Part shown: positions 1 through 64,000 of the stretch, piece by piece | Numbering within the stretch: the stretch's first letter is position 1 | Layout of the letters: each line of letters opens with the position of its first letter | Assembly (NCBI RefSeq): GCF_009811795.1 | Contig: NZ_BLJE01000007.1 | Coordinates: 62,001-126,000, forward strand | DNA length: 64,000 nucleotides | Direction of reading: 5' to 3' | Source of the DNA: Litoreibacter roseus | Lineage (GTDB): Bacteria > Pseudomonadota > Alphaproteobacteria > Rhodobacterales > Rhodobacteraceae | Made by a program: the position numbers and the translations under genes | The notes under the pieces: generated by a model | What the model was told of the DNA's origin: nothing | Seen by the model: the letters and a program-made list of their open reading frames with translations, nothing else | Database searches by the model: none

Positions 1-876
1 CCGGCGCGTCCTCAAGCCGTGAGCTTCAATGCTGCTGGCGACATGGTTGCAGTTGTGGGGTTGACGTCGGACAATGGGCTAACTCTTGTAGAGGTTGACG
101 AGGGATTTGGTACCCCGCAAACATTTAGCCTCAATCTCACAGATCGCGGTGATATTCCTTTCGATCTCGCTCACAATGTACAGTTCCATCCCACCGAAGA
201 CATCTTAGCCGTGAACCTGACGTTGCGGAACCAGGTAGTATTCTACCGGGTCGGCCGTGACGATGCGGGTGGGCCCAATGGTATTACGCAATGGGGCAAT
301 CTCGTCGCGACCAACAAATTTCCGATGGGTGGACTCTTCACGCCTAATGGGCGGCACTACATCACCAGTGACCTCATGTGGGGTGCGGACGTGCAGCGGT
401 TCTATGGGATTGTCGGACAGGGAACCCTCACCTCAATCCGAGTGGCCGAGCCGGACGCCGCTGAACCAGCCCACTTTATTCAAGGCATTCAAACTGGCGG
501 CTTTCAGGCTGAAACGCTGGCGATCAGTCCGGACGGCTCTATGATCGCAACCAGCAACCTGCGGACGACGGGCCTGCCACAGGACAATGCGCTATTTGAT
601 GCCGCGGCATCGGTATCCCTCTATGCACTTGACGCTGAGACCGGGGGGATGACCTTGATTGAAGAAGAGTTTTTCGACGCGCATCTGCCACAAGGACTGG
701 CCTTCGATCCCGGAGGAGACCACCTCTACGTTGGCGTGAACGAGTACTTCGATGCCACTGACCCTGTGACCCGCGCCGGGATCGAGCTTTGGGAAGTCTC
801 GACTGAGGGTTTGGACCGCACATCAATTCGGATGCCGGCGCCAAGAGGTGTCCACGTTGTGCGCGTGATCGAATAA
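1..876 (+). CDS. Beta-propeller (YncE/lactonase-like) protein, 5' truncated by window edge
   Basis: The frame is open from base 1 to the TAA at 874-876, so the gene begins before the window; the GTG at 19 is an internal valine codon. The product shows repeated blade-like units with phrases such as HNVQFHPTEDILAV, LAISPDGSMIATSN and GLAFDPGGDHLYVG, which are typical of seven-bladed propellers of the YncE/lactonase type (LVIVD/WD40-like). Such proteins bind ligands or hydrolyse lactones, but no active-site residues can be assigned. The N-terminus and any signal peptide are outside the window. It converges with the MFS gene downstream. The specific function is unknown. Confidence 0.7.
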   Translation, partial: PARPQAVSFNAAGDMVAVVGLTSDNGLTLVEVDEGFGTPQTFSLNLTDRGDIPFDLAHNVQFHPTEDILAVNLTLRNQVVFYRVGRDDAGGPNGITQWGNLVATNKFPMGGLFTPNGRHYITSDLMWGADVQRFYGIVGQGTLTSIRVAEPDAAEPAHFIQGIQTGGFQAETLAISPDGSMIATSNLRTTGLPQDNALFDAAASVSLYALDAETGGMTLIEEEFFDAHLPQGLAFDPGGDHLYVGVNEYFDATDPVTRAGIELWEVSTEGLDRTSIRMPAPRGVHVVRVIE

Positions 877-1087
877 GGAAGCGCCACGTGTAAAGAAACA
901 AAGTACCATCCTACGAGTGGCAGCTAAGAACTGTTAGGTTGCCATTCGGAGTGTCTTGGCAAAATTGGTGTGGGCAATGGACTATGGTTAGGGGGTTGCG
1001 GTTGTTTAACTCGATCCACTTCCCGATACCGACCTTGGCCACCAAACCTGATCTCTAGGCGCGCAAATCCGACCTTTTAAGCGAAGG

Positions 1088-2245
1088 TTATTTGGAAAGC
1101 GACTGCACATAAAGCAGCCTCGTAGTGAGGAGAATACCAAGAGCAGCGACAACGGCACCGGCAACGCCGACACTCCCAAGTCCGAAAGTAACCGTTGCTA
1201 AGCCACCAATGGCGGTACCAACCCCCTGTCCTAGAAAGATCATTGAGCCGTTGAGCGCAAAGGCGAGGGTGGCTGCGGGTCCAGCGGCATGGGCAAGCTG
1301 CATCTGAATGACAGGCGCGCATGCAAAAAGACAGATAGCACCTACCCCGATTGCAAAAGTAGTCAGAACTATGCCGATGAACCCAATGGCACTCAGTTGA
1401 ACAGCATAAGAGTACAACAACTGTGTTGCGAGGATTCCCAATAGAAGAATGGTCAGTGGGCGATCAACTGCTCGCGCCAAAGCTGCTCCGATCGCCAACC
1501 CGGCAACTGAGCCGATCCCGATGAGCGCCTGCATCCACGCTATTGAAGCACCGGTCAACCCTGTTGCTACCGTAACTGTAGGCCCGACCAGGCCAATTGT
1601 TGAAAACGTCGCCGTGAATGCGGCCAACGTCACTCCCATCAAACCGGTCAACGGCCAACGTAGCACAGACTTGATCGCACCCTTAGGAAGGTCTGCCGAC
1701 GTCTGTACTGTTGGGACTGTAAAGTAGATTAAGATCGCAACCACACTACAGAGAACGGTTGAAAACATGAAAGATGCCGCCCATCCAAAGGTTGCACCGA
1801 TGAGTGAGCCAATTGGGATGCCAAAAAGAAAAGCGAGCGAATTCCCCGCTAAAATCGCTGCAAATGCTATTACTCGTTTGTCAGGTGGAACTAACATTGC
1901 CGCCATCGATGACGCTACAGGGAGGGTCAGCGCCCCGACAAAACCTGCGGCGATACGCACGATTAATAGAGTGCCGAAATCTGGTGCAAGGGCCGAAGCG
2001 GCATTGATGCTAGCCAGTAATACTAGAACGATCAGTAAGAGCCTGCGGCGATCCACACCTGTTGTTAGTAGAGCTAGGAGCGGCCCGCCGATGGCGCAAG
2101 CTATTGTGAAAGCCGTTTGCAATTGGGCAGTAGCTGCAACTGAAACGCCAAGGTCCTGAGACATAGGCTCCAATATCCCTGCAAAGACATATGCGCCGGT
2201 AGCAAAGGCAAACGGTGCAAGCATTAAAACCACTACATGGCGCAC
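1088..2245 (-). CDS. MFS transporter, DHA1 (drug:H+ antiporter-like) family
   Basis: The 385-residue protein is almost entirely hydrophobic, with about 12 predicted membrane segments, the usual size for the family. The first cytoplasmic loop contains GVDRRRLL, a variant of MFS motif A, and the next segments (ALTLPVASSMAAMLVPPDKR) resemble AraJ/YdhP-type sugar or drug efflux proteins. I chose the GTG start because AAGGAG lies 8 nt upstream; an in-frame ATG at 2224 has no such site. It probably exports a small molecule using the proton gradient, but the substrate cannot be told. The gene points the same way as the membrane-protein gene at 2417-3148. Confidence 0.85.
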   Translation of the reverse strand: MRHVVVLMLAPFAFATGAYVFAGILEPMSQDLGVSVAATAQLQTAFTIACAIGGPLLALLTTGVDRRRLLLIVLVLLASINAASALAPDFGTLLIVRIAAGFVGALTLPVASSMAAMLVPPDKRVIAFAAILAGNSLAFLFGIPIGSLIGATFGWAASFMFSTVLCSVVAILIYFTVPTVQTSADLPKGAIKSVLRWPLTGLMGVTLAAFTATFSTIGLVGPTVTVATGLTGASIAWMQALIGIGSVAGLAIGAALARAVDRPLTILLLGILATQLLYSYAVQLSAIGFIGIVLTTFAIGVGAICLFACAPVIQMQLAHAAGPAATLAFALNGSMIFLGQGVGTAIGGLATVTFGLGSVGVAGAVVAALGILLTTRLLYVQSLSK

Positions 2246-2416
2246 CTGTGATGCTCCTTCAATGATGCCCCGATCACAAGGGGGAGTAACCCGGAAGATT
2301 TATAGCTTTGGTCGCACTTGTTGATGGCAAGCGAGAAAATACGCCCTTGGTGGCCGGATAGTTTGTGCGTTTAGGGCTCTTCACAGGGTTTTGCGGCCAA
2401 GGTGTGCAATTTACGT

Positions 2417-3148
2417 TCATGCCCGTTCAGCATTGGCAAAGTGTCCGGCATCTTGACGCTGAATTTCAAAAGCTCGCCAGGTCATAATATGGATAAGAAT
2501 GCCGAACGGAGGTCCAAGAAAGAGAGGAATGGCGGTTACAGCGAACGTCATGTCCTGTCCACCAACACCGAATGACCATATCGCTGCAGAGAGGGGGGCC
2601 ACAATCAGATCAGCGATACCAAAAACTGTCCAACCGTAAAAAACCCAACGCCATTTCTGGGAGTCCTGTAGTATAGCCCAAGCGATAAACGGGGCGGCCA
2701 TTCCAGTCATAACGTCACCCACTCCTGCTGGCCAAGAGAAACCCGGAGTCAGAATGCCACTGGTCATAAAGGGGTATAAAAATACTGCTCCTACTATTCT
2801 GTAAGTCTGAAGACCGACCATCCAATGAACAGGTACCCGAGCTAAAACGCCAGCGATGACTGGCAGAAAGCTCATGGCTGTACCTAGGAGAATTGGAAAA
2901 AGTGCAAAGGGCAGGAACCAAGTAAACTCTAATACCAGGGTCAGCGACGTTGTAAGTGCACCACCGCCCCATAGAACGAATATAGTTGGAAAAACCAAAA
3001 GTGCGCGTCTGTCGCCGTGAGAACCCGCATCTCTTACGGCCCAGCCTACGAACATCGACGTGGCCGAAACAACCAGCAATACAGTGCCAAGGATCACAAA
3101 AGTAACCCACCATGCTTGCGTAGTTGATAAGTATTCATTGATGAGCAT
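2417..3148 (-). CDS. Polytopic membrane protein of unknown function
   Basis: This 243-residue protein has about seven hydrophobic segments separated by short loops and no motif I recognise. The open frame extends to 3235, but the ATG at 3148 is preceded by GGAGA at a good distance and opens directly into the first membrane helix, so I use it. It is divergent from the TetR gene at 3246, and the gap between them carries a 15-bp palindrome, which suggests that TetR represses it. The arrangement is echoed at 4237-5751, where another small membrane protein faces another TetR gene. The function is unknown. Confidence 0.7.
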   Translation of the reverse strand: MLINEYLSTTQAWWVTFVILGTVLLVVSATSMFVGWAVRDAGSHGDRRALLVFPTIFVLWGGGALTTSLTLVLEFTWFLPFALFPILLGTAMSFLPVIAGVLARVPVHWMVGLQTYRIVGAVFLYPFMTSGILTPGFSWPAGVGDVMTGMAAPFIAWAILQDSQKWRWVFYGWTVFGIADLIVAPLSAAIWSFGVGGQDMTFAVTAIPLFLGPPFGILIHIMTWRAFEIQRQDAGHFANAERA

Positions 3149-3193
3149 TTTAGTTCTCCAAATTATGCAACGCCGAAAGAGCAGATGCTGTAA

Positions 3194-3208
3194 GTGATAG
3201 GCTATCAC
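3194..3208. promoter_or_regulatory. Palindromic operator candidate for the TetR regulator
   Basis: GTGATAG-G-CTATCAC is a perfect inverted repeat with 7-bp arms around one central base. It lies between the divergent membrane-protein (start 3148) and TetR (start 3246) genes, where a TetR dimer would be expected to bind. The sequence is directly seen; the role is inferred from position. Confidence 0.6.
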
Positions 3209-3245
3209 CTTTGAAAGACAAGAGTGATGTAACAAAAAAGGTCGA

Positions 3246-3872
3246 GTGAAGATGCCGAGGCAGGAAGATAGTAAGAGTGGCCAACCCCAATCGTCCGGAT
3301 TGAGGGCTAAAGTCCTAGACTATGCGGTCGAACAAGTGCGCAGAGGGGGACTCGAAGCGCTTTCTGTAGCTGCAATTGCGCGCGCTCTAAAGGTCAGTAC
3401 GGCCGCGCCTTACAAGCATTTCCCCAATAGAGCCGCGCTGGTGCACGCAGTTGGGGCGCATGGCATGCAAGACTTAGGCAAAGCTATGGCAGAGGCCGCA
3501 CAGCCCAAAAATGGCTCCGAGCGTGTCGTTGCAATTGGAAAAGCCTACCTATCATTTGCTCGAAAGGAACCAAATCTGTTCGCTACAATGTTCGGTGAAG
3601 CCATGACGGATTTGAAAACGATTGAAGCGGATGCGCTCCGATCAGCAGGCCACGATACGTTTGCAGTTTTGCGCAAAGAAGTAGCTATCGTTCTTGATGT
3701 TGATTTTGATGCACCAATTGCAGGTGAGACAGCTTACGCACTTTGGTCAATGGTACATGGGCAATCGGTTCTAGCTCTCGACAACCGTGATGCCGTCGTT
3801 GGAGATGTGATAAACACAGAAAAAGTGATGCGGCAGATGACGCTTAGGATACTGGTTGCAGGTCCTCAATAG
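3246..3872 (+). CDS. TetR/AcrR family transcriptional regulator
   Basis: The 208-residue protein has a TetR-type helix-turn-helix near residues 35-60 (LSVAAIARALKVSTAAPYKHF, with the typical A-P-Y-K-H-F recognition end). Its C-terminal half contains YALWSMVHG, the signature of the WHG ligand-binding domain. The frame opens with GTG at 3246, and an ATG at 3252 is equally possible. It is divergent from the membrane protein at 2417-3148 across a perfect 15-bp palindrome, so it most likely represses that gene and itself and releases DNA on binding a ligand. The ligand is unknown. Confidence 0.88.
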   Translation: MKMPRQEDSKSGQPQSSGLRAKVLDYAVEQVRRGGLEALSVAAIARALKVSTAAPYKHFPNRAALVHAVGAHGMQDLGKAMAEAAQPKNGSERVVAIGKAYLSFARKEPNLFATMFGEAMTDLKTIEADALRSAGHDTFAVLRKEVAIVLDVDFDAPIAGETAYALWSMVHGQSVLALDNRDAVVGDVINTEKVMRQMTLRILVAGPQ

Positions 3873-4236
3873 TCCCTTTCCATTAGCCAAAGACTTCCCT
3901 GTCGCCGGCTACTACTACATCGGTTACTACACAGGAGCGCGACCTCACAAAAACTATCGAGCAAATAAGATGAACTGTGGACTTATAACGCTTTTATGCC
4001 GTTCCAAGTGCTCTTTTCGGCCACTTTCAGTTCGAAGGCGAGGAGGCTTTTCCACCCTAAAGATGTGTGCCTCCGACGTAAATTGTAGCAGTTATTGATA
4101 CACTGACAGATGGCTGCTTCGGCCTCCCTTCGCGGTTGCCACGTGAAGTGATCCCCATTTTAGCGTCCATCGATGTCCGCTGGCTGGGCTTTAGCAAAAA
4201 ACGGTGTCCTGCGCAGGAATAGTCGGGTGCCAAATT
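3873..4236. other. Intergenic region with no supported gene
   Basis: This 364-bp stretch separates the TetR gene from the convergent membrane-protein gene. It contains a short open frame at 3856-4098 whose translation is rich in Cys and Arg, with no ribosome-binding site and no recognisable motif. I see no repeat, RNA or clear terminator. Confidence 0.5.
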
Positions 4237-5076
4237 TTATTGGGCAGGTTGCGCCTTTTTGGGAGTTCGTTTTCGGGTTAGCAAACTCGTCACGGGACGT
4301 GCGGCTAGCGCGTGACGATAAGAACGTACTGTCAACCAGCCCCAGACTACTGTCACCGTCAACGCTGCCGTGTAGGCCGTACCTTCAGGAAAGAGCCACA
4401 CTGCGAGGAGTGCCGCAAACGGCGTGACCTGCATCATGTGCGTGGCAAAGAAGTGAGCCACCCTCAGGTCGCCACGATCAAGTGACCAATCTGTCACTGG
4501 CATTCGGCGCTCACGGACAGGCTTTTCGCCAAAGAACGGCCCTTGTCGTACGCCGAGATGGTAGGCAGCGACGAAAGTCATCACTGTCCCAAAGATCAGT
4601 CCTGCGGCGGAGGCGTGTTGCACGGTCCGGGACAACGCAAAGCCCCCGTCCATCAGCACCGTCCCGCCCAATATCGCCATCGGTGCCGTCACCACTGCCG
4701 CCAAAACTGCCATCGTCAACTCCAGCTTGCGCAAAAACGGGCTGGAGTCGTTGAAGTGCGACGAGATGCCAAGTGCTGCAGTGCCACCGATGAAGCCCAC
4801 CATATAGACGAGGGATGCTGCCATGATCCCGGCCATCCATCCCATCCAGTCGGCAGTTTGCAGCTGTGGCGAGAGCCACGTCAGCACCACCGCAAAAGTC
4901 GAATAGTGGATCCCCAATGAGGAAGAGAACCGCATTGGTTTAATCCAAACGTTTTCTCCGTGGAGCGTACGCCGGTCTAGTAGTCGCCCAACCACGCATA
5001 TTCCGAACCAGACTGCACAGAGGGCGACGCTTGCCCACATGAATTTCTCCGATAGCGTTAAGTATATGATTTCCAT
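4237..5076 (-). CDS. Polytopic membrane protein controlled by a divergent TetR regulator
   Basis: The 279-residue product has about seven to eight hydrophobic segments and a basic C-terminal tail (LLTRKRTPKK). I recognise no family motif with certainty. The open frame runs up to 5151, but that extension would cover both operator palindromes; the ATG at 5076 follows GAGGG and starts just before the first membrane helix. The gene is divergent from the TetR gene at 5173, and two GTAAG..CTTAC sites lie 25-65 bp upstream of its start, so repression by that TetR is likely. The function is unknown. Confidence 0.7.
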   Translation of the reverse strand: MEIIYLTLSEKFMWASVALCAVWFGICVVGRLLDRRTLHGENVWIKPMRFSSSLGIHYSTFAVVLTWLSPQLQTADWMGWMAGIMAASLVYMVGFIGGTAALGISSHFNDSSPFLRKLELTMAVLAAVVTAPMAILGGTVLMDGGFALSRTVQHASAAGLIFGTVMTFVAAYHLGVRQGPFFGEKPVRERRMPVTDWSLDRGDLRVAHFFATHMMQVTPFAALLAVWLFPEGTAYTAALTVTVVWGWLTVRSYRHALAARPVTSLLTRKRTPKKAQPAQ

Positions 5077-5100
5077 TTGTCTGCCCTCGCTTTGATTTAC

Positions 5101-5115
5101 GTAAGTATCGCTTAC
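5101..5115. promoter_or_regulatory. TetR operator candidate, copy 1
   Basis: GTAAG-TATCG-CTTAC is an inverted repeat with 5-bp arms. A second copy lies 26 bp further on. Both sit between the divergent membrane-protein and TetR starts. The spacing is close to 2.5 helical turns. Confidence 0.6.
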
Positions 5116-5126
5116 TTGCGGATTAG

Positions 5127-5141
5127 GTAAGTTGCACTTAC
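5127..5141. promoter_or_regulatory. TetR operator candidate, copy 2
   Basis: GTAAGT-TGC-ACTTAC is a perfect inverted repeat with 6-bp arms, the better of the two tandem sites. It shares the GTAAG/CTTAC arms with copy 1 at 5101-5115. Confidence 0.65.
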
Positions 5142-5172
5142 AAAGGGTCAAGAAGTTTTTGAGGCGGCCCGA

Positions 5173-5751
5173 ATGGCAGCGAAGATAGAGCGCGGCGCTC
5201 TGCGCGATGCGCTACTCGATGAAGTCAAGAGCGTGTGCGAGGCGGACGGCCCTGAAGCCGTCTCCTTTGGACGCATTTCTAGAGGGTTGGGCGTAAGCTC
5301 AGGTGCTCCGTTCAGGCTCTTCGCCTCACGCGCGGAAATCTTTGGAGCGCTCATTATTCGTGAAATGTCTCGGTTAGACGCAGAAATGAAGGCCCAGGCT
5401 GTGGACAATCCCGAGGTGCAGATGCGTGGTTTGTGTGAGACCTACCTGAATTATGCCGCGGGCAATCCGGCGATGTTTCGGCTGTCTTTCTCGGTGTCTG
5501 CGACCACCATGAAGGACCGCGACCTGGAAGCGCTTGGGCGGCGCATCTATGGAAGAGTTCGGGCAGCCGTAGCCGCCTGTATGCCTCAGGCATCTGCCGA
5601 AACGGCTGAGACAGTTGCCTATCTTTCCTGGACCCGCTTGCACGGCCACGCGCTTCTGAAGATGTCAGGGCAGTTGGATGACGTGGATGTGAGCGTTTCC
5701 GACAAAAGGGTAATTGACGCAACCTTGGAAGAAATCACTCGTAGCGCGTAA
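5173..5751 (+). CDS. TetR/AcrR family transcriptional regulator
   Basis: The 192-residue protein has an N-terminal TetR helix-turn-helix (residues about 28-52, RISRGLGVSSGAPFRLF) and a C-terminal region ending in YLSWTRLHGHALL, a WHG-type ligand-binding signature. It is the second regulator of this subtype in the window and, like the one at 3246, faces a small polytopic membrane protein. The two tandem GTAAG..CTTAC palindromes upstream are its likely operators, giving control of both divergent genes. The start ATG is preceded by GAGG. Confidence 0.87.
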   Translation: MAAKIERGALRDALLDEVKSVCEADGPEAVSFGRISRGLGVSSGAPFRLFASRAEIFGALIIREMSRLDAEMKAQAVDNPEVQMRGLCETYLNYAAGNPAMFRLSFSVSATTMKDRDLEALGRRIYGRVRAAVAACMPQASAETAETVAYLSWTRLHGHALLKMSGQLDDVDVSVSDKRVIDATLEEITRSA

Positions 5752-5837
5752 CGCTGTACTAACACAGGCCATAGGATTTTCTCTGCTGGCCGATGGTTTT
5801 TGCGCTTCGGGTGCTGTTTCATTTCCGCTGGCCAAGG

Positions 5838-6788
5838 CTAGGTTCGCCAGACTTCGTTCCGCCCACTTTGGCTAATGATCTGTCCAAGACCGGAAAACTC
5901 TGATTCAATATACTTGCTGAACCGTTTCACAGCTGGTCGCGGTTGTCGGTCATTCCGCCAAAGTAGACCTAGTTCTCGGTCGGGGTGATCTATCTTTATC
6001 GGCAGGGATGCTACCGCCTTGCTGTGCTTTTGCATAAAGACAACCGAAAAGGGCAATACTGTGAGCGCGTCTGACCCGCTCAGAATGCTAGTAATTGATG
6101 CCAGTGATCCGCCCGTAAAACTGACTTTGAAGTCTTTGATGCCTATCGATTTGAGTGCCAGGAGCAAGTCTTCATAAAGCGGGCTGTCTGCTGGCGGAGC
6201 GATCCAAGGAAAATCAGCAATCTCGGCCAGTTTTAGAGAAGATCTGCGAGCTAGAGGATGTGAGGGCGCACACGCAATGACGTTCCTTCCTTTGAGGATG
6301 GGTTTGAAACTCAAGCCAGGTGGTACCCTGTCATGTCGCACAGGACAGATTGCGATATCAATGTTGCCCACGTTTAGCTGTTCGGTGAGGTCCGCGAGAT
6401 AGCCGTAGGTCTGGTGAATGGCGACCTCGGGAAAGGCGGTCTGGAATGAGGCGATCATGTTTGAGATCACACCGTCCATAAAGATCGGCGTACCCGCCAG
6501 ACGTGCCGTCCCGGATTTGCCGCCATTGTAGAGATCTGCCGCCGCTTCTGCGGCTCGGGCCGCTTCTGCGATGATGCGCCCTTGCTCGGCAAGGGTCTGG
6601 CACAGCTCTGTCGGGTGCAGCGGGCGTTTGCCTTTTTCAAACAGCCTTGATCCCAGTCGCGCCTCCAGCATCGAGATGGTGCGCGACACGCTGGGTTGAG
6701 ACTTCCCCACCATCCGCGCGCCATCGCTTAGCCCCCCGGCGTCGACGATGGCAGAGAGTAGCTGGAGGTGGTTGGGATCTATTTGCAT
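5838..6788 (-). CDS. LysR-type transcriptional regulator of the hydroxyquinol operon
   Basis: The 316-residue protein has the LysR winged helix at residues 5-65 (GLSDGARMVGKSQPSVSRTISMLE with the usual SVSRxI recognition helix) and a periplasmic-binding-like effector domain from about residue 95. It is divergent from the maleylacetate reductase gene, 89 bp away, and the gap holds a 24-bp inverted repeat beginning at its own start codon. This is the classic arrangement for a LysR activator of an aromatic-degradation operon that also represses itself. The effector is probably the substrate or a ring-cleavage product, which is inference. Confidence 0.88.
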   Translation of the reverse strand: MQIDPNHLQLLSAIVDAGGLSDGARMVGKSQPSVSRTISMLEARLGSRLFEKGKRPLHPTELCQTLAEQGRIIAEAARAAEAAADLYNGGKSGTARLAGTPIFMDGVISNMIASFQTAFPEVAIHQTYGYLADLTEQLNVGNIDIAICPVRHDRVPPGLSFKPILKGRNVIACAPSHPLARRSSLKLAEIADFPWIAPPADSPLYEDLLLALKSIGIKDFKVSFTGGSLASITSILSGSDALTVLPFSVVFMQKHSKAVASLPIKIDHPDRELGLLWRNDRQPRPAVKRFSKYIESEFSGLGQIISQSGRNEVWRT

Positions 6789-6789
6789 A

Positions 6790-6813
6790 GCATGAAGGTA
6801 TATTAGGTCATGC
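6790..6813. promoter_or_regulatory. LysR-binding site candidate upstream of maleylacetate reductase
   Basis: GCATGA-N12-TCATGC is a perfect inverted repeat with 6-bp arms. It starts immediately upstream of the LysR start codon at 6788 and lies about 65-88 bp before the maleylacetate reductase start. Size and position fit a LysR recognition site. Confidence 0.55.
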
Positions 6814-6877
6814 GGTTTCGATCAACTGAACAGTTTTGCGAGGTTAAAAAGGGATCAATCAAGACCGGGAGGGGGCG

Positions 6878-7942
6878 ATGGTTGACACCATTCAAGATTA
6901 TCTGCGTTCTGTCCGCGTCCAGTTCGGCGCGGCGATCCGGCATACGATCCGCGCCGAAGTTGACCGTTTGGGCTGCAAGCGGGCGCTGGTGCTCTCCACC
7001 CCTCAACAATCGGACGCCGCCTGTCTGATCGCGCAGGACCTTGGGTCCCTTGCCGCTGGGGTTTTCAGCAAGGCCGCAATGCACACGCCGGTCGATGTCA
7101 CTGAAGAAGGCGTGGCCCATGCCCGCGAAACCGACGCTGACTGCGTCGTTGCGATTGGTGGCGGATCGACGACAGGACTGGGCAAAGCGATTGCCTATCG
7201 CACCGACCTGCCGCAAATCGTCATTCCGACCACCTATGCGGGGAGCGAAGCGACACCCATTCTCGGCCAGACCGAGAATGCGGTGAAGACCACACTCACG
7301 GACCCGAAGGTGCTGCCGGAAGTCATTCTTTATGATCCCGAACTGGTGGTCACCCTGCCTGTCGATATGACCGTCACCTCCGCCTTGAACGCGATGGCCC
7401 ATGCGGCGGAAGCGCTTTATGCGACGGGTCGGACGTCAGAGACGGATGCGCTGGCCCAGGAGGGGCTGCGGGCGATGGTCCAAGGGCTGCCCGGTGTTCT
7501 GGAAGCGCCTGACGATCTTGCCGCACGAGAGGCGACCTTGCGCGGGGCCTGGGCCTGCGGCACCGTTCTGGGGCAGGTGGGCATGGCGCTGCATCACAAG
7601 CTTTGTCACACGCTGGGCGGCTCCTTTGATTTGCCACATGCGCAAACCCATGCCGTCGTTCTGCCCCATGCCATCGCTTACAATGCGCGCGCCGCGGCCA
7701 CAGAGTTGCAGCCGATCTGCGATCTTCTGGGGGGTAGAAACGCGGGGGCCGCCCTGCACCAGTTTGCGCAACGGATGTTCGCGCCGTTGGCCCTGCGCGA
7801 CTTCGGGTTGAAGGAAAGCGATCTGGACCGCGCAGCAGAACTGGCGACGACCAAACCCTATACGAACCCACAGCCTGTCACCCGCGAGGATATTCGAGAG
7901 CTGCTGCAAGCCGCATGGGCTGGGGACGCGCCAAAACACTAA
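6878..7942 (+). CDS. Maleylacetate reductase (iron-containing alcohol dehydrogenase family)
   Basis: Predicted to reduce maleylacetate to 3-oxoadipate with NAD(P)H in the cytoplasm (EC 1.3.1.32). The 354-residue length matches the family. The nucleotide-binding GGGST is at residues 94-98, TTYAGSEAT at 118-126, and the catalytic/metal-region histidines cluster at H239, H240, H244, H254 and H258 (HHKLCHTLGG, DLPHAQTHA). A strong ribosome-binding site (GGGAGGGGG) precedes the ATG. It is the first gene of the operon whose hydroxyquinol 1,2-dioxygenase makes its substrate, which supports the assignment over other iron-ADH activities. Confidence 0.9.
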   Translation: MVDTIQDYLRSVRVQFGAAIRHTIRAEVDRLGCKRALVLSTPQQSDAACLIAQDLGSLAAGVFSKAAMHTPVDVTEEGVAHARETDADCVVAIGGGSTTGLGKAIAYRTDLPQIVIPTTYAGSEATPILGQTENAVKTTLTDPKVLPEVILYDPELVVTLPVDMTVTSALNAMAHAAEALYATGRTSETDALAQEGLRAMVQGLPGVLEAPDDLAAREATLRGAWACGTVLGQVGMALHHKLCHTLGGSFDLPHAQTHAVVLPHAIAYNARAAATELQPICDLLGGRNAGAALHQFAQRMFAPLALRDFGLKESDLDRAAELATTKPYTNPQPVTREDIRELLQAAWAGDAPKH

Positions 7943-7989
7943 CGTCTCGTGGACGACATTAACGATTGATTGAGTTCAGGGAGGACCTC

Positions 7990-9249
7990 ATGATTACACG
8001 CCGCACATTGCTGAAATCCACCGCCGCCACCGGGTTGACACTGGCTGCGCCCGCGCTGGCGCAGGGGGCCAAGATCCGCATCGGGTATGTCAGCCCGCAA
8101 TCGGGCCCCCTTGCCGGGTTTTCGGAGGCCGATCAGTTCGTTATCGACGGTTTTCTCGGGTCGGAGGCCGGTGCCAATTTCGAAGTGGTCGTCAAGGACA
8201 GCCAGTCTAACCCCAACCGCGCGGCGGAGGTCGCAAAAGAGCTGATCATCGATGATGAGATCGATATGATGCTGGTGGCCTCAACGCCTGAGACGACGAA
8301 CCCAGTTGCTACCACCTGCGAAGCTGAAGAGATCCCGGTCATCTCAACCGTGGCCCCTTGGCAACCCTACTTCATTGGACAGCAGGGCAATCCGGGCGAT
8401 CCCGGATCGTGGCGGCCTTTTGACTTCAGCTTTCATTTTTTCTGGGGTCTGGAAGATGTGATCAGCGTTTTCACCGCGATGTGGGGTCAGTTGGACACCA
8501 ACAAGCAAGTCGGCGGGCTGTTTCCCAATGATGGGGACGGAAATGCCTGGGGCGATCCTAATGTGGGCTTTCCCAAGCCGCTGGCGGAGCTAGGTTACGG
8601 ACTGACCGATCCGGGGCGGTATCAGAACCTGACGGATGATTTCAGCGCGCAGATCAACGCGTTCAAACAGGCCGATTGCGATATTGTCACCGGCGTGCCG
8701 ATCCCGCCAGATTTTACGACCTTCTGGACGCAGGCGAAGCAGCAAGGGTTCACCCCTAAAGCAGCCAGCATTGGTAAAGCGATCCTGTTCCCGCAGGCAG
8801 TAAAGGCCTTGGGCGATCAGGGTCATAACCTCAGCTCTGAAGTGTGGTGGACGCCGAACCATCCATTCGCGTCTTCGCTGACGGGCACCTCGGCAGGTGA
8901 TCTGGCGGCCGGGTATGCGGCGGCGACAGGCAAGCAGTGGACGCAGCCCATCGGCTTTGTGCATGCGCTCTTCGAGATGGCGGCAGATGTGATGGGCCGG
9001 GTCGATGACACGCGCGACCCGGATGAGGTGACCGCGGCAATAGCGGCGAGTGAGCTGAATTCCATTGTGGGCCGCATCGCCTTTGATGGCGCGGGGCTGC
9101 CGCCTTTTGCGGCGGCAAACGTGGCTAAGACGCCGCTGGTGGGAGGGCAGTGGCGGCTAAAAGACGGGGGCGGTTACGATCTGGTGATCATCGATAACTC
9201 CGATCATCCCGAGATTCCGACCGGTGGCACGATGGAAGCCATCAGCTGA
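7990..9249 (+). CDS. Tat-exported ABC substrate-binding protein, branched-chain amino acid (LivK-like) family
   Basis: This 419-residue periplasmic binding protein feeds the LivGFHM-type transporter encoded next. It begins with a twin-arginine signal (TRRTLLK, then a hydrophobic stretch ending in ALAQG). The mature part has the type-1 binding fold (KIRIGYVSPQSGPLAGF and the conserved early DSQSNPNRAAEVAKELI). The ATG at 7990 is preceded by GGGAGGA; the TTG at 7966 would put extra residues before the signal. Because of the flanking enzymes the ligand is probably an aromatic compound and not an amino acid. Confidence 0.88.
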   Translation: MITRRTLLKSTAATGLTLAAPALAQGAKIRIGYVSPQSGPLAGFSEADQFVIDGFLGSEAGANFEVVVKDSQSNPNRAAEVAKELIIDDEIDMMLVASTPETTNPVATTCEAEEIPVISTVAPWQPYFIGQQGNPGDPGSWRPFDFSFHFFWGLEDVISVFTAMWGQLDTNKQVGGLFPNDGDGNAWGDPNVGFPKPLAELGYGLTDPGRYQNLTDDFSAQINAFKQADCDIVTGVPIPPDFTTFWTQAKQQGFTPKAASIGKAILFPQAVKALGDQGHNLSSEVWWTPNHPFASSLTGTSAGDLAAGYAAATGKQWTQPIGFVHALFEMAADVMGRVDDTRDPDEVTAAIAASELNSIVGRIAFDGAGLPPFAAANVAKTPLVGGQWRLKDGGGYDLVIIDNSDHPEIPTGGTMEAIS

Positions 9250-9294
9250 CCCGGAGCGGCCCTACACCCCGCAGGACCGAAGGAGAGCCGCGAC

Positions 9295-10014
9295 ATGAGC
9301 ATTTTAGCGCTAAAGGACGTCAGCAAGAAGTTTGGCGCGCTGACCGTGACGAATGGTGTGACCTTTGACGTTCCCAAGGGGCAGGCCCTTGGCATCATCG
9401 GTCCGAATGGGGCAGGCAAGTCGACTCTCTTTAACCTGATCACGGGTAACTTGAGCGCGGATGCAGGGCGCATCCACTTTCAGGATCGCGATGTCACGCG
9501 GGTTTCGGCGAAGGATCGCTGTCTGTCCGGTGTCGGACGGTCCTTTCAGATCCCGCAACCTTTTGAAAAGCTGACTGTTTATGAAAACCTGCTGGTCGCC
9601 GCAACACATGGGTGCAACCTGAGCGAAGCGGCGGTGCAGGCCGATTGCGCGGATGTTCTGGAACAGACAGAGTTGATCCGTCGCGCCAACACACCTGCTG
9701 GGCAGCTGTCGCTGTTGGAGCGCAAGCGGCTGGAGCTGGCCCGCGCCATGGCGACGCAGCCCAACCTTTTGTTGCTGGATGAGATTGCGGGCGGGCTGAC
9801 CGAGGGGGAATGCCAGGCGCTGATCGGCACGATCAAGGACATCCACGCGCGTGGGGTCACCATCATCTGGATCGAGCATGTGTTGCACGCGCTGACATCG
9901 GTGGTTGAACGCCTGCTGGTGCTGGATTTCGGCAAAATCATCGGCATTGGCGATCCGGACGAGATCATGGCCAGCAAAAAAGTCCGTGAAATCTATCTGG
10001 GGATAGACATCTGA
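9295..10014 (+). CDS. ABC transporter ATP-binding protein, LivG-like
   Basis: The 239-residue ATPase has Walker A GPNGAGKST near residues 35-43, an ABC signature-like region (GQLSLLERKRLELARAMA) and Walker B LLLLDEIAGGL. The degenerate signature (LSLLE in place of LSGGQ) is a common feature of LivG-type proteins. It pairs with the LivF-like ATPase whose ATG overlaps its TGA by one base. It energises uptake through the two permeases that follow. Confidence 0.9.
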   Translation: MSILALKDVSKKFGALTVTNGVTFDVPKGQALGIIGPNGAGKSTLFNLITGNLSADAGRIHFQDRDVTRVSAKDRCLSGVGRSFQIPQPFEKLTVYENLLVAATHGCNLSEAAVQADCADVLEQTELIRRANTPAGQLSLLERKRLELARAMATQPNLLLLDEIAGGLTEGECQALIGTIKDIHARGVTIIWIEHVLHALTSVVERLLVLDFGKIIGIGDPDEIMASKKVREIYLGIDI

Positions 10015-10721
10015 TGGCCCTTTTGCAGACAGAAGGGTTGACGGCGCACTATGGTGATTTTCAGGCGCTCTTCGGTGTAGACATCGAACTGGCTGAGCAT
10101 GAGACGGTGGCGATCATCGGCGCAAACGGGGCGGGCAAGACAACGCTCATGCGCTCGATCTCGGGCGTGCTGGGCAATGCGCCATCGGCGGTGCGATTTG
10201 ACGGGGTCGAGATTGGCACGCTGCCAGCCGAAGACATCGTCAGTCAGGGCGTGGCGATGGTGCCGGAGGGGCGCAAGCTTTTCCCGTCGCTTTCGGTCGA
10301 AGAGAACCTGCTGATCGGCACCTATGGTCGCAAGACCCGGGGTCATTGGAACCTTGAGACGATTTATGAACTGTTCCCGATCCTGAGCGAGCGGCGGCAC
10401 AATCCCGGCATGGCCCTGTCGGGTGGGCAGCAACAGATGGTGGCCATTGGCCGCGCGTTGATGAGCAATCCGCGCGTGCTGCTGTGTGACGAGATCAGCC
10501 TCGGGCTGGCGCCCGTGGTGATCAAGGACATCTACGATGCGGTGCCCAAGATCAAGCAAGCCGGTGCCAGCCTGATCGTGGTCGAACAGGATATCGCGCA
10601 GGCGCTAGCGGTGGCCGACCGGGTCTATTGCATGATGGAAGGCCGGATCACGTTGACTGGCACCCCCGACAGCCTGAGCCGCGATGCGATCTACGACGCC
10701 TATTTCGGAGCGAGCCAATGA
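10014..10721 (+). CDS. ABC transporter ATP-binding protein, LivF-like
   Basis: The 235-residue ATPase shows Walker A GANGAGKTT, signature LSGGQQQMVAIGRALM and Walker B VLLCDEISLGLAP. It is the canonical LivF partner of the LivG-like protein. It shares a TGATG junction with the upstream gene and an ATGA junction with the permease downstream, so the proteins are translationally coupled. Confidence 0.9.
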   Translation: MALLQTEGLTAHYGDFQALFGVDIELAEHETVAIIGANGAGKTTLMRSISGVLGNAPSAVRFDGVEIGTLPAEDIVSQGVAMVPEGRKLFPSLSVEENLLIGTYGRKTRGHWNLETIYELFPILSERRHNPGMALSGGQQQMVAIGRALMSNPRVLLCDEISLGLAPVVIKDIYDAVPKIKQAGASLIVVEQDIAQALAVADRVYCMMEGRITLTGTPDSLSRDAIYDAYFGASQ

Positions 10722-11581
10722 TCTGGGTTGATACCATCATTCAGGGTATCCTGCTGGGCGGACTCTACGCGCTGTTTGCGGCAGGGCTTAGTCTTGTTTT
10801 CGGGATCATGCGGCTGGTCAATCTCGCACATGGCGATCTGATCGTCATGGGGGCTTATCTGATCCTGCTGCTGGTCACCCTGCTGGGCCTGCCGCCGTTT
10901 CTGGCCGCCGTCGTTGCGATGCCGCTGATGTTCTGTATCGGCTGGTGTTTGCAGAAATTCCTCCTGAACCGAACGCTGGGCGATGACATCCTGCCGCCTC
11001 TGCTGGTCACCTTCGGGCTGTCGGTTGCCTTGCAGAACGCGCTGCTTGAAGGCTTCTCTGCCGACAGCCAGCGTTTGCCCACCGACGTCCTGACAACCGC
11101 GTCCATACAGGCCGGTCCTATCTCGCTGGGTGTCATGCCGCTTTTGACATTCGCCTCTGCCGTGCTCGTGATCGTCGGGCTAAACCAGCTTTTCTATCGT
11201 ACCGAGCTGGGCCGCGCGTTTCGCGCCACCTCGGACGATGCCACTACGGCAAGCCTGATGGGGATCAAAACCGCGAACATCTTTGCGACAGCCACTGGTA
11301 TTGCATTGGTAATCGTCACGGTTGCCGCGCTCTACCTTGGGCTGCGGGCGAACTTTGATCCCAACATCGGGCCTGCGCGGCTGATCTATGCCTTTGAGGC
11401 GGTGATCATTGGCGGTCTCGGTTCACTATGGGGCACGCTGGCGGGGGGCATCATCATCGGGGTGGCGCAGACGCTGGGCGCTGCAATCAATCCCGAATGG
11501 CAAATACTTTCCGGTCACATCGCGTTCCTGCTGGTGCTGCTGGTCCGACCCCGTGGCCTTTTCCCAAGGGCGCATGACTGA
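10718..11581 (+). CDS. ABC transporter permease, LivH-like
   Basis: The 287-residue membrane protein has about eight hydrophobic segments and the LivH hallmarks GILLGGLYALFAAGLSLVFG at the N-terminus and EAVIIGGLGSLWGTLAGG near the C-terminus. The open frame begins at 10628 inside the ATPase gene, but the ATG at 10718 overlaps the upstream TGA as ATGA and starts at the conserved N-terminus. It forms the membrane channel with the LivM-like protein. Confidence 0.9.
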   Translation: MIWVDTIIQGILLGGLYALFAAGLSLVFGIMRLVNLAHGDLIVMGAYLILLLVTLLGLPPFLAAVVAMPLMFCIGWCLQKFLLNRTLGDDILPPLLVTFGLSVALQNALLEGFSADSQRLPTDVLTTASIQAGPISLGVMPLLTFASAVLVIVGLNQLFYRTELGRAFRATSDDATTASLMGIKTANIFATATGIALVIVTVAALYLGLRANFDPNIGPARLIYAFEAVIIGGLGSLWGTLAGGIIIGVAQTLGAAINPEWQILSGHIAFLLVLLVRPRGLFPRAHD

Positions 11582-12639
11582 TGAGCTATATCGTCACCAC
11601 ACAGACACGGGCTTCAAGTGTTTCGGCCATTGCTGGCATCCTGCTGATCCTCATGCTGATCGCGCTACCGTTCTTTGCAGGGCGAGGCACCATCCAGGAC
11701 ATGTTCTTTATCCTCACGATGCTGACGCTGGCGCAATTCTGGAACCTGCTGGCGGGCTATGGCGGACTGGTCAGCATTGGTCAGCAGGCTTTTGTCGGCG
11801 CAGGCGCTTACGCGCTATTTGCGCTGGTCATACTGGGCGGGTTCGATCCGGTACTGGCGGTCGCCCTCGCGGGGTTTGCGGCGCTCGCCATCGCGGTGCC
11901 GACGGCCTTCTTCGCCTTCCGCTTAAACGGGGCCTATTTCGCCATAGGCACTTGGGTCATCGCCGAGGTCGTGCGCCTGATCGCATCGCAGTGGAAATCG
12001 CTCGGCGGCGGTACTGGCACATCGCTGCCGCGCGATGCAACGCGCGACATGTGGTTTGTAGAGATGATCGAAGAAACACTTGGCGTTCGTTCCGCCGCGG
12101 CCCGCGACATTCTTGCCTATTGGATCGCGCTGGTGCTGGCGTTGGTCACCATCGGTGGCATTTACTGGTTGCTGCGGACCCGGCGCGGCCTGGCGCTGGC
12201 CGCGGTGCGCGACAATATCGAGGCGGCCAAGTCCGTGGGTGTCGATGCGGGCCGGATGAAGTGGATGGTCTTTCTGACATCCGCTTTTGGCACCGGTGTC
12301 GCGGGCGCGCTGATCTATCTGCAAAAGGCACGGATCAGCCCGGATGCAGCCTTTAGCGTCACGGATTGGACGGCTTATGTGATCTTCATCGTTGTAATTG
12401 GCGGCATTGGCACCATGGAAGGGCCGATCATCGGCGTGCTGGTCTTCTTCGCACTGCAATCGCTGTTGGCTGACTTTGGCAGCTGGTACCTGATGACACT
12501 GGGCGTGCTGGCCATTTCAATCATGCTGGTAGCGCCGCGCGGTCTTTGGGGCCTCGTCTCGGAACGAACTAGCCTGCAGCTTTTCCCAATTCAGCGTCGC
12601 CTGAGGGGCGGCCGACTTACCACTTCGGAGGATCAATAA
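11581..12639 (+). CDS. ABC transporter permease, LivM-like
   Basis: The 352-residue permease has the LivM core FILTMLTLAQFWNLLAGYGG followed by VSIGQQAFVGAGAY, a run of membrane segments, and the conserved VRDNIEAAKSVGVD loop. It overlaps the LivH stop by one base (TGATG), and its own TAA overlaps the ATG of the monooxygenase (TAATG). This coupling to a catabolic enzyme supports an aromatic substrate for the transporter. Confidence 0.9.
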   Translation: MSYIVTTQTRASSVSAIAGILLILMLIALPFFAGRGTIQDMFFILTMLTLAQFWNLLAGYGGLVSIGQQAFVGAGAYALFALVILGGFDPVLAVALAGFAALAIAVPTAFFAFRLNGAYFAIGTWVIAEVVRLIASQWKSLGGGTGTSLPRDATRDMWFVEMIEETLGVRSAAARDILAYWIALVLALVTIGGIYWLLRTRRGLALAAVRDNIEAAKSVGVDAGRMKWMVFLTSAFGTGVAGALIYLQKARISPDAAFSVTDWTAYVIFIVVIGGIGTMEGPIIGVLVFFALQSLLADFGSWYLMTLGVLAISIMLVAPRGLWGLVSERTSLQLFPIQRRLRGGRLTTSEDQ

Positions 12640-14393
12640 TGGCAGATATCGCAACGGACGTGCTTATCATCGGCACCGGGCCAGCAGGCTCTTCCACGGC
12701 GGCGCTTTTGTCGACCTACGGGATCGAGAACATGGTAATCAACCGTTACCGCTGGCTGGCCAACACGCCGCGGGCGCATATCACCAACCAACGCACGATG
12801 GAGGTGCTGCGCGATCTGGGACGCGAGGTTGAAGACGAAGCCTATATGTTCGCAGCCGATCAGGAGCTGATGGGCGAGAACGTCTTTTGCGAGAGCTTGG
12901 TCGGGGAGGAGATCGGGCGGCTGAAAAGCTGGGGCACGCATCCGCTGTCGAAGGCGGAGCACCTGCTATCCTCGCCCACGTTCATGAACGATCTGCCGCA
13001 GACGTTCATGGAACCCTTGCTGTTCAAGACCGCATGCCAGCGCGGCACGCAGGCGCGGATGAGCACCGAATACCTGAGCCATATACAGGACGCGGAAGGG
13101 GTGACGACAACCTGTCTGGACCGGCTGACGGGAAAGGAGTTCAATATCCGCTCGAAGTATCTGGTCGGGGCCGACGGTGGTAATTCGCTGGTGGCTGAGC
13201 ATCTGGACCTGCCGTTCGAGGGGCAGATGGGCGTTGGCGGGTCGATGAACATCCTCTTCAAGGCAGACCTGTCCAAATACGTCGCGCACCGTCCGTCGGT
13301 CCTTTACTGGGTGGTGCAACCCGGTGCGGATGTGGGTGGTATAGGTATGGGAGTTGTTCGCATGGTCCGCCCCTGGAACGAATGGCTGATCGTCTGGGGC
13401 TATGACATCAGCCAGCCTGCACCGGACGTCGACAACGCATTTGCCGAGAAGGTTGTGCGAGAATTGGTGGGTGACCGCGATTTGGATGTCGACATAACCA
13501 GCTGGTCGACTTGGACGGTGAACAACTACTATGCCACGCGTCTGCAAAAAGACCGGGTGTTCTGCATGGGGGATGCCATCCATCGGCATCCGCCTTCAAA
13601 CGGATTGGGGTCGAACACCTCGATCCAGGACGCCTTCAATCTGGCGTGGAAGCTGGCGGCGGTGCTGAAGGGGCAGGCCGGTGAAGCACTGCTCGACACC
13701 TACTCGACCGAGCGAGCGCCGGTGGCCAAGCAGATTGTGACCCGGGCGAACCAGTCGATTGGGGAATTCGGGCCGATCTTTGATGCGCTCGGTCTGACCG
13801 AAAACAATGACCCCGAGGTGATGCAGGCAAACCTTGAAGCGCGGTGCGATTCAACAGCGGCTGCGGAGGCGCAGCGGGCCGCGATCCGGGAGGCGATTGC
13901 GTTCAAGAAGTACGAATTCGACGCGCATGGGGTTGAGATGAACCAGCGCTACACCTCCAGCGCAGCGGTCACGGACGGGCAGGTTGAGCCGGATTTCGCG
14001 CTGGATGCAGACCTGCATTACCAGCCGACCACATGGCCGGGTGCGCGCATTCCGCATGTCTGGCTGTTTGACGGTGACGGTGCCAAGCACTCCACACTCG
14101 ATCTGGCCGGCGGAGGGGCCTTCACCCTGCTGACCGGCCTGGGTGGCAAGGCCTGGACCGAGGCCGCGGCTAAGGTGGCCGACGCATTGGGCATCACCAT
14201 CAACGCCCATGTCATCGGTCCGCGGCAGGAACATGTGGATCACACCGGCGATTGGGCTCGCGCGCGGGAAGTGAGCGATTCAGGCTGCGTTCTGACCCGC
14301 CCCGACCAGCATGTCTGCTGGCGGCATGACGCCATGGCCGAGTACCCCGAGGCCGAACTGACGCGGGTTCTGACCGCCGTTCTAGCGAAATAG
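12639..14393 (+). CDS. FAD-dependent aromatic (phenol) monooxygenase, TfdB/PheA-like
   Basis: This 584-residue single-component flavoprotein hydroxylase should add an ortho or para hydroxyl to a phenol using NAD(P)H and O2. It has the FAD-binding GTGPAGSS at residues 12-19, the DG motif GADGG at 177-181, and the GD motif at 311-312 followed by HRHPPSNGLGSNTSIQDAFN, which is the form seen in 2,4-dichlorophenol 6-monooxygenases. A thioredoxin-like C-terminal domain typical of the family covers the last 150 residues. With the hydroxyquinol dioxygenase next door, its product is probably hydroxyquinol or a precursor; the real substrate (resorcinol, hydroquinone or a substituted phenol) cannot be read from sequence. 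Confidence 0.88.
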   Translation: MADIATDVLIIGTGPAGSSTAALLSTYGIENMVINRYRWLANTPRAHITNQRTMEVLRDLGREVEDEAYMFAADQELMGENVFCESLVGEEIGRLKSWGTHPLSKAEHLLSSPTFMNDLPQTFMEPLLFKTACQRGTQARMSTEYLSHIQDAEGVTTTCLDRLTGKEFNIRSKYLVGADGGNSLVAEHLDLPFEGQMGVGGSMNILFKADLSKYVAHRPSVLYWVVQPGADVGGIGMGVVRMVRPWNEWLIVWGYDISQPAPDVDNAFAEKVVRELVGDRDLDVDITSWSTWTVNNYYATRLQKDRVFCMGDAIHRHPPSNGLGSNTSIQDAFNLAWKLAAVLKGQAGEALLDTYSTERAPVAKQIVTRANQSIGEFGPIFDALGLTENNDPEVMQANLEARCDSTAAAEAQRAAIREAIAFKKYEFDAHGVEMNQRYTSSAAVTDGQVEPDFALDADLHYQPTTWPGARIPHVWLFDGDGAKHSTLDLAGGGAFTLLTGLGGKAWTEAAAKVADALGITINAHVIGPRQEHVDHTGDWARAREVSDSGCVLTRPDQHVCWRHDAMAEYPEAELTRVLTAVLAK

Positions 14394-14402
14394 GAGAAGA
14401 TC

Positions 14403-15284
14403 ATGAGCACTCAGGAGCAAGGATACTTCACGGAAGAAAACTCGGCCGAGGTGGTTGTCAGCCGGACATCGGCGGATGCCGAGGCGCGGTTGGCAGAAGC
14501 GACAGCGATCATCGTCAAACACCTCCATGCGGCCATCAAGGAACTGGAGCCGACGCAGGAGGAATGGTTCGAAGCTATCCAGTTTCTGACCAAGGTCGGC
14601 CACACCTGCGATGATTGGCGGCAGGAGTTCATCCTGCTGTCCGATACCCTTGGCGTGTCAATGCTGGTGGATGCGATCAACAATCGCAAGCCAAGCGGAG
14701 CGTCGGAATCGACCGTGCTTGGCCCCTTCCACGTACCAGATGCGCCGGAACTGCCCATGGGGTCGGACATTTGCCTTGACCAGAAAGGCGAGCCAATGCT
14801 GGTCAAAGGCCGCATCACCGGCACCGATGGCAAGCCGATCGACAAGGCCAAGATTGATGTCTGGCAAGCCAATGACGAAGGGTTTTACGACGTTCAGCAA
14901 AAGGGACTTCAGCCCGAGTTCAACCTGCGCGGTGTCTTTCGAACGGGCGAGGATGGGGCCTATCACTTCAAGGGCGTGAAGCCGAAATTCTATCCGATCC
15001 CGGATGACGGACCAGTTGGGCAATTCCTGCAAAAGCTGGGGCGGCACTCCTATCGGCCCGCGCATCTGCACTACATCCTAGAAGCGGAGAAGTTCGAGAC
15101 GCTGATCACACATATCTTCGATCCCGACGATCCTTACATCCATTCGGATGCGGTTTTTGGCGTCAAGGAAAGCCTGTTGGCGACCTTTGAGCGGGTCGAA
15201 GACCCCGACCGCATCGCCGCAGCGGGTTTTGAGGGGCCCTACTACGAGGTTGAACATGACTTTGTACTGGCGCCTGCGCCATGA
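14403..15284 (+). CDS. Hydroxyquinol 1,2-dioxygenase (intradiol ring cleavage)
   Basis: Predicted to cleave hydroxyquinol (1,2,4-trihydroxybenzene) to maleylacetate with non-haem Fe(III) and O2. The 293-residue protein has an N-terminal catechol-dioxygenase helical domain followed by the intradiol beta domain. The four iron ligands are present as Tyr162, Tyr197, His221 and His223, nearly the numbering known for hydroxyquinol 1,2-dioxygenases. The neighbouring maleylacetate reductase fits this activity and argues against catechol 1,2-dioxygenase, which would need muconate-processing enzymes absent here. The stop overlaps the next start as ATGA. Confidence 0.92.
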   Translation: MSTQEQGYFTEENSAEVVVSRTSADAEARLAEATAIIVKHLHAAIKELEPTQEEWFEAIQFLTKVGHTCDDWRQEFILLSDTLGVSMLVDAINNRKPSGASESTVLGPFHVPDAPELPMGSDICLDQKGEPMLVKGRITGTDGKPIDKAKIDVWQANDEGFYDVQQKGLQPEFNLRGVFRTGEDGAYHFKGVKPKFYPIPDDGPVGQFLQKLGRHSYRPAHLHYILEAEKFETLITHIFDPDDPYIHSDAVFGVKESLLATFERVEDPDRIAAAGFEGPYYEVEHDFVLAPAP

Positions 15285-16105
15285 GCGATCCTTGCATCAT
15301 CTGCGTGGCCATCACCGGCAGCCTGCCGCGCAAGGCCAACAACCCTGCTGTCCCGATCACCATATCCGAACAGGTGGAAAGCACCCTGGCGGCCTTTGAG
15401 GCCGGTGCAACCATTGTGCACGCGCATGTGCGCAATGATGACGAAACGCCCTCAAGCGATCCGGACAAGTTCGCCGCGCTGAAAGAGGGACTGGAAAAGC
15501 ACTGTCCCGGTATGATCATCCAGTTTTCGACCGGTGGACGGTCGGGGGCGGGCAAGGCGCGGGGCGGGATGCTGCCGCTCAAGCCGGATATGGCGAGCCT
15601 ATCGGTGGGGTCCAACAACTTTCCCACCCGCGTGTATGAAAACCCACCCGACCTGGTGAATTGGCTGGCAAGCGAAATGCAGATACATGGCGTCAAGCCC
15701 GAGATCGAAGCCTTTGATCTGAGCCACATCCTCAAATGCGCCGAGATGCAGAGAAAGGGTCAGATAGACGGAGTGCCTTACGTGCAGTTCGTCATGGGCG
15801 TGAAGAACGCCATGCCCGCCGACAAGACTGTGTTCGACTTCTACGTCAAGACGGTCAAGCGCCTGTTCGGTGAGCATGCGCCCTGGTGTGCAGCGGGGAT
15901 CGGACCGGCGCAGATCGTGCTCAACGAATGGTCGGTCGCGGCGGGCGGACATGCGCGCACTGGGCTGGAAGACAACGTGCGCCTATCCAGGGAAAAGCTG
16001 GCATCGTCAAACGCAGCGCTTGTCAAGCGCGTTACCGAGATCTGCGAACAGAACGGGCGGGCCGTGGCCACACCCGCGCAGGCCCGGGCGATCCTGGGTC
16101 TGTGA
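15281..16105 (+). CDS. Beta-keto acid cleavage enzyme (BKACE, DUF849 family)
   Basis: The 274-residue TIM-barrel protein belongs to the family of 3-keto-5-aminohexanoate cleavage enzyme (Kce). It keeps the metal ligands H47 and H49 (VHAHVRND) and E230 (ARTGLEDN), matching Kce numbering almost exactly. Family members condense a beta-keto acid with acetyl-CoA and release acetoacetate plus a new acyl-CoA. In this operon the expected beta-keto acid is 3-oxoadipate from maleylacetate reductase, giving succinyl-CoA and acetoacetate. That substrate is an inference from context. Its start overlaps the dioxygenase stop by 4 nt, and no PcaIJ or PcaF homologue is nearby. Confidence 0.85.
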   Translation: MSDPCIICVAITGSLPRKANNPAVPITISEQVESTLAAFEAGATIVHAHVRNDDETPSSDPDKFAALKEGLEKHCPGMIIQFSTGGRSGAGKARGGMLPLKPDMASLSVGSNNFPTRVYENPPDLVNWLASEMQIHGVKPEIEAFDLSHILKCAEMQRKGQIDGVPYVQFVMGVKNAMPADKTVFDFYVKTVKRLFGEHAPWCAAGIGPAQIVLNEWSVAAGGHARTGLEDNVRLSREKLASSNAALVKRVTEICEQNGRAVATPAQARAILGL

Positions 16106-16133
16106 TCTGTGATCCCAAGAAAGGAAAGAGACT

Positions 16134-16790
16134 ATGACTGACCCCGCACTTGCATCAGATGATGCCGCGCGCGCTGCCGCGGCTGCGTTTCAGGCCGAGC
16201 ACCTGAAAGCCGATGAGAATACCCTGCGGCTGCTTTTTGGTGAGGCGCGAACGCATTACGGCTGGCAGGACCGTAACGTGGAAGAGGCCACGCTGCAGGA
16301 GTTGTTCGAAATTGCGCGTATGGGCCCAACCTCGATGAACCAGCAGCCGATGCGGCTGGTGTTCATTCGTTCAGATGAGGCTAAAGACCGTATCGAGCCC
16401 GTGCTGTTCGAAGGGAACCGGCCCAAGATGCGCGAAGCACCGGTCACGGCGATCATCGCCTACGACCTGAATTTTTGGGAGGAGTTGCCGCGGCTTTTCC
16501 CGCCGAATCCGGCGGCACAGGACATCTTCAAGAACAACGCCACCGCAGCGCAGATCAACGCTTTCCGTAACAGCACGCTACAGGGCGGGTACTTCATGCT
16601 GGCCGCACGGGCGGTCGGTTTGGACATCGGCGCGATGTCGGGCTTTGACAATGCCAAGCTGGACGAGGAGTTTTTTCACGGCACCTCGATCAAATCCAAC
16701 TTCCTTGTGAACCTGGGCTACGCCGATACATCCAAGATTTTCCGGCGCTTGCCGCGCATGACTTATGACGAGGTCTGCGAAACGCTTTGA
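16134..16790 (+). CDS. Nitroreductase-family FMN reductase, RutE/TcpB-like
   Basis: The 218-residue protein matches the RutE subgroup (LFGEARTHYGWQDRNV, ARMGPTSMNQQPMRLVF, LPRLFPPNPAAQDIF, SGFDNAKLDEEFF). RutE is assigned to malonic semialdehyde reduction, but there is no pyrimidine pathway here. Chlorophenol clusters carry a homologous reductase (TcpB/HadB) thought to reduce hydroxylated benzoquinones back to hydroquinols. In this operon a similar role, keeping hydroxyquinol reduced, is the most reasonable inference. It lies 28 bp after the BKACE gene. Confidence 0.82.
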   Translation: MTDPALASDDAARAAAAAFQAEHLKADENTLRLLFGEARTHYGWQDRNVEEATLQELFEIARMGPTSMNQQPMRLVFIRSDEAKDRIEPVLFEGNRPKMREAPVTAIIAYDLNFWEELPRLFPPNPAAQDIFKNNATAAQINAFRNSTLQGGYFMLAARAVGLDIGAMSGFDNAKLDEEFFHGTSIKSNFLVNLGYADTSKIFRRLPRMTYDEVCETL

Positions 16791-16847
16791 CGACAACCGA
16801 AAACGAGATGCGCAAAAGCGCATGATTTGACTGGGAGGAGACCAGAG

Positions 16848-17924
16848 ATGACAAAAACGACTTTTACGAAGTTTGCCTGCCTGCTGCCCGCAGCGGCCAT
16901 CAGCCTGATGACGGCGGGCGCGGCAACGGCGGAGACCTACAAGCTGACCATGGCCGCGAGCCATCCCACGGTTTTGCCCTGGGTAGGTCAGCTTTCCACT
17001 ACCGTGGTGGCCAAGTCGAACGAACGGCTTGAGGGAATGGGATCGGAAGACCGGATCGAGTGGACTGAGACCTATGGTGGTGCGCTATACGGGTTCAAGG
17101 ATACGCTTGAAGCTGTGGGCGACGGGCTGACTGATGCGGGTTGGGTGGGAACCCTCTGGGAAGGGTCCAAGATGCCCTTGCAAAACATGACTTATTTTAC
17201 ACCTTTCGTATCCGACGATCTGGTCGCGACGCTGAAAATCATGAACGAGCTGCATCGCGAGATGCCGGAGCTGCAGGCGGCGTGGGATGATCAGAACGTC
17301 GTCTTTCTGGGGGCCAGCGGGGTAGAGACCTATCACCTGTTCACCAACTTCCCGGTGAATTCTCTGGCGGATCTGGATGGCCGGAAGATCATCGCGCCAG
17401 GGCCCTCCGCCAATTGGATCAAGTCGGTGGGTGCGGTGCCGGTGAACGGGGCCTTGCCGACCTACTACAACCAGATTCAGACGGGTGTGGCTGACGGGGT
17501 CGTGGTGATCATCACGGGTGCTTTCCCCAACAAGCATTACGAGGTCGCACCCTATGTCACGCTGGTGGGTTTGGGCGCGCAGATGACCGGCGGTCTGGGC
17601 ATCAACAAGGATGTCTGGGAGGGGCTGTCGGACGATGTGCGCAGCGTCCTGACCGAGCTGGGCGAGGAATATACCGTTGCCCATGCCGAAGAGGTGATGG
17701 CACGCTACGAAAGCTTCCTTGCCAAGTTGCCTGAAGCGGGTGCAACAGTGACTGAACTGCCCGCGGCGGATGTGCAGGCCTGGGTAGATGGCCTGCCGAA
17801 CCTGGCCAAGGACTGGGCCGAGGCGAACGCCGATGATGGTGCAGCCGCGGTGCTGGATGCCTACATGGCCAAGGTCAAGGCGGCCGACCTTGACCCGCGC
17901 ATCGACTGGTCCGAGCGCGAGTAG
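16848..17924 (+). CDS. TRAP transporter substrate-binding protein (DctP family)
   Basis: This 358-residue periplasmic protein starts with a Sec-type signal (KFACLLPAAAISLMTAGAATA, cleavage before ETYKL) and has the DctP fold (LTMAASHPTVLPWV; QTGVADGVVVI near the middle). The open frame begins at 16827, but the ATG at 16848 has GGGAGGAG at the correct distance. It is the receptor for the fused DctQM permease 9 nt downstream. The ligand is probably the phenolic substrate or an acidic relative. Confidence 0.88.
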   Translation: MTKTTFTKFACLLPAAAISLMTAGAATAETYKLTMAASHPTVLPWVGQLSTTVVAKSNERLEGMGSEDRIEWTETYGGALYGFKDTLEAVGDGLTDAGWVGTLWEGSKMPLQNMTYFTPFVSDDLVATLKIMNELHREMPELQAAWDDQNVVFLGASGVETYHLFTNFPVNSLADLDGRKIIAPGPSANWIKSVGAVPVNGALPTYYNQIQTGVADGVVVIITGAFPNKHYEVAPYVTLVGLGAQMTGGLGINKDVWEGLSDDVRSVLTELGEEYTVAHAEEVMARYESFLAKLPEAGATVTELPAADVQAWVDGLPNLAKDWAEANADDGAAAVLDAYMAKVKAADLDPRIDWSERE

Positions 17925-17933
17925 GGGGCAGCC

Positions 17934-19895
17934 ATGCGCGGTTCGAGCCAACACTTCCGGCGGCGCATTGATCAGACGGTGAGCGGGGTTTCCACGCTCA
18001 CCGGCGTGATCAGCGGGGCTGCGTCGATCTGGATTTTCTGCCTGATGTTGCTGATCTGCGGCGACATTCTGGGGCGCACGCTGCTCAACACGCCGATACA
18101 GGGTGTGTCAGAGATCGTGGCAAATTCCATTGTCGCCATCGTCTTTTTGCAGGCCGCGCATACGCTGATGAGCGGGCGCATGACGCGCACCGACATTCTT
18201 ATCGGCCCACTTGAAGAACATCGCCCTTTTGCGGCCGCGGTCATGCGCATTGTCTTCCATCTGGCGGGCATCGTGGTCTTTGCGCTGATTGCGCAGGGCA
18301 CATGGCCGAAGCTGGTGGATGCCTGGGCCGAGGACGAGTTCTTTGGCGCGCAGGGTGTCTTTACCGCCCCTGTCTGGCCGATCAAGGCCTGTCTTTTCGG
18401 TGGATCGCTGTTGACCTGTCTGGCCTTTGCCACGCAGGCGCTACTCGATCTCAAGGAAATCCTCAGCCATAACCGTGCGGCCCCCCTGCGTATCCGGCAC
18501 ACGGTGCTGACCACGCCCCGGGGCTGGCCGATACTTGTTGTTTTCGCCGCCGTGCTTGTGGTTGGTTATGCGCTTGTCTTTGCGGATATGGACCGCATCG
18601 GTGTGGGGCTTGCCGCGATTGCCTTCATGCTGGTGTTGATCCTGTCAGGGGCGCATATCGCAGTGGTACTGATCCTGCTGAGCTTTCTCGGCATTTGGCT
18701 TATTCGTTACAATCCGACGGTTGCCATGCGCTCGCTTGCGCTTGCGGCGGATGGGGCGATCAATCGCTATCTCTTTGGCGTGGTTCCGCTATTTGTGCTG
18801 ATGGGGCTGGTTGTTGATATCGCGGACATCGGGCGCGAGGCCTACCGGGTCGCGGCCTGGATGTTGCAGCGCATTCGCGGCGGGCTGGGCATTGCGACGG
18901 TGGCGGCGAACGCTGTCTTTGCCTCGATCACTGGCATATCCATCGCTTCGGCCGCGGTGTTCTCGCGCGTAGCTGTGCCCCAGATGGTGGCCAACGGGTA
19001 CAACAACCGCTTTGCTTTGGGGGTTGTCGCCGGTTCATCCGTGCTGGGCATGTTGATCCCGCCGAGCTTGCTGCTGATCATCTATGGTGTTCTGGCCGAG
19101 CAATCGGTGGGGGCCTTGTTCCTTGCGGCGATTGTCCCCGGCGCGCTGCTGGCCTTCGTCTTTGGTACGGGCATTTACCTGATGGCCTGGCTACGGCCCA
19201 AGATGGTGATGCAGTCTGACAAGCCCACGGTAATCGAAGGCGAGACGTGGCGCAGCGCGCTGATCAAGCTGGTGCCCATCACCGCACTTGTTGTGATCGT
19301 ACTGGGCGGCATCTACTCGGGCGTCTTCACCCCCACTGAAGCAGGCGCAGCGGGCGCTGCGGCAGCGATCGCGGTGGCGTTGCTGAAAGGAAGCCTGACC
19401 TGGGCGCGGCTGTGGCGGGTTCTGGTAGATACCGGGCTGGTGTCGGTCTCGATCCTGCTGCTGATCATCGCCGCGTCGATGTATTCGCGGATGCTGTCGC
19501 TGTCGACCATTCCGCAAGAGGCCACGATGTTCTTTGCCGAGGCCGGCTTTGGCCTGATGGGCTTCATGATGATCTACCTCGTTCTGGTGGTGATCATGGG
19601 GATGTTCCTTGATTCCACGTCGATCATGTTGATCTTGCTGCCCCTTGCCCTGCCGGTGGTCAGCGGGCTTGGCGGTGACTTGATCTGGTTTGGGATTGTC
19701 ACCGTGATCGCAGTGGAGATCGGCTTGCTGACGCCGCCCTTTGGGCTGACGGTCTATGTGGTCAAGGCGACGATATCGGACCGTTCGACCAGCCTGGGCG
19801 ATATCTTTATCGGCACCTTTCCCTTCGTGATCATGATGACGGTTGTCACGCTGATCCTCACCTTTGTGCCAGCACTTAGCCTCGTGTTCGAGTAG
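17934..19895 (+). CDS. TRAP transporter fused permease (DctQ-DctM)
   Basis: The 653-residue membrane protein joins a four-helix DctQ-like small subunit (residues 1 to about 190, with VSEIVANSIVAIVFLQAAHTL) to a 12-helix DctM large subunit (from about residue 205, with GISIASAAVFSRVAVPQM and the LGMLIPPSLLLIIYG signature). Fusions of this kind are known in the TRAP family. It uses a sodium or proton gradient to import the ligand delivered by the protein at 16848. It is the last gene of the hydroxyquinol operon, and no hairpin terminator is obvious after it. Confidence 0.88.
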   Translation: MRGSSQHFRRRIDQTVSGVSTLTGVISGAASIWIFCLMLLICGDILGRTLLNTPIQGVSEIVANSIVAIVFLQAAHTLMSGRMTRTDILIGPLEEHRPFAAAVMRIVFHLAGIVVFALIAQGTWPKLVDAWAEDEFFGAQGVFTAPVWPIKACLFGGSLLTCLAFATQALLDLKEILSHNRAAPLRIRHTVLTTPRGWPILVVFAAVLVVGYALVFADMDRIGVGLAAIAFMLVLILSGAHIAVVLILLSFLGIWLIRYNPTVAMRSLALAADGAINRYLFGVVPLFVLMGLVVDIADIGREAYRVAAWMLQRIRGGLGIATVAANAVFASITGISIASAAVFSRVAVPQMVANGYNNRFALGVVAGSSVLGMLIPPSLLLIIYGVLAEQSVGALFLAAIVPGALLAFVFGTGIYLMAWLRPKMVMQSDKPTVIEGETWRSALIKLVPITALVVIVLGGIYSGVFTPTEAGAAGAAAAIAVALLKGSLTWARLWRVLVDTGLVSVSILLLIIAASMYSRMLSLSTIPQEATMFFAEAGFGLMGFMMIYLVLVVIMGMFLDSTSIMLILLPLALPVVSGLGGDLIWFGIVTVIAVEIGLLTPPFGLTVYVVKATISDRSTSLGDIFIGTFPFVIMMTVVTLILTFVPALSLVFE

Positions 19896-20578
19896 GAGCG
19901 GCCATGCGGTTCGTGTTTCAGGCTAAGGACGAGTTTGATTATCATTGACTGCAAATTGCTTCACTGGACAGGCGCCGGGAACACTTTGATTATGCGCTTT
20001 AGAAGCATGACGTTCACGTACTGCAATCTGGCCTGCTGATCGACGAATGCGGAACAAGATTTGTTAGGATAGCTTCTCTTTTTGGACGCACCAGATCGGG
20101 TCTGCATAGAAGTGGTAATCCAAGATGATCTTCTGACAAATTTCTGGATTTAGGCGTCTCTTGCGATGGATATTGCGAATAATCGGGAGGACAATCTACC
20201 TGCAAAGAAGCTATGCAAGTAAGTTAAGCAATTCAATTCGGAAGAAGTCGGTTGGGGTGCTGTAAAAGCCTCACCGCGTACGCCTGTGCAACTGTTCTGA
20301 TCAATTGGAAAGAGCGTTTTTGGAACGCGTTGAAACAGAGAGGGCGCACCAATCGCTTGGTCTGAACCATGGCAGATTTTGCTCGGGTCCGTCGATTTTT
20401 CTGCCGGAGGTTTAGAGGCCTCTACGGCAAGTTCACGTTCCCTTTCGATGATGGTCACAAGCGCATCTTTCAGAAAGACTTCGAGCTTGGTTCTGGCACA
20501 GGCGAGGCACAAGCATTAAACCAACTGTGGCATCGCAATCGACCTGTCACAGAGCGTGACACCAAGTTTTCTTTGGAG
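19896..20578. other. 683-bp region without a supported gene
   Basis: The stretch lies between the TRAP permease and the convergent molybdopterin oxidoreductase. It holds overlapping open frames on both strands (for example 20150-20512 minus and 20369-20734 plus) that lack good ribosome-binding sites and family motifs. The lower density of structure and the isolated frames suggest decayed sequence, but I cannot name a parent gene. Confidence 0.4.
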
Positions 20579-21286
20579 CTACAACCCTGCGAACCAGTTG
20601 TAGCCCTGATCTTCCCAATATCCACCAGGGTACACGTTGGTCACTCTGATTTCAGTGATGGACTTAGCGTTCTTGAAACCAAGCTTTGTTGGGATCCTCA
20701 ATCTGCAGGGTGCTCCATAAGGAACTGGAAGTGAACGACCAAGAAAATCTAACGCTAATATTGTTTGAGGATGGAAAGCAGACTTCATGTCGATGGATGT
20801 TCGATAGTCATCTGCGCAACGGAATTCGACGAACTTGGCGGACAAGTCCGCGCCAACAAAGTTTAAAACGCTTGAAAGAGGAACCCCTGACCACTCACCG
20901 ACGGCGCTCCAGCCTTCAATGCATATCAGGCGCGTTACTTGAGTTTCCTGAGGGAAAGCGCGTAACTCAGATATCGAGAAATCGTGCTGTTTTTCAATCA
21001 AGCCATCAACACTAAGCCGCCAGTCTGAACCCTGTATCCTGGGGGCGTAGCTCTCTGGGTAGAAGGCATTGAACGGAAATGGCGAAGTAACATCTGATGG
21101 TTCATAAACCTGAGCCAACGTGGTTGGATCAAACAGAACGTCCTGAACCTTGTCGTTAAAGTCTGAAACGCGATCCAAGGCGGGCTCTCTCAAACTAGGG
21201 AAAGACATCACTCCAGCCGTCCCTCCAACAAAAGTCATCCCTGCCAGTCCTCCAAAAAAACCACGTCGACTGAGCCTGTGTTTCAT
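20579..21286 (-). CDS. Tat-exported molybdopterin oxidoreductase, sulfite oxidase/MsrP-like
   Basis: The 235-residue protein has a twin-arginine signal (SRRGFFGG then a hydrophobic stretch) and one sulfite-oxidase-type molybdopterin domain. Cys122 in RLICIEGWSAVGEWSGVPL is the expected molybdenum ligand, and a basic GAPCRLRIPTKLGFK pocket follows. It should be a soluble periplasmic enzyme that takes electrons from, or gives them to, the cytochrome b encoded immediately upstream, whose stop overlaps its start by 4 nt. This resembles YedYZ (MsrPQ) in logic, but the partner is not an MsrQ homologue. The substrate is unknown. Confidence 0.85.
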   Translation of the reverse strand: MKHRLSRRGFFGGLAGMTFVGGTAGVMSFPSLREPALDRVSDFNDKVQDVLFDPTTLAQVYEPSDVTSPFPFNAFYPESYAPRIQGSDWRLSVDGLIEKQHDFSISELRAFPQETQVTRLICIEGWSAVGEWSGVPLSSVLNFVGADLSAKFVEFRCADDYRTSIDMKSAFHPQTILALDFLGRSLPVPYGAPCRLRIPTKLGFKNAKSITEIRVTNVYPGGYWEDQGYNWFAGL

Positions 21287-21885
21287 TCTTTTTCCTTCTC
21301 AGGCTGTGCCCCAAAAAGCATCACCAATAGTGTGGATGGAACGATCATAACCATCGCCACGTGAATGAGGATGAATCCGACTAGTCCAGCCATGGACCAA
21401 AAGTGCCAACGCCGTACAGCTTCATAACCACCGAGACCTTCCGCGATAAATTGCAGCTGAACTGGCTTCCAAAGAGCAAGGCCTGACAAGATCACAAGTA
21501 CGAACAGTGCGAAAACGGTCAGGTATAGAAGCCGTTGTGTGTGCACGTAGATGCCCGCTGAGTGCATGAGCCTCAGCTTCAAAGTATCTACAAACTCCTC
21601 AGCGAGAATCTTGCTGTGAATGGGTGAAAGGGCTGGGCCACCGCGCGCAAGAAACACACGCAAGAAGATCTGAAGAGTGGCCCCGAACATAAGACCCCAC
21701 ATGAACAGGAAATGCCAACGCAGTGCTGGTGTCAGATAGCCCCCCAGAGTGATCTCTTTTGGGAACTCGAAAGGGTAAAATGGAGCGGCATTGTAGATGG
21801 CCCAGCCGGACGTCGTAAGACCTAGGACACACACGGCGTTTAACCAGTGCAGCAGTCGCGTGAGTGGAGAAAAGGCTTTAGGCAT
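21283..21885 (-). CDS. Cytochrome b561-type membrane subunit
   Basis: The 200-residue protein has four to five hydrophobic segments with histidines suited to haem b binding (RLLHWLNAV in helix 1, LRWHFLFMWG, RRWHFWSMAG and ILIHVAM). This is the pattern of thiosulfate reductase/formate dehydrogenase-type cytochromes b. The open frame reaches 21951, but the ATG at 21885 follows GGAGG at a good distance. It is the probable quinone-linked redox partner of the molybdopterin enzyme, with which it overlaps by ATGA. Confidence 0.82.
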   Translation of the reverse strand: MPKAFSPLTRLLHWLNAVCVLGLTTSGWAIYNAAPFYPFEFPKEITLGGYLTPALRWHFLFMWGLMFGATLQIFLRVFLARGGPALSPIHSKILAEEFVDTLKLRLMHSAGIYVHTQRLLYLTVFALFVLVILSGLALWKPVQLQFIAEGLGGYEAVRRWHFWSMAGLVGFILIHVAMVMIVPSTLLVMLFGAQPEKEKE

Positions 21886-21910
21886 TATCAGTCCTCCGGC
21901 TAGGTTTCGT

Positions 21911-22501
21911 TCAAACGGGTGGCAATCCACCGTTCTCGTGCTTGCCGACAAACTTTCCCGAAACTACGCCGTCACTTTCATCCGCAAAAATGACGACGTT
22001 GTCGCCAACGCTGATCTTCTCATCCGGATCGGGAGAAAAGCTGTTGATCGGCGCGGAAGTCGGAACATAGATGGTTTGCTGTTCCCCGCCATAAGTCACT
22101 GTCAGGATATTCTCTCCACCGCGCGCAACAACTTGAGCAACGGTGGCGTTGGTCATTTTGCTTTCCGGGCCCAGATCCCAAACTTTGAAGCCTTCGTTCA
22201 TCCCGCGCATCTGTTCAGGAAATACAATAACCCCCAGAGCTCGACGGTTGCCATCAGGGGCGTCGATGGAAGGCACGGCGATATAGGCGTTTTGCGGAAG
22301 GTCGGATAACGAAATGTCGCGATACATCAAGACGACTGGTTCGGTTAGCTTGACTTCAATGCTTTGGCCCGCCGCGTTCTCTACCACTGCCACCGAACCG
22401 TCGAATGCCGATACGGTGCCTCTTACGCGGAGCGGGTCTGCAAAGGCGACATGGGCAGTCAAAGAAAGTGCCGCTCCTAGCAAGAAAAATTTGGTGTTCA
22501 T
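21911..22501 (-). CDS. Exported protein with DUF5666-like repeats
   Basis: The 196-residue protein has a Sec signal peptide (FFLLGAALSLTAHVAFA) and two short beta-rich segments of the kind found in DUF5666 proteins (VRGTVSAFDGSVAVVEN, VTYGGEQQTIYVP, KISVGDNVVIFA). It is first in a three-gene unit with the cytochrome b and molybdopterin enzyme. It could be a periplasmic accessory or metal-handling factor. No enzymatic motif is visible. Confidence 0.7.
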   Translation of the reverse strand: MNTKFFLLGAALSLTAHVAFADPLRVRGTVSAFDGSVAVVENAAGQSIEVKLTEPVVLMYRDISLSDLPQNAYIAVPSIDAPDGNRRALGVIVFPEQMRGMNEGFKVWDLGPESKMTNATVAQVVARGGENILTVTYGGEQQTIYVPTSAPINSFSPDPDEKISVGDNVVIFADESDGVVSGKFVGKHENGGLPPV

Positions 22502-22562
22502 TAGATGATCCTCTCATTGGCTTCAGTACCAGAAGGGGATCACTTTGAGGCCCTATTTCATA

Positions 22563-22578
22563 TCGGGTAGATACCCGA
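22563..22578. promoter_or_regulatory. Inverted repeat in divergent promoter region
   Basis: TCGGGTA-GA-TACCCGA is a perfect inverted repeat with 7-bp arms, 35 bp before the LuxR-type gene at 22613 and 62 bp before the exported-protein gene at 22501. It is a good candidate operator for the LuxR-type regulator, which would control both directions. Confidence 0.55.
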
Positions 22579-22612
22579 CCCAAACCAAAGATGAGCATGG
22601 TAGATCATAAGA

Positions 22613-24067
22613 ATGAAAACACAGTCATTGAACCACGAAGTGCTCGCAGCTCTGGCATTCGCCGGGGACCTATCGATGGGGCAACCACCTGAGCACAGCC
22701 CTGCTGTGGCATGTCTTGCGGAAAAAATTGCAACCGAATTTGGCGCCAGCGAAGCTGTCAAACGCTGCACAGTTCAACTGTCACTGGTTCGCTGGGCTGG
22801 ATGTACGGCAAATGCGCGCGAGTTTTCCGACTTGCTTGGAGATGACGTGCGCGGGCGCGCTCAAATGATTGCCGACCGGAACCCATTTGTCGATGCAGAC
22901 CCGCCGGCCGGTTCACTCCACGCCGCGATAGAGCCACTAGCACTTGCCCACTGCGAAGCCACAGCAATTCTTTCGGAACGGATTGGGTTACTCCCGGAAG
23001 TCGCCGAGTCGGTCATGGACATCTTCGAGGCTTGGGATGGCAGCGGGTTACCATCGGGAAAGAGCGGAGAAGACATTGCTGAGGCAGCTCAGTATGTCGC
23101 GCTTGCGGGTGATGCCGAGGTATTCTCCCGGACATACGGAGTTCCACACGCTTGTGTTCTAATCTCCAGCCGAGCTGGGAAAAGGTATGATACTTCTTTG
23201 GCTCAGAAGGCAGCAATTCGTCTGCCTGCCTGGATCGAAGAATTGAAGTCTATTGATCTTCTGGATGTATCGATAAGCAGTGTCGGCGAGACAAATCGCC
23301 CCGAACTATCCGGTGAAAGCGCTGCACTGATACTCGGCGACTTCACCGATATCAAAGTTCCCGGACACGAGGGGTGTTGTCGTGTAGCAGTAGAAATCGT
23401 GGAAAAAGTAGTACCCAAACTCGGTTTGGAGAATGCTGTTTCGAAGTTGAAAATTGCAGCGGCCGTGGCAGGAATTGGCCGCGTCGCCGTCTCAAACACG
23501 AAACTCTCACTTTCGTCTGAGGCCTCACTCCTAGTCCCTCATTGGACAGAACGGATCCTATCTCGCATTCCTGAATTTGGTGCAGCGATCAAACTTGCTG
23601 GGCAGGCCTACGAACGGCTCGATGGTCGTGGTCTGGGGAAAGGACTTGCGGCGCAATCGCTTTCGTTGGAAGCACGCTTGATACAGGTCGTCCGCGCTGT
23701 CGTTGAGGCGCCTGATTGCATCGTTGAAGGCAAGATCAAGGTGGAAGCCATCCGATCAATGTTTGCAAGCGAAGCATACGCGGGCGGGTTTGATGAAAGG
23801 ATCATCGAAGCGGTTTTGGTCAGCCTTGGTTCTAAAAGGAAGAGATCGAAGTTTCACGCGAATGAGGAACTTCTGACACCACGAGAAACCGAAGTGCTTC
23901 AGCAATTGGCGACTGGTGTGCCGAACAAACAAATCGCGCGGGATCTCGGTGTATCCCCAAAGACCGTGAGCACACATCTCGAACGCATCTACTTGAAGCT
24001 TGACGTTCGAACCCGAGCGGCGGCAACGCTGAAGGCCCTCGAAATGGGTCAGTTCTCAAAGCACTGA
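22613..24067 (+). CDS. LuxR-type regulator with two degenerate HD-GYP-like segments
   Basis: The 484-residue protein ends in a clear LuxR/GerE helix-turn-helix (residues about 420-480; LTPRETEVLQQLATGVPNKQIARDLGVSPKTVSTHL). Upstream are two separate stretches that look like remains of HD-GYP cores: FEAWDGSGLPSGKSG near residue 142 and YERLDGRGLGKGLAAQSLSLEARL near 335, each resembling the HHExxDGxGYP region. The leading histidines of the HHE motif are missing in both, so phosphodiesterase activity is unlikely and the segments may instead sense a ligand. It is divergent from the molybdopterin gene set across an inverted repeat. Confidence 0.8.
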   Translation: MKTQSLNHEVLAALAFAGDLSMGQPPEHSPAVACLAEKIATEFGASEAVKRCTVQLSLVRWAGCTANAREFSDLLGDDVRGRAQMIADRNPFVDADPPAGSLHAAIEPLALAHCEATAILSERIGLLPEVAESVMDIFEAWDGSGLPSGKSGEDIAEAAQYVALAGDAEVFSRTYGVPHACVLISSRAGKRYDTSLAQKAAIRLPAWIEELKSIDLLDVSISSVGETNRPELSGESAALILGDFTDIKVPGHEGCCRVAVEIVEKVVPKLGLENAVSKLKIAAAVAGIGRVAVSNTKLSLSSEASLLVPHWTERILSRIPEFGAAIKLAGQAYERLDGRGLGKGLAAQSLSLEARLIQVVRAVVEAPDCIVEGKIKVEAIRSMFASEAYAGGFDERIIEAVLVSLGSKRKRSKFHANEELLTPRETEVLQQLATGVPNKQIARDLGVSPKTVSTHLERIYLKLDVRTRAAATLKALEMGQFSKH

Positions 24068-25064
24068 GGCATCGGGGAGTGAATATTAGTCGTTGGACTC
24101 AGCCTCTGCACTCACATGATAATCGTTCCTCTCCAGTTCGCTCAAGTTTGCGACGAATTGGCAAAAAGTGCGTCATAACAAACACAAAAGGCCCTCGGTT
24201 TAATGGATATTTTTTTGGGATTAACGATAGAATTTCTTGTGCTGTGATTGAGGAACCCAAAATGGCGGGATCAACTACCCACAGAATAGCACCAACCAGT
24301 CAAGGGACGAACCCTTTAGGATGCGAAGCTGGATCAAAAAGACACCTGTCCTTCCATGCAAGGGATTTGGTGCCAATGCCTCAAGAAAGAACCGAGGACC
24401 AACTCAACTTGACGTCTCATTGAGCACTGACGTTGGCAGCCGTGTCGGCTGCCCTCACTGCCAGGCCGAATGAGTTGTCCCAGGCAGTAGTATAGATCGC
24501 CACCATCATCTTATCGGCGCGCCCGGACGATGTTTCACCAGCTCACTGTACAAGCCGTCTTCAATCTGAAGCACCGCAGCAAACGTGCGTCTAAGGTCTT
24601 CCGCGCCACGGCCTAAAAGCAGGGAGGGTGCCGGGTGGTCTTCGGTCTTCTGAGGGGGCTTTTGTTCCGTCGCATGTATCCAAGCAGCGTTTGCTTTGAG
24701 GAGGGTCCGACGCCCGCTGCGCCGGTCCAATCCGACCCTGTTACCCTCGCAGCAGCCCCGTGACCATTCGGCCTAATCCTTCTAACACCTGCGCGATTTC
24801 TGGTGCAGCTGGTTTCCAAGCGGGTAGATAGGTGAGGTGGCCAGGTCCCTCATGTCCGGCTCCTTTGGCCTGTCGTTTCTGAAGGGATGGGACGTGGCAG
24901 AGAACCTCGTCCGGCAAAATCACTAAACAGCTGCGCTGCTCCGGGCCCACCCGTGTCCTCGGCTTCGCCTGCGGGCCGCGCCAGTGCGCCCTCCGGTGTT
25001 TCACCGGCCGAGAACCGTCTGCCTTGGCACGACCCATCGAAACGACACACCAAAGGAGACAGTC
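24068..25064. other. About 1 kb without a supported gene; left flank of the mobile module
   Basis: No frame here has both a ribosome-binding site and a recognisable product. A plus-strand frame at 24079-24423 (GTG start) and minus-strand fragments at 24506-24730 and 24741-25136 look partly protein-like (GRGAEDLRRTFAAVLQIEDG) but are broken and unassigned; they could be a decayed gene. The right end (24950-25064) holds the leader of the SSB-like gene: a repeat shared with 28054-28083 and a CCGGTG-TTT-CACCGG hairpin at 24993-25007. Confidence 0.4.
24950..24979 (+). repeat. 30-bp leader repeat, copy 1 (before SSB-like gene)
   Basis: A 30-bp sequence beginning CCCGTGTCCTCGGCTTCGCC is identical at 28054-28083. 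Both copies lie upstream of small mobile-element genes (86 bp before the SSB-like start here, 99 bp before the DUF736 start there). The repeat can fold a short GGC-TTC-GCC hairpin. Confidence 0.75.
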
Positions 25065-25394
25065 ATGATCAACGCAGCAACCTTCCAAATCATCGGCCGC
25101 ATCGGAAACCTCAACACCCTCGAAAAAGTCACCCATGTCTCAATCGCCTCAGACCGCTCCGTCAAACGGGGCGACGAATGGGTGACAGAGACCGACTGGA
25201 ACAACGTCACCGTCTTCAACCCCGCCCTGCGCAAACGCCTTTCCAATGCAAAGGCCGGCCAAAAGGGTAACCTCGTCATCTTCCAAGGCACCATCCAGAC
25301 CAATGCCTATGAGCAAAACGATACCAAACTCTACAAGACAGCCCTAGTCGCACAGTCCTTCGAAATCCTCTCCTTCAAGGCGGACGCTCAATGA
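25065..25394 (+). CDS. Single-stranded-DNA-binding (SSB-like, OB-fold) protein
   Basis: The 109-residue protein matches the OB-fold core of SSB (FQIIGRIGNL, VSIASDRS, ETDWNNVTVFNPALRKRL, GNLVIFQGTIQTNAYE) but lacks the acidic C-terminal tail used by housekeeping SSB to recruit partners. The ATG at 25065 follows AAAGGAGA; the longer frame to 24984 would overlap the leader hairpin. Plasmid and integrative-element SSB variants protect transferred single strands, which fits the tra genes further on. It overlaps the next gene as ATGA. Confidence 0.82.
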   Translation: MINAATFQIIGRIGNLNTLEKVTHVSIASDRSVKRGDEWVTETDWNNVTVFNPALRKRLSNAKAGQKGNLVIFQGTIQTNAYEQNDTKLYKTALVAQSFEILSFKADAQ

Positions 25395-25645
25395 GCGCCG
25401 CCGGCAGCTGGTGGCCCGTCGGCGACCACCTTCTCCCCGACGGCTTAACACTCACCCTGGAGGACCAGATGCAGCTTCAAGCCCATCTCGATATCGCCGA
25501 ACGCGCTGCAGATCGGGCGGATGATATCCTCGCAAGGGCACGCGCCGCAAATCTCGATGCCGAAGAGATCGATCATCTCCGCGAGAAAGCCACCGCAGCC
25601 CGCATCGCCTATTACGACGCCCTCAACGCAGATCTGGCTCAATGA
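25391..25645 (+). CDS. Small hypothetical protein coupled to the SSB-like gene
   Basis: The 84-residue product is largely helical and rich in Ala and charged residues (LDIAERAADRADDILARARAANLDAEEIDHLREKATAAR), suggesting a coiled coil. Its ATG overlaps the SSB-like stop by 4 nt, which supports translation. I do not recognise the family. Confidence 0.6.
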   Translation: MSAAGSWWPVGDHLLPDGLTLTLEDQMQLQAHLDIAERAADRADDILARARAANLDAEEIDHLREKATAARIAYYDALNADLAQ

Positions 25646-26139
25646 GCCAGGTCTTATCCCGGCTTGAGTGATCTTTTTTTGGGATGCGCTGAGCCAGTTT
25701 GATCGAGACGTGCGGCACGTCGGGAGCCATCGGTCCATGGGTTTTGTGAGCTCTGTCTGGGCGCGCCGTACCGGCCGCGCTCTACTCGCTGCGCTCCCGA
25801 AGCCCGCAAGCGGTCTTCGCCATCCGGTAACGATCGCTCGCGCAGGCTGAGGCCTAAACCTGCCGATACATCACCCTGGTATGCGGTCCACAGACCGCTC
25901 TTCAACGGCTTCGATTGCGTTTTGAGCACGTAGGGCGCATAGTGACCCCGCATCTTCCTTAGAAGGTGTGAGGCTTAGAAACCTCAACACTGGAAACCAC
26001 CAACGGCCCTTGAGTTTGAGCGGCCGGGTGGCGGACGCTATGTCCAAGGCGCTCGCGCCTAAAAGCGTTCGCGCCTTTCCAGTGAAGGTTTCTAACACCC
26101 GGCTTGGGGTGGTCAGCCTCGGTCTCAGGAGGGCGTAGA
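25646..26139. other. 494-bp region without a supported gene
   Basis: The sequence between two small plus-strand genes has open frames on the minus strand (25654-25953 and 25871-26221), but these lack ribosome-binding sites and their translations are arginine- and serine-rich without motifs. I see no RNA gene or convincing terminator. Confidence 0.4.
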
Positions 26140-26367
26140 TTGGCGAAGAAGGCTCATTTATCAGAGGCAGAGGCCCAGTTTTTACTCGATGCATTGACCA
26201 ATGCCGAGGCCGACAAAGCATTCCTTCAGCTTGCCGCCTATTTGAAAAAGAACGACCTTCAATTGTCCGATCAGATCTTGCAGCGGTATGTAGCTGATGA
26301 GCTGTTCGCCTGCTTTTCGGGTCGTGGGGACCTCTTCACCGCCGCCCTGCATGCTCAGACGCGCTAA
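26140..26367 (+). CDS. Small hypothetical protein (TTG start)
   Basis: The 75-residue product (starting AKKAHLSEAEAQFLLDAL) is predicted mostly helical with an acidic first half. I chose the TTG at 26140 because AGGAGGG lies at an ideal distance upstream; the frame itself is open from 26104. It sits inside the mobile module among SSB-like and DUF736 genes. The function is unknown. Confidence 0.55.
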   Translation: MAKKAHLSEAEAQFLLDALTNAEADKAFLQLAAYLKKNDLQLSDQILQRYVADELFACFSGRGDLFTAALHAQTR

Positions 26368-26502
26368 ACGTCCACTGGCTTCGGCCACCGGTTAACCATA
26401 GGTCATAATTGGGTTGGCCTCCAGCGCTTGTCTGGCCGTATGCTAAACACCGGACATTTGCTTCGATCCACGTGCAGAGCGTGTATTCCATTCCCGCTTG
26501 GG

Positions 26503-26522
26503 TTATGTAACGATATACATAA
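26503..26522. promoter_or_regulatory. AT-rich inverted repeat before the three-gene TGATG unit
   Basis: TTATGTA-ACGATA-TACATAA is a perfect inverted repeat with 7-bp arms, 26 bp before the ATG at 26548. The CGATATACAT part is similar to the CGATATATGT half of the large palindrome at 32431-32448 near traA, so one regulator may read both. Confidence 0.5.
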
Positions 26523-26547
26523 CGATAAGTTTTAAGATGTGGTAGTG

Positions 26548-27018
26548 ATGGACGATCGATCAGGCGCTTCTCCCCAAGGGGTGATCTCCTTCCGACAAAG
26601 CTGCCTCAAGGCGCTCGATGACGGTCGGTTCGATGATCTGGTTCTGCTTTTGGCTAACCATCTGCGGCGGCGCCGCGAAACCGTTAGCCTGCATGCCCGC
26701 GCCTCCCTGCCAGTTGATCGATCCAAGGCAAGCCCCATACGCGGAACCAAGCTGACGGCCGAAGAAGTCCTGTCCTACGATATTCGAGACAAAGGCTGGC
26801 ACCTCGTGGCCCTGAAAGATCATGAGATTGTTGGCGCAGAACGCTTTCCTGTACCTTCAGATCACCCGCAGTTTGTCGAGCATGTGCAGGACTACACGAA
26901 TGCGGTGCATGGCTATTACGGCGAAGACGCCATGGTTGTCGCTGCATTCCATTCCAATGGGCTACTGATCGAGTGGACGTTTTTGAGCGACTTCACGGCA
27001 GAGCAACGCAAATACTGA
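26548..27018 (+). CDS. Hypothetical protein, first gene of a coupled three-gene unit
   Basis: The 156-residue protein has no motif I can name. Its N-terminal half is basic and helical (FDDLVLLLANHLRRRRETVSL), the C-terminal half mixed (DKGWHLVALKDHEIVGAERF, VHGYYGEDAMVVAAFHSNGLLIEWTFLSDF). The start could be GTG 26539 or ATG 26548; I use the ATG. Its TGA overlaps the next ATG by one base (TGATG), and the same junction recurs after the second gene. Confidence 0.55.
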   Translation: MDDRSGASPQGVISFRQSCLKALDDGRFDDLVLLLANHLRRRRETVSLHARASLPVDRSKASPIRGTKLTAEEVLSYDIRDKGWHLVALKDHEIVGAERFPVPSDHPQFVEHVQDYTNAVHGYYGEDAMVVAAFHSNGLLIEWTFLSDFTAEQRKY

Positions 27019-27422
27019 TGGCCGGCTCTTGCACAACCCTGCCCAACGCGATGTGCTCTGACGCGCCAGAGCTTGGCACCAACGCATGGAGTATCTGTGG
27101 GGCAAAGGGGAGGCGCATCACCCGCAGTCTCTCCGGAAATATGGAATGTTGGCGCAGCGAAGACGGGCACCTTCATAGCATCAGCAGGCCGAAACTGAAC
27201 GGCAACCGCATCGAGGTGCCAGCTCTCGCCTCTCTAACGATCCGTCAGCGTGGAGGATCCCCATCGGCCGTGCCGATCACAATCGAAGGCTTGCGTGATG
27301 ATCGATATGGGGAGGACTTGCCGCGGAGCCAAACCACCACGCTTGCGACTGGCGCGGTCATGACCAAACACGGGCGCGCGGAGCCGGTCAGACGCAGGCT
27401 CCCGATCGATTGGCGTCGCTGA
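27018..27422 (+). CDS. Hypothetical protein, second gene of the coupled unit
   Basis: The 134-residue product begins MAGSCTTLPNAM and is rich in Arg, Ser, Thr and Gly without hydrophobic core patterns or known motifs. The main support for a real gene is its exact TGATG junction with both neighbours. It may be poorly structured, and a spurious frame cannot be excluded. Confidence 0.4.
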   Translation: MAGSCTTLPNAMCSDAPELGTNAWSICGAKGRRITRSLSGNMECWRSEDGHLHSISRPKLNGNRIEVPALASLTIRQRGGSPSAVPITIEGLRDDRYGEDLPRSQTTTLATGAVMTKHGRAEPVRRRLPIDWRR

Positions 27423-27757
27423 TGGCCGGGTCATTTACATGGGTGGCCAACGTCCGTGTTGGAACGATCAAACCCTATCCCAATGCGCTTGTCATGACGG
27501 TCGTGCATGAACGGGATCATTTTACTGCCGGCGAAGGCTCAACATCGACTTCCCATTGGAACACGATCGTCTGTTATAGGGCCCCGTTACGAGATCGTCT
27601 TCAGTCCGCTTTGGCCCCCGGGGACCTGGTCTCATTCCAAGGATATGTCCGCACGACATCGTTCACCGATGACAGCAATGCAAAGAGACGCACTGTCGAT
27701 CTGGTTGTGACGGCGTTTGACCTTTTGCATAAGCACATTGATGGCCCGCGTGCCTGA
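27422..27757 (+). CDS. Second SSB-like (OB-fold) protein
   Basis: The 111-residue protein shows the SSB strand pattern (TWVANVRVGTIKPYPN, STSHWNTIVCYRAPLRDRL, GDLVSFQGYVRTTSF, VVTAFDLL) and aligns in layout with the SSB-like protein at 25065. It lacks the acidic C-terminal tail. It starts at the A of a TGATG junction with the preceding gene. It is a likely second nucleic-acid-binding protein of the element. Confidence 0.65.
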   Translation: MAGSFTWVANVRVGTIKPYPNALVMTVVHERDHFTAGEGSTSTSHWNTIVCYRAPLRDRLQSALAPGDLVSFQGYVRTTSFTDDSNAKRRTVDLVVTAFDLLHKHIDGPRA

Positions 27758-28181
27758 CATCTGTCTTACGAGGGCCCGCGGTGATCAGGCATTTTCATGT
27801 CGCCAGGGCCGATCTCGTCAATAATTTCGAAGAGGATCGGTAGAAGTCGCAAACAACAGCGTGCTCACTTGGTCGTATAGCGGTTGGAGCGAACCTTCTT
27901 GTGACTGGAATTCAGAGTCGTGATTGGTCGTATCTGTAAGATGACGGCACTCGCTCATCCGGGTCGCCCTTCCTCTTGAACGACCGTCAGGGGGCATTTC
28001 CTAATCGACACCACTGGGCATGGGTGCTCCAAAACGCAATCTCGAAAATCCCTCCCGTGTCCTCGGCTTCGCCTGCGGGCCGCTCCCTTCGGGTTTTTCT
28101 CGGTGCGTTTTCTCGGCGGACCCCATGCTGTCCAGTGCCATCAGGAAATACCTCCTGACTGTATCAAAAAGGATCGGACCC
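27758..28181. other. 424-bp non-coding leader of the DUF736 gene
   Basis: No gene is supported up to the DUF736 start. The right part holds copy 2 of the 30-bp leader repeat (28054-28083), followed at once by CCC-TTC-GGG and a T run (TTTTTCT), which looks like a weak terminator or attenuator in the leader. The left part shows nothing I can name. Confidence 0.45.
28054..28083 (+). repeat. 30-bp leader repeat, copy 2 (before DUF736 gene)
   Basis: Identical to 24950-24979. The downstream flanks differ but both contain a further small hairpin (CCCTTCGGG with a T run here, CCGGTGTTTCACCGG there). Confidence 0.75.
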
Positions 28182-28541
28182 ATGAGCAGCAAACTCGCAT
28201 CTCTCACCAAAAACGACAAAGACATCTTCGTCGGAACCCTCGCCACCATGGCCGTGCGCACCCGCATCTCGATCGTGCCGAACGCCAAAGCCCATGGCGA
28301 CCAGCCTGACTACCGCATCTTCGCAAATGGCGATTATGAGATCGGGGCGGCCTGGAAGAAAATGTCCGAGACCACTGGCAACGAGTATCTCTCGGTGAAG
28401 ATGGCAGCGCCTGAGCTCGGTGCGATGGCAATCTACGCCAACGTCATTGCCCTCGACCAGATCGGCGAAGACAACGTCACACACCTCATGCTGTGGTCCG
28501 CTCGTGAGCCGCAAGCTTCTGCCTCCCAGATGGCCGCCTGA
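28182..28541 (+). CDS. DUF736 family protein
   Basis: The 119-residue protein matches DUF736, a family common on alphaproteobacterial plasmids and integrative elements (FVGTLATMAVRTRISIVPN, PDYRIFANGDYEIGAAWKKMSE, EYLSVKMAAPELGAMAIYANVI, HLMLWSA). The frame is open from 28020, but the ATG at 28182 has AAGGA upstream and begins at the family N-terminus. The biochemical role of the family is not established. It marks the region as mobile-element DNA. Confidence 0.85.
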   Translation: MSSKLASLTKNDKDIFVGTLATMAVRTRISIVPNAKAHGDQPDYRIFANGDYEIGAAWKKMSETTGNEYLSVKMAAPELGAMAIYANVIALDQIGEDNVTHLMLWSAREPQASASQMAA

Positions 28542-28646
28542 CCCGAACGAGAGACCGGGGCAAAGGCTGTCCCGGTCATTTCAGAAACGAAAAGGCTGTG
28601 CAGATGACAAAACAGGTATATCGCCATAAGTTAACGATACGAACGA

Positions 28647-28658
28647 GGAGGATCCTCC
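28647..28658. promoter_or_regulatory. Palindrome upstream of the HTH / nuclease-like pair
   Basis: GGAGGATCCTCC is a perfect 12-bp palindrome 51 bp before the HTH gene at 28710. It could be the operator for that HTH protein. A GTATATCG..CGATAC imperfect repeat lies just before it (28616-28640). Confidence 0.35.
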
Positions 28659-28709
28659 CGGAAAACGACATAATTGAGGATGCTCTAGGCCCCAACATGA
28701 AGACGCACC

Positions 28710-29132
28710 ATGACACCGCATTTTGATCCCAAGGAACTCTTCGACACGGCATATGTGAAGTTCTTTGACGAAGCACCAAAAGCCGCCGCGCTCAAAGCGG
28801 GCGAGTTGGGCGTGAACATCGATATCTTTCGCCAGGTAAAGGTCCACTACCGCAAGGCCAAGGAAAACAGTGCCGCGCGGGTGCTAGCAGATATCTGCCA
28901 GGACATTCAAATTGATGGCTATATCGGCGGTTTGGAAGACAGCGCATTGCGCGTCGGCATGTCTTACGTCACTGTTCAACGCTGGCGGTCGCGCTTCTAC
29001 GAAAACGGCCTGCTCGATTTGCACAATCGCAATGGCCTTTACTCCGTCAACCCCAAGATGGCGATCCTGAAAGGTGCGGATGGCAAGGTGATCAAACCAC
29101 GTTCAAGCCAGTCCGGCGTGTTCACCTTCTAA
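28710..29132 (+). CDS. HTH-containing hypothetical protein
   Basis: The 140-residue protein has a likely helix-turn-helix near residues 78-105 (SALRVGMSYVTVQRWRSRFYENGLLDL), with the recognition helix followed by a small wing-like region. The N-terminal part is helical and basic (VKVHYRKAKENSAARVLADIC). It is 9 nt from the nuclease-like gene and probably co-transcribed with it, so it may be its repressor, antitoxin or DNA-targeting partner. No known family is recognised. Confidence 0.6.
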   Translation: MTPHFDPKELFDTAYVKFFDEAPKAAALKAGELGVNIDIFRQVKVHYRKAKENSAARVLADICQDIQIDGYIGGLEDSALRVGMSYVTVQRWRSRFYENGLLDLHNRNGLYSVNPKMAILKGADGKVIKPRSSQSGVFTF

Positions 29133-29141
29133 GCCGTCGAG

Positions 29142-30074
29142 ATGCGCGCCGAGTTCTCCGAATTTACCTTTGGCTTTTCGCTGGTCTCTGAGCTCGCGCA
29201 TCTCTTGGGGTGCCGCGCCGTGCCGGTTTTTCCAAGCCTCATCATGGAAGGGTCGGACGGCGGCGGCTACGATGTTGAGATGTCGCTCGGTGCCGTACCG
29301 CTCTATCTGCAGTTCAAGCTCTCTGAGCATCTGAAAACCAACCGGGCCAAAGAAGCGCAGAACCACCCCGATGTCATTCAAGCGCCCTACAAGCGCTTTG
29401 CGATCACCAGTTCAGACGTCTCGAAACAACACGAGATGCTGGTCGCGCTCAACCAGACGCATGCCCACGTCTTCTATTCCGCGCCCAACTTCTACACCTA
29501 CGCTGCGTTGAATCGGTTCTGGACCAGAGGGTCTGTTTCCGACAATACGCTCTACGTACGCCCGAATGAGATCGGTCCCATTGAGGATGGCCTCAGGCAC
29601 ACGATCTGTTTCAACGGCCTCTCCTTCGCGGACGGCAACTGCTTTCTGTTTTCAAAGCCCAAACCTGTCCCAGCCTTGGCCTTTGATCGTGTGCGCGTCG
29701 GCCTTTCTCGAGCTCTCGAAGAGGCCAAGACACCGCTGCGGGATCTATTGCCGAATTGGATGGAGGACTTGCGAACCGCGCGCGAGGCGGGTGAGCGCCT
29801 GCACGAAATCCGCGCTGCAGCCGTCGAAAAGCAACGCGCCGAAGATCGACTTGCGAAAGAAGACAGTGATGCCACCGATGTTGTGGAACGTCACGCCCTC
29901 GTTAGTGACAGTTTCAAAGTCATCGACCCCGAACCTGAGGCTGTCGCGCTGCCACGCCCTCGGCCAATCCCACTTTCACAAGCGGACGAAGATCGCGCGG
30001 GCCTGTCTGATTTCGGGCGTGAAGTCGCAACAGTGTTTCAAGCTCAGGCGTTCATCTTGCAGGCCCAAAGCTGA
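29142..30074 (+). CDS. Hypothetical protein with possible PD-(D/E)XK-type nuclease core
   Basis: The 310-residue protein has near its N-terminus a segment GGGYDVEMSLGAVPLYLQFK in which D44 and Q57-x-K59 have the spacing and strand context of a PD-(D/E)XK nuclease core (with Q replacing D/E, as in some Mrr-like enzymes). Glutamates at 13 or 17 could complete the site. The middle is a mixed alpha/beta region; the C-terminus (from about 215) is a charged helical stretch (REAGERLHEIRAAAVEKQRAEDRLAKE) that may be a coiled coil. It follows the HTH gene and converges with the coupling-protein gene. The nuclease call is an inference from motif only. Confidence 0.55.
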   Translation: MRAEFSEFTFGFSLVSELAHLLGCRAVPVFPSLIMEGSDGGGYDVEMSLGAVPLYLQFKLSEHLKTNRAKEAQNHPDVIQAPYKRFAITSSDVSKQHEMLVALNQTHAHVFYSAPNFYTYAALNRFWTRGSVSDNTLYVRPNEIGPIEDGLRHTICFNGLSFADGNCFLFSKPKPVPALAFDRVRVGLSRALEEAKTPLRDLLPNWMEDLRTAREAGERLHEIRAAAVEKQRAEDRLAKEDSDATDVVERHALVSDSFKVIDPEPEAVALPRPRPIPLSQADEDRAGLSDFGREVATVFQAQAFILQAQS

Positions 30075-30088
30075 GTTGGCCGCTGCGA

Positions 30089-31891
30089 TCATCGCTCAAT
30101 CTCGTGGCCGCTAGATTCCATTTCCCGCGTGCCAAACCGCATCTCTTCCTGCGCCGTGATATCTTCCTGGCGGGCAATCGCCTCTTCATCATCGAAGATC
30201 TCGCGCAGTTTGGTGGTCCACCCTGCAGCGCGTTCGGCCTCGCGCAACTCGTCTGACTTCGAATACGGCACCAGCACGCGGTAGATGTATTTACCAATCC
30301 CGCTGACGAGAACATAGACACCCCTTTTGTGCAGAAGGGGCCCGAGCTCGGTTTGGAAATCCGTGCGATGCATGGCCGGTTCGCGCTTCTCGTCCCGTAT
30401 CCATTTGAGGCGACCGGACCCATCCGTGTCGCGCCGATAGGTGATCAGGATCGAATTCCCGAACTGCTCTTCAAGGCGACGCGCGGTTTGGCCCACATTG
30501 ATCTTTGCGATCACCTTCGTACCAATGAGGGACTCAATCTGGTCGGCGACTTGTTGCGAGTATTTTGCCACCAGCTGTTCCAACCCCTGGATGCCCAGCA
30601 CGACAGCCAAGCCTTTTGAGCGACCCGTTTCCACCATGGCCTCGAAGCGATGCACCTTCGGCAGTTGCGCGAACTCATCGACAAAGAGCCACACGCGCCG
30701 TTCGTCATTCTCGCCAAACGACACATCGGACACCGAGGAAGACATCACCGTCAGAAACGCCGAAATCCATCCCTCCGATTGATCCTGAAACCGACCCGAG
30801 CGCTGCAGAACGAGCGTGCGATCCTTCGTCCCTTCATCCAGGAGCCAGCGCCTCAAGGAGAAGGTTTGGCGTTGGTGCGCATCATTGCGCCAGCCATAGG
30901 CGAGCATCCGGACCGCACCCAGGCCCGCCGCCATGGTCGAGATCGTTGCTGCCACTTGCCGGTAGTCGGCGTTCAGATAGATCATCGCATCCCGGTGATA
31001 CTTGCGCGCAAACTCCTGCAACGTCTCAAGAGGCAATTGCGTTGTCTCCATCAACTCCCACCAGGTCCAACGACGCGGTTTGGTCTTCATCAAGGTGATG
31101 ATGCAGAGCGCCAGGATCGTACGGGCCGAGTCTGAAAAGAACCGATCCTTGCTTTCCGGGATGATACGGTTGGCGACCTCGATTGCGTCTTCTTCGACCA
31201 CCAAATCATTCGCGATGTCCCATATCACAGAGCGGGCATCATGGGGGGCGAGGATCAGCGGCTCCGCCTTCTCTTTTGTTCCTGGTGGCAATGAATAGGC
31301 CATGCGTGTGTAGTCACCTTTGAAGTCGAAGACGACCGCCTTGTCGCCGCGCGACATCACAGACCGCAGCAAAGGTAGGATGGTCTGGGTCTTGCCGCCA
31401 CCAATTGCGCCGTAGATCAGGAAGTGGTTCACTTCGCGCAACCGGCTTAGCTGAAACGGCCCGAACCAAGAGAGCCCGGCTGCGTTGCGTTTGATCTCCC
31501 CTTGGGAGGCTTTTTCCAACTGGCGTTCGCTGGCAACAGACAATCCAGTCTTCACAATGAGCGGCCTGATCCGCAGGCCCGCTTCCCAAATCAGGTAGCC
31601 CAGAGCACCAATGGCGAGGAGGGCGAGCGATGCCCCGGTGATCAAAAAAAGGTAAAAGCGCTCCGCCGATGCAGGCTCCAGCGCGGCTTGGATCTGCGCG
31701 CAATAGGCCTGATCGAACGGATTAAGGCAGGCTTTCACGTAGTCCCATTGTAGCGGAACAAGACCGCCCCCGGTCGCGCGAAACTCTTCAAACAGGAATG
31801 CGTAGATGCCGAAACCAATTGTGGCGAGACCAGCCAGAACGGCCGTGATGATGATCGCCCGATAGGGTGGGTCTTCCGGTTTGCGGATCAT
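30089..31891 (-). CDS. Type IV coupling protein (TrwB/TraD-type conjugative ATPase)
   Basis: The 600-residue protein is the inner-membrane pump that links the relaxosome to a type IV secretion channel. It has two N-terminal membrane segments (about 11-33 and 80-103), Walker A GAIGGGKT at 161-168, FDFKGDYT at 188-195, and Walker B VWLFVDEF at 400-407 followed by AQLPKVHRFEAMVETGRSKG. The layout matches TrwB/TraD coupling proteins. Its start overlaps the TraD stop by 4 nt, so it is the third gene of traC-traD-coupling protein transcribed away from traA, as on rhizobial plasmids. Confidence 0.9.
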   Translation of the reverse strand: MIRKPEDPPYRAIIITAVLAGLATIGFGIYAFLFEEFRATGGGLVPLQWDYVKACLNPFDQAYCAQIQAALEPASAERFYLFLITGASLALLAIGALGYLIWEAGLRIRPLIVKTGLSVASERQLEKASQGEIKRNAAGLSWFGPFQLSRLREVNHFLIYGAIGGGKTQTILPLLRSVMSRGDKAVVFDFKGDYTRMAYSLPPGTKEKAEPLILAPHDARSVIWDIANDLVVEEDAIEVANRIIPESKDRFFSDSARTILALCIITLMKTKPRRWTWWELMETTQLPLETLQEFARKYHRDAMIYLNADYRQVAATISTMAAGLGAVRMLAYGWRNDAHQRQTFSLRRWLLDEGTKDRTLVLQRSGRFQDQSEGWISAFLTVMSSSVSDVSFGENDERRVWLFVDEFAQLPKVHRFEAMVETGRSKGLAVVLGIQGLEQLVAKYSQQVADQIESLIGTKVIAKINVGQTARRLEEQFGNSILITYRRDTDGSGRLKWIRDEKREPAMHRTDFQTELGPLLHKRGVYVLVSGIGKYIYRVLVPYSKSDELREAERAAGWTTKLREIFDDEEAIARQEDITAQEEMRFGTREMESSGHEIER

Positions 31892-32142
31892 TTCAGTCGG
31901 CCTTGGCGTGCTGCGATTGGCGTCGGTTCACGCCCATGCGACCCGGCCTTTTCCAAGCTTTGCGAATGCTGGCCGTCGACATGGGCGCGCAATATTGCGA
32001 TCAAGTCCGCGCGTGACAGATGTCCTGCACTTGCGTCTTCAACCGCCTCGCCCAGTTCAAGACGCTTGCGCGTTGCAAGTCGACGCTCCGCATGTTTCGC
32101 ACGTTGCATCTGCTGCTCAAGTTGTTTGATCTGCGCGTCCAA
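31888..32142 (-). CDS. traD: TraD-like small conjugal transfer protein
   Basis: The small helical, basic protein (core KHAERRLATRKRLELGEAVEDASAGHLSRADLIAILRAH, split here only for description) resembles the rhizobial TraD family in composition, length and position between traC and the coupling-protein gene. The frame is open to 32226, but starting there would overlap traC by 110 bp without a ribosome-binding site. I place the start at TTG 32142; ATG 32109 is also possible. The stop overlaps the next gene by 4 nt. The start is uncertain. Confidence 0.6.
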   Translation of the reverse strand: MDAQIKQLEQQMQRAKHAERRLATRKRLELGEAVEDASAGHLSRADLIAILRAHVDGQHSQSLEKAGSHGREPTPIAARQGRLK

Positions 32143-32365
32143 CCGGTGCAGCAGGCGCGGCTTTGGGTTGGTTTTGAAATCGTTGCGCGATCGCTTTGAA
32201 CTCCTTGAGCAAAGCATCATCGGCAAACTCGAGCATGGTCAGTCCGGCCTTGTCGGCAAGTTTCCCGATATGCGCGGCACGGGCCTCGAGCGCCTCTGCG
32301 CGCTTGGCTTGCAGGGCTCTGATCTCTTCGTCGAAGTCGGCGACGGACTTTGGTTTGCGGGCCAT
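32117..32365 (-). CDS. traC: TraC-like conjugal transfer protein
   Basis: The 82-residue protein (MARKPKSVADFDEEIRALQAKR, then EARAAHIGKLADKAGL and EFADDALLKEFKAIAQRF) fits the rhizobial TraC family, a relaxosome accessory acting at oriT with TraA. The ATG is preceded by a perfect AAGGAGG. It is divergent from traA, and the intergenic region contains the predicted oriT. Confidence 0.75.
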   Translation of the reverse strand: MARKPKSVADFDEEIRALQAKRAEALEARAAHIGKLADKAGLTMLEFADDALLKEFKAIAQRFQNQPKAAPAAPVGRADQTT

Positions 32366-32411
32366 GAGGGCCTCCTTCTCTGCAGCGCAGTGATTTCAAG
32401 TGAGATTTTAT

Positions 32412-32429
32412 AACGTTATATATAACGTT
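32412..32429. promoter_or_regulatory. 18-bp perfect palindrome A in traC/traA intergenic region
   Basis: AACGTTATATATAACGTT reads identically on both strands. It begins 47 bp before the traC start and 2 bp from a second 18-bp palindrome. Overlapping it is the shorter palindrome TATAACGTTATA at 32409-32420. It is a strong candidate for a repressor or relaxosome-accessory site controlling both tra operons. Confidence 0.75.
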
Positions 32430-32430
32430 G

Positions 32431-32448
32431 ACATATATCGATATATGT
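32431..32448. promoter_or_regulatory. 18-bp perfect palindrome B in traC/traA intergenic region
   Basis: ACATATATCGATATATGT is perfectly self-complementary. Together with palindrome A it forms a 37-bp AT-rich block directly beside the predicted oriT. Its half CGATATATGT resembles CGATATACAT at 26511-26520. Confidence 0.75.
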
Positions 32449-32463
32449 ATCAAGTAAAGAGCG

Positions 32464-32495
32464 ATAACGGCGCACTTATACGTCGCAAGCGACAT
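32464..32495. other. Predicted oriT with RSF1010-like nic core
   Basis: On the minus strand TAAGTGCGCC (32469-32478) matches the nic core of RSF1010-type (MOBQ) origins, TAAGTGCGCCCT, for its first ten bases. Next to it GTCGC-AA-GCGAC (32482-32493) is a perfect inverted repeat of the kind bound by the relaxase. The site lies between divergent traC and traA, which is where oriT is found on Ti-type plasmids, and the TraA here is of the same MOBQ class. The match to RSF1010 is from memory of that site. Confidence 0.7.
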
Positions 32496-32594
32496 GCGTG
32501 GCCTGGTCGGGCCGCGAGGAGGTGGAGAGCTCCGGCGCTTGGAGATTGTGTGCGTCGGGTTGTGGTCGGTGAGGTGCCAAAAAGGAGAAGAAAG

Positions 32595-35500
32595 GTGGCT
32601 ATCTACCATTTGTCAGCGCAGATCATTGGCAAAGGAGCCGGGCGGTCCGCAGTGGCCGCCGCCGCATATCGCCATTGCGCGAAGATGGAGCGGGAAGAGA
32701 CGGCAGAGGAGATCGACTACTCCCGCAAAGGCGGGAATGCCCATTCCGAGTTTGTGGTGCCGGAAGGAGCACCCACTTGGATTGCGCGGGTTGCGCAATC
32801 GCACACCGCGGCGGAGGCCAGCGCCTTTTTCTGGAACGCCGTGGAGCAGGCAGAGGCGCGCAAAGACGCGCAGCTGATGCGCGAGATTGTTCTGGCACTC
32901 CCAAACGAGCTGACCCAGGAACAGAACATCACGCTCGTTCGAGACTTCGTCGCGCAAGAGCTCAGCGCGCATGGAATTGTTGCCGATTGGGCTTACCATG
33001 ACATGCCGAACAACCCGCATGTCCATGTCATGACCTCGCTGCGGCCGTTGACCGATGACGGATTTGGACCCAAGCGCGTTGCCGTCCTTGGCGAAGATGG
33101 TGCACCGCTTCGCGTGTCAGATGGAAAGATTCGGTATACCCAATTCTCCGGCAGCCCGGAGCGGCTCATAGAGATGCGGGAGGCTTGGGCGCAGATCCAA
33201 AACCACCACCTTGCCAAACATGGTCATGACATACGGGTCGATCATCGGTCCTTTGAAGAGATGGGGATCGATGCCGTTCCCTCGACACATCGCGGGCCGG
33301 CGGCGGACAACATGGATGCGCGCGGTGAGCCTTCGGAGCTGGCTGAGAAAGCCCGCACGGCCGCGCGGCAAAACTACGAGCTCTTTGCCGATGATCCGGC
33401 GTTGGTGCTGAAGAAGATCACAACGCAGAAGGCAGTCTTTACGCGTCACGACATCGCACGCGAAATCCATAAATCCGAGTGTTCGCCGGAAGAGTTTCAG
33501 GCGCTCTTCTACCGCGTGGGCGCGCATGAGGAGCTGGTTCCCGTCGCAGCGCCTTCCTTTGATCCCTTCACTGGAGACGAGACCAGTGAGGCGCTCTTCT
33601 CCACGCGCAGCATGGTCGTGCTTGAGCATCGGATGGTTCAAAACATCCAGCGGCTCGCGACAAAGCAAACCTGGGCCGCACCGGCCAACGTGGTGGACCG
33701 CGCCTTTGAAAGCTTTGAGGTCAAGCGGGGATTTGCGCTCACGGATCAGCAGAAAATGGTGGTGCGTCATCTGACCGGAGAGGCCGGTGCTGCAGCCCTT
33801 GTTGGCTATGCGGGTGCGGGGAAATCAACCGCCATTCATACGACCCGAACAGTTCTTCAGCAGCAAGGGTATACTGTTGTCGGTGGCGCACTCGCAGGGA
33901 TTGCGGCCGACAACCTACGGTCCGAGGCGGGCGTGGAAAGCCGGACTTTGGCCTCCTGGGAACACCAATGGGGCAGGGGGAACATGCTCCCCGATGCCAA
34001 GACTGTCTTCATCATGGATGAGGCCGGCATGGTCTCATCCGATCAAATGGAGCGGATCACGGGACGCCTGGCAGAAGCTGGTGCCAAGATGATTGTCCTC
34101 GGCGATGCGCGTCAGCTGCAACCCATTCAAGCCGGTGCTGCCTTCCGCGCCTTTGTCGATGTGACCGGCTATGCTGAGCTCGATACGGTTGTTCGCCAAT
34201 CCGAGCGCTGGATGCGCGAGGCGGCTGTTGCTTTTGGATCGGGCGATGCAGAAGCCGGTGTGGCAGCTTACGTCGATCAAGACAAATTCGCCTGGAGTGA
34301 GACCTCGGAAGAGGCGCGCGCCGCACTCATCGCAGAGTGGATGCCGCATCATCGCGCCGGGGCCGATGTCACCATCATGGCGCATCGCAACAAAGATGTT
34401 CTTGCTCTGAATGCGGATGCAAGAAGCGCGTTGCAGGACGCTCGGGCCTTAGGCGAGGACACCCCGTTTACAGCTGAGCGTGGGGCGCGCAGCTTTGCGG
34501 AAGGAGACCGGATCCTCTTCCTGAAGAACGAACGAAGTCTCAATGTCTTCAATGGGTCAACCGGGACAGTGAGCAGTGCCGAACCTAATAGGCTGGAAGT
34601 TATAGTCGATGGGCATCTCGATCCGATTGTCGTCCGCGCCCATGAATACAACCACCTCGATCACGGTTACGCGCGCACCATCCACAAAGAACAGGGCAAC
34701 ACCGTTGATCGGTCTTTTGTCTATCTTTCGCCCACCATGGATGCGCAACTTTCCTACGTGGCACTGACCCGACACCGTGAGGATGTGACGCTTTACGTCT
34801 CCCGCGAGGATTTTCGATCCCAAGGCGAGATGGTCGAGAAGATGGCCCAAGACAGACTGCAGGATTCCACGGCGCTCTATCGCAGTACGGTTGACTACAA
34901 GGACGCAATCCAAGGGTTTGCAGAGCGGCGTGGCTATCCCACCACCAGAATTGTCGTCGAGTTCGTCCGGTCCAATCTTGCTTATTTGCGCGAACGTCTG
35001 GAACGTTTGGCGCAGCATTTTGATCGGGTCGAACGGCCTGTCGACCGCAGATCTTCGCATCTGTCGCTAGGGTCCGATGCACAAGCCGCTGTGCGCTTGC
35101 ATCAAGCGCAACGTCCCTTGCCGCCGCAAATCCCGCATCGTGTCCATCAGGCAGGGCGTCGATTGGGGCGCGATCTGCAGGCGCAAGCGACGGCTGGACG
35201 TGCTGTCCGTCGGTTTAAGCGTCGTGCCCATTACGAGTTGAATGTCTCGGACGGTGCAAAGGAACTCCGTGACTTCAACAAGAGCGTGCGCGCACAGTTC
35301 GGTGAGGAGGCCATCCTGCATCATGGCTCTCACGCGCCGACATCTGAGAGCGTTCTTCTGCGTGGTCAGTCTTCAGAGTGGCAGAGCTTTGCGCAGGAAA
35401 ATTGGCAGACCCTCTTCGCTGCGCAATGGGCGGAACACAAAACCACTCTGCAGCCGCTGAAAGCACAGGATGTCCGCGCTCCACTCCTTCCTGACACACC

Positions 35501-36311
35501 CACAGAGAAAGTGAGACCACCCATGTCTGACCCGAAGATTCTCATCGAAGGCGTGCGAGATATGCCCGCCATTGCGCCGGAGAGGTTGCGCGTCCAAGCA
35601 GCACAACACCCCTCCATGGAGCCGGTCATCGCGACGGCAAAAGACATTGCAGGCCGGATCTATGTCCAGCCGGACCGGGCTGTCGAGCGACTTGTGGATC
35701 GGTTCCAGAGGGGCCAAACAGCAGACACTGTCTCAGAGGCACTCTTTCGAGAGCCGGCCACATTGGGCGATGTGAAAGGCACTTCGCGACTAGGTATCGC
35801 AAACGCCGAACAGCGCGAGGCACTCAAACACATCCCGGCCTTTATCCAGCACACCAGCAAAGTTGGTGCCGCGATTGATCAAACTGAAGGTCAAATCAAA
35901 TCGCGCCACGATCAGACGAGAGCTGCTATCGCCGTGCCGATCCGTGACTTGTCGCCAGAGGCTCAGCGCTTCGTTGAGGACGTCAAGAGCGTCGATAAGA
36001 TGCCCAACGGGGACGAGAAACTGCGCGCGTCATCGGAGCTGCTGAAGAATGGCGCTGCCTTGAATGAAGTGTCTCAGTTCCAACAAAGCTTGAACGATAG
36101 GTATGGGCGTGGGCGAGCAACCATAGAAGCGGGGCGGGCTGTCGACCCCGCATTTCAGCGTATGAAACCTGCCGAGAAAGCCACTGTGATGACCCGTCTC
36201 GATGGTGTCGCAACCGCCTTACCCGCTATTAAGAAGTTGCAGACACAGGTCCAACAGCATGAGCGGTCTCGAGACTTGGGCAAAGCCTCAGGTCGCGGCA
36301 TTGAGCGATAG
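32595..36311 (+). CDS. traA: TraA: Ti-type conjugative relaxase-helicase (MOBQ)
   Basis: The 1238-residue protein nicks oriT and unwinds the strand to be transferred. The N-terminal MobA/MobL relaxase domain starts AIYHLSAQII and has the candidate catalytic Tyr25 (AAYRHCAKM) and the metal-binding histidines H142 and H144 (NPHVHVMTSLRPL). A RecD/TraI-like superfamily 1 helicase follows, with Walker A GYAGAGKST near 404-412 and GDARQLQPI near 502. The frame is open from 32400, but GTG 32595 has AAGGAG upstream and starts at the family N-terminus, leaving oriT outside the gene. The last 350 residues are helical and charged. Confidence 0.92.
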   Translation: MAIYHLSAQIIGKGAGRSAVAAAAYRHCAKMEREETAEEIDYSRKGGNAHSEFVVPEGAPTWIARVAQSHTAAEASAFFWNAVEQAEARKDAQLMREIVLALPNELTQEQNITLVRDFVAQELSAHGIVADWAYHDMPNNPHVHVMTSLRPLTDDGFGPKRVAVLGEDGAPLRVSDGKIRYTQFSGSPERLIEMREAWAQIQNHHLAKHGHDIRVDHRSFEEMGIDAVPSTHRGPAADNMDARGEPSELAEKARTAARQNYELFADDPALVLKKITTQKAVFTRHDIAREIHKSECSPEEFQALFYRVGAHEELVPVAAPSFDPFTGDETSEALFSTRSMVVLEHRMVQNIQRLATKQTWAAPANVVDRAFESFEVKRGFALTDQQKMVVRHLTGEAGAAALVGYAGAGKSTAIHTTRTVLQQQGYTVVGGALAGIAADNLRSEAGVESRTLASWEHQWGRGNMLPDAKTVFIMDEAGMVSSDQMERITGRLAEAGAKMIVLGDARQLQPIQAGAAFRAFVDVTGYAELDTVVRQSERWMREAAVAFGSGDAEAGVAAYVDQDKFAWSETSEEARAALIAEWMPHHRAGADVTIMAHRNKDVLALNADARSALQDARALGEDTPFTAERGARSFAEGDRILFLKNERSLNVFNGSTGTVSSAEPNRLEVIVDGHLDPIVVRAHEYNHLDHGYARTIHKEQGNTVDRSFVYLSPTMDAQLSYVALTRHREDVTLYVSREDFRSQGEMVEKMAQDRLQDSTALYRSTVDYKDAIQGFAERRGYPTTRIVVEFVRSNLAYLRERLERLAQHFDRVERPVDRRSSHLSLGSDAQAAVRLHQAQRPLPPQIPHRVHQAGRRLGRDLQAQATAGRAVRRFKRRAHYELNVSDGAKELRDFNKSVRAQFGEEAILHHGSHAPTSESVLLRGQSSEWQSFAQENWQTLFAAQWAEHKTTLQPLKAQDVRAPLLPDTPTEKVRPPMSDPKILIEGVRDMPAIAPERLRVQAAQHPSMEPVIATAKDIAGRIYVQPDRAVERLVDRFQRGQTADTVSEALFREPATLGDVKGTSRLGIANAEQREALKHIPAFIQHTSKVGAAIDQTEGQIKSRHDQTRAAIAVPIRDLSPEAQRFVEDVKSVDKMPNGDEKLRASSELLKNGAALNEVSQFQQSLNDRYGRGRATIEAGRAVDPAFQRMKPAEKATVMTRLDGVATALPAIKKLQTQVQQHERSRDLGKASGRGIER

Positions 36312-36317
36312 GCCAGC

Positions 36318-37289
36318 TCAGTCGATCGGTATGAGAGCCACCGCTTCCAGCGTTTCATCAATCCTTCGGATCGTGGCTGGGTCCAATTGCAGATCCTCAC
36401 CATCAGGTTCCGTCGATCCAAGCAATCCACGCCTTTTTGCGATCGCATAAAAGACAGCCTCGCGCTCCGGTGGAGGTCGATTTCCAACGAGTTCGACCAA
36501 CGGAGACAGCTTGTTGTGCATCACTTGCGCATCGAAGAAGCGAGCAGAACGTGAGGCGCGGAAGAGTGCGACGACCTCGTGAGGGGCGATAAAAGCAAGC
36601 TTTGATACAACACCGTCGGCCCCGGTATTTAGGTTATGAAAGAGTGCTGTTTCTGATCCGGTAAAGCAAGCGACGGGACGATCCATAGCCTTTATCGCAT
36701 AGTAGTTTTCGTCATAGGCTGATGTCCTGTCGTCATAGCCGAAGAAAACTCCAACTACGTTATCAGCTTTTGCAACGGCGTGCTGCAAGTTCCGCTTATA
36801 GGCATCGAAGCGACGGAATTCTCTGCGAGTTTCATTCAGGATCACAGGAAGTCGCATGCGCTCCAACAGATGCGTTTGTTCGACGATCCCTGCAATTTGG
36901 GAGATGTCCGCAGTTTCAACTGCCTGAATATTCAACGTGGTCATCAGTGCATTTGCGCCCGCATGTGTCCACCCAGCCGCATTCTGTGCAGTATCACTGG
37001 TAAGGAACCCCAAGTCAGCAATCAGCAGTTTTCCACGTGCCAGTTTTTCTTTTACTGCGCGTAGAAGGAATGAGACATCCTGGTTGTTAAGCCGAACTCC
37101 GTTTGGTTCGCGCGCTTTGATTAGGAAACCCGTCACGCCTTCGATATGGTGAAGCCTTTGGACTTGTTCACTGACAATATCCCCGGCTACCGTCGGAGAG
37201 ACATGTCTTGGTGTAATCAGCGAAATGATAACGCCCCCCGATAAAGCAACCGGTGACGGGTGTTGATTTTCCTGGGCCGAAAGGATCAA
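36318..37289 (-). CDS. DapA/NanA-superfamily protein lacking the Schiff-base lysine
   Basis: The 323-residue protein has the length and strand order of the dihydrodipicolinate synthase / N-acetylneuraminate lyase superfamily (SLITPRHVSPTVAGDIVSEQVQRL; GVTGFLIKAREPNGVRL). At the catalytic strand, normally ending G(I/V)K(D/E), it reads NVVGVFFGYDD, with Phe182 where the Schiff-base Lys should be, and the YNxP tyrosine motif is LNETR. It therefore cannot use standard class I aldolase chemistry. It starts with TTG after GGGAGGGAGA, and it is the third gene of a probable unit with the genes at 37343 and 37876. The function is unknown. Confidence 0.7.
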   Translation of the reverse strand: MILSAQENQHPSPVALSGGVIISLITPRHVSPTVAGDIVSEQVQRLHHIEGVTGFLIKAREPNGVRLNNQDVSFLLRAVKEKLARGKLLIADLGFLTSDTAQNAAGWTHAGANALMTTLNIQAVETADISQIAGIVEQTHLLERMRLPVILNETRREFRRFDAYKRNLQHAVAKADNVVGVFFGYDDRTSAYDENYYAIKAMDRPVACFTGSETALFHNLNTGADGVVSKLAFIAPHEVVALFRASRSARFFDAQVMHNKLSPLVELVGNRPPPEREAVFYAIAKRRGLLGSTEPDGEDLQLDPATIRRIDETLEAVALIPID

Positions 37290-37342
37290 GGTCTCCCTCC
37301 CTTCACTTGCTCTGCCGGATGATTGGACTTCTTTTACCTTCG

Positions 37343-37807
37343 CTAGTTCGGAAGTGAACTTCTGTCAGAAGCAAGGATCAGCAACAGGCTTTGCAGCGAT
37401 GTTGTGTGACAAACACGTAGGTTTCTGAGAAGATCACCGACGTGAATGTTGCTGGGAAGTACGGCCATTAATAGATCGATGTCTGTTATTGCTTGCCGAT
37501 GATCCTCTGCGATTTCACGGATCATTTCGTGGACACTCGTGGCGAGCAGCTTCTCTGAGAAAGATGAACCTTGTACCAATTCGTGATAGCTGGGTGGAAT
37601 CCTGCGACCGAGGCCAACAATCATTCTTGCAAGTGCATCTACAGATTCGTTTAGATCACGGTGATCCTGACGCACGACTGCGCGTAAATCGCCTTGCTGT
37701 TCAGCAACCTCTTGCCATGATAAGTATCTGGCTTTGAAAAGAAGCGCGAAATTCCCCGCCAGCAGCCGCATCAAACCACCGGACAATACTTCTGAAGTTT
37801 CACTCAT
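37343..37807 (-). CDS. Dps/ferritin-like protein with altered metal site
   Basis: The 154-residue helical protein has the size of Dps and a segment RQDHRDLNESVDALARMIVGLGRRIP that resembles the Dps core DELAERIRxLG. The aspartate is retained but the glutamate four residues later is replaced by Arg, so the ferroxidase site is probably incomplete. A well-placed GAGGA precedes the ATG. It may be a stress or DNA-protection protein, or another four-helix protein; the family call is moderate. Confidence 0.5.
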   Translation of the reverse strand: MSETSEVLSGGLMRLLAGNFALLFKARYLSWQEVAEQQGDLRAVVRQDHRDLNESVDALARMIVGLGRRIPPSYHELVQGSSFSEKLLATSVHEMIREIAEDHRQAITDIDLLMAVLPSNIHVGDLLRNLRVCHTTSLQSLLLILASDRSSLPN

Positions 37808-37875
37808 GTCTTTTCGTCCTCAGAAGCCACGACCGGGCGGATCTGGAAATGTTTCCATCTTCGAAAGTTGAGCGT

Positions 37876-38754
37876 TCATGCCTCTGACCCGAACGACATT
37901 TCAAAGGCCTGGAAGCTGGATTGTTCCGGCTGCCAGCCGCAGACTGTTTTTGCTGGCTCAGCTGAGTAGCATTGGTTCCCTGAGAGCGCTTGGGAAAAGA
38001 AGCCAAAGGCGCGTTGAGCTTCTTCCCCTTCAACGGACCGAACGGGTAATGACAGGGCTTGACCGGTCGCTTCGGCGGCTTGTTTGATCGTGACCGCTGT
38101 ATCAGCTGCAAACACCTTGTGGTGACCAATTGGTGCCTTTTCAACGCCGTCAACAAGAAGGGCCCCAAAGTCATCGACATGAACAGTCGACCACAATCCA
38201 GATCCATTTTTAGGGTAGCAAGCCACACCCATCTTGGATGCACTCGCTTTCATCAAGCCGGGCAGCGCAGCACCTTGACCGCCATAGACGAACGCTCCGT
38301 AGGCGAAAACGGTTGTCAACCGGTCCCCAGCCGCATGTTCAATGCGTTCATCTACCTGCGAACGTCGCACGAGAGGTGGGGGTGGCGCAAAAGTTCTTGG
38401 CGCTTCCGGTGTCGTACCTGTCTGACCAAAGAGAATGGTCCCGCCATGCGTCGCAAAGCCAGCTCCGTCTGGGAGGCCTTCGATCATTGCTGTGGCCGCC
38501 CGTTCACTGATTGGCCAAAAATTAGGGTTGTCACTGGCTGCACAGTGGATGACAGCATGATTGTGTCGTGCGATATCCCGAAGTCCGGAGAGATCTGTCA
38601 AATCTACAATTTGTGCGTTGTGACCACGAGCCTTGAAAGCATCGGCGTCCTGTTGGGATCTGGCAACGATTGTAGCTTTATGCCCACGCTTTTCTATTGA
38701 GCGCAATGCCGCGCTGCCAATGAATCCCGTTGCTCCCGTAACCAATACGTCCAT
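37876..38754 (-). CDS. NAD(P)-dependent epimerase/dehydratase-family (extended SDR) protein
   Basis: The 292-residue protein starts with the Rossmann motif TGATGFIG at residues 6-13 and continues in the extended/atypical SDR pattern (AVIHCAASDN; YGAFVYGGQG; STVHVDDFGALLVDGV). The catalytic YxxxK is not clear, which is common in atypical SDRs that bind NAD(P)H as sensors or reductases. It is the first gene of the minus-strand unit down to 36318. The substrate cannot be deduced. Confidence 0.8.
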   Translation of the reverse strand: MDVLVTGATGFIGSAALRSIEKRGHKATIVARSQQDADAFKARGHNAQIVDLTDLSGLRDIARHNHAVIHCAASDNPNFWPISERAATAMIEGLPDGAGFATHGGTILFGQTGTTPEAPRTFAPPPPLVRRSQVDERIEHAAGDRLTTVFAYGAFVYGGQGAALPGLMKASASKMGVACYPKNGSGLWSTVHVDDFGALLVDGVEKAPIGHHKVFAADTAVTIKQAAEATGQALSLPVRSVEGEEAQRAFGFFSQALSGNQCYSAEPAKTVCGWQPEQSSFQAFEMSFGSEA

Positions 38755-38969
38755 TTCGAAATCTACCCCATTCAGCTAAAAACCGTTTGAGGAATGTTAG
38801 CGCTCCAATTGCTGTGAATATTCTGCTTTTGGCTGATTTCTAGATTCCGTTTGCGGTCTCATGGAACACGCTGAGACAGGGTTCGTCCACAGGTTGAGAG
38901 CGTGACCGGCTTTGCGCTGCGGGGTTTCCGGATAGCTGTCTGCGTTGTTTTGTGCGACTAAGCTGAACC

Positions 38970-40742
38970 CTACCGCTTTGCGCGTTCGAACAGAGCTTTG
39001 GGCTTTATAGACGCAACGAGTGCTGCGCGTGTGGCGTCCTCCGGTGCGTCCTGGATCTGTTGATGCAGACGCGCTTCATCCTTCGTGGCGGCAATCCTGA
39101 CATTCTGTGCTGCTTCGGTGTCATCGAAACCCATGGCCTTCAGTGCCAAATCGGCAAGGTGCAGCGCCGCAGGAGCGGTTTCTCGTACGACTCCATCTAC
39201 TTGTCCCAAACCGATGACATGGAGCCTGTCAAACGCTCGAACAAAGATGCGAAGATGAGGGAAGTCTCTTCGGATGAGGGCAACAATTGCATCTGTTTGG
39301 TCGGGCTTGTCGATGCAGATGATGACGCACCGGGCAGAAGCTGCGCCCGCGGCGCGCAAAACATCTCGGCGCATACCGTTGCCAAAATGAACTCTGGCCC
39401 CGAAGGAACGGGCCTCTTCTACTCTGTCGGCGTCGTTGTCCAGTATTCTCAATTGTAGTCCGGCCTCATTGAGAGGTTGGGACACCAGCTGACCGAAGCG
39501 CCCAAAGCCAATCAGCAGGACCTCGCCGTGCGCGCCGTCAAAGTTCTCATCGAGTATGCGAGCCGCTGGCTTTCTTCTGCTCAGGACCGTGTCCAGAAGC
39601 GAAGCGCCCGCCATGGAAAGTGTCACGATACATACGAGCAACGAACCCGTTTGCTGATCCAGGACTGCCACGCCGACAGCCGCGGCAAAGAGCACAAATC
39701 CAAACTCGCCATGTTGCGCCAAAGCAAATGCCATACGCGTGGCGTCTTCCGGATTTGGTTGAAAGAAGCGGTTTACCGCATAAACCGTGAGGCCTTTGAC
39801 GAGCATAAGGAGCGGCACAGCCAGAATGATTGTCAGCCAATTTTCGACGACAACCGACAGATCCAGAGACAGCCCGACAGCAATAAAAAACAGACCCAAG
39901 AGTAAGCCACGGAAGGGCTCAATATTTGCTTCAACTTCGTGCCGAAATTTGGAGCTCGCGAGCATGACCCCGGCGATGAAAGCTCCCATGGCATAAGACA
40001 GCCCAACAAGGTCCATCAGGAGTGCGGCAGCGATGACTACGCCTAGAGCACCCGCAGTCATCAACTCTTGCACGCCAGTGCGCGCAAGAACTGTGAAGAT
40101 CGGATTGAGCAAGTAGCGTGCTGCTAGAATGAGACCTATGATTGCGCCGCCAGCTGCTGCTAGCGCCACAAATCGTTCGCTCCAGGGCACCTGAGCGTCT
40201 TGGACAGGTGCTAACAGCGCAACGATAAGTAAAAACGGGACGATCGAGAGATCTTCGAAAAGCAAAACAGCCACGGTTCTTTCCCCAAATGGGCTATCTC
40301 TCAATCCGGCATCGTCGAGAGTTTGCATGACCAATGCGGTTGATGAAAGCCCCAGCCCCATGCCAATGACCAGCGATGCCTTCCATTCAAACCCTACCAA
40401 AAGTGGAGGGAGCGACAAAACCAGGCTTGTTGTCAGAATTTGAACCAGCCCATGCCCAAAGATCGTACGTCGAAGTGCCCAAAGCTTCGCAGGTTGGAAC
40501 GACAGACCGATCACGAACAAAAACAGGACCACGCCAAACTCAGCAAACTGCAGCAACTCTTCCGGGTTGGCCTCAAAGCTGAGTGACAGCATGACGCCGG
40601 TTACGACGCCTGCCAGCAGGTAGCCAATGATCTGTCCAAGCCCCAAGCGGCGGCTGAGCGGGACACAGATGCAAGCCACGAGAATGATGGCCAGGGCTTC
40701 CCAGAAATAGATCTGGAGTTGTGACGGGGAGAATTCTGGCAT
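38970..40742 (-). CDS. Monovalent cation:proton antiporter-2 (KefB/KefC-like)
   Basis: The 590-residue protein has about 12 membrane segments of the Na+/H+ exchanger fold (residues 1 to about 390; EFGVVLFLFVIGLSFQPAKLW and LGLSSTALVMQTLDDAGL are family hallmarks) and a cytoplasmic RCK/TrkA-N domain starting VLLIGFGRFGQLVSQPL that binds nucleotide. It should exchange K+ (or Na+) for H+ in the inner membrane and protect against electrophiles or alkalinity. No KefF/KefG-type ancillary subunit is adjacent, although a nitroreductase gene is divergent from it. Confidence 0.9.
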   Translation of the reverse strand: MPEFSPSQLQIYFWEALAIILVACICVPLSRRLGLGQIIGYLLAGVVTGVMLSLSFEANPEELLQFAEFGVVLFLFVIGLSFQPAKLWALRRTIFGHGLVQILTTSLVLSLPPLLVGFEWKASLVIGMGLGLSSTALVMQTLDDAGLRDSPFGERTVAVLLFEDLSIVPFLLIVALLAPVQDAQVPWSERFVALAAAGGAIIGLILAARYLLNPIFTVLARTGVQELMTAGALGVVIAAALLMDLVGLSYAMGAFIAGVMLASSKFRHEVEANIEPFRGLLLGLFFIAVGLSLDLSVVVENWLTIILAVPLLMLVKGLTVYAVNRFFQPNPEDATRMAFALAQHGEFGFVLFAAAVGVAVLDQQTGSLLVCIVTLSMAGASLLDTVLSRRKPAARILDENFDGAHGEVLLIGFGRFGQLVSQPLNEAGLQLRILDNDADRVEEARSFGARVHFGNGMRRDVLRAAGAASARCVIICIDKPDQTDAIVALIRRDFPHLRIFVRAFDRLHVIGLGQVDGVVRETAPAALHLADLALKAMGFDDTEAAQNVRIAATKDEARLHQQIQDAPEDATRAALVASIKPKALFERAKR

Positions 40743-41017
40743 CTTTTCGGCTCTCTAATGTCGTGTGGCGTTGGGCTCAAAAAGCCTTCTTGTGTGACTT
40801 AGAGTGTCACTGTCGTTTTCCACCCGCTAGGTTGGGCTATTGGGTCTGTTCCGGTTCGGTGTTCTGATAGTGGGCACCTGGTAACGGAAGCACCTCCTCA
40901 TTCTACATGCCTGATGATGTGTCATACCGAATTGATTCATCGAGTTTTACCGCACGACCCAATGCCGTCGCAGTTCTTGGTCAGCGACGACTTGGAAAAT
41001 TATTACTTAGCGGTGAG
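40743..41017. other. Intergenic region before the nitroreductase promoter
   Basis: This 275-bp part of a 330-bp gap between divergent genes holds GTGAC-N7-GTCAC near 40797-40813 but no gene. The following 55 bp contain the promoter and operators listed separately. Confidence 0.4.
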
Positions 41018-41044
41018 TTGACAAGTTCGATATCAAACTATAAT
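41018..41044 (+). promoter_or_regulatory. Promoter of the nitroreductase-marR operon
   Basis: TTGACA (41018-41023) and TATAAT (41039-41044) are both exact sigma-70 consensus hexamers. The spacer is only 15 bp, shorter than the optimal 17. The spacer is occupied almost entirely by operator copy 1 and is followed directly by copy 2, a typical arrangement for tight repression. Confidence 0.65.
41025..41038. promoter_or_regulatory. MarR operator candidate, copy 1 (in promoter spacer)
   Basis: GTTCGATATCAAAC is a near-perfect palindrome (one mismatch) between the -35 and -10 hexamers, 21 bp from copy 2. Confidence 0.65.
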
Positions 41045-41045
41045 G

Positions 41046-41059
41046 GTTCGATATCGAAC
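41046..41059. promoter_or_regulatory. MarR operator candidate, copy 2
   Basis: GTTCGATATCGAAC is a perfect 14-bp palindrome just after the -10 hexamer and 14 bp before the nitroreductase start codon. The 21-bp centre spacing places both copies on the same DNA face. Confidence 0.7.
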
Positions 41060-41072
41060 TAGAGGATCTTGT

Positions 41073-42209
41073 ATGAAACGTCGAAATTTCCTGAAGATTG
41101 TTGGAGGAGGGATTATTGCTGCCGCGGGCGGGGCGGGAGTGTTCGCAGCAACCCGGACGCCGACTTCAGCACTTGAGCCGTGGTCCTTGGCAGGGACATA
41201 TTCTGATCCACGGAAGAACGCTCTGTCTTATGCAATCCTCGCTCCAAACCCCCACAATCGTCAGCCATGGATTGTAAATCTGGAAGGAGACGATGGGGTG
41301 GCGCTTTACTTTGATATGAACAAGCAGCTTCCGCATACGGATCCGTTTGACAGACAGCTCACCATCGGTCTGGGATGTTTCCTCGAGCTGATGCGCATGG
41401 CCGCGAGCGCAAACGGCTATAGTGTCGAAATGGAACTCTTTCCGGAAGGAGAGGATGCTTCAGGTTTGGACAACAGGCCAGTCGCTTATGCAAAGTTCAC
41501 GGCTACTGAACCTCAATCGGATCCGCTTTTTGCCAAAGTGATGGAAAGGCGGTCATACAAGCAGCCATTCGATACTGGTCGCAATATCGACACAAGCACC
41601 CTCGCAGCAATTCTAAATGTGGCAAACAGTACGGTCTTGGGCGGGTCAGTGGATCCTGCTGATATTGCGTTTTGGCGAACTCTAACGAGCGATGCTCTGA
41701 AAATTGAAATTGAGACACCACATACGTACAAGGAAAGTGTCGATCTCTTTCGCATCGGCAAGAGTGAGATCAATGCAAGCCCTGACGGCATCGACCTTGG
41801 CGGGCCCATGATTGAAGCACTCGCTCTCACCGGCCTCATGAGCCGTGAAGCGTCCCTCGATGTGAACTCAACTGCGTATACGCAAGGCCTGGCCGCGGTT
41901 CTCGCAAATACAGAATCCGCCATGGGACACATCTGGATGGTTACACCCGACAACACACGGGTTGATCAGCTCAATGCAGGTGCTGACTGGTTACGGGTCA
42001 ACCTCGCTTGTGCCGAGCAGGGGATCTCCTTTCATCCACTTAGCCAGGCTTTGCAAGAATATCCTGAAATGGCGAACATCTTTGCGCAAACGCATGAGCG
42101 TCTTGCTCCAGATGGCGGAACGGTTCAAATGCTGGCTAGAATTGGTTACGGATCCTCAACACCGGTGAGCCCCAGGTGGCCATTGGACAGTAAGATTGGA
42201 ACTGCGTGA
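41073..42209 (+). CDS. Tat-exported nitroreductase-family protein (Acg-like)
   Basis: The 378-residue protein begins with a twin-arginine signal (KRRNFLK followed by a Gly/Ala-rich hydrophobic stretch). The mature part resembles the Acg family of FMN-binding nitroreductase-like proteins (ILAPNPHNRQPWIV; FDRQLTIGLGCFLELMRMAA; RRSYKQPF). Such proteins bind flavin and may act in redox stress. The ATG at 41073 follows AGAGGA. Its stop overlaps the MarR start as GTGA, so the two are one operon under the two-operator promoter. Confidence 0.82.
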   Translation: MKRRNFLKIVGGGIIAAAGGAGVFAATRTPTSALEPWSLAGTYSDPRKNALSYAILAPNPHNRQPWIVNLEGDDGVALYFDMNKQLPHTDPFDRQLTIGLGCFLELMRMAASANGYSVEMELFPEGEDASGLDNRPVAYAKFTATEPQSDPLFAKVMERRSYKQPFDTGRNIDTSTLAAILNVANSTVLGGSVDPADIAFWRTLTSDALKIEIETPHTYKESVDLFRIGKSEINASPDGIDLGGPMIEALALTGLMSREASLDVNSTAYTQGLAAVLANTESAMGHIWMVTPDNTRVDQLNAGADWLRVNLACAEQGISFHPLSQALQEYPEMANIFAQTHERLAPDGGTVQMLARIGYGSSTPVSPRWPLDSKIGTA

Positions 42210-42658
42210 GTGAAGAGACGTCAGATGTAGGTGAAGCCTTTGCGTTTTTCACAGAGGTTGGGATTCTGCACCAGCTTTCGACCAATATGCTGGCAAAAAC
42301 CCTACCTGAAGGAGTTCACCCTTCACATTTCTCGATCATAAATCATCTGGTTCGGACAAGCGATGCAGTAAGTCCGGCCCAGATTACATCCGCGATGCAG
42401 GTGACAAAGACAACAATGAGTCATTCGATCAAAGTACTCGTTGAGCGAAATTACATATCGACTGAGCCCGACCCGAACGACGGACGTGGAAAACTGGTTG
42501 TTTTGACGCAATCAGGTCGAGATTTTCACAAAGAGGCCATCGAGAAAGTTACCGAGGCTGTTGTTTCGATCATTGGGCCGGAGCAGCTAGTCCAAATGCG
42601 TCGTGTTTGCGGTGATCTGGAGCGTCTAAGAATGCACCTGGACAACCACCGACTCTAG
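42206..42658 (+). CDS. MarR family transcriptional regulator
   Basis: The 150-residue protein has the MarR winged helix (SPAQITSAMQVTKTTMSHSIKVLVERNYISTEPDPNDGRGKLVVLT, the D-x-R wing being DPNDGRG). It starts at a GTG overlapping the nitroreductase stop by 4 nt. The paired GTTCGATATC(G/A)AAC sites at the operon promoter are its likely operators, giving autoregulation relieved by a phenolic or oxidant ligand. The ligand is inferred from the family. Confidence 0.88.
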   Translation: MSEETSDVGEAFAFFTEVGILHQLSTNMLAKTLPEGVHPSHFSIINHLVRTSDAVSPAQITSAMQVTKTTMSHSIKVLVERNYISTEPDPNDGRGKLVVLTQSGRDFHKEAIEKVTEAVVSIIGPEQLVQMRRVCGDLERLRMHLDNHRL

Positions 42659-43056
42659 CAGTCTTCAACTTGTCCGTTCGCCAACAAGTTCACGATGTAA
42701 GAGTTGTTGTTTCTTCACTTTAAACTGCTGTGGCTCCGTGAAGTAGGATGCCTTCTCACGAATCCGCTCCTGTCCCAGCCTGTGAATTCTAGCGAACAAA
42801 TCCGGCTTCGAATGATCTAATTTTCAGGGGGTAGATCACAGGGTTTGACTGAGTGCCAACCAAACTTGATTGGTTCGTTTCTCGACGCCATTTCAATGCG
42901 GCTTTTGGAGACCCATTACGGTCTTTCTCAGAATTCCCGGTAGAGATACAAAGAACCGGTTTCAGTGCGAAGCGATCGGGTTTGACTGTAGGGTCCGAGC
43001 GCATAAGGTAGTCGTATTTTTTGCATCCGCACGAAAGGTTAGAACTTACCCTCAAA
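42659..43056. other. 398-bp intergenic region
   Basis: No gene is supported; minus-strand frame 42789-43085 has no motif or ribosome-binding site. AACCAA-ACTTGA-TTGGTT at 42858-42875 is an inverted repeat with 6-bp arms about 180 bp before the LysR gene, possibly a regulatory site. No terminator is evident after the MarR gene. Confidence 0.4.
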
Positions 43057-43989
43057 ATGGACCTACGGCAGATCAAGTGCTTCATTTCCGTGGCCGAGGA
43101 GTTGCACTTCCGGCGCGCCGCTGAGCGAGTCGGGCTTGCACAGACCGCCTTGTCCGCGCAGGTGAAGCGGCTTGAGGACGAGCTTGGGTTTGCCTTGTTG
43201 TTTCGTACAACTCGTCATGTAAGCCTCACGCAGGCCGGCGCTGTCTTTCTTGAGGAATGTCGTGCTGTTTTGGACCGTTTGGATGCTGCGGTCGACCGGG
43301 CTGGGGCAGCCGCGCTCAGTGGGCTAGATCGGCTGCGGATCGGCGGGATTGATGCAGCGCTGGTGTGGTTGCTGCCGCCCATTTTCGCGGCTTTTCAGAA
43401 ACAGCATCCGGGAATACGACTTAATTTGACTGAGGTGACTGGCTCGCTTGCGCAACTGGACGAGCTTTCGCGCCACCGCATCGATTTGTGTTTCTTCCGT
43501 CCGCCGGTGCAAAGGGACGGGATTGAGTGGGAGGCGCTCTATGAGGAGCGGATGATGGTCGCTGTTACGGCGACATCTCCCTTGGCAGCACGGTCCTGCG
43601 TGTCACCGGGGGACTTGCTCGATGAGCGTCTGATCGGATATCCGCGCCATTCTCGCGCTTATCTCGCGTCGATGGTTGAAGCCTGCTTCAGGGACGTGAG
43701 TGCCATGCCTCCAATTGATCTGGAAGTTCTCGACAAGTCCACTTTGCTACGGCTGGTGGGGCAAGGGGCCGGTATCGGTCTTGTGCCGCAATGGGTGTCT
43801 GAACTGGGCTCACCCGATGTGCAGTTTCTTGAGCTTCGCGACAGCCCCGTTCTGCAGTTTGGCGTGGCTTGGCGCGAACGTGACGGGAGCAGCCAAACTT
43901 TGACCGATTTCCTTGATCTCGTGCGTGCGCAAGCATCCGACGTTAGAACACGCTTCGCACCACAAAGTCAAAGCGCCGCCAAAACCTGA
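43057..43989 (+). CDS. LysR-type transcriptional regulator
   Basis: The 310-residue protein has the LysR helix-turn-helix at residues 3-62 (LRQIKCFISVAEELHFRRAAERVGLAQTALSAQVKRLEDELG), close to BenM/CatR-type regulators, and a substrate-binding domain from about 90. The frame starts upstream at 43021, but ATG 43057 matches the family N-terminus. It converges with, and overlaps by 22 nt, the hydrolase gene, and may control the hydrolase and the tct-leuCD-like operon. Confidence 0.85.
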   Translation: MDLRQIKCFISVAEELHFRRAAERVGLAQTALSAQVKRLEDELGFALLFRTTRHVSLTQAGAVFLEECRAVLDRLDAAVDRAGAAALSGLDRLRIGGIDAALVWLLPPIFAAFQKQHPGIRLNLTEVTGSLAQLDELSRHRIDLCFFRPPVQRDGIEWEALYEERMMVAVTATSPLAARSCVSPGDLLDERLIGYPRHSRAYLASMVEACFRDVSAMPPIDLEVLDKSTLLRLVGQGAGIGLVPQWVSELGSPDVQFLELRDSPVLQFGVAWRERDGSSQTLTDFLDLVRAQASDVRTRFAPQSQSAAKT

Positions 43990-44909
43990 CGCCACTCCGC
44001 AATGACGGCATCAGGAACTTCCTCCGCAAGGAAATGCGCGCCTTCCAACGCCTGGCCAGAAACATGACGCGCCCGTTTGCGCCACAGTGCGAGACAATCG
44101 AAATGGCGTTCAATGGCACCCTTGCTACCCCAGAGTGCGTGAACTGGCACGTTAAGGGGGGATGTTTCGGCGTTGTCATGCGCGATGTCGATACTGCAGG
44201 CCGCGCGGTAATCCTCGCAGGCTGATGCGACCGTGTCTGGGTCACGCCAGCAGTCCAGATATTCCTCAAGCGCCTGTCGCACAAAAATGCCAGATCCAGC
44301 TGGTCCCTTGCAGCACTTTCGGCACCAGTACCAGTCAGGATCGGCACTTATCATGCGCTCTGGCATGGGCGCGGGTTGGATCAACCAGAACCACCACCAG
44401 TAGTCCGCGGCGAATGCTGCGTCGGTTCTCGCGTACATTTCCCGTGTCGGGGCGATATCGAGCGGCAACAGCACGCGGACCCTGTCCGGGTGATCTGCTG
44501 CAAGCCGATGTGCCACACGCGCGCCGCGATCATGAGCTCCAAGAACAAACTGCTCAACGCCGAGCGCATCGACCAGCGAGATGATGTCGCTTGCCATTTC
44601 TCGCTTGGACATTGCGGAGTGATCATCCACCACAGGGGGTTTCCAAGACCGCCCGTAGCCGCGCAAATCAGGACAGATCACCATGTGGTCCCGTGCAAGA
44701 TCTGCAGCCAGATGATGCCACATCGCCGACGTCTGCGGATGCCCATGCAGGAGCACAATGGCGGGGCCCGATCCACCTATGCGATAGCGGACATGGCCGT
44801 TTCGAAGATGCAAGATACGATCTTCGAAACCGTCAAAGAACTGATCCGCCGCCGTTGCGGTCAAGAGGATGGTTGTCGGGTCGATTGGAAAAGAGGCTCG
44901 CGTCAACAT
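43968..44909 (-). CDS. Alpha/beta hydrolase, fluoroacetate dehalogenase-like
   Basis: The 313-residue protein follows the haloacetate dehalogenase plan: nucleophile D127 with R128 and R131 (HDRGARVAHR), acid D151 exactly 24 residues later (LPLDIAPT), and base H292 (EGAHFLAEE). W173 and Y234 of the halide pocket are in place, but the position of the pocket His is Trp172. It could therefore be a dehalogenase with altered halide preference or an epoxide/ester hydrolase. It is divergent from the TctC gene. Confidence 0.75.
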   Translation of the reverse strand: MLTRASFPIDPTTILLTATAADQFFDGFEDRILHLRNGHVRYRIGGSGPAIVLLHGHPQTSAMWHHLAADLARDHMVICPDLRGYGRSWKPPVVDDHSAMSKREMASDIISLVDALGVEQFVLGAHDRGARVAHRLAADHPDRVRVLLPLDIAPTREMYARTDAAFAADYWWWFWLIQPAPMPERMISADPDWYWCRKCCKGPAGSGIFVRQALEEYLDCWRDPDTVASACEDYRAACSIDIAHDNAETSPLNVPVHALWGSKGAIERHFDCLALWRKRARHVSGQALEGAHFLAEEVPDAVIAEWRQVLAAL

Positions 44910-45029
44910 GGGACATGCGTGCCACGCTTCTGAAACGGAAATAACAACGAATTATTGTGTAATGTTTCGCGCTCAATCTTTTCTTCTTGCCTGGCCTACT
45001 GTGCAGCCGATCAACGGGAGGAAAACCAA

Positions 45030-45989
45030 ATGCTAAATCGTCGTACTTTCGGCAAAAGCCTTCTTGCCGGGGCCGCTACACTGTCTGCTCCGAGCCTTTT
45101 GCGCGCGCAAGCGGGCTGGCCCAGCCGTCCGATTACTTATGTGATCCCATTCAATCCGGGTGGCGAGTCTGATGTGACGGCCCGGTTCCAGCAGCCGTTC
45201 ATGGAGGAGATTACCGGTCAATCGGTCGTGATCACGTCTCGGCCTGGCGCAGGTGGGGCGACATCCTGGGCGCAGCTCAATAGTCTGGAAGCGGACGGGT
45301 ACACCATCATGAACACCATCGTGCCGCATACCATCCTGCAACCGGCCATGAAGGACGTGGGATATCAGACCGCCGACATCAACAATGTCTTCTTCTTTCA
45401 TTATACCCCTGATGCGGTTCTTGTCCGGGCCGATAGCCCGTTCCAGACGCTTCAGGACCTGATCGACTTTGCGACTGACAACCCGGGCGCACTGACGATG
45501 GGAGGGTCGGGTACCAACACGGCAAACCATCTTGCCTCCGTCATCTTTGGTGATTTGACCGGGGCCAAAGTCACGTACGTTCCGTTTTCGGGGTCGGCTC
45601 CAGCTATGACAGCCGTTCTGGGCGGGCAGATTGGCGGCGGAATGTCCTATACCACACAGGCTGTCCGCGCGGGTGATCAGGTGCGCACCTTGGCCGTTGC
45701 CACCGAAGACCGCGTTGCAGCGCTGCCAGATGTGCCAACCTTCCGCGAGCTGGGCTTTGATCACGTCGGTGGCGCCTACCGTGGTGTCGCTGTGCCTGCG
45801 GGGACACCCGCAGCCGTCCAACAGCAGCTTTCGGACGTCATCGGTCAAGTGAATGCCAACCCGGAGTTTCAGCGCCAGATGACCGAGGCTGGGTATCAAG
45901 TGGTTGATATCCCGCTCGCGAACGTGCCAGCCTTTATCGAAGAACGGCAGGGGGCCTATGCTCCGGCGATTGAACGGATGCGCGGCTGA
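45030..45989 (+). CDS. tctC: Tripartite tricarboxylate transporter substrate-binding protein (TctC)
   Basis: The 319-residue periplasmic protein has a Tat-like signal (NRRTFGKSLLAGAATLSAPSLLRAQ) and the Bug/TctC fold (WPSRPITYVIPFNPGGESDVTAR; the GGSGTNTANHLA and VTYVPFSGSAPAMTAVLGGQ loops). The ATG at 45030 follows GGGAGGA. Members bind carboxylates such as citrate, itaconate or maleate. It heads an operon with tctA, tctB and a LeuCD-like pair. Confidence 0.9.
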   Translation: MLNRRTFGKSLLAGAATLSAPSLLRAQAGWPSRPITYVIPFNPGGESDVTARFQQPFMEEITGQSVVITSRPGAGGATSWAQLNSLEADGYTIMNTIVPHTILQPAMKDVGYQTADINNVFFFHYTPDAVLVRADSPFQTLQDLIDFATDNPGALTMGGSGTNTANHLASVIFGDLTGAKVTYVPFSGSAPAMTAVLGGQIGGGMSYTTQAVRAGDQVRTLAVATEDRVAALPDVPTFRELGFDHVGGAYRGVAVPAGTPAAVQQQLSDVIGQVNANPEFQRQMTEAGYQVVDIPLANVPAFIEERQGAYAPAIERMRG

Positions 45990-46014
45990 CCCGCTCCGAC
46001 CGTTGTGACGGGTC
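45988..46014 (+). promoter_or_regulatory. Intercistronic stem-loop between tctC and tctA
   Basis: GACCCG (45988-45993) and CGGGTC (46009-46014) form a 6-bp stem around a 15-nt loop directly after the tctC stop. With no T run it is more likely an mRNA stabiliser or partial attenuator favouring the binding protein. Confidence 0.4.
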
Positions 46015-46065
46015 GACAGGCTTGCCTTGTCGGCCCTACCCCCATCCAGCAGAGTAAAGAAAACG

Positions 46066-47568
46066 ATGCTCGAAGCCTTTCTAAGTGCGTTGACCCCATT
46101 CAACCTGTCGCTCGCGCTAGCGGGTGTCGTGCTCGGCACCATCATCGGGGCGCTGCCTGGCTTGTCGGCAACGATGGCGGTTGCGGTGTTGGTGCCGTTC
46201 ACCTTCACGATGGATCCGGCGTCTGGTTTGATAGCACTGGGAGCGGTTTACACGGGCGCGATCTACGGCGGGGCCTATGCTGCGATCCTCGTCAACACGC
46301 CCGGCACGCCCGCCGCAATCGCGACGTCATTGGACGGCTTTCCAATGGCCAAGCGCGGGGATGGTGATCTTGCCGTGACGATCTCCTGCTTTGCTTCGGC
46401 GTTTGGGGGCATAGTGGGCGCGCTTGCGCTTTTGTTTGTTGCGCCGCCTTTGGCCACCATCGCGCTCAACTTCGGGCCGGTGGAATACTTCTGGCTCGCT
46501 GTTTTTGGCCTGTCGCTCATCGCGGTCCTATCCAAGGGCAACACAATCAAGGGGCTGATCGGTGGCTTTATCGGGCTTTTCCTATCTACCGTTGGCTCAG
46601 CGGTGATTGGTGGCGACGTACGGTACACAATGGGCCAATTGTCGTTGTTGGGCGGCATTCACATCATTCCTGCACTGATCGGGCTGTATTGCATCCCCGT
46701 TTTGCTGGGCATGGTGGCCAACCGGGACCCGCATATCGAACGCGCAAAGTCGGGAAACGGCACACGCATCCCCGAAGCGCTTGGCACGCTTTGGCGTTCC
46801 AAGTTCAACCTCTTGCGGTCGTCCATTATTGGAACGGTTGTTGGCATCCTGCCCGCCGCGGGTGGGGCGGTGGCAGGGCTTGTCGCCTATTCAGAGGCGC
46901 GCCGCACCTCACCGGATCGCGCACGGTTCGGAAAGGGAGCGCCCGATGGCGTCGTTGCTTCCGAAAGCGCGAACTCCGCCACGGTTGGGGGTGGATTTGT
47001 CCCCACGCTCGTGCTCGGCATCCCGGGAACCCCGCCAGACGCGATTATCCTTGGCGCATTGTTGGTGCAGGGCATCCGGGTTGGACCACAGCTGTTCACC
47101 ACACAAAGCGATCTGGTCATGACCTTCACATTTGGCCTGCTGATCGCGACCGTCTTGATGATCCCGACCGGGCTGGTGATCGGACGCACCGCGTTTCGAG
47201 CGATCAGTTCGATCCCGAAATCCGTTCTCGCCCCCGCAATCGGAGTCCTGATTATGGTCGGGGCATTTGCTGTCGAGCAGAACCCAAATCACGTGGTCAT
47301 GATGGTGATCCTCGGTGGCCTTGCTTTCATCGCAGCGCGGTGGGGCTTTGAACCTTCGCCAATTGTTCTTGGCCTGATTCTTGGCCCGATCGCGGAACAA
47401 GGCTTCGTACAGGCTTGGCTGATCGGGGGAGCTTCTGGTGATCTGCTTGGGCAATACTTTGGACGTCCCATAAGCCTTGGGATCATATTCCTCACTTTAC
47501 TGACGCTCGCATGGCCGTGGTTCAGTGACTGGAAAGCGCGCCGGCGCACTTTGGAAGTGACAGAATGA
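46066..47568 (+). CDS. tctA: Tripartite tricarboxylate transporter large membrane subunit (TctA)
   Basis: The 500-residue membrane protein has about 11-12 helices and the TctA signatures GTIIGALPGLSATMAVAVLVPFTF and YGGAYAAILVNTPGTPAAIAT, repeated later in inverted form as LVLGIPGTPPDAIILGALLVQG. The frame is open from 46027, but ATG 46066 fits the family N-terminus. It is coupled to tctB by an ATGA junction. Confidence 0.92.
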   Translation: MLEAFLSALTPFNLSLALAGVVLGTIIGALPGLSATMAVAVLVPFTFTMDPASGLIALGAVYTGAIYGGAYAAILVNTPGTPAAIATSLDGFPMAKRGDGDLAVTISCFASAFGGIVGALALLFVAPPLATIALNFGPVEYFWLAVFGLSLIAVLSKGNTIKGLIGGFIGLFLSTVGSAVIGGDVRYTMGQLSLLGGIHIIPALIGLYCIPVLLGMVANRDPHIERAKSGNGTRIPEALGTLWRSKFNLLRSSIIGTVVGILPAAGGAVAGLVAYSEARRTSPDRARFGKGAPDGVVASESANSATVGGGFVPTLVLGIPGTPPDAIILGALLVQGIRVGPQLFTTQSDLVMTFTFGLLIATVLMIPTGLVIGRTAFRAISSIPKSVLAPAIGVLIMVGAFAVEQNPNHVVMMVILGGLAFIAARWGFEPSPIVLGLILGPIAEQGFVQAWLIGGASGDLLGQYFGRPISLGIIFLTLLTLAWPWFSDWKARRRTLEVTE

Positions 47569-47996
47569 ACCGCACCCTGCACCGCGATCTACCACCCGGT
47601 CTGGTCCTGATCGGCCTAGGCAGCTGGGCCCTGTGGGAAACACTTACAATGTCGGTCCTTGGTGCTGTGTTTCCGCGCTTGGCGGGCAGTGGTATGTTGG
47701 TCGGCGGGGTCATTCTGTGCATCCGGGCACTTTGGCGCGCGCCGCCCGTTCAACCGCCGGAAGGAGAGCTGACGCGTCCGCTGCTGTTTCTGGCGCTGCT
47801 GCTGGGATGGGCGGTGATGTTGCCAATCACCGGGTTTGTCCTCACCTCGGTCTGTGCGGCGCTGCTTGCGATGTTCCTGTCTGCAGACGAAAAATTTGAT
47901 GCCAAGACCGCAGCTATCCAAGCGATTTCCCTCGCCGCTCTGGTGGGCGTTGCCGCACTTCTATTTGGTCAAATTCTTATGGTGAACCTGCCATGA
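47565..47996 (+). CDS. tctB: Tripartite tricarboxylate transporter small membrane subunit (TctB)
   Basis: The 143-residue protein has four hydrophobic segments, as usual for TctB. It starts in an ATGA overlap with tctA and ends in an ATGA overlap with the LeuC-like gene, so transporter and enzyme are made together. Confidence 0.85.
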   Translation: MNRTLHRDLPPGLVLIGLGSWALWETLTMSVLGAVFPRLAGSGMLVGGVILCIRALWRAPPVQPPEGELTRPLLFLALLLGWAVMLPITGFVLTSVCAALLAMFLSADEKFDAKTAAIQAISLAALVGVAALLFGQILMVNLP

Positions 47997-49390
47997 CTGC
48001 ACGAACGCTCTATGAAAAGCTGATGGATGCACACCGGGTGCGTCAGTTCGATCCCGACACGGTCCTGCTCTACGTTGATCTGCACGTGATGAATGAATAC
48101 ACCAGCCCTCAGGCCTTTGCGGGGTTGCACTCCGCCAAGCGGCGCGTGCGCAGGCCGGAAAGGCAATTGGCGGTGGTTGATCACGTCAATCCCACCCATC
48201 CGATCAGATCCATTGCCGAGATCGAGGATGCTGGCGGGCGCTTGCAGATCGAGACGCTTGCCGAAAATTGCACGCGCCACGGGATTGAACTCATCGACCT
48301 CTTTGATCCAAGGCAGGGCATCGAGCATGTCGTCGTGCCGGATCTAGGTCTGGCGCATCCGGGAATGACGATTCTGTGTGGGGACAGCCATACTACGACC
48401 TACGGCGCTTTCGGCGCATTGGCCTACGGCATCGGTACGTCCGAGATTGAACACATCCTCGCGACGCAATGCATCGACCATACTGTATTGAAACCAATGC
48501 GCGTGTCGATCGTCGGGACAGCAGGGCCTGGTATCACTGCCAAAGACATCGTGATGGCGGTCATTGCCCGGATCGGAGCGGATGGCGCAGCAGGGCATGC
48601 CGTGGAGTTTGCAGGCGAAGCTGTAGAGGCCTTGGAGGTCGAAGGCCGCATGACGCTCTGCAACATGATCGTCGAAGGCGGGGCACGGGTGGCAATAATC
48701 GCACCGGACGCCAAGGTGCTGGACTACATCAAGGGCCGTTCGCGCGCGCCGCAAGGCGCTGATTGGCAAGCTTTGGTGTCGAGGGTGCAGGGTATGCGGT
48801 CTGACCCGCAGGCGGTTTTCGCCAAGGAGGTGACGGTCGACGCAGGCGACATCGCGCCGCTTGTCACCTGGGGCACCAGCCCCGATCAGGCATTGCCCGT
48901 CATGAGTGATGTCCCCCAACCGAAAACGGAGGCCGAAGCGCGCGCTTTGTCCTACATGGGCCTGACGGCAGGTCAACCGCTGACCTCTGTCCGGATTGAC
49001 CGGGCGTTCATCGGGTCTTGCACCAATGCGCGCCTCAGCGATTTGCGGGCTGCAGCTGACGTTCTACGCGGTCGTCGTGTGGCTGAAGGCGTGCAGGCGA
49101 TATGTGTCCCAGGGTCAAAGACGGTTCGGGCGGCGGCCGAGGCCGAAGGTCTCGACAAAGTGTTTCTTGCCGCCGGTTTCGAGTGGCGCGGCTCAGGGTG
49201 TTCCATGTGCCTTGCCATGAACGATGATGTGGCGAAACCGGGCGAGCGGCTTGCCTCGTCAACCAACCGCAACTTCGAAGGACGGCAGGGACAGGGCGCG
49301 CGGACCCACCTGATGAGCCCAACGATGGTCGCCGCCGCTGCAATCACCGGGCATCTTACCGATGTGCGCATTCTGGGAGGGCCGGCATGA
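47993..49390 (+). CDS. LeuC-like hydro-lyase large subunit, probably catabolic
   Basis: The 465-residue protein is homologous to the large subunit of 3-isopropylmalate dehydratase. The [4Fe-4S] cysteines C343, C403 and C406 match LeuC spacing. Substrate-contact segments differ from LeuC: the LYIDRH motif reads LYVDLH (Leu30 replaces Arg) and MDHNVST reads VDHVNPT. With a tricarboxylate transporter in the same operon and no other leucine genes, hydration of an imported unsaturated acid such as maleate or citraconate is more likely than leucine synthesis. That is inference. Confidence 0.82.
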   Translation: MTARTLYEKLMDAHRVRQFDPDTVLLYVDLHVMNEYTSPQAFAGLHSAKRRVRRPERQLAVVDHVNPTHPIRSIAEIEDAGGRLQIETLAENCTRHGIELIDLFDPRQGIEHVVVPDLGLAHPGMTILCGDSHTTTYGAFGALAYGIGTSEIEHILATQCIDHTVLKPMRVSIVGTAGPGITAKDIVMAVIARIGADGAAGHAVEFAGEAVEALEVEGRMTLCNMIVEGGARVAIIAPDAKVLDYIKGRSRAPQGADWQALVSRVQGMRSDPQAVFAKEVTVDAGDIAPLVTWGTSPDQALPVMSDVPQPKTEAEARALSYMGLTAGQPLTSVRIDRAFIGSCTNARLSDLRAAADVLRGRRVAEGVQAICVPGSKTVRAAAEAEGLDKVFLAAGFEWRGSGCSMCLAMNDDVAKPGERLASSTNRNFEGRQGQGARTHLMSPTMVAAAAITGHLTDVRILGGPA

Positions 49391-49968
49391 CCCCGTTCAC
49401 CACACATACCGGGATCGCGGCGGCACTGCCGATGCCGAACCTCGACACCGATGTCATAATTCCAAAGCAGTTCCTCAAGCGCATTGACCGCGAAGGTCTG
49501 GCCGAGGGTGTGTTTTTTGATTTGTTCAAGGACCAGGAGTTCGTCTTGAACCGCCCCCCATGGGACACCGCATCCATCCTGATTTGCGGCGAGAATTTCG
49601 GCTGCGGGTCCAGCCGTGAATATGCTGTCTGGGGGCTGATGCAATGGGGCATCCGCGCAATCATTGCACCTTCCTTTGCGGGCATCTTCTTTGGAAATTG
49701 TGAAAAGAATGGGCTTCTGGCCGTAGACATGCCCGCGGATGATGTCGAAGAGCTGTCATGGCTTGCGCAGGATCCGGCGACGGCACAGATTGGCATCGAT
49801 TTGCATCAGCAACGGATCATACAGGGCGGATCCAATTGGCAATTTGATATTCCTGCCGCGCGAAAGGCTCTGTTGCTAGAAGGCAAGGATCATATTGCCT
49901 GCACGTTGGAGCACGAAACTGAAATCGCCACATTTGAGAGACATCATGGCTCAGACGCCGTGCATTGA
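49387..49968 (+). CDS. LeuD-like hydro-lyase small subunit
   Basis: The 193-residue protein is the swivelling small subunit partner of the LeuC-like protein, joined by an ATGA overlap. It has NLDTDVIIPKQFLKRI and ENFGCGSSREYAVWGL, where LeuD normally has SREHA (His to Tyr), and IAPSFAGIFFGNCEKNGLL. The change in the active-site loop agrees with a substrate other than isopropylmalate. Confidence 0.82.
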   Translation: MTPFTTHTGIAAALPMPNLDTDVIIPKQFLKRIDREGLAEGVFFDLFKDQEFVLNRPPWDTASILICGENFGCGSSREYAVWGLMQWGIRAIIAPSFAGIFFGNCEKNGLLAVDMPADDVEELSWLAQDPATAQIGIDLHQQRIIQGGSNWQFDIPAARKALLLEGKDHIACTLEHETEIATFERHHGSDAVH

Positions 49969-50222
49969 CGTCACATGCGCTGCTGCTTGCTCAGTGACTG
50001 CTAGCTGCGCGCAAGCCAGTCCACGTAGGCACTCCAAGCGGCCGGCTTACTTTGTCAAATCTGCAGTATAAGCAGCACCATGCGTACAAAGTTTGCTAAC
50101 TCTTCAATCTGCGGCGGACCCACCGACAGCATTTCTAACTATCTGCAGACTTAAACAAACCATTGTAATTAATGACATTTGAACAAGCCTTACTGCTACG
50201 CTGAGAGGCAAATCCTACGCTA
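49969..50222. other. Intergenic region before the catabolic operon promoter
   Basis: Part of a 338-bp gap between the LeuD-like gene and the sugar-type operon. I see no gene, RNA or terminator hairpin in this part; the promoter and operator follow at 50223-50271. Confidence 0.45.
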
Positions 50223-50250
50223 TTGACAGGGCCAAATTGCCCCCTCTAAA
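50223..50250 (+). promoter_or_regulatory. Promoter candidate of the 50.3-61.8 kb operon
   Basis: TTGACA (50223-50228), 16 bp, then TCTAAA (50245-50250). The -35 is consensus; the -10 is a moderate match. The operator palindrome follows immediately, so a bound repressor would block the start site. Confidence 0.5.
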
Positions 50251-50263
50251 TTGGTACTACCAA
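50251..50263. promoter_or_regulatory. GntR (FadR-type) operator candidate
   Basis: TTGGTA-C-TACCAA is a perfect palindrome with 6-bp arms and contains the TGGTNNNACCA pattern typical of FadR-subfamily GntR regulators. A FadR-type regulator is encoded in the same operon at 58472. An overlapping repeat CTACC-N5-GGTAG extends to 50271. Confidence 0.65.
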
Positions 50264-50306
50264 ACCGGTAGAATCAAATCGGTAAAATGCCACTAGGGAG
50301 GAAATG

Positions 50307-51344
50307 ATGGCATATTTTTGTAAGCTGGCCGCTATGGCTGGCGCGGCGATAGCTGCGTTCACAGCAATGGGTCCGGCCCCCAGTTACGCTGAAGATGACG
50401 ACATCAAAATCGCCGTTGCGATGAAGACACAGGTGCAGCGTCGTTGGGCATTTGACCGCAAAGCCATGGAGCAAGAAGCCGAGCGTCAAGGCGTGGAGTT
50501 GATCTTCCAGTATGCCAATGACAATCCGACACTTCAGGCATCCCAAGTTGAAAACCTGCTCAGCCAGCAGCCCGATGTGCTGATCCTTGTGCCTGTCGAC
50601 AGTGCGGCCGCGGGGTCCATCGTGCGGAGCGCACAAGAAGCAGGTGTCCCGGTGGTGGGCTACGATATTGGCGTCTCAACCGCCAAGCTGGACTACTTCG
50701 TCATGCGCAACAACGGGCTGGTGGGTGAGCTGCAAGCCCAGGCCGCAATGGAATTTGCTCCCAAGGGCAATTTTGCGCTAATCAAAGGCGACCCTGGCAA
50801 CGATGTGGCACAGTCCATTGCCGCGTCCTATGACCGCATTCTACCAAACGCCGATGGGGTCGAAATTGTTTTTGACCAATTCGTGAATGGCTGGAGCCCG
50901 CAGACGGCGCTGTCCAACGCGGAAAACATTTTGTCAGCCAACGATGACAACGTGAAAGCGTTTGTGACAGCGAATGATGGTATGGCATCAGGAGTGGCCC
51001 AGGCAATCATCGCACGCGACTTGGCAGGCAAGGTGTTTCTGTCCGGTCTCGATGCGGAATCCGCAAACCTGCGCCTGATTGCCGACGGCGTGCAGACGAT
51101 GACCGTGTGGACTGATTTAACCGATCACGGCATTGCCGCCGTCAAGGCGGCGGTGTCGATCGCAAAAGGCGAAGAGCCTACATTTTCCGAGATGGTTGAC
51201 CTTGGGGCGGGTGAAGTGCCGACGCACCTGGTCATCGTGGAAGAAATCAACTCCGATAATCTCTGTGACTTTGTGGTTTCCGGTGCTCCCGAAGGCTGGA
51301 CGTCGGTTGACGAGGTCTTTGACGACCCATCCGCGTGTAACTGA
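50307..51344 (+). CDS. Sugar-type ABC transporter substrate-binding protein
   Basis: The 345-residue protein has a Sec signal (KLAAMAGAAIAAFTAMGPAPSYA, cleaved before EDDD) and the XylF/RbsB periplasmic fold (IKIAVAMKTQVQRRWAFDRKAM; QPDVLILVPVDSAAAGSIVRSAQ; FVTANDGMASGVAQAI). Two adjacent ATGs exist; the second (50307) is better spaced from AGGGAGG. It supplies the importer encoded by the next two genes. The ligand is probably a carbohydrate or sugar-like molecule. Confidence 0.88.
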   Translation: MAYFCKLAAMAGAAIAAFTAMGPAPSYAEDDDIKIAVAMKTQVQRRWAFDRKAMEQEAERQGVELIFQYANDNPTLQASQVENLLSQQPDVLILVPVDSAAAGSIVRSAQEAGVPVVGYDIGVSTAKLDYFVMRNNGLVGELQAQAAMEFAPKGNFALIKGDPGNDVAQSIAASYDRILPNADGVEIVFDQFVNGWSPQTALSNAENILSANDDNVKAFVTANDGMASGVAQAIIARDLAGKVFLSGLDAESANLRLIADGVQTMTVWTDLTDHGIAAVKAAVSIAKGEEPTFSEMVDLGAGEVPTHLVIVEEINSDNLCDFVVSGAPEGWTSVDEVFDDPSACN

Positions 51345-51356
51345 CACAAAGCCAAG

Positions 51357-51385
51357 GTCCTGCGCGGGCTCAGCCCGCGCAGGAC
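51357..51385 (+). promoter_or_regulatory. Strong intercistronic hairpin after the binding-protein gene
   Basis: Arms GTCCTGCGCGGGCT and AGCCCGCGCAGGAC are perfectly complementary over 14 bp around one central base (the real loop would be a few bases wider). It begins 12 bp after the stop and lies before the ATPase start. No T run follows. It probably protects the binding-protein mRNA from 3' decay and raises its level above the membrane components. Confidence 0.75.
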
Positions 51386-51409
51386 ACTTCCACATTTCGG
51401 GTTGAGACA

Positions 51410-53005
51410 ATGACACAAGACGTTCGACTTTCAATCGAAGGCATAACCAAGGAATTTGGCGGCGTGCCAGCCGTGTCCGAGGCAAGGTTTTCGGTTGGCG
51501 CTGGAGAGACGTTGGTTCTACTGGGCGAGAATGGCGCGGGCAAATCGACACTTATGAAAGTGCTCGCTGGCGTGTATCCACTAGGCACCTATGCTGGATC
51601 GTTTCGTCTGGACGGGGTTGAGGCCCAGTTTCGAAACGTCCGTGAAGCCGAACAGAACGGGGTCGTTCTGGTTCCCCAAGAGCTTCACGTTGCCCCCAAC
51701 CTTTCGATCGCTGAAAACATCTTGATGGGAATGCTGCCAACGCGCTTTGGCATTGTCGACCGGGCGAAAGCCCGCCAAAAGGCAAAGCAATGTCTCGATT
51801 TTTTCGAACTTGATGTCGACCCAGATGTGCCAGCCAAAAGCCTAAGCGCGTCAGAACAACGGTTAATCATGATATCGGCTGCCTTGGCGAAGTCAGCAGC
51901 CAAGGTTTTGATCCTCGATGAGCCGACAGCATCACTCACAGATGGCGAGGCGGAGCACCTTTTTGAGAAGATGGAGCAGGTGCGCGCTACAGGCGTGGCT
52001 ACCATCTACATTACACACCGCCTCGATGAAATCGAACGGGTCTGTGATCGGGCCGTGGTCATGCGCAATGGGGCGGTCGTTTTAGAAACACCGGATGTGC
52101 AAGGGCGGCGCAGCGAGTTTATCCGCGCGATGATCGGACATGATCCTGCAGTTGACGCGTCGCTAAACCGCGCGGCGCCGGGCGCAGAGATCCTTGAGGT
52201 TCGTGATCTTTGGGTCCGAGGCAGCTCCGCCACAAGTAAGCCCCATGTCTGCGGCGTTTCGCTCAGCGCGCGCGCCGGCGAGATCCTCGGCCTTTTCGGC
52301 TTGGTCGGCGCAGGCCGGACCGAGCTTGCGAGCGCCGTGTTCGGGGCATGGCGGGGCGACGTGACTGGCGATGTGCGCATTAACGGCGTCGCAGGGCGGC
52401 CGACATCACCTGGTGAAGGGATTGCGCGCGGGGTCGGCATGCTGACCGAAGACCGGAAACGCTCTGGCCTGATCGAAGGCCAGTCCGTTTTGCGCAATAT
52501 CAGCGCAGCCAGCCTTGGGCGCGTCTGCAAGGCGGGCGTGATCCATTCCAAGAACGAACGAGCGCGTGCCGAATCCTTGGCCAGGGACCTGGACCTGCGG
52601 CCGCCAAATATCGACGCAATGGTCGAGAATTTTTCGGGCGGCAATCAGCAAAAGATCATGCTCGCGCGCTGGATGGCTACAGACCCGGATCTACTCATCG
52701 TGGATGAGCCGACCTACGGCGTCGATGTCGGTGCGCGCTACGCGATTTACGAACGCCTCAGGGCCCTTTCGAAGGACGGCACGGCGATCCTGATGATCTC
52801 CAGTGACATCGAAGAGATTATGCATGAAGCAGACCGCATTCTTGTTATGTACAAAGGCCAGATCGCAGGTGAATTCGAGCCAGGCGTGTCGCGTCGTGAG
52901 CTTATGGCGGCGGCGACCGGCGAAACGCACGTTCCTTCGTTTGATGCCGTCCCAACTACCATTCCGTTCAAACAAGAGAAACAGAAGATTGGAGTCGCGA
53001 TATGA
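51410..53005 (+). CDS. Sugar ABC transporter ATPase with two ABC domains
   Basis: The 531-residue protein is a tandem ATPase of the XylG/RbsA/MglA type. Domain 1 has Walker A GENGAGKST near residues 43-51 and Walker B VLILDEPTASL. Domain 2 has the degenerate nucleotide site usual for this family (GLVGAGRTELA) and signature FSGGNQQKIMLARWM with LLIVDEPTYGVDVGAR. Its stop overlaps the permease start as ATGA. Confidence 0.92.
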   Translation: MTQDVRLSIEGITKEFGGVPAVSEARFSVGAGETLVLLGENGAGKSTLMKVLAGVYPLGTYAGSFRLDGVEAQFRNVREAEQNGVVLVPQELHVAPNLSIAENILMGMLPTRFGIVDRAKARQKAKQCLDFFELDVDPDVPAKSLSASEQRLIMISAALAKSAAKVLILDEPTASLTDGEAEHLFEKMEQVRATGVATIYITHRLDEIERVCDRAVVMRNGAVVLETPDVQGRRSEFIRAMIGHDPAVDASLNRAAPGAEILEVRDLWVRGSSATSKPHVCGVSLSARAGEILGLFGLVGAGRTELASAVFGAWRGDVTGDVRINGVAGRPTSPGEGIARGVGMLTEDRKRSGLIEGQSVLRNISAASLGRVCKAGVIHSKNERARAESLARDLDLRPPNIDAMVENFSGGNQQKIMLARWMATDPDLLIVDEPTYGVDVGARYAIYERLRALSKDGTAILMISSDIEEIMHEADRILVMYKGQIAGEFEPGVSRRELMAAATGETHVPSFDAVPTTIPFKQEKQKIGVAI

Positions 53006-54150
53006 ATGGGCTTGCCCTTAGCAAAACCGACGTTGGCAAAGGGCTGATTACCTGGTCGAGCCTTGCGTCTAAACAGGCGCTTGCGATGGTTGGCGTGTTC
53101 CTAGTTCTGGTGATCACGTTCCAGATCATGTCCGATGGATTGTTTCTGACGCCGCGCAATTTAACCTTGCTGATGCGTCAGGGCGCGATCGTATCGATCG
53201 TCGCGATGGGTGTCGCCATTTTGATCATCAAAGGCGAGATTGACCTGTCGACCGGCAGCGCCGTCTATCTCTGCGGCGTTGCCGCGGCATTAATGCAGAC
53301 CAAACTTGGCCTGCCAGTTGTGCCAACGGTCGTCTTGACCATTTTGTGCGGCATCGTTCTGGGAGCATGGCAAGGTGTTTGGGCTGTCGTTCTCGGGGTG
53401 CCTTCATTTGTCGTTACACTCGCGGGCCTGCTCGCGTTCCGTGGCACCGGTTACTACCTCACTGATGCGGCCACCTTGGCACCGATGTCTCCAAGCTACA
53501 CGGCGTTGAGCGAGGGCTTTGTGTCAATCCCGATGACCTACACTATACTGGGTGCAGTTTGGCTTTTGAGTTCAGCTTATCTCTTAATGACGGCTCGGCA
53601 AAGCCATGCATCAACTCCAGTAATCCCCCTGGTAGTCTTGACTGCAGTGATCGGCGTCAGCGCGTGGATCTTTGTCGGCTATCGCGGCATTCCGAACGCC
53701 GTTTTGTGGGTCGCCGTCTGTTTCGCGATCCTTTGGTTCCTGATGGATCGCACGGCGTATGGTCGGAACTCCTACTTGATTGGCTCCAATCATGAAGCGG
53801 CGCGACTAGCCGGCATTCCAATCAAAAAGTATCTGCTGTCCGGCTTTGTGCTCATGGGGGTTCTTTATGGCGTCGCCGCCACCCTTATGACCGCGCGGCT
53901 CAGTGCGTCGACGCCGACATCTGGCCTCTATCTGGAGCTCGACGCGATCGCCGCCGCCGTGATTGGCGGGATATCGCTCCGCGGTGGGATTGGCAAGGTC
54001 GGAGGCGCACTGGTTGGCGCAGCCCTGCTTGTCACTATCGATAACGGGATGAGCATCCTGAACATCTCGACCTTCGTCCAGATGATGGTCAAGGGCATGG
54101 TTCTGCTCTTGGCACTCGCAGCGGACGTCACACTGAACAAAAAGAAATGA
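53002..54150 (+). CDS. Sugar ABC transporter permease
   Basis: The 382-residue membrane protein has 9-10 helices and the RbsC/XylH-type motifs (SIVAMGVAILIIKGEIDLSTGS; GVPSFVVTLAGLLAFRGTGYYL; EAARLAGIPIKKYLLSGFVLMG; LDAIAAAVIGGISLRGGIG). It is overlapped by 4 nt at both ends by the ATPase and the enolase-superfamily gene, so import and catabolism are translationally linked. Confidence 0.92.
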   Translation: MNGLALSKTDVGKGLITWSSLASKQALAMVGVFLVLVITFQIMSDGLFLTPRNLTLLMRQGAIVSIVAMGVAILIIKGEIDLSTGSAVYLCGVAAALMQTKLGLPVVPTVVLTILCGIVLGAWQGVWAVVLGVPSFVVTLAGLLAFRGTGYYLTDAATLAPMSPSYTALSEGFVSIPMTYTILGAVWLLSSAYLLMTARQSHASTPVIPLVVLTAVIGVSAWIFVGYRGIPNAVLWVAVCFAILWFLMDRTAYGRNSYLIGSNHEAARLAGIPIKKYLLSGFVLMGVLYGVAATLMTARLSASTPTSGLYLELDAIAAAVIGGISLRGGIGKVGGALVGAALLVTIDNGMSILNISTFVQMMVKGMVLLLALAADVTLNKKK

Positions 54151-55343
54151 CAAGGGACGCTGCAATCATGAACCCAAGAGACATCTCTTCGCCTGACCGC
54201 CTGCTCAAAATCAGATCGGTCGAAGCCTTTCCGATCAGCAGCCCGGTCAAAAACGGCCCTATTCTCGGCATAGGCCAACTGACCAAGCGCGAATCTGTGG
54301 TGGTCCGGATCGAAACCGAGGACGGGATCGTTGGTTACGGAGAAGCGCATCACGGACGAGCCGCCGCATCGGTGGCACATCTGATCAACCACACTCTGCA
54401 ACACTTCGCGGTCGGTAAGTCGGCGGCGGACGTGGTTGGGATTTGGGATGCCATCTATACGATGCAGCTTAAAAGCCACGGCATGGGTGCCGCGTCGAGC
54501 ATCGGGATGAGCGGTATCGATCTGGCATTGTGGGACATACGCGGCAAGGCCGTCGGGTGGCCACTCTACCGGCTTCTGGGCGGCATGTCGCAGGACATTC
54601 CAGCCTATGCGGGTGGCGTTTCTCTGGGTTGGCAGCCGGCCGCGCAGCTTGTGGACGAAGTGCAAGCCGCGCTGGACGAAGGCTACAAAGCTGTGAAGCT
54701 TCGGGTTGGCGACAATCATGTGCGCGACGTGGAACGTGTTGCAGCGGTCCGGGCAGCCATCGGTGATGATGTGTCGATCATGGTCGACGCCAATACAAAC
54801 TACGACGCGGCAACGTTCCGCCGCGCGTTGCCCGGCTTTGTCGCGCACGATGTGTTCTGGATCGAAGAACCATTTGCGCCGCACGACATCGACAACTATC
54901 GCTTGGCGGCGCACCTTTCTTCGATCCCGCTGGCAGCCGGGGAAAATCACTACACCCGCTTCGAGTTCAATCGCGTTATCGAAGACGGAAAGATCACGAT
55001 ACTACAGCCAGATGTCTCAAAAACCGGTGGGATCACTGAATCCATGCGCATTGCGGCCGCCGCATCCGCGTGGAAAAGGATGATCTGCCCGCATACCTCG
55101 ACCACGGGTCTCAACATGGCAGCCAGCGTGCATCTGCTCTGTGCCATCGACAACGCCGGATACTTCGAAGGCGACGTCTCTGTCAGCAACCCGTTTCGAG
55201 ATGAATTGACGAGCACGCCCTACATGGTTGGTGCCAACGGATGTGTCCGTCCGCTTGAGCAACCCGGGATCGGTGTCGAAGTCGACGAAGATTACCTGCG
55301 TGGCAATCCGACAACGGAGGGACTTTCCTATGCTGCACATTGA
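54147..55343 (+). CDS. Enolase-superfamily enzyme, mandelate racemase subgroup
   Basis: The 398-residue protein should abstract an alpha proton from a carboxylate held by Mg2+. Metal ligands are D214 (MVDAN), E240 (WIEEP) and E266 (AGENH). The two-base site is K184 in KLRV on one face and H316 (CPHTSTTG) on the other, with D289 supporting. R186 replaces the second Lys of the KxK motif. This pattern occurs in acid-sugar dehydratases and some racemases. With a sugar importer upstream and an aldehyde dehydrogenase downstream, dehydration of an aldonic or uronic-type acid is plausible but unproven. Confidence 0.82.
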   Translation: MTRDAAIMNPRDISSPDRLLKIRSVEAFPISSPVKNGPILGIGQLTKRESVVVRIETEDGIVGYGEAHHGRAAASVAHLINHTLQHFAVGKSAADVVGIWDAIYTMQLKSHGMGAASSIGMSGIDLALWDIRGKAVGWPLYRLLGGMSQDIPAYAGGVSLGWQPAAQLVDEVQAALDEGYKAVKLRVGDNHVRDVERVAAVRAAIGDDVSIMVDANTNYDAATFRRALPGFVAHDVFWIEEPFAPHDIDNYRLAAHLSSIPLAAGENHYTRFEFNRVIEDGKITILQPDVSKTGGITESMRIAAAASAWKRMICPHTSTTGLNMAASVHLLCAIDNAGYFEGDVSVSNPFRDELTSTPYMVGANGCVRPLEQPGIGVEVDEDYLRGNPTTEGLSYAAH

Positions 55344-56790
55344 TGCATTCGTACCTGGCGATAGTCCATGCCTCGTGATCGGAGACAGCTGGATACACGC
55401 AGATCAGCGCGAATATGTTCCAGTCATAAACCCCGCGACTGAAGAGACTGTTTGTCATGCACCGGTTGCGACAGCGGATGATATTCAGCTGGCTATCGCC
55501 ACCTCTGTGCAAGGATTTGAAACGTGGCGCAGAACGCTGCCGATTGACCGGTCGCGTGTGCTGCGCGGTGCAGCGGAACGGATCCGCGAGCGCGCAGACG
55601 ACATCGCGAGGCTCATGACACTCGAGCAAGGCAAACCCCTGGCCGAGGCGCGTGCGGAGACGCTGTCCACAGCAGACCTCTTCGAGTGGTTCAGCGAGGA
55701 GGCGCGCCGCTCTTACGGGCGTATTGTAGCGAGTCAGGTGCCTGGCGTTGCGCTCAATGTGATGGCCGAACCGATTGGGCCTGTGGCTGCTTTCACAGCC
55801 TGGAACTTTCCGATGGTGGTTCCTGGCAGAAAGATCGCAGCGGCCATCGCTGCAGGATGTTCGATAATCATTAAACCGTCGGAGGAAACACCTCTCTGTG
55901 TCGTCGAAATAGCGCGCTGCCTCCGCGATGCCGGGCTGCCCAATGGTGTTTTGGCCGTTCTCTACGGTGATCCGGCGCAAATATCCGAGACGCTGCTGGC
56001 CGCTCCTGAGATCCGCAAGGTCGCGATCACGGGGTCTACCCGGGTCGGTAAGATTCTTGCACGGCTTGCTGCCGACACGATGAAACCCGGCACCTACGAG
56101 CTGGGTGGTCACAGCCCAGTTCTGGTCTTTGGCGATTCGGATGCCGAGGGTGCCGCGGCCCAGCTTGCCGTGGCGAAATACAGGAACGCGGGGCAGGTCT
56201 GCACCTCGCCGTCACGCTTTTTTGTGCATCGTGACATCGTAGAATCGTTCACCGAAAGCTACCTTGCCCACGTCGACAAGATCGTCGTTGGCGATGGTCT
56301 CCAGGACGGTGTGGCGATGGGGCCGCTGTCGAATGAACGCCAGTTGCTACATATCGTGGACCTGGTTTCGGACGCTGTGACGCATGGCGCGCAGCTGGCC
56401 GCAGGCGGTCATCGTATTGGCAATACCGGCTATTTCTATGAGCCTACCGTTCTTTTGAACGTGCCTGATACCGCTCGCATCATGCGTGAAGAGCCATTCG
56501 GTCCAGTGACGGCCATTCAGACCTTCGACACTACAGATGACGCGATTGCCAAGGCCAACATGCTCGACGTTGGCCTAGGGAGTTACGTGTTCTCGTCCTC
56601 GCCCGAGACAATGATCCGTGTTGCCGGTGAGCTGCAAGCGGGGATGGTGGGTGTGAATACCTGTTTGATCGCCCATCACGAGGCCCCCTTCGGCGGCGTC
56701 AACCAAAGCGGATATGGTCGAGAGGGTGGGATCGAAGGGCTGGACGCGTACCAAATCAAGAAACTTGTCGCGGCCAGGGCCGTGGCCTGA
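55330..56790 (+). CDS. Aldehyde dehydrogenase (semialdehyde-type)
   Basis: The 486-residue NAD(P)-dependent enzyme has the cofactor motif FTAWNFPMVVPGRKIAAAIAAG, the general-base Glu in YELGGHSP near 257 and the catalytic Cys in NAGQVCTSPSRF near 290. The sequence is of the succinate-/glutarate-/2-oxoglutarate-semialdehyde type. ATG 55330 lies inside the end of the preceding gene, with GGAGGGA at a good distance. It should oxidise an aldehyde intermediate of the pathway to an acid. Confidence 0.88.
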   Translation: MLHIDAFVPGDSPCLVIGDSWIHADQREYVPVINPATEETVCHAPVATADDIQLAIATSVQGFETWRRTLPIDRSRVLRGAAERIRERADDIARLMTLEQGKPLAEARAETLSTADLFEWFSEEARRSYGRIVASQVPGVALNVMAEPIGPVAAFTAWNFPMVVPGRKIAAAIAAGCSIIIKPSEETPLCVVEIARCLRDAGLPNGVLAVLYGDPAQISETLLAAPEIRKVAITGSTRVGKILARLAADTMKPGTYELGGHSPVLVFGDSDAEGAAAQLAVAKYRNAGQVCTSPSRFFVHRDIVESFTESYLAHVDKIVVGDGLQDGVAMGPLSNERQLLHIVDLVSDAVTHGAQLAAGGHRIGNTGYFYEPTVLLNVPDTARIMREEPFGPVTAIQTFDTTDDAIAKANMLDVGLGSYVFSSSPETMIRVAGELQAGMVGVNTCLIAHHEAPFGGVNQSGYGREGGIEGLDAYQIKKLVAARAVA

Positions 56791-56818
56791 AAACGAAGTT
56801 ACACGGAGGAATTTAGAG

Positions 56819-57919
56819 ATGAAACTTGGAATGTTCATGATGCCGCTGCACCCGCCGCATCGCCCGATGCACGAAACCTACGACGAAGATCTTGCCAAGG
56901 TCGTGCACGCTGACAAGGTGGGATTTGACGAGGTCTGGATCGGCGAGCACTTCACCGCATCGACCGAGCCGATTGCCAATGCAATGACGTTTCTTGCCGC
57001 GGCGCTGCCGTTGACCAAGAACATCATGCTTGGCACCGGCGTTGTGAATCTGCCGAACCATAACCCGGTGATCGTGGCGGCTGAGGCGGCACAGTTCGAC
57101 CACATGGCCAAAGGCCGCTTCCTCTTCGGGATCGGTCCTGGCGGGCTTGCCAGCGATTTTGAGGTTTTTGGCAACGAAGATCCCGAGGCGCGCGGCGAAA
57201 AGATGCTCGAGGCGTATGAGGCGATACGCTACATCTGGGCCAATGATCCGCCGTATCGCTTCCAGGGCAAGCACTACAACTTCCACATCACTGAAAACAT
57301 CATTCCCGAAATGGGTATCGGCTTTATGCCCAAGCCTTATCAGAACCCGGCCCCCGATATCGGGCTGAGCGCGATGAGCCCGTTTTCCGGCAGTGTGAAA
57401 CAGGCGGCCAGAAAAGGTTGGAGCCCGATTTCGGCAAACTTCGTGCCCGAATACAGCGTAGCCAGTCACTGGAAAAAATTCCTTGAAGGCTGCGAAGAGG
57501 CAGGGATAGCTCCAGACGGCAATCGGTGGCGTGTCGCCCGCAACATCATTATCGCGGACAGCGATTCCGAGGCCGAAGACCTCGCTCACGATCCAATGGG
57601 CAGCACGCACTATTACTTCGATTATCTGTGGAAAGCCCTGTGCGGTGCGAATTACAGCGTAGCAATGAAGCCCGATCCAAAGATGGCCGATGAAGATGTA
57701 AAGCTGGACGATGTCATCTCGCAACTGGTGATCTACGGCAGCAAGGAGACTGTAACGGAGAAGTTGATCGCCTTCCGCGAAAACGTTGGGCCGTTTGGAA
57801 CGCTCTTGCAGGCCGCGGTCGATGGGTCCGGCAAAAACGGTGATGCGGAACGCCGAACAATGGCAGCGATGTCTGATTTTGTCATGCCGCGCCTGGCGGG
57901 AGCACTGGTTGATGCCTAG
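56819..57919 (+). CDS. Luciferase-like flavin monooxygenase (LLM class)
   Basis: The 366-residue protein belongs to the bacterial luciferase-like family, nearest by motif to limonene-monooxygenase-type members (KLGMFMMPLHPPHRPMHETYDEDL; GFDEVWIGEHFT; AAEAAQFDHMAKGRFLFGIGPGGLASDFEVFG). These use FMNH2 from a separate reductase to insert oxygen, often cleaving C-S, C-N or C-C bonds or making epoxides and lactones. The reductase is encoded next with an 8-nt overlap. ATG 56819 follows CGGAGGA. Confidence 0.87.
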   Translation: MKLGMFMMPLHPPHRPMHETYDEDLAKVVHADKVGFDEVWIGEHFTASTEPIANAMTFLAAALPLTKNIMLGTGVVNLPNHNPVIVAAEAAQFDHMAKGRFLFGIGPGGLASDFEVFGNEDPEARGEKMLEAYEAIRYIWANDPPYRFQGKHYNFHITENIIPEMGIGFMPKPYQNPAPDIGLSAMSPFSGSVKQAARKGWSPISANFVPEYSVASHWKKFLEGCEEAGIAPDGNRWRVARNIIIADSDSEAEDLAHDPMGSTHYYFDYLWKALCGANYSVAMKPDPKMADEDVKLDDVISQLVIYGSKETVTEKLIAFRENVGPFGTLLQAAVDGSGKNGDAERRTMAAMSDFVMPRLAGALVDA

Positions 57920-58469
57920 CGCGGAGCATATTGAATCGAGCGCTAATTCCGCCGATGCGTACGGCGAAGCAGTGGAGGGATTTCGGCATGCCATGTCGAA
58001 ATACCCCGCAACAGTGAACGTTATTACGACCGGATCCGGCGAGGCGCGGCGAGGCTTCACTGCTACAGCTGTTTTCAGTGCGACGATGGATCCGCCTGCC
58101 ATTGGGATTTGTGTTAACAAGTCCGTCGATGCGCATGACGCGCTTAGGCCGGACTCGTCCTTCTGCGTGAATGTTCTGGCGGTGGAGCAGCAAGGTATCG
58201 CCAACCGCTTTGCAGCACGTGATGGGTCGAAAGGGGCCAGCCGGTTCGAACACGATACATGGGACATTCTCGTCACAGGATCGCCATGCCTCCGCGGTGC
58301 CTTGGCGAATGTGGATTGCAAGGTGTCCCAGTTCATCGACATCGGGACGCACACGCTGATCCTCGGTGACGTGGTGAGCGTCCGGTCCGATCGTGTTCAA
58401 AACCCCTTGTTGTATTTTGACCGTGGGTTCCGGCAGTTGGCGACCGAAAGCTTGGAAATGGGAGAGTAA
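57912..58469 (+). CDS. Flavin reductase partner of the LLM monooxygenase
   Basis: The 185-residue protein has the FMN-binding split-barrel fold of the flavin reductase-like (HpaC) family (FRHAMSKYPATVNVITT; GFTATAVFSATMDPPAIGICVNKS; FCVNVLA; GDVVSVRSD). It supplies reduced FMN to the monooxygenase it overlaps. The start at 57912 overlaps the monooxygenase stop; the longer frame to 57786 is internal to that gene. Confidence 0.85.
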   Translation: MPSAEHIESSANSADAYGEAVEGFRHAMSKYPATVNVITTGSGEARRGFTATAVFSATMDPPAIGICVNKSVDAHDALRPDSSFCVNVLAVEQQGIANRFAARDGSKGASRFEHDTWDILVTGSPCLRGALANVDCKVSQFIDIGTHTLILGDVVSVRSDRVQNPLLYFDRGFRQLATESLEMGE

Positions 58470-58471
58470 GA

Positions 58472-59188
58472 ATGAAGCGGGTCGATAACCAGGTGACGAA
58501 GACAATTTCGAACCTTGTTCATTTCCTCAATCAACGAGGATACGAGCCAGGCGAACGTCTGCCATCCGAGCGGATATTGGCGGAGCGGTTTGAAGTCACA
58601 CGCGGCGTTATCCGAGAGGCGTTGATGTCGCTTGAGTTGATGCGCTACATCCAGCGGCGCCCGAATTCGGGCATCTTCATGCGGGCCGAAGACGAGGCGG
58701 AAACCAGTATCGAAGCGCTGGTGATGTACTCGAACATCGGTATCCCCTTTGGACATGACACTGATCTGCAATGTCTCGAAGTCAGACGTTTGCTTGAAGT
58801 GCAGGCAGTGCGGATCGCGTGCGAACGTCGAACAGATGAAGACTTGGCAGAGCTAACGCGCATTGCAGAGGTTGCAGCCCACAGCACGGGAGATGGCTCG
58901 GATCTGTCAAAGCTGGACTACGACTTCCATATGCAGATATTCGAGGCCACTCAGAACAAGGTGCTCGTGCAACTTGTGACGCCGTTCTACCTGATGTCCG
59001 AGATGCGGCGGGAACGCTTCTTTCGCAACAAGGAGAATTTCTTGAATAGTCACCAGCAGCACCTGCAACTGATTGATGCAATAGCCGCGCGTGACACAAA
59101 GGCGGCGGCTGGCCTCATGGATCGGCACATTGGCAATGTCGAAAGCTATTTTGGCGCATCTGAGGATGCCGAAGAATTCGCTGACTAG
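58472..59188 (+). CDS. GntR family regulator, FadR subfamily (FCD domain)
   Basis: The 238-residue protein has the GntR winged helix at residues 8-75 (YEPGERLPSERILAERFEVTRGVIREALMSLELM) and a helical FCD effector domain with the metal-binding type residues in DYDFHMQIFEATQN and H near the C-terminus (MDRHIGNVE). It is encoded inside the operon, 2 nt after the flavin reductase. The TTGGTACTACCAA palindrome at the operon promoter fits its subfamily, so it is probably the local repressor, released by a pathway acid. Confidence 0.9.
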   Translation: MKRVDNQVTKTISNLVHFLNQRGYEPGERLPSERILAERFEVTRGVIREALMSLELMRYIQRRPNSGIFMRAEDEAETSIEALVMYSNIGIPFGHDTDLQCLEVRRLLEVQAVRIACERRTDEDLAELTRIAEVAAHSTGDGSDLSKLDYDFHMQIFEATQNKVLVQLVTPFYLMSEMRRERFFRNKENFLNSHQQHLQLIDAIAARDTKAAAGLMDRHIGNVESYFGASEDAEEFAD

Positions 59189-59215
59189 CGCGAACGGCAA
59201 AAGGGAGGCCCAATC

Positions 59216-59872
59216 ATGTTTTTTGGTGGATCATTTGACGTCGTATCGCGCGTCGAACCGGTCAGACAGCTTGCGTCGACAGAAGAGATTATCGCGGAAT
59301 GTAGTGCGGGGCAAATGTTCATCCTGGTGGACAACCCGGATCGTGAAAATGAGGGCGATCTGGTGATCGCCGGCGCTTATGCAACACAGAGCGCAATCGC
59401 CTTTATGGCGCGGCTTGGGCGCGGCTTGATCTGCGTTGCCGTGCCTGGCGCGGTCGCGGACCGGTTTGAGTTAGCGTTCCAAGACAGTAGCAATGTAGGC
59501 GAAGGCTATACCGCGTTCACAACGTCAATCGACGCAAGATACGGGATTACAACTGGGATATCCGCACAGGACCGGGCGGCAGCCATCGATATCTTGAACG
59601 ATCCGGAAAAAAGTGCCGCCGATATTGTCACCCCGGGTCACATTTTTCCTCTGGTCGCAAAAAGCGGCGGTGTACTCGAACGCCCCGGCCATACGGAAGC
59701 GAGTGTTGATCTCGCCAAGGCCGCGGGTGCCGGTGAGACCGCCGTAATCTGCGAAATCCTTGGCGATGACGGCGAGCCCTTGCGCTTGCCTGCCCTGATC
59801 GACTTTGCGGGCAAGCACGGCATGAAGATCGGCACAATTGCGGACCTCATTGCATGGCGGGAAGCGCAGTGA
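59216..59872 (+). CDS. 3,4-dihydroxy-2-butanone-4-phosphate synthase (RibB-like), stand-alone
   Basis: The 218-residue protein matches the RibB domain (FILVDNPDRENEGDLVIAGAYAT; GLICVAV; FTTSIDARYGITTGISAQDRAAAI; GHIFPLVAKSGGVLERPGHTEASVDLA). The reaction turns ribulose 5-phosphate into the four-carbon precursor of riboflavin plus formate. It lacks the RibA domain usual in RibBA fusions. In an operon with a flavin-consuming monooxygenase it probably boosts flavin supply; a repurposed catabolic lyase is a less likely alternative. Confidence 0.85.
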   Translation: MFFGGSFDVVSRVEPVRQLASTEEIIAECSAGQMFILVDNPDRENEGDLVIAGAYATQSAIAFMARLGRGLICVAVPGAVADRFELAFQDSSNVGEGYTAFTTSIDARYGITTGISAQDRAAAIDILNDPEKSAADIVTPGHIFPLVAKSGGVLERPGHTEASVDLAKAAGAGETAVICEILGDDGEPLRLPALIDFAGKHGMKIGTIADLIAWREAQ

Positions 59873-59917
59873 AGCTGTGCTTGGCACCACTCGACTAGGA
59901 TTTGACGGCAGGCTGTC

Positions 59918-61474
59918 ATGAAAACCACTTCACCCAGTCCCGTGTTCCGGGATATGGGACAACACGGCTTTGATCCCGAAACTGATTTGTCTTCTGATGT
60001 TCTGATCATTGGCAGCGGAATGGGAGGCGCTGCATTTGCTGCCGGCCTAGCCTCGACCGGTCTCAAAGTACGCATGCTCGAGGCGGGTGATTTCATCCCG
60101 GACGCGCCGGACAACCGGACGCCGCAGGCCGTCTATCACGAAATGCGCTTTCACAGCCGGGATCGGTGGCTTGACAAAAACGACAGAGCCTTCGTGCCCG
60201 GCACCTATGAATGGGTAGGCGGGAATAGTAAGTTCTTCGGAGCCGTCCTATACCGCTTTCGCGAAATCGATTTTCATGAACGGCACTATGCCGAGGGCAT
60301 CTCACCGGCTTGGCCTTTCGATTACGGTGAACTGCAGCCTTGGTATGAAAAAGCGGAGCGTATGCTACATGTTCGGGGCGTTACGGGTGAGGACTCCACG
60401 GAACCTTCGGGGCCGTATGGATACGACTTCCCCAAAGTTCCGGATGAGCCTGCTATTGCCGAGTTACGCCGCAGGCTGGAGATAGACGGAGGGATCGGCA
60501 CGGCGACACTGCCGCTCGGTGTCGACACAGACGCATGGCTTGCCGAGGGGCAGGGGCCCTGGGACGGCTACCCTGACGCGACCTGTCAGGGCAAGATGGA
60601 GGCGGAATCCAGATTGCTTCCGCTCGCAGCGCAAAACAAGCGCTTTAAGCTGATCACCAGCGCCCGTGCGACGCGCCTGCTTGTGGAGCCGGGTGGGTCG
60701 CGGATCGCGAGTGTGGTCTTTGAACGCGACGGACGGGAATGGACCCACAACTCAAAGCTTGTCGTTGTTGCGGCAGGTGCAGTGAATAGTGCGGCTCTGC
60801 TTTTGCGGTCAGGGGTTGCAAACAGCTCTGATCAGGTCGGGCGCAACTTCATGAACCACATATTCAGCGTTCTGATCGCCATCGATCCACGTTTCCGCAA
60901 CACAAGCGCCTATCAGAAGACCATCACATCAAACGCCTTCTACGATACGCAAAACGACACCGGCCAAGCACTGGGCAATATCCAGCTGCTTGGGCGGCTC
61001 TATGGCGACACGCTTGCACATGACGTCAAGTATTTGCCGCGCTTTGCATTGAACTGGATCGCAGATCACTCGGCGCATTTCTTTCTGCAAACCGAAGATG
61101 TTCCAAAGCCGGAGAACCGAGTTACGTTGAAAGGTGACCGGATCAAGCTGGAATGGCACCGCGACCACATCCCCACCCATCAGACCTTTGTCAAACGGGC
61201 GAAGCAGCTATTGCGCGATGCGCGGTTTCCTATCGTTTTGCATCGGTTGATGGATGAGGCACTGCCCTATCACCAATGCGGCACCGTATGTATGGGAAGC
61301 GATTCGAAAACCTCGGTATTGAATCCTCAAAATGTCAGCTGGGATCACCCCAATCTGATAGTTGCGGACGCCAGCGCTCTTGTTTCGTCCGCTGGCGTGA
61401 ACCCGGCACTGACGGTTGCCGCTCTTTCCCTGCGGGCTGCGCATCATGCGCTTGATAGGTTCGCCCAACTCTAA
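59918..61474 (+). CDS. GMC family oxidoreductase
   Basis: The 518-residue FAD enzyme has the dinucleotide motif GSGMGG at 32-37, YEWVGGNSKFFGAVLYRFRE, the catalytic His near residue 452 (YHQCGTVCMG) and its Asn partner near 494 (SAGVNPALTVAA). The C-terminal block is like that of sugar (glucoside/pyranose/gluconate) dehydrogenases of the GMC family. No Tat or Sec signal is visible, so it probably acts in the cytoplasm. It would oxidise a hydroxyl of the imported substrate to a ketone or lactone. Confidence 0.87.
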   Translation: MKTTSPSPVFRDMGQHGFDPETDLSSDVLIIGSGMGGAAFAAGLASTGLKVRMLEAGDFIPDAPDNRTPQAVYHEMRFHSRDRWLDKNDRAFVPGTYEWVGGNSKFFGAVLYRFREIDFHERHYAEGISPAWPFDYGELQPWYEKAERMLHVRGVTGEDSTEPSGPYGYDFPKVPDEPAIAELRRRLEIDGGIGTATLPLGVDTDAWLAEGQGPWDGYPDATCQGKMEAESRLLPLAAQNKRFKLITSARATRLLVEPGGSRIASVVFERDGREWTHNSKLVVVAAGAVNSAALLLRSGVANSSDQVGRNFMNHIFSVLIAIDPRFRNTSAYQKTITSNAFYDTQNDTGQALGNIQLLGRLYGDTLAHDVKYLPRFALNWIADHSAHFFLQTEDVPKPENRVTLKGDRIKLEWHRDHIPTHQTFVKRAKQLLRDARFPIVLHRLMDEALPYHQCGTVCMGSDSKTSVLNPQNVSWDHPNLIVADASALVSSAGVNPALTVAALSLRAAHHALDRFAQL

Positions 61475-61505
61475 TTCTCTAAGCTAAGAAAAGGACCCCA
61501 GAAAA

Positions 61506-61823
61506 ATGTTGCTTCACTGCGTTTACCTGTCGTTGAAACCCGAGACTGAAGATCGTGATTTGGCTGAGCTTATGTCAGCCTTGTCCAGCTTGTCGGACGA
61601 AATTGACGGTATGGGCTGCGTTGATCATGGCCCAAATCGAGACTTTGAAAGCAAATCCGAGGACTTTCCATATGGTTTCGTAATTCCCTTCAATAACGCT
61701 GAAGCGCTTGCGCGTTATGCTGAAAATCCAAAGCACAAGCGGATTGCGGAGGGCTTGATTGCAAGCTGTAAAGGCGGCGCCGACGGCATTGTAGTCTTTG
61801 ACCTGGAAACTGGGGCATCATAG
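61506..61823 (+). CDS. Dabb-domain (stress-responsive A/B barrel) protein
   Basis: The 105-residue protein has the dimeric alpha/beta barrel pattern (LLHCVYLSLKPETEDRDLAELMSALSSL; YGFVIPFNNAEALARYAENPKHKRIAEGL). Members range from small binding proteins to cofactor-free enzymes. It closes the operon, 31 bp after the GMC gene, which implies a role with the ketone product or its isomerisation, but no active-site residues can be assigned. Confidence 0.78.
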   Translation: MLLHCVYLSLKPETEDRDLAELMSALSSLSDEIDGMGCVDHGPNRDFESKSEDFPYGFVIPFNNAEALARYAENPKHKRIAEGLIASCKGGADGIVVFDLETGAS

Positions 61824-62097
61824 CTGCTTGGTAAATGTCCATTGCACCTGACCCAGTGCGCCCCGATTAACTTTATTGATCAAGGCGCTATACCATTTGC
61901 CGATTCTGACAGCTTTCCTGAGCCAACATAAAAGGCGTTGACACATTCAGAAAGCGGAAGCGTCCTGCGAAAAATCTGTAATACATGGTATCAGAGAAGG
62001 GCTGCAAGCGCCTCGATTGATCCGGCCGCTCTTCATTGACTTGAAATGAACAGCATTCGGTGCGCTTTAGCTTTGCTGCTGATTGATATGCAATAAG

Positions 62098-63009
62098 CTA
62101 CGACTTCAACTCTTTCCGCATTTTTCCTGGAGTTGAGCCTAGCTTGTCTCGAAAAACGTCTGTCATATGGCTTTGTGAGGAAAACCCACACCGTATGGCC
62201 ACAGCAGCGAGGGGTGTCGATGTTGTCGCAAGCTCGTGTTGCGCTCGCTCAAGTCGTCTAGATAAGACATATTGATAGGGTGAACATCCTGTTGCTTCTC
62301 GGAAGTCCTTGGAAAACTGGCTTAAGGGCAGATTAACAAGCTCTGCAAGGTCTTGCGTATTAAATGCTCTACCGAGGTTTTCAACGATGTATTCGTCAAT
62401 CTTGGTTATTTGCTTGCGTGTCAGTCCGAATGATTTCCTTGTGAGCGGCTCTTCAGCTAGCTGTAAGAGCCTTGCCACTATGGATTGCCAAAAGGCGTCT
62501 ACCATCAGATCGTATGCCACTCCCTCATTCGCCGCTTCTTTCCAGAGGTTCTGAATAAGGACACGCAATGTCAGATCTTGAATAAAGGACTGCCCAACCA
62601 AGCGGTCGAAGACTGCAGTAGATGGGATGCCGTGCTCTTGCAGGAGGGACTTCAGCGTCTTTTGAGGACAAGCAATGACGATGATGTCGTTAGCACCACG
62701 AACCTTGTGAGAAGCGGACACTCCAGCAGGCGTAATCAAACTGCTTCCTGGATGGGATAATTTTTCACCAACCCACCCATCGCCAAAGTCCCAGTCGCTT
62801 GGCACGTTTTTGCCAAGACCCATACCAATTGTGAAATCGTCGACAGCAGGTGTCACTTGTTCGAAAGCCTCTGCTGAGATGCGCACTGCTTCTATGCCGA
62901 ATGCGCCACCTTCACGAAATTCCTTTTTGAAATTCGCGTGGCTCTCTGATCTTGTCAGAAATTTCGATATGGAACGTTTGTAGCTACTTCCTGCATGGCT
63001 GGTTAACAT
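62098..63009 (-). CDS. AraC family transcriptional regulator (tandem copy 2)
   Basis: The 303-residue protein ends in a two-HTH AraC domain (residues about 200-300; NTQDLAELVNLPLSQFSKDFREATGCSPYQYVLSRRL and AAVAIRCGFSSQSHMTDVFRDKLGSTP). The N-terminal 190 residues are an effector domain shared with its neighbour. GAGGAA within the end of the upstream gene serves its ATG. It is 6 bp downstream of the paralogue and surely co-transcribed. The target genes are not evident. Confidence 0.85.
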   Translation of the reverse strand: MLTSHAGSSYKRSISKFLTRSESHANFKKEFREGGAFGIEAVRISAEAFEQVTPAVDDFTIGMGLGKNVPSDWDFGDGWVGEKLSHPGSSLITPAGVSASHKVRGANDIIVIACPQKTLKSLLQEHGIPSTAVFDRLVGQSFIQDLTLRVLIQNLWKEAANEGVAYDLMVDAFWQSIVARLLQLAEEPLTRKSFGLTRKQITKIDEYIVENLGRAFNTQDLAELVNLPLSQFSKDFREATGCSPYQYVLSRRLERAQHELATTSTPLAAVAIRCGFSSQSHMTDVFRDKLGSTPGKMRKELKS

Positions 63010-63015
63010 ACTAAA

Positions 63016-63921
63016 TTATTCCTCAAGTGAGTAACGAAAGGTTCCAGGTGTGGAACCGAGTTTGCTGCGAAAAATATCGGTCATATGACTTTGGGATGAA
63101 AACCCGCATTCCAATGCGATAGCCGCTAAAGGTTTCTGGCTATGCGCAAGGGCGTCTTGAGCTGCTGCAAGACGTTGTTTTAAGACATATTGATAGGGTG
63201 AAAAGCCCGTGGCTTCCTTAAAGTCTCTGGAGAATTGCGAAATTGGTAGATTGGCAATTTCTGCTAAGTCAGTGGTGGCAAATGACTTAGCTATGTTTTC
63301 GCGAACAAATTCATCGATCGCAACCAATTGCCGGTGCGTAAGCCCGAAACTGACGACTCTAGGTTGCTTGTCTGCGAGACTAAGAAGGCACGAGATAACT
63401 TTTTGCCAGTGGGCATCAACCAGCAAGCCGGAAGAAGGGTTGGCACACTTGCTCTCTTTCCAAATGGCTAGCATGCTGAATTTTATGTCGGCGTTGTAAA
63501 TGAAGCGACGTTGCGTCAGGGAATCAAATACCGTGCTTGGATCAAGTCCATATGGCTCCAGGAGCCTGGTGAGAGTATCCTGTGGGCATCCTATGTGAAG
63601 TAGATCATGAGACCCGTGGACATCGTAGTCCACAACGACATTCGATGGGATTGCTATGATGCTCCCAACGTTTGCGGTTGTTTCACCCAACCAGCGATCT
63701 CCGAAATTCCAATTCGCTATGACATCTTTTGTGAGGCCCATGCCAAGCTGAAGCTCTGGCAAAGCGGGAGTCGAAGCTTGGTAAGCCTCCATTTTAGCGC
63801 GCAAGGCTTCCACGCCAAATGAACCGCCCGACCGAAAATTTTGTTCAAAGCCCTTATGGCTATTGGCCTCAGCGTAGAATTTGGAAATCTGTAGTTTTCT
63901 GGAGACGGAGGCAGCGTTCAT
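63016..63921 (-). CDS. AraC family transcriptional regulator (tandem copy 1)
   Basis: The 301-residue protein is a paralogue of the protein at 62098: both have SKF near residue 13-16, FGVEALR/FGIEAVR, LGMGLTKDV/IGMGLGKNV, and near-identical AraC domains (SQFSRDFKEATGFSPYQYVLKQRL; CGFSSQSHMTDIFRSKLGSTPG). The open frame extends to a TTG at 63942, but ATG 63921 aligns with the paralogue. The promoter lies near or beyond the window end. Confidence 0.85.
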   Translation of the reverse strand: MNAASVSRKLQISKFYAEANSHKGFEQNFRSGGSFGVEALRAKMEAYQASTPALPELQLGMGLTKDVIANWNFGDRWLGETTANVGSIIAIPSNVVVDYDVHGSHDLLHIGCPQDTLTRLLEPYGLDPSTVFDSLTQRRFIYNADIKFSMLAIWKESKCANPSSGLLVDAHWQKVISCLLSLADKQPRVVSFGLTHRQLVAIDEFVRENIAKSFATTDLAEIANLPISQFSRDFKEATGFSPYQYVLKQRLAAAQDALAHSQKPLAAIALECGFSSQSHMTDIFRSKLGSTPGTFRYSLEE

Positions 63922-64000
63922 AATCCAATCTCTGCTTCCCAATTACTGATGAAGATACGGCCTAAGGTCCTTGATAGCGCCTTTTTGAGTTCAAGTGGCA

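Follow-up and report, generated by a model that had tools for sequence, protein, structure and literature searches.

The sulfo-ASMO pathway combines an ABC importer with an FMN-dependent two-component LLM monooxygenase that acts on the imported sugar, as set out in PMC9594981 and PMC12890257. Diketocamphane monooxygenases (DKMO), type II Baeyer-Villiger monooxygenases (BVMO) of the camphor plasmid, also work with a separate flavin reductase; according to PMC4631483, His46 and Glu52 line the DKMO active site, and the residues that contact flavin in 3,6-DKMO (His10 and Ser44) are not the same in 2,5-DKMO, the other camphor isozyme. The MR/MLE enzyme of solved structure 3bjs is encoded by a plasmid gene of Polaromonas sp. 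JS666, in a context of TTT-transporter binding proteins, SSADH and D-2-hydroxyacid dehydrogenases, with no LLM annotated in 19 kb. Rhizobial sugar operons comprise Gfo/Idh, CoA-transferase, ECH, ALDH, CUT1 and GMC genes, sometimes with Dabb and glycerate kinase genes, and a plasmid cluster of Phaeobacter sp. G2 carries flavin reductase, LLM and RibB genes in succession, close to an SSADH gene and genes of a sugar ABC transporter. The locus compared here with these systems lies in the window, the whole 64-kb stretch of DNA analysed, and has the following features:

50223..50252, + strand: sigma-70-like promoter TTGACA-18-TAAATT, 10/12 matches
50251..50263, no strand assigned: operator palindrome TTGGTACTACCAA, perfect, 13-bp, overlapping the -10 end
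50304..51344, + strand: 346-aa periplasmic binding protein of a diverged CUT2/XylF-like type (Peripla_BP_4; PDB 3m9w, 196 bits)
51357..51385, no strand assigned: 13-pair hairpin between the binding-protein and ATPase genes
51410..53005, + strand: CUT2 ABC ATPase with two ABC domains, 531 aa (profile search)
53002..54150, + strand: CUT2 permease, BPD_transp_2, 382 aa (Pfam)
54147..55343, + strand: mandelate-racemase-group (MR) enzyme of sugar-acid-dehydratase type (profiles; 3bjs, 413 bits; start may be later)
55330..56790, + strand: aldehyde dehydrogenase (ALDH), SSADH-like (profiles; longest ORF begins at 55228)
56819..57919, + strand: 366-aa LLM flavin monooxygenase resembling type II BVMO (profiles, alignment, tree, predicted structure)
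57912..58469, + strand: flavin reductase, PF01613 (Pfam; RutF 134 bits, below the cut-off of 255)
58472..59188, + strand: GntR/FCD regulator, probable repressor of the operon (Pfam and comparison with relatives)
59216..59872, + strand: RibB (DHBP synthase), the second copy in this genome (TIGR00506, 189.6 bits, over the cut-off of 177)
59918..61474, + strand: GMC oxidoreductase with an H452/N495 pair (profiles, PDB, alignment)
61506..61823, + strand: Dabb protein, PF07876 (Pfam)

The ORF listing of the window confirmed the eleven genes, all on one strand and in the order reported by an earlier note on this DNA, and profile searches placed all eleven proteins, Dabb included, in Pfam families that agree with the names given there. 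The gaps or overlaps of 2-45 nt that it described hold for nine junctions, the first gap being 65 nt (in gene order: 65, -4, -4, -14, 28, -8, 2, 27, 45 and 31 nt). The hairpin, a strong one, sits inside this first gap, with a folding z of -4.48, and none of 200 shuffles was as good. A riboswitch controlling flavin was rejected on the lack of any Rfam match at gathering thresholds across the whole window. The layout supports one operon, and the earlier proposal of a single co-regulated unit gains from the promoter region. Position 50223 is the first base of the -35 box and the first ORF begins at 50304; promoter-like matches occur across the region at chance frequency (5 against a shuffle mean of 6.9), and the one at 50223-50252 overlaps the conserved operator. 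Because the TTGGTACTACCAA palindrome recurs, identical or with one mismatch, upstream of operons in other loci with GntR relatives, the operon is very likely one auto-regulated unit, probably switched by its own GntR regulator, and the same comparison supports a tie between the operator-promoter pair and this type of GntR. Neither the operator nor the second genomic RibB was visible to the earlier note. The GntR-operator pair provides a direct handle and points to other operons under a regulator of this type, one of them on a Xanthobacter dioxanivorans plasmid. Within the genome, TTGGTNNNACCAA was found at five places and its backwards control at three, 50251-50263 being the only one with this core; a regulon outside the operon was rejected and no second target is claimed, since this count is near chance.

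The importer is supported as a sugar-type (CUT2) system, in line with the carbohydrate-type importer previously proposed, and is xylose-like. The binding protein scored 223 bits against the XylF equivalog (cut-off 389.55) and 202 bits against PRK10355 (cut-off 504), and with these family cut-offs missed, assignment as a xylose importer (XylFGH) was rejected; a Weimberg-type oxidative pentose pathway was rejected on the ketoglutarate-semialdehyde dehydrogenase cut-offs given below. The MR-group enzyme is nearest in sequence to sugar-acid dehydratases, its best NCBIfam matches being galactonate dehydratase (201 bits against a cut-off of 311, the top score) and arabinonate dehydratase, although it reached the cut-off of no named dehydratase family among the NCBIfam profiles. 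By eye, KxR, QPD and PH/AH are common to it and seven relatives of its type in the alignment, from which one row in the wrong frame (L158) and two of another MR branch (L064, L079) were left out. The alignment supports intact metal ligands and base residues (K-x-K/R lysine and H/D dyad), and they are identical in 3bjs. This placement casts doubt on the earlier statement that aldolase, kinase and dehydratase are all missing: the Pfam search of the eleven proteins found neither an aldolase nor a kinase, but a dehydratase-type enzyme is present. The ALDH scored 465 bits against TIGR01780 (cut-off 646), and its SSADH type suits it to a semialdehyde, in keeping with the semialdehyde product foreseen for the pathway.

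The GMC oxidoreductase, in which no export signal was seen by eye, has FAD glucose and fructose dehydrogenases as its nearest PDB relatives. Such glucose dehydrogenases oxidise C1. Together with the XylFGH-like importer and the dehydratases matched by the MR enzyme, this kinship argues for a fairly ordinary non-phosphorylative aldose-to-aldonate pathway, to which LLM, reductase and RibB would have been added for a side substrate. The GMC protein would then be a C1 sugar dehydrogenase, the MR enzyme an aldonate dehydratase and the ALDH a ketoglutarate-semialdehyde dehydrogenase. Such a pathway is considered unlikely: the cut-offs for XylF, the aldonate dehydratases and the ketoglutarate-semialdehyde dehydrogenases (NF042993, 327/770 bits; NF052305, 322/750) were all missed, a second dehydratase or aldolase is absent among the eleven genes, and both here and in a distant MAG (locus L038) ALDH and LLM are placed between MR and GntR.

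By sequence, the GMC and, in part, the Dabb protein derive from a different sugar-operon context. The GMC proteins of the rhizobial operons are 42-51% identical to this one, and at three such loci (L116, L140, L141) a Dabb gene lies <3 kb away; unlike the present operon, the rhizobial operons have a CUT1 importer, CoA-transferase and glycerate kinase, with no LLM seen. GMC and Dabb of the operon type were matched in none of 76 LLM loci, so their partnership with this LLM has been seen once only. Close Dabb relatives adjoin pdxJ and/or acpS in 12 of the 37 Dabb loci examined, which, with the LLM loci, weakened the idea of Dabb as a specific LLM partner. The Dabb family belongs to a fold class common with rhamnose mutarotase.

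The two-component FMN monooxygenase recognised in the earlier note is borne out by adjacent LLM and PF01613 reductase genes, and comparison supports a position nearest the type II Baeyer-Villiger branch. The LLM protein is a luciferase-fold FMN oxygenase with a separate reductase, nearest in type to DKMO, to which it is 27% identical; it lies in a sugar-type operon and not on a camphor plasmid. H44/E50, equivalent to DKMO His46/Glu52, are present in 83/83 alignment rows (query counted); luciferase 8cbb shares the His without the Glu. M8 and G42 replace the 3,6-DKMO flavin contacts His10 and Ser44, which are not kept in 2,5-DKMO either and are therefore not a defining trait of type II BVMO. The tree comprised 79 rows, four of the 83 (<330 aa) being left out, and the ALDH label was withheld from weaker ALDH neighbours (L030, 33%; L072, 29%). 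Structure prediction, applied to the LLM only, worked with a 30-row alignment, while the single sequence gave a pLDDT of 33.8.

Among the unusual bonds listed in the earlier note (C-S, C-N, C-C or ether), the solved structures nearest to the LLM enzyme favour C-C over C-S. In a sulfo-ASMO-like route, the LLM enzyme would remove sulfite from an imported sulfosugar. Importer, LLM and flavin reductase do follow the sulfo-ASMO plan of PMC9594981, which also provides a counter-example to the earlier view that LLM monooxygenases are not normally required for the breakdown of sugars. A Ruegeria sp. TM1040 cluster pairs a different LLM with AKR, flavin reductase, TRAP and Dabb genes; as support for an LLM-Dabb pair it was set aside, its LLM being only 25% identical over 162 aa. 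The flavin reductase partner is present as the PF01613 protein at 57912-58469, at most a candidate SsuE homolog. However, the present LLM is not a close SsuD homolog and belongs to another branch, glycoside hydrolase is lacking, AKR-type SquF (PF00248) had zero matches among the eleven proteins, and GMC, MR, ALDH, RibB and Dabb are additional. Membership of sulfo-ASMO itself was rejected on LLM branch and missing AKR, and a route of similar kind is highly improbable.

LLM enzymes of one fold catalyse many reactions. In a somewhat unlikely alternative, the enzyme would hydroxylate a carbon beside O or N (ether or C-N bond) in a sugar-like molecule, and collapse would yield an aldehyde for the ALDH; the operon would then serve a glycol ether, N-glycoside or N-heterocycle. 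The combination of LLM, flavin reductase and SSADH is reminiscent of pyridine/trigonelline routes, which was counted in its favour, as were LLM relatives that adjoin RidA, D-amino-acid dehydrogenase, malate synthase or polysaccharide-deacetylase-type genes. The same-type GntR and operator also accompany sugar-ABC, GMC, ALDH and CaiB CoA-transferase genes on a plasmid of X. dioxanivorans YN2, with GlcF-type genes nearby, and on one of Ancylobacter polymorphus ZM13, where the set is disrupted by an insertion element. Both strains presumably grow on 1,4-dioxane (for YN2, judging from the species name).

The explanation preferred, tentatively, is inducible catabolism of a sugar-like polyhydroxy compound through a GMC-formed ketone and C-C cleavage by the LLM enzyme, with keto-sugars, deoxy-sugars, sugar lactones and cyclitols as candidate substrates under the same tentative proposal. 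After import, the GMC enzyme would oxidise one of two neighbouring ring CHOH groups to a ketone, giving an alpha-hydroxyketone; the reductase would supply FMNH2, with which the LLM enzyme would introduce an oxygen atom between the carbonyl and the remaining CHOH. The acyl-hemiacetal product would break down spontaneously to a carboxylic acid and an aldehyde (semialdehyde), so that lactonase, aldolase and kinase would be unnecessary. The ALDH would then oxidise the semialdehyde and the MR enzyme would dehydrate a hydroxy acid to a 2-keto-3-deoxy acid, while the surplus RibB copy would raise flavin supply, Dabb may equilibrate ring forms, and GntR would repress until a pathway compound binds. 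Counted against this explanation were the 27% identity to DKMO, the variety of reactions within the LLM fold, the absence of His10/Ser44, the occurrence of the His in luciferase 8cbb, the glucose dehydrogenase kin of the GMC, the single sighting of GMC and Dabb with this LLM, the lack of a match to the reductase at L038 and the different pathways of LLM relatives. That the operon encodes an undescribed carbohydrate route, with oxygenolytic C-C cleavage as the step that opens an imported cyclitol or sugar (GMC, then the type II BVMO-like LLM, with a dedicated RibB) and without kinases or aldolases, is regarded as rather doubtful. If true, bacteria would break a C-C bond of a sugar-type nutrient with a two-component flavin monooxygenase, where sulfo-ASMO, to our knowledge the only sugar case with such an enzyme, cleaves C-S. 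Activity leads would follow for the large LLM clade of the tree and for the group of MR enzymes around 3bjs, a solved structure named by superfamily only.

Literature searches found no publication with this gene set, consistent with its earlier description as unfamiliar. The conserved-neighbourhood search suggested at that time recovered partial sets, the complete one being absent from every other genome searched. The Phaeobacter cluster (L026), with an LLM 53% identical, differs in its CaiB CoA-transferase, thiolase and sigma-54 regulator, and MR, GMC, GntR and Dabb are unmatched there; LLM relatives at some other loci lie in clearly different pathways. At L038, where the flavin reductase is unmatched within 21 kb, dehydratase-type enzyme, ALDH, flavin monooxygenase and GntR are kept in order, and on a Shinella plasmid (L149) importer, dehydratase-type enzyme and GntR recur together.

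The eleven-gene oxidative operon proposed in the earlier note is borne out, with eleven same-strand genes in named families, and it is a real, coherent and uncharacterised unit. The features concerned are as follows.

44955-49968, separate block upstream of the operon: TctC-, TctA- and TctB-like genes (by eye), then LeuC and LeuD (above family cut-offs)
50223-50252, promoter-like pair
50251-50263, palindromic operator TTGGTACTACCAA, overlapping the promoter-like pair
50304-61823, operon, 11 genes on one strand

In gene order, the Pfam families are Peripla_BP_4, ABC_tran (two stretches), BPD_transp_2, MR_MLE, Aldedh, Bac_luciferase, Flavin_Reduct, GntR with FCD, DHBP_synthase, GMC and Dabb, with intergenic gaps of 65, -4, -4, -14, 28, -8, 2, 27, 45 and 31 nt. 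A hairpin of 13 pairs (folding z -4.48, with 0 of 200 shuffles equally good) lies in the sole long gap (65 nt). Hairpins are frequent behind genes for binding proteins.

The operon is predicted to be one regulated unit. Relatives of its GntR regulator occur in five plasmid records (41-49% identity) and in L038, a Pseudomonadota MAG locus (48%), and these six loci were scanned for TTGGTNNNACCAA. Perfect copies are present in L149, from a Shinella plasmid (one), and in L190 (two, in tandem), while one-mismatch copies number two each in L188, L191, L189 and L038, where one of the two is upstream of the mandelate-racemase-group gene (MR), and one further in L190. The remaining fetched loci of at least 10 kb (1,618,767 bases) hold 0 perfect and 17 one-mismatch copies. 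All 6 distinct loci, with the window as one of them, have the operator no more than 300 nt upstream of the gene that opens the operon, versus 16 of 5358 stretches, a post hoc frame in that both the 300-nt limit and the first gene were chosen after the whole-locus scan. For this reason, and because L191 nearly duplicates L188, the whole-locus numbers are fairer: 10 sites in about 108 kb (five loci, window and L191 left out) versus about 1.1 expected. The L. roseus genome as a whole has 5 occurrences of the pattern versus 3 of a backwards control, and therefore no wider regulon is claimed. A search of 40 other genomes, 20 of them from the same genus, gave no GntR of the operon type at E 1e-40, a result that fits a recent gain.

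The one-mismatch operators at L188 13484-13510, L191 13484-13510 and L189 17347-17442 are on plasmids of Xanthobacter dioxanivorans YN2, Ancylobacter ZM13 and Pseudorhizobium flavum. In YN2 and P. flavum they lie upstream of ABC-type genes, which in YN2 continue with GMC and ALDH genes, with GlcF-type genes close by; in ZM13 an insertion element comes after the operator.

Relatives of the flavin monooxygenase (LLM) were collected at 76 loci, 71 from one scan of genome contigs and 5 from plasmids; the scan used short peptide patterns and is thus a sample, and contig ends cut many loci. Partner matches (tblastn 1e-8, at least 40% of the query) were obtained in scan and plasmid loci, respectively, for the flavin reductase (17/71, 3/5), MR (8/71, 2/5), ALDH (4/71, 4/5), GntR (2/71, 0/5) and RibB (1/71, 2/5); by the same criterion the binding protein, operon-type GMC and Dabb matched at none of the 76. 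Three plasmid loci carry a choline-dehydrogenase-like GMC gene in place of the operon type. L038 has MR (56%), ALDH (49%), LLM (54%) and GntR (48%) in the operon's order without the reductase, and L149 combines a sugar importer with MR (63%) and GntR (49%). Reductase-LLM-RibB with SSADH close by is found in Phaeobacter sp. G2, and AKR-reductase-LLM-ALDH in Trinickia. On a 79-row LLM tree, a neighbouring ALDH of at least 41% identity (7 rows) requires 3 changes versus a shuffled mean of 6.8 (0 of 500 shuffles as low), and six of the seven rows, including the operon LLM, fall within one 27-row group, L027 standing apart. Among 295 family genomes, L. roseus counted, the LLM is matched in 24 (1e-60) and MR in 4 (1e-70); no second genome among those searched has the complete set. 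For the binding protein, the 294 other family genomes gave no hit at 1e-70, and its best plasmid identity is 37%.

Elsewhere, an MR of another branch (33-35%) directly precedes an LLM relative in five alphaproteobacterial MAGs (L060, L062, L064, L071, L079), in a conserved chromosomal setting. In the window's family, L109 8944-13409 and L112 7163-14477 pair LLM relatives (40-43%) with alpha/beta hydrolase and polysaccharide-deacetylase genes (assigned from Pfam for L109 and by eye for L112). Flavin reductase and TRAP-type genes are additionally present in L112; these loci are possibly another undescribed pathway.

The GMC type of the operon belongs to a different context, a CUT1 sugar operon of rhizobia and relatives, in which it occurs at L115-L117, L140, L141 and L145. 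L116, L140 and L141 have a Dabb gene within 3 kb, and L115 and L117 have no annotated one. In a search of 385 genomes of the class, this link with Dabb holds in 2 of the 6 other genomes with a GMC match. The recurrent operon of L115-L117, L140 and L141 comprises Gfo/Idh, AtoDA-type CoA-transferase, enoyl-CoA hydratase, ALDH, CUT1 importer, GMC and a second GMC, with Dabb and glycerate kinase in some. Of 37 Dabb loci, 12 (L129, L130, L154, L156, L157, L165, L167, L170-L172, L174, L175) have a close Dabb relative adjoining pdxJ and/or acpS, a housekeeping-like position.

The nearest described plan is sulfo-ASMO, the sulfoquinovose pathway (PMC9594981, PMC12890257); the operon differs from it in LLM branch and in having no AKR. 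No paper describing the operon's gene set was found in the open-licence literature, to which this weak negative is confined. A cluster on the Ruegeria sp. TM1040 megaplasmid (L151 132-6315; GntR, LLM, AKR, flavin reductase, TRAP transporter, Dabb) is possibly sulfo-ASMO-like with a Dabb gene; its LLM is of another branch, 25% identical to that of the operon over 162 aa.

Regulation, parts and LLM branch are assigned from sequence. The parts agree with oxygenolytic breakdown of a sugar or cyclitol, the leading but tentative reading, which is less likely than not, with substrate, regiochemistry and reaction as we infer them. The GMC would oxidise the substrate to a ketone adjacent to a CHOH, the LLM would insert oxygen between the two, and the resulting acyl-hemiacetal would, on chemical grounds, give acid and aldehyde without a hydrolase, leaving the final steps to ALDH and MR. 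The main rival is that the LLM oxygenates next to O or N, in favour of which LLM relatives (41-42%) co-occur with RidA, DadA or malate synthase genes, and the same regulator type and operator accompany ABC, GMC and ALDH genes on the Xanthobacter dioxanivorans plasmid.

On the upstream side of the operon, a LysR-like gene (by eye) precedes the Tct-like genes and the LeuCD-type dehydratase pair (43021-49968), forming a separate carboxylate operon. Downstream are two opposite-strand genes, the nearer AraC-type (Pfam) and the farther similar by eye.
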